Source: a virus | Strand: one strand, 5' to 3' | IMG/VR virus record: IMGVR_UViG_3300029319_000403 | Span: 1 to 26,606 of that record | DNA length: 26,606 nt | Shown here: one piece after another, positions 1-26,606 of the stretch | Position numbering within the stretch: position 1 is the stretch's first letter | Layout: each line of letters starts with the position of its first letter | Translations under genes and position numbers: made by a program | Notes under the pieces: generated by a model | Told to the model about the DNA's origin: nothing | The model's database searches: none | The model's input: the letters and a program-made list of their open reading frames with translations, nothing else

Positions 1-1189
1 TTGGATTAGGTGCTGTTACATCTGTTAGTCTATTTGCAAATACTTTTAAAGATATTAGTAAGGTTTTAAAAACTTCTATAAAAATATCACCTTTAACTAA
101 ACGTTGAGCTGCGGTTCTATCACCTAAATTAATAATAGGAGCTTCAAAATTAATTCTATCACGAGCAGTTAAGTTAATATTTTGGTTAGCAAATAAATGT
201 ACATCATTTAATCTAGCATTAAAAACTATATTATCAGAATTTCCCATTAATTGTGCACCACTAAAAGAATCTCTATTAGATAATATTCTGCCTGGTGCAA
301 CTTTCGATATCAAATCAACTGTTAAATCAATAGTTTCATTTTCAGTAAGATACAAAGAACTTGCATCAGTATTTATAGCTTGTTCTACTAATCCTATTCC
401 ACTTTCTTGTAAATTAAGCGCTTCTTTTTTAAACCTAGCATCATCTTCAACTGAAGTTCCATTAGTGTGTAATTGTCCTGTAGACATTTTTATATTAGAT
501 GAATTTGGTTGTTCATCTTGTTCACTGCTTAAACGAATTACATTACCAAATCTACCTTGTAATACAGTATCGCCTGGATTTAGTTTAGTTTGTCCTATTA
601 CTAAAGGTTTAAAAGTACCATTATCATCATATCCTAAATCATCAATTTGGCTTTCATCGGGTATAGATGAGTTTCCATCTGTATTAAAGATATCTTGATA
701 TCTGTTTACTTTTAACTCGCTTTCCTCTTTCTTTGTTAAATCGCTTAAACCAGTATCTCTAACATTTAAACTTAAATTTCGTTTTCTATTTACAACATCT
801 ACATAAAAAGGTTCATCTCGATAATCAACACATAAAACCGTTTCTCCCTTTATTGGTAGTTTTACAAAGTTTGAATTAAGAGGAAATCTCCACGGTAATT
901 TTTCTTCATCTACTCCTTGTTCACTTGTAAATTGTCTTGCTTTTATTGCACCATAGTAAGAAATATCAGGATTTGTAGTATCTGGTATAAGTCTTTTGGC
1001 TTTTTCTAAATCTTCTTCACTTGTTATTACTCTCAAAACTTCAGCGGCTTCTATCTCATAAAACTTTTGATTAGCTAAGTAACCAAATTCAGTTTTTATA
1101 ATACTACTTAAAGACTCTTCAGTAACTAATGAAGAGTTTATTTTTGGTAGTCTTGATTTGTTATCTAATGATTTATCAAAATATGACAT
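1..1189 (-). CDS. Baseplate gp5-like (spike/hub) protein, 3' end beyond window
   Basis: The reading frame opens at ATG 1189 (MSYFDKSL) and stays open for 396 codons to the left edge, so the C-terminus is missing. About residues 95-135 (LPWRFPLNSNF, LPIKGETVLCVDY) look like the OB-fold N-terminal part of T4 gp5/gpV-type baseplate spike proteins. About residues 200-225 contain PGDTVLQGRFGNVIRLSS, a pattern I associate with phage spike proteins. The far end has short alternating segments (NIVFNARLNDVHLFANQNIN) of the kind that build beta-helical spikes. No lysozyme domain is visible in this part. The start overlaps the stop of the upstream gene by one base (TAATG), so the two are probably translationally coupled. 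A generic beta-rich baseplate or tail-fibre protein is the alternative; the structural role is more certain than the exact name. Confidence 0.55.
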   Translation of the reverse strand, partial: MSYFDKSLDNKSRLPKINSSLVTEESLSSIIKTEFGYLANQKFYEIEAAEVLRVITSEEDLEKAKRLIPDTTNPDISYYGAIKARQFTSEQGVDEEKLPWRFPLNSNFVKLPIKGETVLCVDYRDEPFYVDVVNRKRNLSLNVRDTGLSDLTKKEESELKVNRYQDIFNTDGNSSIPDESQIDDLGYDDNGTFKPLVIGQTKLNPGDTVLQGRFGNVIRLSSEQDEQPNSSNIKMSTGQLHTNGTSVEDDARFKKEALNLQESGIGLVEQAINTDASSLYLTENETIDLTVDLISKVAPGRILSNRDSFSGAQLMGNSDNIVFNARLNDVHLFANQNINLTARDRINFEAPIINLGDRTAAQRLVKGDIFIEVFKTLLISLKVFANRLTDVTAPNP

Positions 1190-1593
1190 TAATTTCCTTT
1201 AGAACTACTAAATGAATGCTCTGATTTTTCTACTACTTCATCTACGATATTCTGAGTATCTTCTACTACCTCTTGTATACTTCCCATTAATTGTTCTTTT
1301 TCTGCTTCACTTAATCCGAATTCATCCTCTGAACCACCTTTGTTTTCTGCAGCCATAATACGTTGTACGATAGAAGCTATCTTAACAAGTTGGTCATCAT
1401 TCTTAACATTGATTTCAAGATACTCTTTTAACATAGGTACGATTTGTACAGCAGTATCACCATCTTTTATGAATGTAACAAGCTCTCTTGTTAACACATC
1501 AAGTTGTTTCCTGTTTTTATCTGTATTTTCGTAGATATCTTCAAAAAGGGAAGATAGGGTTTTTCCTTTAAAAATTTCGTAATCGTTGCTCAT
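1189..1593 (-). CDS. Conserved phage protein of unknown function, 134 aa, next to baseplate gene
   Basis: I chose ATG 1593 (MSNDYEIFKGK) because AGGA lies about eight bases upstream; the longer frame from 1626 adds 11 residues without a better ribosome site. The protein is acidic and mostly helical. Its middle part (about residues 45-90) has a regular hydrophobic pattern, and its tail is Ser/Glu-rich and ends in SFSSSKGN. I know no function for it. Proteins with this N-terminal pattern occur beside gp5-like genes in T4-like marine phages, so a baseplate or tail-assembly role is plausible. It is the first minus-strand gene after the divergent intergenic region at 1594-1732, so it and the baseplate gene may start a separate transcript. 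Confidence 0.7.
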   Translation of the reverse strand: MSNDYEIFKGKTLSSLFEDIYENTDKNRKQLDVLTRELVTFIKDGDTAVQIVPMLKEYLEINVKNDDQLVKIASIVQRIMAAENKGGSEDEFGLSEAEKEQLMGSIQEVVEDTQNIVDEVVEKSEHSFSSSKGN

Positions 1594-1638
1594 AATATGT
1601 CCTATTGATAAATATGTTGAACTCAAATAACCTATGTA

Positions 1639-1646
1639 TATAAATA
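1639..1646 (+). promoter_or_regulatory. Candidate T4-type late promoter (TATAAATA)
   Basis: A perfect TATAAATA lies on the plus strand, 86 bases before the ATG of the only plus-strand gene. In T4 this octamer is the element recognised by the late sigma factor gp55, and no -35 box is needed. A gp55-like gene lies 0.4 kb away (2005-2712), which gives the box a matching reader. The surroundings are extremely AT-rich, and the same octamer occurs elsewhere by chance, so context rather than sequence carries the call. The expected transcript start is about 1652. Confidence 0.5.
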
Positions 1647-1691
1647 AATATAAGTTAACTTTATAAATTTAAATTAATAGTTATTAAGTAC

Positions 1692-1710
1692 GGGACAATA
1701 ATCCCTTTTT
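1692..1710 (+). promoter_or_regulatory. Leader hairpin with U-tract in front of the plus-strand gene
   Basis: GGGA (1692-1695) and TCCC (1702-1705) can pair around a six-base loop, followed by TTTTT (1706-1710). The site sits in the inferred 5' leader, about 15 bases before the ribosome site AGGAGA at 1721-1726. The stem has only four pairs, so it could be a weak attenuator or an mRNA-stabilising leader structure, or it may be chance. Confidence 0.3.
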
Positions 1711-1732
1711 AATAACCAACAGGAGATACTCG

Positions 1733-1957
1733 ATGAAGGAAGTCGTAGCAATGGTCAGAGGATGGATGGATGATGTTACTCATCTTCTACTATCCTTTGT
1801 AGCTATCGGTGCTGTTTCTGAAGTAATATTTGGAACTGGCGTCTTTGGCGTAAATGTTGTAGGAAACCTAACAGGATTAATCAACCAATTCGGTGAATCA
1901 GGATTTGCAGGATTAGTTGCATTATTAGTGTTAGTAGGTTTATTCCGAAAATCGTAG
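1733..1957 (+). CDS. Small hydrophobic protein, 74 aa, the only plus-strand gene
   Basis: ATG 1733 is preceded by a strong ribosome site (AGGAGA, seven bases away). The product starts with a short amphipathic stretch (MKEVVAMVRGWMDDV). Two hydrophobic segments follow, at about residues 17-45 (Gly/Val-rich) and 56-71 (GFAGLVALLVLVGLF), and the end is basic (RKS). That is a two-pass membrane topology, or a small hydrophobic structural peptide. I do not recognise a named family, although very similar small proteins seem to occur in marine T4-like phages. It forms a single-gene transcription unit: inverted relative to all neighbours, with a TATAAATA box upstream and a strong terminator 20 bases after its stop. 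This layout suggests high late expression. A holin or membrane-targeted protein is possible, as is an abundant minor virion protein. Confidence 0.75.
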   Translation: MKEVVAMVRGWMDDVTHLLLSFVAIGAVSEVIFGTGVFGVNVVGNLTGLINQFGESGFAGLVALLVLVGLFRKS

Positions 1958-1976
1958 GTTCAACTCCAGTGAGTGT

Positions 1977-2006
1977 AAAAGGGGGGATTTATTCCCCCCT
2001 TTTTTT
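1977..2006. terminator. Strong bidirectional intrinsic terminator between convergent genes
   Basis: AAAAGGGGGGA (1977-1987) pairs with TCCCCCCTTTT (1993-2003) around a five-base loop and is followed by more T. The A-tract on one side and T-tract on the other let it act on both strands. It closes the plus-strand 74-aa gene (stop at 1957) and the minus-strand sigma gene, whose TAA stop (2005-2007) touches the T-tract. It is the clearest terminator in the window. Confidence 0.92.
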
Positions 2007-2712
2007 ATGCATCAAAAAATGAGCCTGTAAACGATGTATCTACTTCACCTTTAGCGTAGAACTCAAGTTTTATTTCTTCAAAATATTTCTTTAACTGAGT
2101 TATAACTCGTGTGATATGTTGAGTATTAGAACTTGTCATCTCTCTTATCTGCAAATACAAATACTTTTTATTAAAGTTTTCTATATTATGTAGATTTTGT
2201 AAAAGATATAATACCGAATAAGCAACATCAATATCTTTCTTTCTTGTAAAGATATTTGAGATATTGTTTTCTAAGTACTCACAATAAAAGTCTAGTAGTT
2301 CTGAATTACCCTCTTGATATTTTTCATCATCTAATTCGTTTTGAATGTTTCTTTCAAAATCAGCAACTTGAATATCATTTTGTTGTTTCATCTTTTTATA
2401 GTTGTTATTATTATGAAGAATCAAATAATTTTTTGCAACTATACTAAAGTATGAAAAAGCTCTACCCTTTTCTTGCTTGTACTTATGCATATTGATAATA
2501 AGGTTAGAAACCACTTCGTGTTTAACATCTTCACTTGGAACATCAAAGTAATAAAACTTAAATGTGTGAATGATATTTTCAACCAACTTCTCCAATGGTT
2601 TTCTAATTCTCTCATTGTAGATTTGATTTCTAACTATTGGACTTTCTTCAGCATTGTATTCAATGATAGCATCTTCAGTTGGTTGTCCAAAATATATTTT
2701 ACCTCTTGCCAT
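2005..2712 (-). CDS. 55: gp55-like late-transcription sigma factor
   Basis: This 235-residue protein matches the pattern of T4-type late sigma factors, small divergent sigma70 relatives that direct host RNA polymerase to TATAAATA promoters. About residues 58-100 resemble sigma region 2: FDVPSEDVKHEVV, then MHKYKQEKGRAFSYFS and VAKNYLI. The segment GRAFSYFSIVAKNYLI in particular is like gp55 proteins of marine T4-like phages. T4 gp55 is about 185 residues; this one has a longer C-terminal half with a helical, HTH-like stretch (MTSSNTQHITRVITQLKKYF) and ends in a hydrophobic/acidic tail (SFTGSFFDA), where T4 gp55 carries its sliding-clamp-binding motif. The start ATG 2712 has AGAGAG upstream and follows the 82-aa gene by three bases. 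The gene ends at the bidirectional terminator. Confidence 0.8.
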   Translation of the reverse strand: MARGKIYFGQPTEDAIIEYNAEESPIVRNQIYNERIRKPLEKLVENIIHTFKFYYFDVPSEDVKHEVVSNLIINMHKYKQEKGRAFSYFSIVAKNYLILHNNNNYKKMKQQNDIQVADFERNIQNELDDEKYQEGNSELLDFYCEYLENNISNIFTRKKDIDVAYSVLYLLQNLHNIENFNKKYLYLQIREMTSSNTQHITRVITQLKKYFEEIKLEFYAKGEVDTSFTGSFFDA

Positions 2713-2715
2713 TTG

Positions 2716-2964
2716 TTACTCTCTTTCTATTGCTTTATTTAATTCGTTTACTGTATCTTTGATTCCTTCAAAGATTGTTCCTACTTCATCATCTGCTTCG
2801 AAGTGACCTGTAGAATCTATTTCCTTTATAATTCTTTGGGTATTCATTATTTTAACAGATAAGGTATCAATCCACGTTTCTAAGGTTTCAGCTTTACGCA
2901 TTAAGTTCCATATAATATAACCCTCGATAACAAGTAAGATACCTAATATAATTTCGAATATCAT
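2716..2964 (-). CDS. Small membrane-anchored protein, 82 aa
   Basis: The N-terminus (MIFEIILGILLVIEGYIIWNL) is a single membrane-spanning or signal-anchor helix. A positive turn (MRKAE) and an acidic helical, probably coiled-coil region of about 55 residues follow. The start overlaps the HD-protein stop by four bases (ATGA), and the stop lies three bases before the sigma gene, so it belongs to the same operon. I recognise no family and cannot assign a function. Confidence 0.7.
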   Translation of the reverse strand: MIFEIILGILLVIEGYIIWNLMRKAETLETWIDTLSVKIMNTQRIIKEIDSTGHFEADDEVGTIFEGIKDTVNELNKAIERE

Positions 2965-3752
2965 ACATCATCTCCAAATAACTCTTTAAACAAGTCTTTA
3001 GATTTAGATTGTAACTTATCTTCCTTCTTCTCTTTCTGATTGTCATCAGTTTTTAGAACACCTACCATTTTCTGATACTTCTGCTTATGCTCTTCTTCTT
3101 CCACTTCCATACTACGTTTCCACTCATCATACTCAATCTTAGTAGCCATCATATCAGCTTGATGTATAACATAAGCGATGTTAGATTTCAAAGCCCAATC
3201 AGGATTGTAAGACATATAGTAAGATTTATTAGCCTCTTCATACAATCCATCTGCTAATCGTAAACCAATATACTCATTCTCACTCATTGGTATTTGAAAA
3301 TGTCCAAGTAAGAATATAGCTCTATCAGTAACCGACATATATTGTAATGCACCATTATGTGTGAATATCTCACCACGATTCTTTCTATGCCACTCTGATT
3401 CTTGTGGTACATAATAATCTTTATCCAAATCACCAACCTTACCTAAGTCGTGGTGCATAGCTGCGAAGATAACTTCTTCTGTAGTGAAGTTAATTCTAGC
3501 ACCCTCTGCTGCCCAAAGATTCATAACTTTTAATGCACAATCTATAACGTGTAAAACGTGTTCTACGTAACCACCAATGTGTGCGTAGTGAAATTGTTCT
3601 TTACCACTCGCTGGAGCCATACACATTCTATCTTCGAAATGATCGTACATCTTATTCAGTTTATCTAAACGTTCACCCTCAAATGTATTGGAAATCAAGT
3701 TACGAAGTTGTTCCCAATTCTTTTGGATTTGTTCAGCTGTTAGTTGTTTCAT
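2961..3752 (-). CDS. HD-domain metal-dependent phosphohydrolase
   Basis: I chose ATG 3752 (MKQLTAEQIQ) because AAAGGA lies six bases upstream; the longer frame from 3809 runs back into the glycosyltransferase gene. With this start the protein has 263 residues. It shows the HD-superfamily ligands: H65 in GGYVEHVLHV, the H-D pair H101-D102 in AAMHHDLGKVGD, and D200 in HQADMMA. These proteins remove phosphate from nucleotides or cut phosphodiesters. The arrangement GGYVEH...HHDLGK is closest to the HD domains of nucleotidases and YhaM-type nucleases, but the substrate cannot be told. The C-terminal 50 residues are a Lys/Glu-rich helix. It overlaps the glycosyltransferase stop by 20 bases, so it could serve the same pathway, for instance nucleotide-pool supply for DNA modification. 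Confidence 0.82.
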   Translation of the reverse strand: MKQLTAEQIQKNWEQLRNLISNTFEGERLDKLNKMYDHFEDRMCMAPASGKEQFHYAHIGGYVEHVLHVIDCALKVMNLWAAEGARINFTTEEVIFAAMHHDLGKVGDLDKDYYVPQESEWHRKNRGEIFTHNGALQYMSVTDRAIFLLGHFQIPMSENEYIGLRLADGLYEEANKSYYMSYNPDWALKSNIAYVIHQADMMATKIEYDEWKRSMEVEEEEHKQKYQKMVGVLKTDDNQKEKKEDKLQSKSKDLFKELFGDDV

Positions 3753-5076
3753 ATCTATCCTTTGTGAATTTAATAGTTGGTTCTTGTCTAAGTTTATTTC
3801 TATAACCACTAAAACCTATTCTAACACCCCAACCTAAGTGTTCGATAATGTCTTTTTTAGTAACTGATTTTTTCGTATGAATAAAATCAACTATTTTTTT
3901 GTAGCTATCTGTTTTTTGTTTTATTGTTTTTAAATTTAATATTGTTTCATCAAGCATATTATTAAACTGAGTTATCGCAGATTCCCACTTACACTCTTTA
4001 AATCTATCTAATGAACGTTTAGAATATTCCTCTCTAATTGATACATCATCTAAAACCTCTTCTAACTTTTCTAAAAAGTCATTACTATCGTAATAGATAC
4101 CTGCAGAACTTGCAAGTTCACAATAGTAATCAGCATTTAAAAATAAGTAAGGAACACCTACACTCATACCATCCGTAGCTGATACAGCCCATCCACTGTA
4201 TTTCTGTTTTGCACATACACCAATGTAACAAGAAGATAACTTAGAAAAATATCCGAATCTATCGTATTTATCATTTGTTAAATATTCTCTACCCTCAGTA
4301 GAATCTGCAAGTGGAACCCATACCTCAAAGTCTTGTCTTTGTTCCCAAAGTTTATCCATTTGTTCTAAAAACCACGGATAGTTTTTGTATGTGTGAGGGC
4401 GATGATTGAATACGATAATTTTTTTATCTGTAGTTTGGTTCTCGTATTTTGGAATCTCCCAACCAAGATATTGTGGTTCAAGAATCTCATCTAATCTTTT
4501 AACTACACTATTATTAAAATGGTTTCTAGCATTTTTTAGAATTAACTTCTTCTGTCCTTGTGTATTTATACCACACTTATCCATCTCTAAAATACCTAAG
4601 AAGTTTACATCCATCATAGTCATACTATAGTTTGTAATCTCAGGAAACTCAGTCCAATGGGTGTACCCAATAAATCTTGGTTCCATATTTGTATTATTTA
4701 TGATTGCATTTTTTAGTTGTAAAGTATGTTCAGGCAAATGAGAATACACAATATCATAATCTCTTTTTTTCCATTGTAATGCTTTTACTATTGTATCATA
4801 ATCAAAATGAGTTCTCATAGCATTTGGGTATGATGGTAATGGTAATACTAATTGTTCTGTATTAGGAAAATCTAAACTATTAATATGATGTGGTGAAAAT
4901 ATTGTAAAATGTATATCATCACGTATCTTATTTAGCTCTCTGATAATATTACATAATACTACGACATAAGAATCTTTTTCTAAATCTTGTTGATATGTTA
5001 TGTTCGGATATACGAGTATATTGTACTTATACTCTTTATCGCTTGTCTTATCTTTTGTAAAATTTAATATATTCAC
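3733..5076 (-). CDS. GT-B glycosyltransferase with C-terminal helical (winged-helix-like?) tail
   Basis: The 447-residue protein starts at GTG 5076, overlapping the Mom-like gene's TGA (GTGA); no in-frame ATG lies near the N-terminus, and the expected first strand (YNILVYPNITYQ) follows the start closely. The second Rossmann-like half begins near residue 220 (KKIIVFNHRPHTYKN). It includes FEVWVPLADS and the donor-site region SATDGMSVGVPYLFLN, followed by a DSNDFLEKLEEVLDD helix, typical of GT-B retaining transferases. From about residue 385 there is an extra domain (YKKIVDFIHTKK, VTKKDIIEHLGWG, then a basic stretch) that looks like a winged helix. A DNA-binding tail on a phage GT-B enzyme, next to a Mom-like gene, suggests glycosylation of modified bases as in T4. 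Sugar and acceptor are unknown, and a surface-glycan role is the alternative. Confidence 0.8.
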   Translation of the reverse strand: MNILNFTKDKTSDKEYKYNILVYPNITYQQDLEKDSYVVVLCNIIRELNKIRDDIHFTIFSPHHINSLDFPNTEQLVLPLPSYPNAMRTHFDYDTIVKALQWKKRDYDIVYSHLPEHTLQLKNAIINNTNMEPRFIGYTHWTEFPEITNYSMTMMDVNFLGILEMDKCGINTQGQKKLILKNARNHFNNSVVKRLDEILEPQYLGWEIPKYENQTTDKKIIVFNHRPHTYKNYPWFLEQMDKLWEQRQDFEVWVPLADSTEGREYLTNDKYDRFGYFSKLSSCYIGVCAKQKYSGWAVSATDGMSVGVPYLFLNADYYCELASSAGIYYDSNDFLEKLEEVLDDVSIREEYSKRSLDRFKECKWESAITQFNNMLDETILNLKTIKQKTDSYKKIVDFIHTKKSVTKKDIIEHLGWGVRIGFSGYRNKLRQEPTIKFTKDRYETTNS

Positions 5077-5693
5077 GAAAATATCTTTCTTGTCTTTTTA
5101 TCTAGTGGTAAAATGTAGATGTGTTTTGGTGGTAGTGGTTCAGTCCAAATATTCTCATCACCTTTTTTCATACGTTGTCTAATATTTTCAAACTTAGGAC
5201 TTTTCTTAGTTAACATTCTGGCGTGATATTTCTCACCATCAGCTATCAACATCCTACTCGGTTTTGTCATCCCTAAATGTATAAAGTTAGTTGCTTTGTA
5301 TATAACACCCTCGTGTCCTTGAAAAGTATCCGCATAGGACAGAATAAGCTTGTAATTTGTATGCTTTTTTAACCAACTAATGGCTTTACCAATAAAGTAA
5401 CTTTCTGTATTCTTGACTGTATCATCAATACAACAAAGTCTGTTTAACTCGATAACCCTATCAGGTGTTTCTGGCATATAACTTTCTGCAACACCAGCCA
5501 TAGCTGGTATTCCAAACATCATAGCACCAATTAATTTTGGTATCCCAAACTTTCCACTTGGTGAAAATAATCCGAAACAATAACTAATATGTAAACCTCT
5601 TACACTTTTTGAGTAATGATTTTTTCTAACAAAATCTTCTATTGCATTTGTAGGTACTTTTTCTACAAAATAATCTGTAACTTTATCTTCCAA
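5073..5693 (-). CDS. mom-like: Mom-like DNA adenine modification protein
   Basis: This 206-residue protein matches the pattern of phage Mu Mom, a GNAT-fold enzyme that converts adenine in DNA to an N6-carbamoylmethyl (acetamido-type) derivative and so protects it from restriction. Visible landmarks: NHYSKS (25-30), the hydrophobic strand PKLIGAMMFGIPA (52-64), VIELNRLCC (80-88), and SYADTFQGHEGVIYKATNF (119-137), the most characteristic block. A basic C-terminal tail follows. The start is TTG 5693, with AGGCG upstream; no ATG is available before the conserved N-terminal motif. It overlaps the DUF4338-like gene by 11 bases and the glycosyltransferase by four, so translation of all three is probably coupled. 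Mu Mom needs host Dam for expression; no GATC control region is obvious here. Substrate base and chemistry are inferred from the family. Confidence 0.8.
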   Translation of the reverse strand: MEDKVTDYFVEKVPTNAIEDFVRKNHYSKSVRGLHISYCFGLFSPSGKFGIPKLIGAMMFGIPAMAGVAESYMPETPDRVIELNRLCCIDDTVKNTESYFIGKAISWLKKHTNYKLILSYADTFQGHEGVIYKATNFIHLGMTKPSRMLIADGEKYHARMLTKKSPKFENIRQRMKKGDENIWTEPLPPKHIYILPLDKKTRKIFS

Positions 5694-6882
5694 CTTCGCC
5701 TATATATTTTTCTCTTGTTTGTTCCCAATCTAATCCTATGATATCTCCATAGAATAAAATGTCATCTTTTAACTTGTTGGAAGTTAACAATTTTTCATAT
5801 CTTTTACAAGCCTTTTTTTTCCACCAATCCATAACACCATCTACATCTTGTTCAAATCTTGGTTTTAATCTTAACTCACTTTCAGATATTTCACCTCTTA
5901 GGTATTCCCTACTATTTTCATAGTAAGTTAGGTAGAATACGCCACGTTTAAATCCGTGTTCATATGCAGTTGTCTTTATCCCTAACTCTTGAAATATAAG
6001 ATTTAATATTCTTTGTTTTACACCCGTAACAGGACCTGAATCCCTATCTTTACTTTGTATGTGTTTTGCATACTTTTCTGATTTATTATCTTTGTACCAA
6101 TCGTGCCACTTCTGAAAAAAATCATCATCAGGTTTTAATGAAATTCTACCAGCAGATTCACCAAGTGTTTTCCAATAAGGAATACCATTATACATAGAGT
6201 GTATACCATATAGTGATGTGGTAGTAACTCCAACTAACTTCTCTCCATATAACTCTTCCCATTGTTCTCTAAACGTTTTAGTAGATATCAATGCTGCGAT
6301 TAATTTACCACCTAAGAAGTTAAATCCAAATGGTTGTGTAGAACATATGGTTGTAGCTATAGTAGAGTTTTTTAATTTACCATCGGTTAATTTATTATCT
6401 TTACTCCAACCAATATAAGAATCTCTAGCACTAATAGCTATAACATCGGAACCAAGACATATTACACCAAGTATCTTATTACTTGTCTCATCCATAACAA
6501 TAAACTTTACGTTTCTACCTGGATTAGCTGTAAACTCCATCGTATGAATAAGTCTACGAATAAGAGTCCAATATTCATTTTGTCTTGAATCACCTTGTTT
6601 GATTGGAATGATTTTTGGTTTTATTGATTGTATCTCTGCTAGTGTTGTTTCTCTATCTAATAAATTTGTTGGTTTCCATAACTTAGGTTTAATCGTATGA
6701 ATCTTGCTAGCTTTTTGTCTAATTTCATAATCATTATGATTAAACTCTTTCCACTTTTTATAAAGTGTAGATTCTTGGACACTCATAGTTTTAAGAAAAT
6801 CCATATGTTCTATGAATTTTTGCTTTTCATCTTCGTAGATGAACTTATCTGGATCCTCGAAAAAGTTTTCGAATAACTCCAT
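5683..6882 (-). CDS. DUF4338/DruA-like protein, partner of the Mom-like gene
   Basis: This 399-residue protein has a pattern I associate with DUF4338, the domain of Druantia protein DruA, and with uncharacterised phage relatives. Key blocks are SARDSYIGWS (151-160), STQPFGFNFLGGKLIAAL (181-198), LVGVTTTSLYGIHSMYNGIP (216-235) and WKTLGESAGRI (237-247). The order RDxYIGW, then a GGKL helix, then YNGIPYWKTLG parallels the acetyltransferase-like layout of Mom (compare GVIYKATNFIHLG), so the two neighbours may share a fold. N-terminal (1-100) and C-terminal (250-399) parts are charged and helical; the latter has CKRYEKL and WEQTREKYIGEVGR. ATG 6882 follows AAGG. The stop overlaps the Mom-like start. 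Biochemical function is unknown; a role in DNA modification or recognition is inferred from position and resemblance. Confidence 0.6.
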   Translation of the reverse strand: MELFENFFEDPDKFIYEDEKQKFIEHMDFLKTMSVQESTLYKKWKEFNHNDYEIRQKASKIHTIKPKLWKPTNLLDRETTLAEIQSIKPKIIPIKQGDSRQNEYWTLIRRLIHTMEFTANPGRNVKFIVMDETSNKILGVICLGSDVIAISARDSYIGWSKDNKLTDGKLKNSTIATTICSTQPFGFNFLGGKLIAALISTKTFREQWEELYGEKLVGVTTTSLYGIHSMYNGIPYWKTLGESAGRISLKPDDDFFQKWHDWYKDNKSEKYAKHIQSKDRDSGPVTGVKQRILNLIFQELGIKTTAYEHGFKRGVFYLTYYENSREYLRGEISESELRLKPRFEQDVDGVMDWWKKKACKRYEKLLTSNKLKDDILFYGDIIGLDWEQTREKYIGEVGR

Positions 6883-6904
6883 TTATAACCTTACATTTTT
6901 GTTT

Positions 6905-7423
6905 TTAATTATTAGTGCTAACCCAATCTAACTTTACGATATTAGCATCCGTAAATTTATATGGTGGAGCACCTGGTGATTCTAATACATCTATTCGATT
7001 CACAAAACGGGCATTCATAACATCACGTACTTGATAGACGCCATCTTTTGCACCATCTTTTGTTCCACGTAGAAGCACAAAGTCGCCAAAGTTTAATGCA
7101 CCCCCCCAACGCTTCAGAAGATTCCTACTAACCGCTATAAATTTATATTCACTCGCTTTAGTGATTTTTATTCGCGTTCCATCCGCCAGAATGTCCGGTG
7201 TAGCATCTGTCTGTTGCGTAACTGGATGATACATTGTAACATCCACTTCTATTCCATTCTGCTCGTATTCTTTGAGTTGTAACTTTAACTCATCTCGTTC
7301 TTTTACCACCACATCGAGCATTTCTTTCATAGTGTGTTTGTTTTTTTCAATAAACTTCACACTAACTAAACCATTAATAATAACTAGCATTACCATCATA
7401 ACACTTACTAATAGCTTTCGCAT
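6905..7423 (-). CDS. Signal-anchored 3D-domain (double-psi barrel) protein, possible cell-wall enzyme
   Basis: ATG 7423 was chosen because AGAGGT lies nearby and a textbook signal or anchor sequence begins there (MRKLLVSVMMVMLVIINGLV); the frame from 7459 would put 12 polar residues in front of it. A coiled coil follows at about 30-55. Residues 58-150 form a 3D domain related to MltA lytic transglycosylases and RlpA: VDVTMYHPV, ADGTRI (D81), AVSRNLL, NFGDFVLL (D114), VRDVMNARFVNRIDV (D134, D145). The aspartates are the hallmark of the family. With 172 residues it is an exported or membrane-tethered protein that may cut or bind peptidoglycan, acting in lysis or envelope remodelling. It is the first gene after the gap at 7424-7538, in front of the modification block. 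Confidence 0.75.
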   Translation of the reverse strand: MRKLLVSVMMVMLVIINGLVSVKFIEKNKHTMKEMLDVVVKERDELKLQLKEYEQNGIEVDVTMYHPVTQQTDATPDILADGTRIKITKASEYKFIAVSRNLLKRWGGALNFGDFVLLRGTKDGAKDGVYQVRDVMNARFVNRIDVLESPGAPPYKFTDANIVKLDWVSTNN

Positions 7424-7469
7424 AGTATTACCTCTATTGTTACTTATAAATATGTTCATATTTTTCTAA

Positions 7470-7498
7470 ATTTAATACTTTTTTGATATTAATGTCAA
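7470..7498 (-). promoter_or_regulatory. Candidate sigma70-like promoter before the 3D/modification block
   Basis: On the minus strand a perfect -35 box TTGACA occupies 7498-7493. Possible -10 hexamers are TATTAA (15-base spacer, 7477-7472) or TTAAAT (17-base spacer, 7475-7470), each four of six matches. It lies in the 115-base gap between the genes ending at 7539 and starting at 7423, about 50 bases before the start codon. In such AT-rich DNA the -10 box is weak evidence; the -35 box and its position in the widest minus-strand gap after 1594-1732 support it. Confidence 0.4.
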
Positions 7499-7538
7499 GC
7501 TTTTTTTTTCAAAAAAGTTTTTATTAATGTTTGATTCC

Positions 7539-7943
7539 TCAGTACCAGGTAGGTGGTGAGCTTTCAGGAAAATTGTCAGGTAGTGGGTCATCACCATTAT
7601 TCCAACCCCAACCATCAGCCACACTCATTGAAACTCCTGCTGAAGATGTAGCTATGTATTCCCAATCATTACCAAATGGTAATGTTGAGCCTGATAAGAC
7701 TAATGCAGTTCCAAATCCATTCCAACTTCTAAACGCCGTTTCTAGTTCTGAACCTGATGCTGCATAGTTGTTATCGTGTAACGATTTGGTGCTGTAGTAA
7801 TATGCAGAGCAAGAGTGAGTAGCTTCTGTTAAGAATCTTACTTCTCGTTCTTCCATATTAATAGAGCCAGAGTTAGCCTCAATACGTTGCTGTTTATGCC
7901 ACGTTGGCTTATAATATATAATTGCTGTGTATCTGTATCCCAT
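7539..7943 (-). CDS. Unknown protein, 134 aa
   Basis: ATG 7943 is preceded by GGAG with good spacing. The protein begins with a beta-rich stretch (MGYRYTAIIYYKPTW) and contains many Ser, Tyr and Gly residues (THSCSAYYYSTKS). It ends in a Trp/Asp/Pro-rich tail (VADGWGWNNGDDPLPDNF), unlike the Lys-rich proteins around it. No signal peptide or membrane helix is visible. It resembles small decoration or tail-tip-type proteins in composition only; I do not recognise it. It is the last gene before the 115-base gap, so it may end the upstream transcript. Confidence 0.65.
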   Translation of the reverse strand: MGYRYTAIIYYKPTWHKQQRIEANSGSINMEEREVRFLTEATHSCSAYYYSTKSLHDNNYAASGSELETAFRSWNGFGTALVLSGSTLPFGNDWEYIATSSAGVSMSVADGWGWNNGDDPLPDNFPESSPPTWY

Positions 7944-7970
7944 AATTTATTCTCCAAAAATAAATATCAA

Positions 7971-8552
7971 TCAAAGACTAAATTCTATTCCCACTTTGAA
8001 CTTGTAGTACTTTTTATCTTTAATATCGTTGTAATCGAATATATTACTAAATACTATTTTATCCGTAATTTTCCAATTTAAACTTACATTCTCTTCCATA
8101 TCAAATCTACTATCACCTGTAAGTTCATTTCTAAATAAATACCCATCCCACTTAGCCTGTAAAGATAATGTGTGATTTATTTCTTTTTTCTTCACAACAC
8201 CTATGGATACTCCACTTTCAAATTTCTCATCTGAGTATAAACCAGTATATCCAAATGAGTAATCACCTTGGCGATAACGAATATCAGCTTTACCATATTT
8301 TAAGTTACGAGATGTCTTATTAACATATTGTGGTTTGATGTAAAGTAAGCCAGGTTTCCACTCAAACCATATTTCATCATCAATATAGTTTTGACCTAAC
8401 TCACGTTCCCAATCTCGTTTGAGATACATAGTTTTAGATTTAAATCCTAATGATAACTCATAATCATCTTTTGTGATTGATTCATCATTAGGTGTTCTCA
8501 TAGCAAAGCTACTGAACAAAACTAATCCGCTAAAAAATCCTTGTAGAATCAT
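7971..8552 (-). CDS. Exported beta-strand-rich protein, outer-membrane-barrel-like
   Basis: ATG 8552 (MILQGFFSGLVLFSSFA) is preceded by GAGGAG and starts a short signal-like hydrophobic segment; the frame from 8597 lacks both. The mature part of this 193-residue protein is built of alternating polar/hydrophobic strands (YELSLGFKSKTMYLKRDW, ADIRYRQGDYSFGYTGLYS, VSLNWKITDKIVFSNIF). It ends in FKVGIEFSL, similar to the last strand of outer-membrane beta-barrels, although the final residue is Leu rather than Phe. It overlaps the 70-aa membrane gene by 23 bases. Possible roles are an outer-membrane protein made during infection (receptor masking, superinfection exclusion) or a lysis factor. Function is not established. 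Confidence 0.6.
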   Translation of the reverse strand: MILQGFFSGLVLFSSFAMRTPNDESITKDDYELSLGFKSKTMYLKRDWERELGQNYIDDEIWFEWKPGLLYIKPQYVNKTSRNLKYGKADIRYRQGDYSFGYTGLYSDEKFESGVSIGVVKKKEINHTLSLQAKWDGYLFRNELTGDSRFDMEENVSLNWKITDKIVFSNIFDYNDIKDKKYYKFKVGIEFSL

Positions 8553-8742
8553 TCTCTGTCTCCTCTCGTGGATTAATGTAATAAGGTGGTGGAACATTTT
8601 CTATTGAATCAGATGGTAATTCTGTTCTTATACCTAACCTCTCTTCAAATTTATTTAAGTCCTCTTCTAATGTACCATTGTAATCTTTCACTATGATAAC
8701 AAGTGCTAGAACACAATGAAAATAAAACCAGGTTAAGTTCAT
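8530..8742 (-). CDS. Small single-pass membrane protein, 70 aa
   Basis: ATG 8742 (MNLTWFYFHCVLALVIIV) has a strong AAGGAG and overlaps the preceding stop by four bases (ATGA); the longer frame from 8829 lies inside the neighbour. A hydrophobic N-terminal helix of about 18 residues is followed by a hydrophilic acidic domain with a Pro-rich stretch (ENVPPPYYINPREE), probably periplasmic. C10 sits within the hydrophobic helix but not in a convincing lipobox. Its place between a multi-pass membrane gene and a barrel-like gene suggests an envelope-spanning set. Confidence 0.6.
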   Translation of the reverse strand: MNLTWFYFHCVLALVIIVKDYNGTLEEDLNKFEERLGIRTELPSDSIENVPPPYYINPREETENDSTRIF

Positions 8743-9050
8743 ATTTGTATCTCCTTCAAATGTTTTGGAACATTTTGTTGTATATAATGTTGTATCACAA
8801 ACGCTTCTATAAGATGAGTAAAGAACCAAAAGAAAGAAAGTAAAGGTATATAAATTCTAAAGTTTAACTGTAAAACAGCTATACCTAACCAAGCTAAGAA
8901 AACCATACCAATACTCTTGGTTACGAAACTAGCTCCACTAAATGCTAAACTCATTACACTACCTCGTGCTACACAAACGTACACGTTAACAGCCATATGT
9001 AAAAGGTTTAAGAATATAGGTGCTAGAACACCTAATAAAAAATACATCAT
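8739..9050 (-). CDS. Multi-pass inner-membrane protein, 103 aa
   Basis: The start at ATG 9050 has AAGGAG five bases upstream; a second ATG follows directly. Three or four membrane helices can be drawn: about 2-26, 33-62 and 66-92 (FRIYIPLLSFFWFFTHLIEAFVI), with a polar C-terminus (NVPKHLKEIQI). Size and topology suit a class I holin, but they also suit small accessory membrane proteins, so the lysis role is only a guess. It is the first of three consecutive, overlapping envelope genes (9050 to 7971). Confidence 0.6.
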   Translation of the reverse strand: MMYFLLGVLAPIFLNLLHMAVNVYVCVARGSVMSLAFSGASFVTKSIGMVFLAWLGIAVLQLNFRIYIPLLSFFWFFTHLIEAFVIQHYIQQNVPKHLKEIQI

Positions 9051-9051
9051 T

Positions 9052-9789
9052 TTAACTCCTTATTGCTTTACTAAACCAAATCTGTAGTGATAATCTATCC
9101 ATAGCCATATTTGATGTTTTGGCTACCCTATGATTTACACCTGTTCTCAAAGTTACAAGTTTGTTTGGTGTTGGCTTTATCCACCAACCATCTATAACCT
9201 CACCTTGAGGTGCATCTTCACCTGCTTCAATTAGTAACTCTCCGTGCCACCTATCCATCCAAGTACTATGTACGTAAAAGCTACCTGCACCAACTCTTTG
9301 CATTTGTTTTGCATTGAAAACCTCTTGCTCGTTTTCATCTAAATCATAAGCACGAGCAGGATCGTTATGCCAATCAATACCACCACCTGGTGAATTCCAT
9401 TTGTAACAATGTATATCTAAGTAATCAAAATCTGAATCAAATGTTGTTACAAACTCTTGTTTCATTTCAAATATACGCCTAACAAGTGGTTGAAAATAAA
9501 CATTCAATTCTTCTATAGAATATGGTATCTCATCATATACTTTTTGATTAGTATCAAGTTTTTTATGTGAGTATGGATTGTATTGTTTATGCACAAACCC
9601 ATTTTCACCAAATATACCAACTTGCATTATAGTAGTTTTATTATAATCTGATACAAGATTTCTATCCCATATAGCTCTCTCGTGAGTATGCTTCATAGTA
9701 TCTGTTACATCGATAAATTTATTATAACAAAACCATTGAACATTTTGAAAGTCTATTTCAGATAATAGATTTTTTGTTACTGAAACCAT
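9052..9789 (-). CDS. 2-oxoglutarate/Fe(II)-dependent oxygenase
   Basis: The 245-residue protein has the HxD...H iron-binding triad of this superfamily: H141 and D143 in GGIDWHNDPA, H220 in RTGVNHRVA. The 2-oxoglutarate-binding arginine is R232 in MDRLSLQIWF. YLDIHCYKWNSPGGG precedes the triad, and the strand GSFYVHSTW lies between the ligands. Such enzymes hydroxylate proteins, lipids, small molecules or DNA bases. The overall look is that of the prolyl-hydroxylase-like oxygenases common in T4-like marine phages. It lies between the head-associated genes and the envelope genes, so context does not reveal the substrate. A link to the DNA-modification block 2 kb away is possible but not shown. 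ATG 9789 lacks a clear ribosome site. Confidence 0.85.
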   Translation of the reverse strand: MVSVTKNLLSEIDFQNVQWFCYNKFIDVTDTMKHTHERAIWDRNLVSDYNKTTIMQVGIFGENGFVHKQYNPYSHKKLDTNQKVYDEIPYSIEELNVYFQPLVRRIFEMKQEFVTTFDSDFDYLDIHCYKWNSPGGGIDWHNDPARAYDLDENEQEVFNAKQMQRVGAGSFYVHSTWMDRWHGELLIEAGEDAPQGEVIDGWWIKPTPNKLVTLRTGVNHRVAKTSNMAMDRLSLQIWFSKAIRS

Positions 9790-9799
9790 TTATTTTTTT

Positions 9800-10600
9800 T
9801 TATTGATTAGGATTTTTTAAGTAGTCCCTTGCTTTATTTATGTCATTACGAACAACTGCAATTTTATTCATCCACCAGCTTGGTAGTGAATCTTCATCAT
9901 TTAACATAGTTAGCATTTGTAATACTTCTTGTGCATCCTCTGCAACTAACTTCATACTTCTTTTAGCACTAGCTACATCCGTGTGTCCATCTTCAGTTAT
10001 TGATTCTTGTATAGCCACTTGGAATCCACCTTTAGAACTTTTTAAAACAACCATATTTTTAGTTATGGTACTTTTTCTTAAATTTTTCATAGATTGTTTA
10101 TGTACTGCACTTTGAGCATCTTTTAAATTTTTATATATCTTTGGTAATCTTTTAAACTTCATAGTTTCAGCTGATTCGTTCTTTATACAATTAGGATATC
10201 TTTTACCAAATAATACTTTTGTTTTACGAGTAGGATGTATCTTATATCCTTTCCAACACTTTTCACATAAGCATTGTTTACCCTCTTTTAATTCTTCATC
10301 TTCTTCACCTGTACCACCTGGTGATTTTAATTTATAAGTTGGGTCTTCAGCTGACATAACATAACCACAACCCTCAAGTTCTAATCTAATTAATTCTCTT
10401 AACTTATCTAAGGTTTCTTGTCTTACCTTGTTAGGTAATCCCTTGTGTTTTGTTGAAGCCATTTTTTTAGTTGATTTCTTTTTCATTGATTTAGCTGCAT
10501 CTTTTACAGCCTTACTTACTTTACTCGCTGGAATCTCACCCTTTTTATAAGCGTGAACCAATCCCATAAATCTTTGTTGTGCTTTACTTACTGATGGCAT
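9800..10600 (-). CDS. Modular head-region protein: DUF3008-like N-terminus, Cys module, C-terminal helical domain
   Basis: Three parts are visible in 266 residues. Residues 1-60 (MPSVSKAQQRFMGLVHAYKK, then ASTKHKGLPNKV) match DUF3008. Residues 107-139 form a Cys module (KQCLCEKCWKGY, then FGKRYPNC) that recurs at the start of the 412-aa protein (11977-13215). Residues 204-266 (DGHTDVASAKRSMK, LPSWWMNKIAVV) are a helical domain. LKE (104-106) stands before the Cys module and ITE (201-203) before the last domain; both fit the (I/L/V)-x-E cleavage pattern of T4-type prohead proteases. I infer, without proof, that the protein is packaged in the prohead and cut at module borders. The ATG follows the upstream stop by one base (TAA-T-ATG) and no strong ribosome site is seen. 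Confidence 0.7.
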   Translation of the reverse strand: MPSVSKAQQRFMGLVHAYKKGEIPASKVSKAVKDAAKSMKKKSTKKMASTKHKGLPNKVRQETLDKLRELIRLELEGCGYVMSAEDPTYKLKSPGGTGEEDEELKEGKQCLCEKCWKGYKIHPTRKTKVLFGKRYPNCIKNESAETMKFKRLPKIYKNLKDAQSAVHKQSMKNLRKSTITKNMVVLKSSKGGFQVAIQESITEDGHTDVASAKRSMKLVAEDAQEVLQMLTMLNDEDSLPSWWMNKIAVVRNDINKARDYLKNPNQ

Positions 10601-10601
10601 A

Positions 10602-10964
10602 TTATTTATTTCTATTTAATGCATTTAAAATATCAGAAACTCTAAAATTATCTTTTTCGATATAATATTTATCCTCACGATTCTTCAAGATTTTTTTAAT
10701 AATATTTTTCTCACCCGCTGTAATCTTGTATGGTTTTTGTTTTTGTAACGATCTCTCTCGTTCTACACCACCACCTGAATAGTAAGGGTCTTGATGAGCA
10801 AATTTTGGTTTGGTTACGAAAGAAACAATTTTAGATGATTCATCTCGAGCGGCGGGGAAATTATCTGTTACCAAAGTTATCTCCTCACCTTTATTATCTT
10901 TTTCTTTATATGCAAAGCCTGTATCTGTTTTTTGCTCTGTCAATAAATCTTTGAGTTTTATCAT
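10602..10964 (-). CDS. Putative internal head protein with capsid-targeting-like leader, 120 aa
   Basis: The first ten residues, MIKLKDLLTE, nearly repeat those of the next upstream gene (MIKLKDIIRE) and resemble the T4 internal-protein leader, which is about ten residues long and is cut by gp21 after an (I/L)-x-E. Here L8-T9-E10 would be the site. The rest is hydrophilic and basic (GVERERSLQKQKPYKITAGE, KNIIKKILKNRED) and has no recognised domain. Start and upstream stop overlap by one base (TAATG). Injection with the DNA is a family-based guess. Confidence 0.65.
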   Translation of the reverse strand: MIKLKDLLTEQKTDTGFAYKEKDNKGEEITLVTDNFPAARDESSKIVSFVTKPKFAHQDPYYSGGGVERERSLQKQKPYKITAGEKNIIKKILKNREDKYYIEKDNFRVSDILNALNRNK

Positions 10965-11980
10965 TAGAACTTTCCTTGTAGTATTCTGCCAGCTTTGGCT
11001 CCAACACTTCTAGCATCATCCTCTGCACGATAGTAGGCTAGTTTTCCACCCTTTTTCTTTTCTTGTTCCTCATCATATTTTGATGATTCAATATATCTTC
11101 CGAAAGCACCATATAAATCTTCCATAGCACGTGTTATTTGAGACATATACTCGTATACCTTTTTCTCTTCATTTGTAGTCCAACTATTATACTGCTTTAG
11201 TAACCTATCAAACTTAGCTGATGGTTTACCACCGATAGCAGCGGCTATCAATCCATTGGTAAAATCTTTTGCTGCTTTTACTTTAGCATTCACTTTATTT
11301 TTATCTTTGTATGTCTGGCGAAGTAAATTTCTATATTTTCTTTCGTTTTCATCTCTGAACTCACCATCGGTTTTCCACCTCCAAGAACCCTGACCAACTG
11401 CTTGTCTCATTTCTCTTTTTTCTTTACCACCCATATAAGGCATATTTTCATCTAAAGTAACTTGATAGTAAACAATACCAGGTAGTTGTTGTACAGCAGA
11501 TAAACTTTGGTATCCAAACTTATCGATACCAAAAGACATCTTATCATCACCATATACTGAACTTCTTATGCCAGCTTGCATCCCCATACCTTTTCCTGTA
11601 GCCCCCTTACGTTTTCTGTCTACATTTCTCCAAGATTTTGTATACCAAAGTGGTTTACCATCTTTTAGTACAATAAGTGCAGTGCCTTTTTCTACTTGTT
11701 GAATCGAATTGTAATCAGCCCATCTTCTTTTATTTGGTAAATCAATCTTTTTTGTTGCGACTGCAAACTCTATACCTTTTTTCTTAGGTTTTGCATTCTT
11801 TTCGATTTGGCTATCTCTAACCTTATCCCATTGAACACCAAGTTTTGCACCATAGGTGAAGAAGTCTCTATCTAAACCTTGAAAGTTATTCACCATTTTT
11901 CTAAGAATGGAACTTCTAAATGCTTCAGCTAATATACCACTAGCTTTTGATTCTCTTATAATATCTTTTAATTTAATCAT
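10964..11980 (-). CDS. Putative internal head protein with capsid-targeting-like leader, 338 aa
   Basis: ATG 11980 (MIKLKDIIRE) was chosen over 12007 because it gives the ATGA overlap with the polyprotein stop and the same leader as the 120-aa neighbour. I8-R9-E10 would be the prohead-protease site. The body is basic and mixed alpha/beta: about 95-150 contain TALIVLKDGKPLWYTKSW and GKGMGMQAGIRSSVYGD, followed by AVQQLPGIVYYQVTLDEN, and a long helical C-terminal half (TNEEKKVYEYMSQITRAM) follows. No catalytic motif is recognised with confidence. The strand-rich middle with Arg/Trp residues recalls nucleotide-processing or transferase folds, but this is weak. Size would suit an injected effector comparable in role to T4 Alt; that is speculation. 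Confidence 0.65.
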   Translation of the reverse strand: MIKLKDIIRESKASGILAEAFRSSILRKMVNNFQGLDRDFFTYGAKLGVQWDKVRDSQIEKNAKPKKKGIEFAVATKKIDLPNKRRWADYNSIQQVEKGTALIVLKDGKPLWYTKSWRNVDRKRKGATGKGMGMQAGIRSSVYGDDKMSFGIDKFGYQSLSAVQQLPGIVYYQVTLDENMPYMGGKEKREMRQAVGQGSWRWKTDGEFRDENERKYRNLLRQTYKDKNKVNAKVKAAKDFTNGLIAAAIGGKPSAKFDRLLKQYNSWTTNEEKKVYEYMSQITRAMEDLYGAFGRYIESSKYDEEQEKKKGGKLAYYRAEDDARSVGAKAGRILQGKF

Positions 11981-13215
11981 ACTTTTGGTGTCCCCATTGC
12001 TTTCCACAATCTTAAAATTAAATTGATAAGTTGTTTTGTATTCATCTTATTCATTTTTTCTTTACTTGAGTCGTTTACCTTATTCCAAACTTGAGTCATC
12101 ATATTTGCAGTAGTTCCATCTACAAGAGTACCACCAATCTTTTTAGCTTGTTTGTTTTTTGCCACATCAAGAACTTTTTTTATATTACCTCTTGGTTCTA
12201 CGGCTTCATTTACGGATTCTTTCAAATCAGGCAATCCTTTCATCTTTGACATATCTCTAACAAATTGTTTGTAAGCTGATGGGTTTGCTTTATAGTTTTT
12301 CATTACACCTGCTAATCCATCCACATCCATCTCAATAGCCATTTGTATAACATTCATCATCTTACCCTTTGCCCACGGAAATGCTTTTTTGATTGCACCA
12401 ATTTTATCCACTTTTTCATTTACGGATTCTTTCATACCAAGTTTTTTTAGAGTTGTTTTCATTCTAGCTCGTTGTTCTCTACTGTTTACAACCACGTTAC
12501 CAGCTTCATCTCTCATTATTTCATCAAAAGTCATAGCTATATCTTCAATTTTTGATTTAGGAACTCTTGGCATCTTTTTTCCTAAATATTTTACCACCTT
12601 TACAAAGTCACTTGATTTTTTAGGATTATATCGTATAAACTCTTTATTTAAATCAGCAACGAGTGTAGAGGCTATTCTATCTAACTTACCTTCATTTACT
12701 GACTCAACTTTGATACCTAACATTTTTGGTAAACGAATTGTCAAATCCATTAGTTCGTGTGATTTCATTTTATCCATTTTGCCACGAAAACTTTTCATCT
12801 TTGGATGATTATAAATTGCTATAATTTCTTTAGCAGTCTTACCATTCATCCTAGTGCCTGATACAGTGCCATACTTATTTTTATCTGCTAAATTCTGAAT
12901 TGATTTTATTGTTTTCGATTCTTCATTTACAGATTCTTTTACAGGCTTCTGTCCTAACTTTTTTCTGATAACATTTATTTGTTGTTTAATTTTTTTCTGT
13001 GCTGGACTACCAGGCATCTGTTTCATAGCTTTTGCTAATAATATAACTTGTTGCATTTCTAATGAACTCATTTTTCGTTCAGCTTCTTTTACAGATTCTC
13101 TTCGCTTTCCTGCTTTAGATTTTTTTACACAATTAGGATATCTTTTACCGAATAAAGTTTTGTATCCTCTCTTGACGTACCCTTTCCAACATTTTTCACA
13201 AAGACATTGTTTCAT
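11977..13215 (-). CDS. Predicted internal-head polyprotein with five ESV(N/K)E cleavage-like sites
   Basis: The 412-residue, Lys-rich protein opens with a Cys module (KQCLCEKCWKGY, FGKRYPNC; residues 2-29). It then carries ESVKE at 40-44 and ESVNE at 94-98, 171-175, 263-267 and 333-337. V-N-E fits the (I/L/V)-x-E rule of T4 gp21-type proteases, and the gp21-like gene lies 0.6 kb upstream in the same operon. Cutting there would release six pieces of about 44-92 residues, each a compact basic helical unit. Pieces 3 and 6 are homologous: over 64 residues they share GT, GxTA, N, KMxKM, RLxK and a terminal KV. I infer a polyprotein of capsid core or internal peptides produced during head maturation. 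The start has GGAGAGGAAG upstream and overlaps the preceding stop (TAATG). Confidence 0.8.
   Translation of the reverse strand: MKQCLCEKCWKGYVKRGYKTLFGKRYPNCVKKSKAGKRRESVKEAERKMSSLEMQQVILLAKAMKQMPGSPAQKKIKQQINVIRKKLGQKPVKESVNEESKTIKSIQNLADKNKYGTVSGTRMNGKTAKEIIAIYNHPKMKSFRGKMDKMKSHELMDLTIRLPKMLGIKVESVNEGKLDRIASTLVADLNKEFIRYNPKKSSDFVKVVKYLGKKMPRVPKSKIEDIAMTFDEIMRDEAGNVVVNSREQRARMKTTLKKLGMKESVNEKVDKIGAIKKAFPWAKGKMMNVIQMAIEMDVDGLAGVMKNYKANPSAYKQFVRDMSKMKGLPDLKESVNEAVEPRGNIKKVLDVAKNKQAKKIGGTLVDGTTANMMTQVWNKVNDSSKEKMNKMNTKQLINLILRLWKAMGTPKV
12205..13098 (-). repeat. Five dispersed 15-base repeats encoding ESV(N/K)E
   Basis: Copies lie at 12205-12219, 12415-12429, 12691-12705, 12922-12936 and 13084-13098. 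The first two are identical on the plus strand (ttcatttacggattc), and the third and fourth differ by a few bases. They are in frame inside the 412-aa gene and encode the predicted protease sites, so they are protein-level repeats rather than a mobile or regulatory DNA repeat. Confidence 0.85.
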
Positions 13216-13604
13216 TATCTTCCTCTCCTCAATCCCATAGCTTTTCTTTTACGAAGAGACTTGATACGTTTTCTAAGAATCATTGCTTTTTTACCACGTT
13301 TTTTGATTGCAGCTTTACGCATTGCTCTTTTCTTCAACATTTTTTGCTGTCCTGATACTCTAACACATTGCTTTTTGGATGGTACGTATCTTTTATTTTG
13401 AGGACATATAACACGTAGTTTTAGTTTCTTACCTCTAATAACTCTTTTCTTACGTAACTCGTTTACTATTCCAATATTATTGACAACTTCTTTTACAAAA
13501 GCATCAACAAGAGCATTGAATTGTTCTTCATCATTGAGAACATCTTCAGTTACTTCATCAAAAAATCCGTTTTGATATGAAATTTCAACAAGTTCTTTTA
13601 ACAT
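13215..13604 (-). CDS. Acidic/basic two-part protein, likely DNA-condensing internal head peptide
   Basis: Residues 1-49 of 129 are acidic (DEVTEDVLNDEEQF); residues 50-129 are extremely basic, ending in a protamine-like run of Lys/Arg with Ala, Met and Gly (KKRAMRKAAIKKRGKK, then KRKAMGLRRGR). A two-Cys loop (VICPQNKRYVPSKKQC) stands between. V47-N48-E49 (IVNE, then LRKK) sits exactly at the charge border, and V18-T19-E20 lies earlier; both fit prohead-protease sites. An acidic scaffold-like propeptide removed to free a DNA-binding basic peptide would explain the layout. The gene follows the 79-aa gene by one base and overlaps the polyprotein gene (TAATG). Confidence 0.7.
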   Translation of the reverse strand: MLKELVEISYQNGFFDEVTEDVLNDEEQFNALVDAFVKEVVNNIGIVNELRKKRVIRGKKLKLRVICPQNKRYVPSKKQCVRVSGQQKMLKKRAMRKAAIKKRGKKAMILRKRIKSLRKRKAMGLRRGR

Positions 13605-13605
13605 A

Positions 13606-13845
13606 CTACGCCTTATTTAGAAATAATTTTAGTTCAACTAATAAATCTTTGTAAGCTTTCATAATAGAAACTGCTTTTTTCTTATCACCACCTTTATCAG
13701 CTTCTTTTATCATCATCTTCATATTCTTTTCAAGTGAGGCAATATCTTTTAGTGCTGACTTCTTTGCACCTGCGAACATTGGTGGTGCTTCATCAAGTCT
13801 AAAGTCTTTCCATTGTTCCCACATTTTCTTTGTATACTTTGGCAT
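13606..13845 (-). CDS. Small head-region protein, 79 aa, with leader and LxE site
   Basis: The N-terminus MPKYTKKMWEQWKDFRLDE, then APPMF, has L17-D18-E19 in the position of a prohead-protease site, like capsid-targeting leaders. The remaining 60 residues are a Lys-rich amphipathic helix pair (KMMIKEADKGGDKKKAVS, LLVELKLFLNKA). It begins on the stop of the protease gene (TAATG). A core or internal protein comparable in position to T4 gp22/gp67-68 is plausible; no specific family is recognised. Confidence 0.7.
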   Translation of the reverse strand: MPKYTKKMWEQWKDFRLDEAPPMFAGAKKSALKDIASLEKNMKMMIKEADKGGDKKKAVSIMKAYKDLLVELKLFLNKA

Positions 13846-14492
13846 TATAGACCTCTTATGATATCGTTAGTTATAGCTTCCACTTTACAATACTTACCAC
13901 ATTCATTTGGATTTCTTTCATCCATTCTCACACTTTCTGTAATTACACCCTCATTTGTTTTACCTTGTGGATATAAAAATGCACCTTGTGTAGATGGGTT
14001 GGATACAAAATCAAAAGCAATAAGTTCGAAGTCAGGCTGAACTGCAACTGTTTGTTTACCTGTTTCTTCATCTTCTTTGATTGCTTCTACTGAACCCATA
14101 CCTCTTGAAGAGATACCAAGTTTTATACCTGAACGGAATAATTCTTTTAGGATATTACCACTTGGTGTTGGTAAAACTTCTACTTCACCTACCAAGTCGT
14201 CATTTTCCCACCACATCTTTTTGATGTTATGTGAAACATTCTGTAAATTGACTACTGAAGACTCAGGATGGTCTAACTCACCCATAGCTCTTCTTTCAGT
14301 TATAAAAGAGTCATTATACTTTTTAGCTTCACGTACTAAAATTTCTTTTGGATATATTCTTCCATTTTGGTTTTCAGCGTTTGCTCTTTGTAGAACACCT
14401 TTTACCAAAAGCTTACCACCACCCATGCTTTCATTTATAGTTTCGGGCATGACCTCAAAAGGTAAGTAATCTATTAGAAGTTGTTTATTCAT
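13845..14492 (-). CDS. 21: Prohead core protease (gp21-like, S/H type)
   Basis: The 215-residue protein shows the T4 gp21/herpes-assemblin-type protease pattern: ENQNGRIYPKEIL (41-53), MGELDHPESSVV with catalytic H75 (70-81), WENDDLVGEVEVLPTPSG (95-112) and KLGISSRGMGS with catalytic Ser at 128 or 129 (124-134). FELIAFDFVSNPSTQGAFLY (155-174) closes the domain. The enzyme cuts scaffold and capsid proteins after (I/L/V)-x-E during head maturation and then digests itself. Candidate self-cleavage sites are INE (19-21), TNE (179-181, looser fit) and ITE (184-186). A C-terminal Cys-containing tail (NPNECGKYCKVE) follows. It overlaps its neighbours on both sides by one base (TAATG) and stands two small genes after the core-region proteins, as in T4. 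Confidence 0.93.
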   Translation of the reverse strand: MNKQLLIDYLPFEVMPETINESMGGGKLLVKGVLQRANAENQNGRIYPKEILVREAKKYNDSFITERRAMGELDHPESSVVNLQNVSHNIKKMWWENDDLVGEVEVLPTPSGNILKELFRSGIKLGISSRGMGSVEAIKEDEETGKQTVAVQPDFELIAFDFVSNPSTQGAFLYPQGKTNEGVITESVRMDERNPNECGKYCKVEAITNDIIRGL

Positions 14493-14707
14493 TAGCTTCT
14501 CACTTTTATTATTTCTGTTCTTATTTCTTCCAAATCTTCAATACAACTATCGACTTTTGAAAGTGCTTCTATTTTATTGAAAGCATCTCTCTCACCATTT
14601 TTCAACGCTTCCGCACAAAAAACTTCTGTAACTTTGATTGTATCCATGAGTTTGTATAATAACTCATGCTTGAAGTGATTCCACTTCGGTTTCTTTTTTA
14701 GGTTCAC
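14492..14707 (-). CDS. Conserved small protein, 71 aa, upstream of protease
   Basis: The gene starts at GTG 14707, overlapping the upstream TGA (GTGA). The protein is a helical hairpin: a basic start (MNLKKKPKWNHFKHELLYKL), then TIKVTEVFCAEALKNGERDA and an acidic coiled C-terminus (CIEDLEEIRTEIIKV). No family is recognised. It takes the place between core-protein and protease genes where T4 has the tiny gene 68, so a core component is possible on position alone. Confidence 0.6.
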   Translation of the reverse strand: MNLKKKPKWNHFKHELLYKLMDTIKVTEVFCAEALKNGERDAFNKIEALSKVDSCIEDLEEIRTEIIKVRS

Positions 14708-15309
14708 TTAAGTTGACCGACTTTGTTCGCTAACTTAACTAACCTTTCACTAATTTTTTGTAAAGCTGAATGTGTTCTCTTCCAATAACCTCTACTATCG
14801 ACATTCAATTCATTTTTCAATCGAACATTCATCTTTACCATTTTTTCTAATTCTTTTAAAGTATCACGTACTTCCATCATTGACTTACCTATCTTCTGTT
14901 TTGGTGATAGTGTTTCGTCATTTCTCCAATCGTGATATTTTCCCTCATTAACATTTTCAAGTTTTTTATCAACCTGTTTTGCTTTAGAAACTCCAACTCT
15001 CGTTACACTTACAATATCTTTACGTTTCTTTAGTTGTTTTGCAACCTTCATTTTAGCTTCACCCTTAGAACCAGCATCAACTAAAACACTACCTAAATCT
15101 TGTACTTTTACGTGAAACTTACCTTCCAACTTATAACCACTTTGATTAGCAATCTTCTTTCTTCTATCTTTCTTACCTTTACCACTAAAAGCATAAGGTG
15201 TGCTATAGTGCATAGCACCTGCGGTAGCGGTGGTAGAAGCTTCTTCTATTTCTTGTTGGATAAGTTCTCTAATATAGGCTTTTAGTTGCTCTCTAACCTT
15301 TGGCGACAT
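14704..15309 (-). CDS. Two-module head-core-region protein with VNE site
   Basis: ATG 15309 follows CAGGAGA and overlaps the preceding gene by 17 bases. In 201 residues the order is: a helical leader (MSPKVREQLKAYIRELIQQE) ending in IEE (21-23); TATAGAMHYSTPYAFSGKGK (28-47), a pattern I associate with head-region proteins of marine phages; and a basic alpha/beta module (LEGKFHVKVQDLGSVLVDAG). Then comes V120-N121-E122 (LENVNE), and a long helical domain (GKYHDWRNDETLSPKQKIGK to the end). Both acidic sites match the prohead-protease rule, so a leader and two mature pieces are predicted. The function of the pieces is unknown. Confidence 0.7.
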   Translation of the reverse strand: MSPKVREQLKAYIRELIQQEIEEASTTATAGAMHYSTPYAFSGKGKKDRRKKIANQSGYKLEGKFHVKVQDLGSVLVDAGSKGEAKMKVAKQLKKRKDIVSVTRVGVSKAKQVDKKLENVNEGKYHDWRNDETLSPKQKIGKSMMEVRDTLKELEKMVKMNVRLKNELNVDSRGYWKRTHSALQKISERLVKLANKVGQLK

Positions 15310-16147
15310 TATCTATCTCCTGAATAAGTTGGTAATATCTCATTAGTGAAACAACCTGCTTATCAGAAACAACCTTGCCTTTTTTGAGAGAATCGGCTTG
15401 ATTTACAACTTCGTTGATTTTGATTTTTGTAATCTTATCATCAACTGTATTTACTTTTTCAGAAAGAACTTGTTTGATATCGTTGATTTCATTATCAACA
15501 TATTCTCTCAACTTATTTGTGTTAGAGATATTATTGATGTATTCTTTCAACAACGTTTTTTGTTTCTCTGATAGATTGGAGTATTTTTTATTGAACTTTT
15601 CGACTAATGTTTGATAAGCCAAAAGTCGTAAATCTTTTTCTTGCTGTTTTAGATAATCGTAAGTCTTGTCTTTCTTGACAGTTACGCTATCATGTGTCAT
15701 GTTTTCCATGAGGGTATGATGTGATTTTTCATACAAAACAGGATTTGTTTCTTCACTTGACTCAAATATATTGTAGATTGAAGCTAAAACTTTGTAGTTA
15801 GGTATTCTTGCATTGAAAAATTCATTTATATCGTAAGATTCTTTTATCTTTTTTATAAGATTGTATTTTTCACTTCTAATTGAACTGTTACTTAACTTAC
15901 CTCTATTACGTAAAACTACCTCAAGAAGTTTTTCAGCTCTACTTTCGGTAGAATATTTGTTTTCTGAAAGAATTTTGTATAATTCGAACTCTTTTCCAAG
16001 CTCAGTATCTTTGTTAAAAAATTCTTTTACAATTTCTGCAGCTTTAGAATCATTAGATCCTAATAAATCTGCGGTAATCTGACGAGTCAACAACTCAAAA
16101 AGAATACCTGTATTTTTAATTTTGGTATGCTTTACCTTTTTATTCAT
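15293..16147 (-). CDS. Conserved core-region protein, 284 aa, between portal and protease
   Basis: ATG 16147 (MNKKVKHTKIKNTGILFELL) has GGAG nine bases upstream; the longer frame begins with TTG and lacks a site. The N-terminal 70 residues (LFELLTRQITADLL, AAEIVKEFFNKDTELGKEFE) are the most conserved-looking part, and the rest is long charged helices with many Lys/Glu, suited to a scaffold. Position after the portal gene equals T4 genes 67/68, which encode prohead core proteins, but I see no sequence match. K-I-N-E (near residue 252) could be a protease site. It is separated from the portal gene by 57 AT-rich bases, one of the wider gaps in the window. Confidence 0.7.
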   Translation of the reverse strand: MNKKVKHTKIKNTGILFELLTRQITADLLGSNDSKAAEIVKEFFNKDTELGKEFELYKILSENKYSTESRAEKLLEVVLRNRGKLSNSSIRSEKYNLIKKIKESYDINEFFNARIPNYKVLASIYNIFESSEETNPVLYEKSHHTLMENMTHDSVTVKKDKTYDYLKQQEKDLRLLAYQTLVEKFNKKYSNLSEKQKTLLKEYINNISNTNKLREYVDNEINDIKQVLSEKVNTVDDKITKIKINEVVNQADSLKKGKVVSDKQVVSLMRYYQLIQEIDNVAKG

Positions 16148-16204
16148 AATCTTGAACTCCAATCAAAATGATATGTCATATATAAATATAAAAATATGAA
16201 AAAA

Positions 16205-18010
16205 CTACTTCTTTTTCGTGTCGTTTAGTTCTTCTTTATATTCATTTTCAATAGAATCAGCTTCATTCAATAAACTAAAGTCTTTTTTATCCATCATTCC
16301 TTTTAATTTATCAAAATGTGCTAATGCTAATTGTGGGTTATATTGATTTTTTTTGTCTTTCGCACCTAATGGGTCTCTACCTCTCGCACCACTATCTTGT
16401 CCATACTTACCACCCTCTTTAGGTCTACCTGCTCCTTTGAATCCACCAGGAGGCGAACCACCTGTGTCATCTAATTCATGTCCTGTCCTACCTGCTTGGT
16501 TATCACTTGGTGTTCCTTGTGCTTCACCACTCTTTGCAGGATCGTTACCCTCATTTTCTATTTGGGAACGTCTAAACTTTTGTTTGAAATCAAACACAAT
16601 TTGGTTATCTAAGTCCTTTATATAATCGTCTGTAAATCCAAATATGTTTTTATATATCCATTCTGAAGAAACTAATCCATCTTGTAACATAGATGACGCT
16701 AATTGTGTCTTACTACTCCATAATTCAACCTTTTCAGTTTCATATATCGTAGATGGATTTGTCAAACTCAAATCAAAATTGACTAACTCTTCATCTTGAA
16801 AACCTTGTGCATACAAGTGTATGATAGCTATCTTAGTCAACTCAGATACTGTAATTCTTTGTATTCTTTCAATAGTTCTTGCGAATCTAACATCTTCAGC
16901 TGCCAATGTTGCTTTACTACCAAGTGACTCCTCATATCCTAAGAATGCTTTTGGAACTCTAAGTGCCGCTAACATTTTATTCTTTAGATACTCAATATCT
17001 TCTGTAGCTTCATATGTCAAACCAGGTAGTGCATCTATTTGTGTACCACTATCTCCACCACGAACAGGTAAGAAGAAGTCCTCTGTCAAATTCTGCATAT
17101 TATACTTCAAGTTATAGTCACCTGTATCTTGGTCGATAACAGGTGTCTTTTTCATCTTGTTTATAATCTTTTGCATATAGTTATCAATTTCAGCTGGTGG
17201 TATATTTCCAATATCCAACTTGAATACTCTCTTTTCAGGTGCTCTCATAATTCTATGTATCATCATAGCATCTTCCATAAGAGTTAGCTGTTTGAAAACT
17301 TTTCTCGCTTGTTCAATCATTGACTTACCATAAGGAAGATAATTTGAATCAGAAAGTAATCTAAAGTGTGCTACTTGATAATTTTCTAATTCTGCATTCT
17401 TTGGTGCCTGAACTGAATACTTTGAACCCATATCACCACCTGATTCAAGTACGAACTTTACATAGTTAGGATTCTCAGGATCGATACCCTCAACTCTAAC
17501 AGTATCGTATGGTGAAAGTGGTTGTACATTTGATATTCCATACTTCTCACTTATTTCAAGATACAAAAAGAAATCACCATACTTACACATATTACGAACC
17601 CACGGCCATAGATTGAATTCTATATTTAGAATATCATAAAAAAGATTATGAAGTATTTTTTTGATTTGTTCGTTATCAGTTTTGATTTCCAACACATCAC
17701 CATATTCTGATTTCATTGTTGATTCATCAGCGTAAATATCTAATGCTGAAGAAACGATACCATCAGTATCCATCGATTCATAATCTTTGAATAATCCCAA
17801 TCGTAATGCTTTTTTATGAACTGCATCCGTAGTTACGTTCGCACCATAACCTGAAAACATTCTTGTATATCTGTCTATTAAATTATTTTTAGCAAATGCT
17901 TGTACTTTATCTGTATCAGCTATACGAAGTTTTTTACCACCAACGTTTCTTACGATAACGTTAGAAGAAAATAATCTTCGTAATCTACCAAATAATGATG
18001 TATCAGCCAT
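16205..18010 (-). CDS. 20: Portal vertex protein (gp20-like)
   Basis: The 601-residue protein has the T4 gp20 pattern: early TDAVHKKALRLGLFKDYESM (61-80) and MDTDGIVSSALDIYADEST (80-98), DILNIEFNLWPWVRNMCKYG (126-145) and RLLSDSNYLPYGKSMIEQAR (217-236). The hallmark is HRIMRAPEKRVFKLDIGNIP (252-271). The channel region continues past residue 300 (LKNKMLAALRVPKAFLGYEE). The C-terminal 100 residues are a Gly/Pro/Asp-rich linker and a charged helix containing LLNE, then ADSIENE. It forms the twelve-subunit ring through which DNA enters the head. ATG 18010 has AGTGAGG upstream, 13 bases after the terminase stop. In T4 the sheath and tube genes lie between 17 and 20; here they are missing. Confidence 0.93.
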   Translation of the reverse strand: MADTSLFGRLRRLFSSNVIVRNVGGKKLRIADTDKVQAFAKNNLIDRYTRMFSGYGANVTTDAVHKKALRLGLFKDYESMDTDGIVSSALDIYADESTMKSEYGDVLEIKTDNEQIKKILHNLFYDILNIEFNLWPWVRNMCKYGDFFLYLEISEKYGISNVQPLSPYDTVRVEGIDPENPNYVKFVLESGGDMGSKYSVQAPKNAELENYQVAHFRLLSDSNYLPYGKSMIEQARKVFKQLTLMEDAMMIHRIMRAPEKRVFKLDIGNIPPAEIDNYMQKIINKMKKTPVIDQDTGDYNLKYNMQNLTEDFFLPVRGGDSGTQIDALPGLTYEATEDIEYLKNKMLAALRVPKAFLGYEESLGSKATLAAEDVRFARTIERIQRITVSELTKIAIIHLYAQGFQDEELVNFDLSLTNPSTIYETEKVELWSSKTQLASSMLQDGLVSSEWIYKNIFGFTDDYIKDLDNQIVFDFKQKFRRSQIENEGNDPAKSGEAQGTPSDNQAGRTGHELDDTGGSPPGGFKGAGRPKEGGKYGQDSGARGRDPLGAKDKKNQYNPQLALAHFDKLKGMMDKKDFSLLNEADSIENEYKEELNDTKKK

Positions 18011-18023
18011 TTTTTACCTCACT

Positions 18024-19601
18024 TTATAAGAGCCACTCTAAGGACTCTTGATTTTTTTGAACATCCCATGACCAAGAATCGTTCTTGGCTTCCGATGGTG
18101 TGTATACGCCCTCATGAGCGTTTACATTTGTCAAAGTTTTCTTTGTAAGTTCAACACCCTCTGCTCTCAATCTCAAAGCAGTTTCCCTAACCCACAAACC
18201 TATGCCAAACGACATTACCAAGTCATCATTATATCCCGACATAGCTTCTGCTTTTTGTCCGTTGTATATAAATACAAACAACTCATCAACCAACCTTTGT
18301 GATTGAACTGTAACTGCTTTTTCCCTAAAAAATTCTTCTAACTTTGCGACAACTAATGGTCTTGTTTTCATAGACATTGAAAAGCCAGGAGTCATCTGTC
18401 TTTCCATTCTATTTATCTTATTAGTCATCTGCCTTTCGGTGTCTACATACTGTAAATCTTTACTTGCATAAAACAAGTTTGGATAACCTCTATCAATAAC
18501 TGATTGTATAGCAGCCCAACCAATATTATTGTTTTCTATAATTAGTAATGCTTCGTTATATTCATTCGAAATGTTCACTAATAAGTTACCAAAATCTCTT
18601 GTCGATATCTTACCTTTATATTCAGCTACTTGTTTCACGTCTTGTACATCTATAACGTGAAATGCAGAGTAGTCAGTTCCGTCTCCTCTACTAACGTCAG
18701 CACATACTATATAATCTTTTGTATAGTTTGGTGGTTCCCATACCCAAACATTACTATCTATACCTCTTTTTTCTATCGGTTCACAAACTGTTTTTTCTTT
18801 TATCTCTTCTAATATCAAACCATCTATAACATTTTGTCCTGAAGTGATGAAGTCACAATCACATTCTTGTGCTGCCAATGACGGACCAAGTAATCTATCT
18901 TGTTCATCTCTCCAATCTTGCTCTCTATCAGGATGAACAGTCCAATGTAATTTGATAAAATTGAAATCATTCAATCCATCTTCTGCATCCATCCAAGTTC
19001 TATGGAACCAATTACCAACACCATTAGGTGTTGAGAGAGCGATACATTGTCCACCTGTCGATAACGTCTGAGATGCTGCTGCCCATATACCATCAATCTT
19101 ATCGATAAACGCTGCCTCATCAAGTATCAGTAATGATAGAGCTTCTGAACGACCACTATCCTCACCACTTGATACAGCTTTTATTTGAGAACCATTCTTG
19201 TATCTCAAACTCAATTTGTTGTCTTCAACACAAGGTTGCTTCAACCACTTAGGTAAGTTTGAGTGCATCACCCTAACTTTTGTTACCAAGTTTTTAGCCA
19301 CCTCTTGTTTAGTAGCAATAACCAAGATGTTTTTATCTTGATGAAACGTCATCATCCATAAACTATAACCTGCTGTAAGAGTTGAGATACCTAATTGTCT
19401 TGCTTTTAGTATAACGTTCAATCTATTTTGATTGAATTGGTCTACAGTTTTCTCTTGAAAATCGTATAAATGAAATGGTATCTTACCCTTTATCGGATGT
19501 TGTATAAAAGAATACTTTTTCAAAAAGTATACAGGATCTTGTGCACACTTTACATATTCTTTTCTGATTACATCTTTAAAATTTTTGTTTTTATTCTCCA
19601 T
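18024..19601 (-). CDS. 17: Large terminase subunit (gp17-like packaging ATPase/nuclease)
   Basis: In 525 residues both terminase domains are complete. ATPase: LYDFQEKTVDQFN (45-57), the deviant Walker A KARQLGIST (66-74), Walker B LLILDEAAF (157-165) and coupling motif ALSTPNG (188-194). RNase H-like nuclease: DYIVCADVSRGDGTD with D302 (296-310), LLIIENNNIGWAA with E356 (352-364), and YNDDLVMSFGIG with D459/D460 (457-468). It drives DNA into the prohead through the portal and cuts the concatemer. T4 gp17 is 610 residues; this protein lacks some of the N- and C-terminal extension. It overlaps the 102-aa gene by 11 bases. Confidence 0.95.
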   Translation of the reverse strand: MENKNKNFKDVIRKEYVKCAQDPVYFLKKYSFIQHPIKGKIPFHLYDFQEKTVDQFNQNRLNVILKARQLGISTLTAGYSLWMMTFHQDKNILVIATKQEVAKNLVTKVRVMHSNLPKWLKQPCVEDNKLSLRYKNGSQIKAVSSGEDSGRSEALSLLILDEAAFIDKIDGIWAAASQTLSTGGQCIALSTPNGVGNWFHRTWMDAEDGLNDFNFIKLHWTVHPDREQDWRDEQDRLLGPSLAAQECDCDFITSGQNVIDGLILEEIKEKTVCEPIEKRGIDSNVWVWEPPNYTKDYIVCADVSRGDGTDYSAFHVIDVQDVKQVAEYKGKISTRDFGNLLVNISNEYNEALLIIENNNIGWAAIQSVIDRGYPNLFYASKDLQYVDTERQMTNKINRMERQMTPGFSMSMKTRPLVVAKLEEFFREKAVTVQSQRLVDELFVFIYNGQKAEAMSGYNDDLVMSFGIGLWVRETALRLRAEGVELTKKTLTNVNAHEGVYTPSEAKNDSWSWDVQKNQESLEWLL

Positions 19602-19899
19602 TATTATTCTTCTTTTTTGAGAACTTTAGTCCAACGTCTTCCATGATTTCATGTAATGAAGCACCTTGTTTTAAATCTGCTATCTCTAAAGCATCAAAAT
19701 CTTTTAGAGCAGTAAAATTATCTATACATATATCAAAAACTTCGATGGCTTCTTGTAATCTATCACTTTCATACTCATCCTCTACGTCACTTAGATATTG
19801 TATCGCTAAGTTTTGGAACTCAACAATCATTTCATAAATGTCGTTTGCTACATGCCCATCGACTAAATATAACTTTTTTTCATCAAAAGGTTTCTTCAT
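19591..19899 (-). CDS. Small acidic helical protein upstream of terminase; possible small terminase subunit
   Basis: The 102-residue protein is acidic and nearly all helical (MIVEFQNLAIQYLSDVEDEY, LQEAIEVFDICIDNFTAL), ending in a basic tail (KFSKKKNNNGE). In T4 the gene directly before 17 encodes the small terminase gp16, a coiled-coil ring protein of 164 residues. Position, overlap with the large subunit gene and helical content make this a candidate, but no DNA-binding motif is seen, so the call is weak. Only AT-rich sequence precedes ATG 19899 and no ribosome site is visible; the 11-base gap contains TATTTATTTAT. Confidence 0.5.
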   Translation of the reverse strand: MKKPFDEKKLYLVDGHVANDIYEMIVEFQNLAIQYLSDVEDEYESDRLQEAIEVFDICIDNFTALKDFDALEIADLKQGASLHEIMEDVGLKFSKKKNNNGE

Positions 19900-19910
19900 A
19901 TAAATAAATA

Positions 19911-20435
19911 TTAGTCAAGTTCAGATAGTTGCTCTTTTAGGAACTTCTCTGCATCATCTGCCATCTTATTTATGTGGTCTGAATTTACATTCCACTTTTC
20001 CTTTGCTACCTCAGGAGTTTGTACACCAACACTCTCCATCTTTTCCATTGTCTTAGTTTTTTCTTTCCACTCTTGAATACCATTCAACATATCTTTTATG
20101 TAAGCTCTTTTGTTGTTTTTTACCTTTTCTTCCTCATATTCTGAGTATTTACCTTGTATTCTCAGTTTATTTTCTATTTGTATCTGACAATCAAAACAAT
20201 GATTGTATAATAACCACATCTTATTGTCAAGTTTTATCTTCATAACTTTTTCACACTTAGGACAAAACATTGGCATTCGTGCATCTTTCATTATATCTGA
20301 AAGTCTATCTATCTTATCTCCACCCCCTTGTTTATCACCCTCATAACCAACCATAACCCTTTTTTCAACCGAATCACCTTTGAGAAGAGCTTTGAGTGCT
20401 TTATTTTCTCTTTCTCTCTCTTTACTATAACCCAT
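19911..20435 (-). CDS. Zinc-ribbon protein, 174 aa, upstream of terminase
   Basis: Residues 57-85 contain FCPKCEKVMK and NHCFDCQIQIE, two CxxC pairs about 20 residues apart, typical of a zinc ribbon. The N-terminal 50 residues are basic (YSKERERENKALKALLKG). The C-terminal half is a long charged helix (KDMLNGIQEWKEKTKTMEKM) with an acidic end. Similar zinc-ribbon proteins seem to stand near terminase genes of marine T4-like phages. A role in packaging or DNA recognition is possible but not shown. ATG 20435 has GAGGT upstream and lies three bases after the stop of the 1077-aa gene. Confidence 0.75.
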   Translation of the reverse strand: MGYSKERERENKALKALLKGDSVEKRVMVGYEGDKQGGGDKIDRLSDIMKDARMPMFCPKCEKVMKIKLDNKMWLLYNHCFDCQIQIENKLRIQGKYSEYEEEKVKNNKRAYIKDMLNGIQEWKEKTKTMEKMESVGVQTPEVAKEKWNVNSDHINKMADDAEKFLKEQLSELD

Positions 20436-20438
20436 ATT

Positions 20439-23400
20439 TTACCTCACAAACTTTAGAGCTCCTAATATTTGATTTACAGGTGCAAATGCGCCCGTAAACT
20501 TGTACATATCACCATTATATTTGAAAACCAAACCCTCTGATGGCACAATAGAGTCTGAACCACCTATATTTTGTATTTTTTCAAGATTTTTCTTTAATAA
20601 ATTGAGAGTTTTGATATCTTTTGATGACTTGAGTGTTGATATTGCCGACTTCAAGTCTTTTTTGATGTTTTTGACTGCTTTTTGAGGGTTTACTGCCAAA
20701 TATCCGTCTAAATTCTTCAATATTTCAGCACCTAACTCTAAAAATAGTAGTTCAAATGGTTTGATGTGTTCTTGTTGTAACTTTTTCAAATCAAATTTAT
20801 CTGTGGCCTTAGACCATTCCAAAAATTTATCGTGTTTTATATTTTTTTTATCTAATCTAAACGATTTGTCTAAGAAAGCCCATCGTCTTGTCAAAGAATC
20901 TAAAACATTTTTTGGTATTTTGTATTTCATTTGTTTTGACGCATTGAAAATATACTCTCTCCAATACATCTCGTGATACATACCCAATGTATCATTATCC
21001 TTCAGTTTATAAATAGTCTGTAATTTTCGTAACTTGCCTAAAAAATATTTTTTCTTTTTAGTGTAGTCTTGCACCTTTGGTAAGTTCAGTATAACAGGCT
21101 TAGATATCTTAAATCTCTTCTGAATGTTCTGATTTATCTGTCTAATCATCCCCTCTAACATCCTTGCACTATCTTTTACTTGTTTTTTAGTTTGTCCTGA
21201 CTCATCTACCTCTACACTACCATGAAAAAACAACTCTGATACGTCATAGTCTATAACATTTGCTGTCTTTGGATAAACTATCTCTAAATTCATCCAACGT
21301 TTACCCTCACCAAATACTTTTTCTTTTTGTTTTTCTGATAATTTATTTACTGCAGACTCTAAATCTTTCATCGCACCCACAAATGCTTTCTCAACATCTC
21401 CTCTACCTGCAAACTTTGATTTCATACCTTTTACGTCAAGTGATGATTCACCAAAGTTTTTTAGATTACCCTTGTTTCTTGCAGCGACTAACTTATTATT
21501 CTTCCAACTAATCATTAGATTTTGTCCATCTAACTTTTCAGTAACCTTATCTTCTCTGTTTAGTTTTCCTTGTAAACTCATATCGATTATGTTTTTGAAA
21601 TCACCAAATGTAAGATGATGATTATCAAATGGATGTGACATATGTCCTGCCGCTCCTCCCATAAGCAATAACTCCTTTTCTTGTAACTCTTGTGTCCACC
21701 AATCAGGTGAAAACAATTTTGTTTCTGATAAACTCTTTTGATATTTTTGTGCTGCTTTATTACCTTTATTCTTTGATACCCACCTAACTGCACTTTGTTT
21801 AGACACCATCTTTTTTCTACCACGTGGATTTGGGTTCTTTACAGTATCAGGCATTTTAGTCTTTTGTGGTTCTTTCTTTTTGTCTGCTCCCTTTTTCTTT
21901 TTATATGCACGTATCGCACCAAACCCTAATCCTGCAGCCATTGTACCAACATTACCTAATATCTTTGTGTAAGGTGCTGTCAAACCTGTAGTAGCACCTA
22001 CAGCTGTAAGAACTAAAAACTTAGTTCCCATCTCACCACCAAACATATCAGCAAGTGAATAATCTCCACCCGAAGCGGCTGATGCTACTGCTGATAAATC
22101 TAAATCATATTCGGGATCACCTATAAATGTCATCTTAGTCCAAGCATAAGTAACAGCGGATGCTGCACCTAAACCCATAACCTTTTTTAGTTTTGGATTT
22201 TTTTGTAAGAAGTTATCCAACTTCTTCAATCCTTTTTCTTTCTTTTGTCCAAACTTTGTACCTGCTAACTTTTTAGCGATTTTATTAGGAACTACATTTA
22301 GAATTTTTTGATATGCTTGGAAACCCCTTTTAGCACCATCTAATACTTTGTCTACACTAAAATCATTTAGTTTAGCAACAACAAAAGTATTTTTGTTGTT
22401 CATAGTTTGTTTTATTTTACTGAAAGGTTGCTTTGCTTTTTTACTAAAATCTTTTAGAAAGTTATCAAATCTTATACCCTCTTCTATCGTCATAGTTTCA
22501 AACAAGATAGATTCGGATAGTTTTTTTCTATCTGTATTTTGTTGACTACCATCTGCACCTGCTGCTACAGGAGCTAATACTGATACACCTGTTACTTCTG
22601 TATCTGATTTCAATCCCATCCACTTTACAACTTCAAAACCTATGTTTTGTAGAACTCTGTTATTGATATGATTTTTATAACGGGCTATTGATTTACGTGG
22701 TGATAATGTAGTACCATGTGCAACTGCAGAAACAATTCTTGTTTTCAACAAAGGATCGTATGCAGGGTCTTGTGCTTTATTACTAACTATATAATCTATA
22801 ACCTCTGCACCTAAATCACCCAACCAATCTTTACTAACATCCATATAGTCAGCAAAGTTTGCATAAAACGATACAGGTCCATCATCCACGTGTGCGATTG
22901 TAGACACGTTACTTTCTGATAAAAACTTTTCTATGATTTCATTCATAGATTTAAATCTTGTAGTCAATAACTTATACATTGTATTGTCTGAATATCCAAA
23001 TAACTTTTTGAATAATTTTTTTCTATTAGGTTCTGATATTTTATTACTACCCAATACTTTTCTCATTACCGTACCACTAACATCCTCACCTGCTAACTTT
23101 ACTGAAACGTGAGGTGCTATCATCACATAACCATTTTCTAAAAACCCATTCATGTCTCCACCTTTTTTATAAGGTTGAAAGTATTTACCACCTGATAATC
23201 TACTTGCATCTTTTTTACCAAGTGCGAATACTGCGGCAGTTTCATTTTCATCAAAGTATTTGAAAACTTCTACAGGTTTATATGGTTGTTTTGATTTGAA
23301 TATATTTTTGGCAGGTACACCCATCTTTACCATATGTGCTTTTTTCTCTCTGAAGTTTAGTGGGTGACGTGGTGGTTTCTTGATATCGGATGTGACGATA

Positions 23401-23672
23401 TAGACATCATCAAATTGTCTTTTCAATCTATCGAAGACTGCTTTGTGATGAGGACCGAATGGTTGAAAACGGCCAGGATATATTGCTATTGTTTTTTTGA
23501 TTTCTTTTTGTTCAGTTACATCCTCTGAATATACGGACCTTTGGCCATTCTTGTCAAGCTTTTTTTTCGCTTTTTTTATCTTTTTTTGACTTGGGGATGG
23601 TAATGTTCCTGCGGGAGCTCCAAACTCTTCTTTAAGAAAAGGTGATATTAACCATTTGGTAAGTTTGTTCAC
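20439..23672 (-). CDS. Multidomain protein: NMN-adenylyltransferase-like + hydrophobic region + polynucleotide-ligase-like domain
   Basis: The 1077-residue protein starts at GTG 23672. Domain 1 (60-205) is a HxGH-type nucleotidyltransferase: AIYPGRFQPFGPHHKAV (62-78) and VSGTVMRKVL (198-207, cf. ISxTxxR), as in NMN adenylyltransferases. Residues 254-385 form a separate unit (VDDGPVSFYANFADY). Residues 495-590 are Gly/Ala-rich and hydrophobic and could insert in a membrane. Domain 4 (651-1077) has covalent nucleotidyltransferase motifs: KLDG with nucleophile K713, RNKG (732-735), WMNLEIVYP (793-801), EGLVFK (1046-1051) and K1058 in MYKFTGAF, as in RNA/DNA ligases. LSE occurs at three of the domain borders (251-253, 385-387, 648-650) but also inside domain 4 (778-780). 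Sitting directly upstream of the packaging genes, it may be a structural or packaged enzyme. Its activity is inferred from motifs only. Confidence 0.78.
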   Translation of the reverse strand: MNKLTKWLISPFLKEEFGAPAGTLPSPSQKKIKKAKKKLDKNGQRSVYSEDVTEQKEIKKTIAIYPGRFQPFGPHHKAVFDRLKRQFDDVYIVTSDIKKPPRHPLNFREKKAHMVKMGVPAKNIFKSKQPYKPVEVFKYFDENETAAVFALGKKDASRLSGGKYFQPYKKGGDMNGFLENGYVMIAPHVSVKLAGEDVSGTVMRKVLGSNKISEPNRKKLFKKLFGYSDNTMYKLLTTRFKSMNEIIEKFLSESNVSTIAHVDDGPVSFYANFADYMDVSKDWLGDLGAEVIDYIVSNKAQDPAYDPLLKTRIVSAVAHGTTLSPRKSIARYKNHINNRVLQNIGFEVVKWMGLKSDTEVTGVSVLAPVAAGADGSQQNTDRKKLSESILFETMTIEEGIRFDNFLKDFSKKAKQPFSKIKQTMNNKNTFVVAKLNDFSVDKVLDGAKRGFQAYQKILNVVPNKIAKKLAGTKFGQKKEKGLKKLDNFLQKNPKLKKVMGLGAASAVTYAWTKMTFIGDPEYDLDLSAVASAASGGDYSLADMFGGEMGTKFLVLTAVGATTGLTAPYTKILGNVGTMAAGLGFGAIRAYKKKKGADKKKEPQKTKMPDTVKNPNPRGRKKMVSKQSAVRWVSKNKGNKAAQKYQKSLSETKLFSPDWWTQELQEKELLLMGGAAGHMSHPFDNHHLTFGDFKNIIDMSLQGKLNREDKVTEKLDGQNLMISWKNNKLVAARNKGNLKNFGESSLDVKGMKSKFAGRGDVEKAFVGAMKDLESAVNKLSEKQKEKVFGEGKRWMNLEIVYPKTANVIDYDVSELFFHGSVEVDESGQTKKQVKDSARMLEGMIRQINQNIQKRFKISKPVILNLPKVQDYTKKKKYFLGKLRKLQTIYKLKDNDTLGMYHEMYWREYIFNASKQMKYKIPKNVLDSLTRRWAFLDKSFRLDKKNIKHDKFLEWSKATDKFDLKKLQQEHIKPFELLFLELGAEILKNLDGYLAVNPQKAVKNIKKDLKSAISTLKSSKDIKTLNLLKKNLEKIQNIGGSDSIVPSEGLVFKYNGDMYKFTGAFAPVNQILGALKFVR

Positions 23673-23680
23673 GACTTACC
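23658..23680 (-). promoter_or_regulatory. Hairpin with the GTG start codon of the 1077-aa gene in its loop
   Basis: GGTAAGT and ACTTACC form a perfect seven-base inverted repeat (23658-23664 and 23674-23680) around a nine-base loop. In the minus-strand mRNA the loop holds the GTG start (23672-23670), and the stem includes the stop codon of the upstream gene (23678-23676). The fold could limit new initiation and couple translation to the upstream gene. Chance cannot be excluded for a seven-base stem. Confidence 0.4.
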
Positions 23681-24047
23681 ACTTTCTACAAGACCAATAT
23701 CTCGCTTTATGTCTTGGTCCTGGATTATCACAATTATGACGTGCTCTAAAGTTTCTACGAGCTGCAGGATTAGATTTCCTTATTCTCATAGTTCCACCTT
23801 TAGCACCACCACCTTGACCAAAATTAACTTTAACTACGTTGCCTTTTGGATTCTTTACATATACTTTGAATTTTTTTACATCACCCTGCATAATCTTACC
23901 GAGCTTTACTTTTCTTCCTTGATACTCAGCCTCTGACATTGGTTGTTCGTCTTCAGGAAATTCAAAGGTATATCCACAACTCTCACCCATTTCGTTTTCC
24001 CAATAGATGTGAGTTTTTCCGTTACTTGATTCTAAAAATACATCCAT
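23676..24047 (-). CDS. Small protein with RHNCDNPGP...YWSC module, 123 aa
   Basis: ATG 24047 (MDVFLESSNGK) was chosen because AAAGGG stands nine bases upstream, just after the preceding stop; the longer frame lies inside that gene. The N-terminal half is acidic and beta-rich (KTHIYWENEMGESCGYTFEF). The C-terminal 35 residues are basic with conserved-looking Cys and aromatic residues (MRIRKSNPAARRNFRARHNC, DNPGPRHKARYWSCRKW). I associate this last module with head-region proteins of T4-like marine phages; its function is unknown, and two Cys plus His residues might bind a metal. Confidence 0.7.
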   Translation of the reverse strand: MDVFLESSNGKTHIYWENEMGESCGYTFEFPEDEQPMSEAEYQGRKVKLGKIMQGDVKKFKVYVKNPKGNVVKVNFGQGGGAKGGTMRIRKSNPAARRNFRARHNCDNPGPRHKARYWSCRKW

Positions 24048-24049
24048 GT

Positions 24050-24943
24050 CTAACCCTTTACTTTTCTCCAACCACCACCTGCTGCTTTGTATTGTTTTGC
24101 AGCCCAAGCGTTAGCATAAGCTGATGGATATACATCAAACTTCTTTTTTGCTTGTGCTTTGTAATAAGCCCACTTAGCGGGTTTTGTTGGTACATTTTTT
24201 TCTAAAAATAATCCAAGTTTTTGTTCAGCTAGTTTTTTGTCCATAATAGACTCCCTCTTCTTTCTACCTTGACAATGTGCTCGTTGACTAAATCCTTTTG
24301 GATTGCTACAATCTATACTACGTTTATACTTAGCAGTCCATTTTTCGTTAATTCTTTCTACATTATAAATATCACTACAACCACACTTATGCTCTTTTAC
24401 AAATGAAATTTCGTTTTTAGCTTTAGTCTTTTTCTTCATTTTATTTATGTAAGCTCTGTACACTGCAGCCTGAGATGTTTTACCCATCTCTCTTGCTCTT
24501 TGTTCCATAGCAACTGCTGCCTGTATCTTATGTGCGTGTGATTTACCACTACTTCTTATTTTACTAACAGATGCTTTTGCATCTGCTACAGTAGCAAATT
24601 TCAAACCTTTTATCGTACCCTTTGGGTTTTCATCAGTATACAAATCTGAATGAGATTTAGAGTTACGATGTTGTCCTTTTTTTCTTGGAACTCTTTTTGC
24701 TTCATCAACCTTATCATAATAGTCTTTAGGATGAAACTTCATTTCGACAACCTTTGCATCTTTTTTGATACTTTTACCATCTACCAACACTTCAACAGGA
24801 TATGGTTTGTCAGGTTTATTATACCAATAAGCCATATCATAACCACCATTTTTTAGAAGTCTGACAAGTAGTCCTCTATCATAATCTTTATCTTCAGCTT
24901 TGAGAACTTTTATCTCACCTCTTGGTAAAACTAAATCAGCCAT
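24050..24943 (-). CDS. Modular protein: DUF5824-like domain, CSNPKGF Cys module, YPSAYAN module
   Basis: The 297-residue protein has separable parts. Residues 1-75 are a beta-rich N-terminus (VLVDGKSIKKDAKVVEMKFH). Residues 84-167 match what I know as DUF5824 (RVPRKKGQHRNSKSHSDLYT, SHAHKIQAAVAMEQRAREMG). Residues 186-230 form a Cys-rich stretch (CGCSDIY, DCSNPKGFSQRAHCQGRKK), and 253-297 end in KKKFDVYPSAYANAWAAKQY plus GGGW. VDE (79-81) and INE (198-200, ERINE then KWTAKYK) fall between parts and fit the prohead-protease rule. I infer another segmented head-associated protein. It overlaps its upstream neighbour by one base (TAATG). Confidence 0.72.
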   Translation of the reverse strand: MADLVLPRGEIKVLKAEDKDYDRGLLVRLLKNGGYDMAYWYNKPDKPYPVEVLVDGKSIKKDAKVVEMKFHPKDYYDKVDEAKRVPRKKGQHRNSKSHSDLYTDENPKGTIKGLKFATVADAKASVSKIRSSGKSHAHKIQAAVAMEQRAREMGKTSQAAVYRAYINKMKKKTKAKNEISFVKEHKCGCSDIYNVERINEKWTAKYKRSIDCSNPKGFSQRAHCQGRKKRESIMDKKLAEQKLGLFLEKNVPTKPAKWAYYKAQAKKKFDVYPSAYANAWAAKQYKAAGGGWRKVKG

Positions 24944-25419
24944 TATGATGCTTTTCCTGTTCCACTCTTCTTTCCACTACGTTTTGTATGTGTGGAAACT
25001 CTTACAGGTTTCTTACCTTGTCCTGGTGCCTGTTTACCACCTCTACCTCTTTTGTTCTGTGCTGCTCGTTTTCTTCTTGTGGCACTTTCTTTTTCTTTCT
25101 TACTCATCGAAGCTGCTTTAGAAGCAGGAACACATTTAGCATAACCTCTTTTTTTACCACTTGTACCACAAGGTGGGTGTTTACCACTTTTGTCTTTCTT
25201 ACCAATGTTCACCCATTTTTGTTTGAACCAATTTCGTAAATCTTCATTTACAGGATTACCACAATGAATACAAAGATTATCTAATATAATTTTTGCTTGT
25301 TCTGAAGTGATGTTGAGTTTTTCACTCATATCTTTTTTTATCATCATTTTATCTTTCGGTGATATTCTTTGTTTCTTTTTACCAATCTCTCTTGGTTCAT
25401 CTACGTGAAATGTTTTCAT
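24943..25419 (-). CDS. Basic Cys-containing protein, DUF5872-like, 158 aa
   Basis: ATG 25419 follows CGAGGT. The N-terminal 50 residues are basic (EIGKKKQRISPKDKMMIKKD) and a helix runs to LCIHCGNPV (49-57), a CxxC knuckle. Then comes LRNWFKQKWVNIGKKDKSGK followed by PPCGTSGKKRGYAKCVP (61-98), a Trp/Cys module I have seen labelled DUF5872 or similar in phages. The C-terminal 55 residues are a low-complexity Lys/Arg/Gly tail, likely nucleic-acid-binding. No enzymatic motif is visible. Confidence 0.7.
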   Translation of the reverse strand: MKTFHVDEPREIGKKKQRISPKDKMMIKKDMSEKLNITSEQAKIILDNLCIHCGNPVNEDLRNWFKQKWVNIGKKDKSGKHPPCGTSGKKRGYAKCVPASKAASMSKKEKESATRRKRAAQNKRGRGGKQAPGQGKKPVRVSTHTKRSGKKSGTGKAS

Positions 25420-25422
25420 AAT

Positions 25423-25734
25423 TTACCTCGGTGGTTTCAAATCCCAAGGACCCCAATGTCCTGTTCTTACCATTTTCAAACCTGCTTGTTCAGACGTATA
25501 CTTGTAAAGTTTATATCCTTTTACAGGCGCTTGTAGTAATTCGTAATATCGTCTCTTTGGCATCTTAATATCTTTACCATTACTCTTGTCGTAACATATT
25601 CCACCTTTTTCTACCCAACAATGTCCAAATGGTTTTCCATCTCTTGGTAAGATACCAACACCGTGAACTAATCGGGCTGAATCATCTTCTCCGATAATAG
25701 CTCTACCATTTGCTGAGTAACAATCACCTTTCAT
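25423..25734 (-). CDS. Unknown 103-aa protein with possible Cys-His-Asp triad
   Basis: I chose ATG 25734 (MKGDCYSANG), which overlaps the upstream stop (TAATG); the longer frame begins with TTG at 25749. The protein contains GDCYSANG, LVHGVGILPRDGKPFGHCWV, CYDKSNGKDI and a C-terminal MVRTGHWGPWDL. The order Cys (near residue 5), His in GHCWVE, Asp in CYDKSNG resembles papain-like or transglutaminase-like catalytic triads, but the match is by eye only. No signal peptide is present. Its neighbours do not point to a function. Confidence 0.65.
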   Translation of the reverse strand: MKGDCYSANGRAIIGEDDSARLVHGVGILPRDGKPFGHCWVEKGGICYDKSNGKDIKMPKRRYYELLQAPVKGYKLYKYTSEQAGLKMVRTGHWGPWDLKPPR

Positions 25735-26453
25735 TACTTCCAATCCCAAAGTTTTACTAAGTTATAGGTTATACCAAATCCCCAAATAGGTTCTGTTAAT
25801 CCCGTAATTGAATTATAAGTTACACCCAACATAGGACCAAATGATATTTGGTTTCTTGGTGGTTTTAAAGCTATAGGTTTACTCTCTCCACCTGAAAGTC
25901 TTAATCCATCAAAAGATTTACTTGGTAGTACAGCTTTAAACTCATACTCACCTAATTTTTCTATTTCAGGTGCACCCATTTTAATTTCACCATCAAAAGA
26001 CAAATCAGTTTTAGAATCTAAAATTTTATTGTCTTTAATCTTTACACCTGTACGTCCGAATATCCTTAAATAATTATCTTGTACACCAAATTCTTTTTCA
26101 AAAGGTATTAATCCATTTTCACCTAATGATACTTCAAACTTTACTGAATCAAGAGATTCTCTAAGGTTTTTTAATCGTTGTTCATATTCTTTTTCCCAAC
26201 GAATTCTTTCATAATAATTAGTTTTTACATCTTGCATTTCGTTAATAAGTTTTACATTATACTTATTAAGTTTAGCTACTTCAGTTTTTAATGTATCAAT
26301 AGTAAATTCGTTTTCTACTATTAGTTCTTCTTGTCTTTGACTGTCATTAACTAAGAAATCATATTCTTGTTTTACAAAGTAATATCTGACAGCAAATATG
26401 GTTAGAACAAAACAAACATTTATTACTATACCAAATATAGTTTCTTTACTCAT
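25734..26453 (-). CDS. Membrane-anchored coiled-coil protein with beta-strand C-terminus, 239 aa
   Basis: The N-terminus (SKETIFGIVINVCFVLTIFA) is one membrane-spanning or signal-anchor helix, followed by a coiled coil at about 30-100 (KLINEMQDVKTNYYERIRWE). A beta-rich domain follows, and the end is ISFGPMLGVTYN, then IWGFGITYNLVKLWDWK, like the last strands of a small barrel. The layout (inner-membrane anchor, coiled coil, outer-membrane-like end) is compatible with an envelope-spanning, spanin-like protein, but no family is recognised. The start overlaps the upstream stop by four bases (ATGA). Confidence 0.65.
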   Translation of the reverse strand: MSKETIFGIVINVCFVLTIFAVRYYFVKQEYDFLVNDSQRQEELIVENEFTIDTLKTEVAKLNKYNVKLINEMQDVKTNYYERIRWEKEYEQRLKNLRESLDSVKFEVSLGENGLIPFEKEFGVQDNYLRIFGRTGVKIKDNKILDSKTDLSFDGEIKMGAPEIEKLGEYEFKAVLPSKSFDGLRLSGGESKPIALKPPRNQISFGPMLGVTYNSITGLTEPIWGFGITYNLVKLWDWK

Positions 26454-26606
26454 TTAGATAACTCCTCACTTGCGTAATCTTTTAGTACATTTGGAAACCA
26501 AGCGTGAACAAAAAGAGCCCCACTTATTTTCATCGCTCTCCACCAATGTTCCCAATATCCCATATTATTTTCTTTGAGATGTTTTATCATTTCAAATCTT
26601 TTGTAG
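26450..26606 (-). CDS. DUF6356-like small membrane protein, 5' end may lie beyond window
   Basis: A reading frame enters from the right edge and ends at TGA 26452-26450, overlapping the next ATG. An internal ATG at 26590 gives a 46-residue product: MIKHLKENNMGYWEHWWRAM, then KISGALFVHAWFPNVLKDYA and a short polar end. The pattern (short Asn/His start, Y.eH, A, one hydrophobic helix with H-A-W-F-P) resembles the small DUF6356 family, one-helix proteins of unknown function. The frame stays open upstream of that ATG to the edge, so the true start is uncertain. Confidence 0.6.
   Translation of the reverse strand, partial: YKRFEMIKHLKENNMGYWEHWWRAMKISGALFVHAWFPNVLKDYASEELSK

Follow-up and report, generated by a model that had tools for sequence, protein, structure and literature searches.

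Phage-encoded outer-membrane beta-barrels are widespread, and to our knowledge few of them have a tested role. The phage protein Cor is a small lipoprotein, and overlapping gene pairs occur among some spanins. The available part of one report (PMC11436027) describes the inactivation of the receptor FhuA by Cor, which is a published precedent for exclusion, and the available part of another (PMC9836094) describes the co-transfer of lambda Lom with the holin genes of lambdoid phages, where cooperation in lysis was suggested.

The window considered here, by which we mean the whole analysed stretch of 26,606 nucleotides (positions 1 to 26,606 of the IMG/VR record IMGVR_UViG_3300029319_000403), covers most of a virus record of 26,905 bases and carries three overlapping genes, designated A, B and C. 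A preliminary description regarded their products as an envelope-spanning set, serving either lysis, as a holin with spanin-like parts, or modification of the host surface against superinfection. A membrane or envelope character of all three proteins is supported by the helices predicted in A and B and by the barrel model obtained for C.

Layout of the locus and its source phage

Table 1. Coordinates of the genes under study, their associated signals and the long relatives of C
Feature	Sequence	Position	Strand	Basis
Gene A, three-helix membrane protein, 103 aa	Window	8739..9050	-	ORF, model, relatives
Gene B, 70 aa, ATG start, one helix, acidic tail with Pro/Tyr	Window	8530..8742	-	
Gene C, 193 aa, predicted outer-membrane beta-barrel with 12 strands	Window	7971..8552	-	
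C codons 1-17, hydrophobic N-terminus, signal-peptide-like	Window	8502..8552	-	
AAGGAG, ribosome-binding-site-like, for A	Window	9056..9061	-	Sequence
AAGGAG, ribosome-binding-site-like, for B	Window	8751..8756	-	Sequence
GAGGAG, ribosome-binding-site-like, for C	Window	8560..8565	-	Sequence
c0, neighbour of the trio and not a member; membrane-anchored, 3D-like domain; candidate wall-cutting enzyme	Window	6905..7423	-	
Long C relative	L088	2636-3727		
Long C relative	L089	2887-3975		
Long C relative	L091	2636-3724		

The overlaps of 4 and 23 bases given in the preliminary description are exact according to the ORF coordinates: A and B share positions 8739 to 8742 (ATGA), while B and C share positions 8530 to 8552, given that C starts at the ATG at 8552. 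An alternative in-frame ATG for C is found at 8597. We place the start at 8552, since this codon is preceded by a ribosome-binding site (GAGAGGAG) and the relatives do not conserve the longer N-terminus that a start at 8597 would give. As each of the three has relatives in other contigs, A, B and C are deemed genes rather than chance ORFs. For the neighbouring c0, the earliest possible start lies at 7459.

The terminase, portal and head protease of the window match phage families, with Microcystis phage Mel-JY01 (55.7%) and Flavobacterium phage immuto (54.3%) as the best matches of the terminase. The annotation of immuto includes T4-like Gp20 and Gp23, and the natural reading is that the window derives from a T4-like myophage. 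None of A, B and C is listed in the 49.9 kb of immuto; among the INPHARED phages, positions 6900 to 10600 have no DNA match and the three proteins no protein match, and neither PHROGs, Pfam nor NCBIfam returned a family for any of the window's three proteins. The T4-like late promoter motif TATAAATA occurs 9 times versus 5.1 expected (at least 9 in 10 of 100 shuffles), and none of these sites is located 5' of A, B or C. The Bacteroidetes-type promoter TANNTTTG occurs 51 times versus 40.5 expected (3 of 100 shuffles reach 51) and appears by eye unlinked to gene starts, and sigma-70-like sites between 6500 and 11000 number 18 versus 22.4 expected.

A 2OG-Fe(II) oxygenase-like gene (9052 to 9789) lies immediately upstream of A. 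Elsewhere in the window, a gene encoding a Mom-like modification protein (5073 to 5693) overlaps a DruA-domain gene (5683 to 6882), which perhaps places DNA modification beside counter-defence, and a 1077-aa ORF (20439 to 23672) displays a match to a phage cytidyltransferase family confined to residues 53 to 251.

Distribution of A, B and C and the relatives of A

Relatives were gathered at 18 loci for A and 13 for B, and at 9 (by sequence) and 59 (by profile) for C. A table of 78 contigs, including the window, was compiled with profiles of A, B, C, c0 and c28, the last being a one-helix gene of 46 to 52 aa. This table is not de-replicated and contains many fragments, includes short or partial C copies, and holds one stretch per contig where stretches overlapped; absences refer to the fetched stretches, mostly reaching at most 6 kb from the match.

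C is present in 60 of the 78 contigs. B is immediately upstream of it in 11, two of which also have c28 within 250 bases; in 11 others c28 occupies the position of B just 5' of C (for instance, L005 5660-5806 and L045 2686-2826), and neither gene is found there in 38, three of which are too near the contig end to judge. Within the fetched stretches, C thus comes without B in 49 of 60 contigs and without both A and B in 43 of the 78, A occurs without B and C in 10 (9 of them also without c0), and B without C in 8. Of the 18 contigs that have A or B but no C, 10 carry A without B (9 with no further gene of the set and 1 with c0), 2 carry A, B and c28, and 6 carry B without A (5 with no further gene of the set and 1 with c0). 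All three genes are found together in 7 of the 78 contigs, and in bacteria A and C occupy separate places of the same genomes (G002, G003, G004 and G143).

The preliminary description had named independent occurrence of the genes in relatives as the observation that would speak against a single envelope-spanning set, and this is what the contigs present: the A-B-C order is limited to 4 of 78, namely the window with its near-twin L002 and a second pair of near-twins, L003 and L004. On this independent occurrence we reject the trio as a single unit. Since A, B and C are scattered independently, the trio is a local arrangement, and the three proteins very likely do not constitute one machine. They would rather be neighbours within one narrow clade of T4-like marine phages.

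Protein A displays hydrophobic stretches at residues 1-28, 41-68 and 68-86, and its model, of moderate confidence (pLDDT 76, pTM 0.55), comprises helices at residues 2-29, 32-59 and 64-92; of the three to four helices first attributed to it, three are therefore retained and the fourth is not. It is well conserved (73% mean column identity), with the invariant polar residues N15, H18, H79 and E82 in its helices, and a structure search gave a best Z of 7.0, which is uninformative for a helical bundle. Matches to A were detected in 14 of the 245 genomes of the phylum that also bears C, 8 of them with E below 1e-37, and in none of the 299 genomes of the phylum of G001, in a search run without a positive control. 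In 9 of the 14 genomes (G002, G003, G004, G143, G144, G138, G119, G120 and G121), genes encoding photolyases or related proteins lie no further than about 2 kb from A, and no photolyase gene was found near A in the stretches fetched from the other five (G108, G109, G122, G123 and G127). The nine contexts are not independent events, because five of them have one common arrangement. According to Pfam, the neighbours of A in L118 and L115 include FAD_binding_7, DUF2256, DPRP, DNA_photolyase, and a MerR plus B12-binding regulator; bacterial A relatives near photolyase, DUF2256 and MerR/B12-type genes are seen at L114-L122 and L128-L130. The bacterial relatives of A possibly represent a light-stress membrane protein family.

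The window's A shares 49-58% identity with its 8 nearest host rows. In a tree rooted on L123 and L124, the phage copies nest within the host copies, with three host rows placed among the phage ones on weakly resolved branches, and this nesting makes a host-to-phage transfer of A likely. A would be an auxiliary protein of the inner membrane and stem from a bacterial family often found in photoreactivation gene clusters. As for B, the one-helix protein of the preliminary description is recovered as a single hydrophobic stretch (residues 1-19), with no charge before the helix and one Lys after it, a pattern compatible with either side of the membrane for its tail. B, seen here in phages only, may be a small accessory membrane protein, sometimes translated just 5' of C, and as a guess it may hand C on.

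The neighbour c0 features an N-terminal hydrophobic anchor and a domain linked stepwise to PF06725. It matches gp056 of Cellulophaga phage phi13:1 and a crAss-like relative (E of about 1e-8 and 3e-11), gp056 matches L140 (E of about 4e-15), and L140 reaches PF06725 at 21.8 bits versus a cut-off of 23.8. No match was obtained for c0 against PF06725 directly or in a profile comparison with clear 3D proteins, and a PDB search with c0 returned nothing meaningful. Of the 60 contigs bearing C, 32 also have c0. Six contigs have the end of A overlapping c0, counted from its earliest possible start, by 4 bases; the actual start of c0 is probably further in.

Predicted barrel fold of C and its chromosomal copies

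Modelling with AlphaFold2, based on 45 aligned relatives, predicts C to be a closed antiparallel barrel of 12 strands (pLDDT 90.9, pTM 0.82), in agreement with the beta-rich protein described previously. Foldseek with this model retrieved NanC as the top match (E 2.8e-6) and, among viral barrels, those of Aeromonas phage phiAS5 (E 3.9e-5) and Vibrio phage nt-1. By VIA-align, the model gave Z values of 14.7 with Tsx (rmsd 3.4, 170 aligned), 14.2 with KdgM (rmsd 3.4, 154 aligned) and 14.1 with NanC (rmsd 3.6, 163 aligned), which exceed the level quoted by the tool for models without a clear match. The C-terminal beta-signal of such proteins follows the pattern polar-x-Gly-x-x-hydrophobic-x-hydrophobic. 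C ends in KVGIEFSL, which fits it, and G188 is invariant in 45 of 45 rows. The 45-row profile matched no PDB chain at E<=1, and Pfam returned four weak names and no convincing family for the 45 members; Phage_OMP (PF24653) matched 2 of the 45 (best E 0.0066), none above the curated cut-off, and did not match the window's C. Going by the model, C is very probably an outer-membrane barrel. A barrel enzyme of the OMPLA, LpxR or PagP type was also considered and dropped, as the 45-row alignment contains no conserved histidine.

Even members with 26% identity to the C of the window still have an open frame, and the family has 12 invariant residues across 45 sequences and conserves charged residues in strands 1-6. 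With the topology taken from strand order and the last strand assumed to end in the periplasm, entropy averages 1.40 bits on the extracellular side versus 1.71 bits on the periplasmic one (permutation p 0.0067). The extracellular hairpin 46-60 (0.66 bits) and loop 78-84 (1.03 bits) are the conserved elements, and four of the five periplasmic turns are above 2.2 bits. Since the outer loops 4-6 are variable (1.76-2.19 bits), the conserved patch belongs to strands 1-6. The conservation of C points outwards, whereas for a spanin-like function one would expect the side facing the periplasm to be the conserved one. This pattern fits receptor masking and substrate binding at a channel mouth alike, and does not separate the two.

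The N-terminus of C is hydrophobic with a small-x-small motif, and modelled strand 1 (residues 11-19) falls mostly inside this signal-peptide-like region of codons 1-17, the two together covering window positions 8496-8552 (codons 1-19). In the structural alignment, residue 10 of the C model is paired with residue 1 of the KdgM chain, and residues 11-19 (1.17 bits) are more conserved than residues 1-10 (1.45 bits). C usually has no longer N-terminus, since an in-frame stop lies 0-9 codons 5' of its start in 35 of 45 loci. Three phage contigs encode a second, barrel-like relative of C of 362-363 aa, about 2 kb from C (Table 1), which to judge from its sequence seems to carry a separate signal peptide followed by a similar strand; the 362-aa relative of phage locus L089 was found in none of the 245 genomes of the phylum, again in a search without a positive control. 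Two accounts may be offered: the signal of C may escape cleavage and also form strand 1, or AlphaFold2 may have used the signal to close a gap in the model.

A pattern-limited scan of species genomes identified four C loci. L093 is a phage-like contig bearing B and C, while L094-L096 are bacterial contigs with one common arrangement, in which C is flanked by genes that we take to be cupin-like (before) and DUF302-like (after); L094 has folD at a greater distance, and both L094 and L096 have T9SS sorting tails. Among the 245 genomes of that phylum, seven match C, with full-length copies in L094-L096 and L100, a partial copy at a contig end in L101, a divergent ORF in L102 and a 40-residue stub in L103. 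The full-length copies, in 4 of the 245 chromosomes, stand alone with no A or B adjoining, and no B was detected in the seven C-bearing genomes by a search without a positive control. In L100, C (1501-2061) is near tatD and aspS. The stub (L103 1495-1617) sits beside a TatD-like gene, at a site such as the one where L100 carries full-length C, and we read it as a chromosomal copy in decay. C is thus mostly viral and patchy in bacteria (60 contigs versus 7 of 245 genomes), a distribution that suits exclusion or defence better than a core nutrient porin. A tree of 41 sequences puts the four full-length copies from hosts inside phage diversity, within a 20-row group (98/95) that includes phage L081 and L061-type phages, and the window in a different clade; because this tree has a midpoint root, the direction of transfer of C can only be inferred.

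The 16S gene of G002 contains an 18-base sequence that we take to be the target of the FISH probe SAR406-97. It is present in 70 of the 245 genomes of the phylum versus 0 of 299 in the phylum of G001, counts in which many drafts may miss the 16S gene, and our literature search did not find the probe sequence in print. The phylum bearing A and C is probably SAR406/Marinimicrobia, and for the host of the window's phage we put membership of SAR406 at an even chance. The relatives of c0 point elsewhere, to Bacteroidota phages (Cellulophaga, Tenacibaculum, crAss-like), and T4-like viruses have been predicted for marine Bacteroidetes in the available part of PMC7198788. No paper on Marinimicrobia phages with outer-membrane proteins was found in the literature search. 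Through A and C, a group of T4-like phages is connected by two genes to an uncultured phylum of the ocean.

Possible roles of C and comparison with known systems

C is predicted to be exported and then to insert as a small barrel of 12 strands in the outer membrane of the host, where it would act at the surface of the infected cell and may mask or alter the receptor of related phages, that is, exert superinfection exclusion. Since the conserved rim faces outwards, the cell surface is the most likely site of action, and remodelling of the infected-cell surface, most likely for exclusion, is the use of C that we tentatively favour; in this respect the preliminary description still holds. The same rim, however, could equally be read as a substrate-binding mouth, loops 4-6, which are also extracellular, vary, and the solved barrels that best match the model are transporters. 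As the main alternative, C may be a substrate-specific pore that raises the uptake of nucleosides, oligosaccharides or acidic sugars during infection, which the likeness to the nucleoside channel Tsx and the sugar porins KdgM and NanC and the charged residues conserved in strands 1-6 would suit, although a barrel fold by itself shows no function and C is too rare in bacteria (7 of 245 genomes, four loci in the pattern-limited species scan) to resemble a core nutrient porin. Exclusion is preferred to such a pore, which we consider somewhat unlikely, given that phages commonly carry C whereas bacteria rarely do, in one case only as a stub. The existence of bacterial copies, one of them a stub, might also suggest a captured bacterial barrel that is roleless and decaying; this is highly improbable, as an open frame kept down to 26% identity and 12 residues invariant in 45 sequences need selection.

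In the lysis reading, A would be the holin for a wall-cutting c0, and B and C would help to open the outer membrane. The adjacency of A, a small protein with three helices, to the first possible c0 start in six contigs is what best supports A as a holin; the stepwise link of c0 to the 3D domain, its presence in 32 of 60 contigs with C, and the Lom/holin co-transfer described in the available part of PMC9836094 point the same way. A, however, has conserved polar residues in its helices and bacterial relatives, often near photolyase genes; C lacks a lipobox, occurs alone in bacterial chromosomes and is most variable in its periplasmic turns, and B is missing from 49 of the 60 C-bearing contigs. 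Chromosomal relatives exist for both A and C, which disfavours a dedicated holin role for the former and a spanin partnership for the latter. A is probably not primarily a holin, and lysis as the role of these genes is quite unlikely. The holin-and-spanin proposal of the preliminary description keeps weak support from the c0 candidate downstream and loses it where C has no cysteine, no fixed pair exists, and A is conserved with relatives in bacteria.

Returning to exclusion, its elements may be combined: C would be the exclusion barrel of SAR406/Marinimicrobia phages, captured by some bacteria as a chromosomal anti-phage barrel, the phages would have taken A from photoreactivation clusters, and the N-terminus of C would serve as both signal and strand 1. 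That all of this holds together is rather unlikely. With 45 aligned members, a confident model, an outward conserved patch and chromosomal copies, the C family makes receptor masking directly testable against transport.

Compared with known systems, A resembles class I holins in having about 100 aa and three predicted transmembrane helices, and differs from holin sets by its chromosomal relatives. Overlapping genes, as in B and C, are seen among some spanins, but C contains no cysteine and hence no lipobox, unlike two-component spanins, and the pair is not obligate, C occurring without B in 49 of 60 contigs and B without C in 8. KdgM, NanC and Tsx are small monomeric channels whose 12-stranded barrel is common to nearly all of C, whereas no sequence relation was found and strand 1 of C is within the putative signal region. 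Phage-encoded outer-membrane barrels are already known, and the C family is unmatched in PHROGs, Pfam, NCBIfam and INPHARED as searched. Like C, lambda Lom, the phiAS5 and nt-1 barrels and Phage_OMP (PF24653) are phage-encoded membrane barrels; the match to Phage_OMP is below the cut-off, and the likeness to Lom is by analogy only, through the available part of PMC9836094. Unlike C, a predicted barrel, Cor is a lipoprotein. What we propose for C comes close to Cor in that a phage protein alters a receptor at the outer membrane, as the available part of PMC11436027 describes.

Follow-up and report, generated by a model that had tools for sequence, protein, structure and literature searches.

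On balance, the 1077-residue protein encoded by a T4-like marine phage in the window (the whole 26,606-nt stretch of DNA analysed here) reads as a polyvalent protein that would be packaged in the head, processed by a protease, and used to deliver an RNA-repair and NAD kit, an interpretation to which we give a slightly better than even chance. Its gene runs along the minus strand from position 23672 down to 20439 without an internal stop codon, and the plus strand of these coordinates is crowded with stops. The GTG start lines up with the ATG start of relatives (MNKLTQWLIDPYVKEEFGAPAGV...), and full-length alignments with many loci show 63-99% identity. Both the ligase-like domain (dN/dS 0.11-0.14) and the NMNAT-like domain (dN/dS 0.18-0.28) are under purifying selection, which, together with the end-to-end homology, places the ORF beyond chance. 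The two-domain ORF of the original prediction is thus real and intact, but lies on the minus strand. Its motifs were located at residues 66-76 (PGRFQPFGPHH), 198-204 (VSGTVMR), 713-716 (KLDG), 732-735 (RNKG), and 1046-1051 (EGLVFK), as was the hydrophobic Gly/Ala-rich middle (about residues 500-590). The packaging genes said to adjoin it are also present, namely those for the portal and TerL, and a prohead protease gene lies in the window as well (Table 1). Moreover, in 84 of 85 testable loci TerL follows on that strand, ≤8 kb downstream.

Table 1. Positions of the gene, its segments, and neighbouring genes in the window
Feature	Coordinates	Strand	Remarks
Whole gene, 1077 aa, stop codon included	20439..23672	(-)	GTG start; relatives aligned
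Capsid-targeting-like N-terminal peptide, residues 1-15, VNKLTKWLISPFLKE	23628..23672	(-)	Putative, from family N-termini against T4; predicted [L/I]xE site at end
Basic segment, residues 16-54, SPSQKKIKKAKKK	23511..23627	(-)	VTE at end; 76-aa module in close relatives just before VTE
NMN-adenylyltransferase-like domain, residues 57-246	22935..23504	(-)	PGRFQPFGPHH, RHPLNFREK, VSGTVMR; profile and fold
Linker FLSE (residue 253) and conserved domain of unknown function "DUFA", residues 247-395	22488..22934	(-)	
Optional "MID" module, residues 396-650	21723..22487	(-)	Mostly helical, Gly/Ala-rich; flanks TIEE (398) and KSLSE (650)
Ligase-like covalent nucleotidyltransferase domain (probable), residues 664-1077	20442..21683	(-)	K713, R732, E797, E1046, K1058
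TerL, large terminase subunit, downstream neighbour	18024..19601	(-)	PHROGs match; synteny 84/85
Portal protein	16205..18010	(-)	PHROGs match
Prohead protease, Peptidase_S77 (T4 gp21 family), candidate processing enzyme	13845..14492	(-)	Pfam PF03420, E 4.6e-27
Neighbour gene with basic module PRKKGQHRxSxSHSDLYTDENPKGTIKGLKFA	24050..24943	(-)	93% identity over 101 aa to L024

The NMNAT-type call on the first domain is clearly borne out, and the assignment is solid by profile and predicted fold: the profile matches the archaeal NMN adenylyltransferases MTH150 and MJ0541 (E 5.5e-6), and Foldseek returns NaMNAT, NadM, and PPAT, with a Rossmann-type adenylyltransferase fold (prob 1.00, E 6e-4). The likeness to archaeal NadM extends to GRFQPF, RxPxxxxEK, and SGTxxR, the last being kept in 77/77 NMNAT-like domains of relatives, whereas the window clade differs from it in reading GPHH for HxGH and in its fusion to a ligase-like domain. 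Among the same 77 relatives, the HxGH position is GPHH in 37, GIHH in one (Microcystis phage Mel-JY01), and HxGH in 39. Because GPHH replaces the canonical motif in the window domain, we name it NMNAT-like without claiming a proven NMNAT, and its ability to convert NMN and ATP to NAD+ is not assured. A phage NadM fused to Nudix (PMC9503650) is unlike the present chain.

The C-terminal domain is probably a ligase-like covalent nucleotidyltransferase, judging by (i) its motifs and (ii) weak fold matches to T4 Rnl2. Five residues are invariant in 121/121 homologues, down to 37% identity: the motif I nucleophile K713 (in KLDG or KTDG), R732, E797 (motif III), E1046 (motif IV, as E1046-G1047), and K1058 (motif V), with motifs III and IV in order. 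Loss of K713 or of the EG pair in homologues, against which the ligase call had been staked, was looked for and not seen. The domain model is poor (pLDDT 63), and its best PDB fold matches are T4 Rnl2 structures (1s68, 2hvr, and 2hvq; Foldseek, best E 0.17), with the RNA ligase of phage phiQ1 as a viral match (prob 0.97). In hhalign, the domain aligns with T4 RnlB at P 0.006, and RnlB ranks 4/96 among T4 ORFs by P-value (single sequences); T4 DNA ligase (rank 84/96) and RnlA (rank 41/96) were rejected as relatives. Membership in the Rnl2-type family is statistically weak, the matches lying below significance: Pfam PF09414 gave E 0.02, under the cut-off, and the ligase profile found chance matches only when searched against PDB sequences. 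The domain shares with T4 Rnl2 (PF09414) the EKxxGxN motif I, the downstream Arg, the Glu of motif III, the EG of motif IV, the Lys of motif V, and their order, but departs from it in its unique conserved ends, GGAxGHxxHPFD and TGAFAPxNQ, and in a long helical stretch inserted between motifs III and IV. At motif V the partner lysine is absent and a Thr stands there (KFT or KYT), whereas T4 RnlB shows KxK in the alignment; given the missing second lysine, catalysis by this domain is not assured.

Such departures from the canonical active sites (GPHH for HxGH and one motif V lysine lost) would suit a head protein of structural or core (scaffold) type in which the enzyme-like domains have degenerated and act in binding or space-filling, as would its location among head genes and basic segments like those of T4 internal proteins. 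We regard this as unlikely, however, because the strict invariance of the five ligase residues and of SGTxxR indicates kept chemistry, canonical HxGH persists in half of the family, and the CCA-adding, kinase, and HD modules fused in relatives belong to enzyme families. The structural role once suggested for the protein is better recast as that of putative head cargo bearing a capsid-targeting-like N-terminus.

The T4 gp21 prohead protease cuts after L/I-X-E (PMC9026906), and an S77 prohead protease of the same family is encoded in the same genome as the chain. Across the family, [LI]xE has a density of 6.0 per 100 aa in linkers versus 0.29 in cores, and the linkers hold 176 occurrences versus 105±8 after shuffling, although these counts lack phylogenetic independence. 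Enrichment is also seen for the reversed motif Ex[LI], but to a lesser degree (144 versus 105), and part of the signal is therefore attributable to a Glu/Leu-rich linker composition. Further, [LIVM]xE occurs no more than 12 aa away from 86% of module starts, versus 26% of random positions. In Mel-JY01, an [L/I]xE-type site, IIAE followed by GG, precedes the ligase. Family N-termini (M-KLTEWLTKPFLxE or MNKLTxWLxxPFLxE) resemble the T4 capsid-targeting peptides of IPII/IPIII (MKTYQEFIAE) and Alt (MELITELFDE), and an N-terminal peptide ending at a gp21-type site is visible by eye in most members; an automatic test, in which start choice misplaced several starts, found it in 28/38 versus 18.4±2.4 in shuffles.

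Relatives of the ligase domain occur in at least 559 IMG/VR stretches. In the relatives examined, the core NMNAT-DUFA-(hydrophobic module)-ligase is accompanied by modules in shuffled arrangement, namely a CCA-adding enzyme, an HD domain, a kinase, PAP2, and basic segments, giving 27 architectures among complete members; MID had 24 matches among the loci read, and in relatives the basic module of the neighbour gene at 24050..24943 forms part of the fused large protein. Recombination falls at module borders: the close relatives L001 and L002 carry a clean 76-aa insertion beside VTE, and in L002 the whole ligase module has been swapped as a unit, the replacement beginning near KSLSE. A cellular origin was rejected, since genome contigs gave only seven MAG contigs, which look like binned phage contigs.

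These patterns bear on the claim that one protein does both jobs. An uncut bifunctional enzyme, made late and working in the infected cell to provide NAD+ and nucleic-acid joining, with linkers that are merely flexible and acidic, could explain why the core order is mostly kept (68 NMNAT-DUFA-ligase and 14 NMNAT-DUFA-MID-ligase), which could reflect a working complex, and why Mel-JY01 has a compact 639-aa version with just the two domains. We nevertheless find it improbable, in view of (i) the enrichment of [LI]xE in linkers and its depletion in cores, (ii) the permuted domain order in two loci (L120 and L122), (iii) the gene split between domains in two others (L009 and L013), the second gene of L009 beginning MKTLSEDLIKRFLKE followed by S, a CTS-like start, (iv) the ligase exchange in L002, and (v) the close synteny with head genes. 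Since the linkers carry capsid-protease-type sites, separate pieces are likely, and the protein probably does not act as a single chain.

The idea of RNA repair is strengthened by the company that the core keeps in relatives, while neither a kinase nor a CCA module is present in the window protein. The CCA-adding module matches PDB 1miv (E 5.8e-32) and a tRNA nucleotidyltransferase PHROG (E 1e-62); the kinase module, which is part of the chain in 22 loci and a separate gene in 8, has L-seryl-tRNA(Sec) kinase as its sole PDB match (E 3e-5); and the HD domain is likewise fused to the core. It is doubtful that the ligase-fold domain instead has protein, RNA 5' ends, or DNA as the acceptor of a transferred nucleotide, with the NMNAT-like domain making the donor and host targets being modified as by Alt, a head-packaged T4 enzyme that modifies host proteins (PMC9026906, PMC5512222), because this fusion company points to RNA ends and RNA ligases are the closest folds outside the family, even though the helical insertion and the KFTGAFAPxNQ end are unlike known RNA ligases. 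KptA was rejected as a link between NAD and RNA repair, being found only in two huge-phage records, one below the cut-off. NadV is the usual supplier of NMN. A full NARP2-type salvage, with a complete phage-coded nicotinamide route, is unsupported, as NadV/NAPRTase occurred in 1/7 related records, several of them fragments, and in that one (LR756500) the ligase is a separate gene.

Like polyvalent proteins, the family has at least two enzyme domains, variable architectures, and a place near packaging genes. Those of phages and plasmids are, in the excerpts of Iyer et al. 2017 (PMC5512222), similarly long multi-enzyme chains near portal/terminase genes that are predicted to be packaged and injected. 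There, release is proposed to occur through embedded peptidases (zincin or assemblin-like), whereas the present family would rely on a separate S77 prohead protease, and a Pfam tally of 43 members found no peptidase domain in the chain, a feature that is frequent in polyvalent proteins although not all of them have it. The same excerpts have RNA ligases as separate phage genes and make no mention of an NMNAT-plus-ligase core; nor did our literature search, made largely outside the subscription journals, find a published description of this protein. T4 IPI-IPIII and Alt resemble the family in their basic segments, in the S77-type prohead protease of the genome, and, as predicted for the family, in a short N-terminal targeting peptide ending in xxE and in cargo bound for the host, but each T4 gene provides a single enzyme or small protein rather than many modules with repeated cleavage-like sites. 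Jumbo phages carry the same set of RNA ligase, PNK, and CCA-adding enzyme, which is explained there as a means to mend tRNAs that host RNases have cleaved (PMC7824862), but as separate genes and not as modules of one packaging-linked chain.

The head-cargo reading is supported by TerL synteny, [LI]xE at module borders, the L001/L002 insertion, and the L002 ligase swap, and weakened by the ligase statistics, the non-canonical active sites, the modest N-terminus test, the share of the linker signal owed to composition, the rarity of NadV, and the absence of kinase and CCA modules from the window protein. Under it, the N-terminal peptide would act like the capsid-targeting sequences of T4 internal proteins and bring the chain into the prohead core, where the S77 protease would cut the linkers after [L/I]xE and free four units, namely two enzymes (one NMN adenylyltransferase-like, the other ligase-like), DUFA, and MID, the last associated with the membrane or the core. 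These would enter the host with the DNA and keep the cell usable. RNA that host defences have cut, probably tRNA, would be mended by the ligase together with the kinase, CCA-adding, and HD modules found in relatives, either within the chain or as neighbouring genes. NAD+ that defences drain or that repair consumes would be restored by the NMNAT-like unit.

More tentatively, and with somewhat less confidence than in the head-cargo reading itself, we propose that T4-like phages of aquatic habitats include a large group encoding a true polyprotein, an RNA-repair and NAD kit targeted to the prohead and split in trans by the capsid-maturation protease, so that repair enzymes would be ready before gene expression; its modules, exchanged at cleavage sites, would form a fast-evolving injected counter-defence cassette. 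If this is true, enzymes packaged as one polyprotein can be freed by capsid maturation proteases, a strategy known otherwise from viruses of eukaryotes, and the means to repair RNA and supply NAD would arrive with the phage DNA, not be made afterwards. It would also account for a family, common across aquatic metagenomes, that has so far been labelled only "cytidyltransferase," and the locus could be mined for more injected counter-defence enzymes.

The simplest account of the big protein is that of a head-packaged polyvalent protein, from which cleavage by the prohead protease would yield an RNA-repair/NAD kit. Its gene comes from a 26.9-kb virus record and belongs to a phage whose large terminase (TerL) is nearest to that of Microcystis phage Mel-JY01 (56%) and then to that of Flavobacterium phage immuto (54%), and the phage is therefore T4-like and aquatic. 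All of the motifs named in the original prediction were found in the protein, namely PGRFQPFGPHH (66-76), VSGTVMR (198-204), KLDG (713-716), RNKG (732-735), and EGLVFK (1046-1051). The chain comprises an NMNAT-like domain (NT), a conserved domain of unknown function (DUFA), an optional, mostly helical module (MID), and a ligase-like domain (LIG). It aligns end to end with its relatives, and purifying selection acts on all four core segments of the gene. A rival explanation takes it for an uncut bifunctional enzyme. Another takes it for a structural protein with worn-out domains.

Features of the window and the matches that name them
Feature	Position	Strand	Details
Big gene	23672 to 20439	minus	GTG start, 1077 codons
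Mom-type DNA modification protein	5073-5693	minus	Pfam E 3.6e-40
Protein with a match to DruA (Druantia defence system)	5683-6882	minus	E 4e-29
2OG-Fe(II) oxygenase	9052-9789	minus	Pfam E 3e-7
412-aa repeat protein	11977-13215	minus	five ESVxE-type repeats

The Mom-type gene adjoins the DruA-like gene, which is an odd pair for a phage.

Residues 57-246, in which an NMN/nucleotidyl transferase had been predicted, matched PHROG 395 'cytidyltransferase' (E 2e-8) and, as a profile, the archaeal NMN adenylyltransferases MTH150 (1ej2/4yp5) and MJ0541 (1f9a) (E 5.5e-6). The predicted model of this segment is fair (pLDDT mostly 65-88), and Foldseek returned NaMNAT, NadM, and PPAT, each with probability 1.00, so that the prediction holds for a putative enzyme with a putative substrate. 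While SGTxxR is kept in 77/77 relatives, HxGH is present in 39 and GPHH or GIHH in the other 38; we call the domain NMNAT-like because of this split, the window having GPHH.

Residues 664-1077 contain, in the correct order, K713 (motif I), R732, E797 (III), E1046-G1047 (IV), and K1058 (V). A loss of the K713 or EG motifs was looked for among the homologs, and all of these residues proved invariant in 121/121, at identities as low as 37%; this segment is likely a covalent nucleotidyltransferase. The predicted ligase-like domain stands on its motifs and on RNA-ligase fold matches that are without significance: T4 RNA ligase 2 structures came top in the PDB search (1s68, probability 0.84, E 0.17), and the RNA ligase of Lactococcus phage phiQ1 was among the viral matches (probability 0.97, E 0.12). 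Pfam RNA_ligase aligned at motif I, below the Pfam cut-off, and hhalign aligned the motif I region to T4 RnlB (P 0.006, weaker in a decoy test). Unlike T4 RNA ligase 2 and other RNA ligases, the domain has a long helical insertion between motifs III and IV, and motif V of the family reads KFT/KYT. Our best guess is a putative RNA ligase; a rival reading is a target-modifying nucleotidyltransferase.

In T4, unrelated proteins enter the head by way of capsid-targeting peptides, which are clipped off there, and the prohead protease gp21 cuts after L/I-X-E (PMC9026906). Complete family members begin with M-KLTEWLTKPFLxE or MSLKKLVEEITKPVIDE, whose length and ending are comparable to those of T4 IPII/IPIII (MKTYQEFIAE) and Alt (MELITELFDE). 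Counted over related, and hence not independent, sequences, L/I-X-E reaches 6.0 per 100 aa in the linkers that join core domains (126 distinct ones) versus 0.29 in domain cores (176 observed in linkers versus 105 ± 8 after shuffling), and an [LIVM]xE occurs no more than 12 aa away from 86% of 365 module starts versus 26% of random positions. Linker composition accounts for part of this excess, but not all, because the reversed motif is likewise raised in linkers (144); in cores it is the commoner of the two (1.25 per 100 aa). The border (↓) usually reads VNE↓QKEIKK ahead of NT, FLSE↓S or LLKE↓S ahead of DUFA, and LLIE↓GGA ahead of LIG. The window's predicted site before LIG is displaced, since the border reads LLLM↓GGA, with LSE and LQE a little upstream.

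Judging from two close relatives, modules are gained and exchanged at predicted cut sites. L001 (∼98% DNA identity to the window) carries an extra 76 aa, cleanly inserted between SVYSED and VTE↓QKEIKK. L002 shares this insertion and is near-identical to the window until about residue 640, but the ligase module that follows from the KSLSE site is a different one (65% protein identity, dS 1.9). L009 and L013 have the gene in two parts, broken between NT and DUFA; in L009 the start of the second part falls inside a TAATG overlap, and this part opens with MKTLSEDLIKRFLKE↓S, its own targeting-like start.

A ligase-alignment search of IMG/VR gave at least 559 confirmed stretches. Among the loci read, the order was NT-DUFA-LIG in 68 and NT-DUFA-MID-LIG in 14, and it was altered in L120 (DUFA-NT-LIG) and L122 (LIG-NT). 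Upstream of NT, relatives have a kinase (AAA_33/Zeta-like; 22 loci with a fusion and 8 with a separate gene, which in L028 and L010, for example, directly precedes the big gene), a CCA-adding enzyme (4), HD (6), PAP2 (2), or ParB-like (6) units, and several basic segments. The CCA-adding identity is clear-cut by its match (PDB 1miv, E 5.8e-32); the kinase matched only L-seryl-tRNA(Sec) kinase in the PDB (E 3e-5), as well as a polynucleotide-kinase PHROG (E 7e-6). Other phages have the basic module of the window's neighbor at 24050-24943 fused into their big protein (93% over 101 aa). ParB_N was found in 1/43 members by Pfam scan, and in L009:1741-4926 a ParB-like unit (LLAGNTRLMA) sits between DUFA and MID. 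In six loci, L018, L020, and L021 among them, a stretch of ∼390 residues, for which Pfam gave no family above cut-off, separates DUFA from the ligase.

The ligase-domain family is rare in culture and common in metagenomes, since 50,697 phage records held it only in Mel-JY01 and two uncultured huge phages. In the huge phage LR756500.1 (L042), the domain is a separate 421-aa gene, and NadV-like NAPRTase and KptA are encoded elsewhere in the record.

In 84/85 loci with room, TerL follows the big gene on the same strand at a distance of ≤8 kb, and the window encodes an S77 prohead protease. The 412-aa protein, in which RRESVKEAE, VKESVNEES, VESVNEGK, MKESVNEK, and LKESVNEA separate short units, is probably a second head cargo chain with prohead-protease-type sites. 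A cysteine module, KQCLCEKCWKGY...LFGKRYPNC, is common to it and the minus-strand protein of 9800-10600, a case, by sequence, of module sharing between neighboring genes. For the big protein, sequence shows the domains and their modularity, the enrichment of the linker motif, recombination, and synteny.

Polyvalent proteins form an established class, for which release by embedded peptidases has been proposed (PMC5512222). In contrast to those, the big protein has no peptidase in its chain (none among 43 members by Pfam scan), and the candidate protease would act in trans. Passages of PMC5512222, PMC9503650, and PMC7824862 make no mention of an NMNAT-plus-ligase core. For the big protein, we infer packaging, cleavage, injection, and catalysis: it would be packaged into the head, the prohead protease would cut it into separate units, and these would be injected into the host. 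RNA repair by ligase, kinase, and CCA-adding enzyme is described as a phage counter to tRNA-cutting defences in PMC7824862, and NAD supply as one to NAD depletion in PMC9503650.

In immuto, a cultured relative, two proteins are encoded at the same place before TerL: one of 907 aa, with a NadR-like annotation, and one of 841 aa, in which MNESVNEG and LKESLNE recur as repeats. By eye, the start of the former (L144:2106-4829) is of the Pol-beta type and its middle is NMNAT-like, and it contains the zincin-like motif HEMIHH. Immuto offers a cultured system for studying head cargo.
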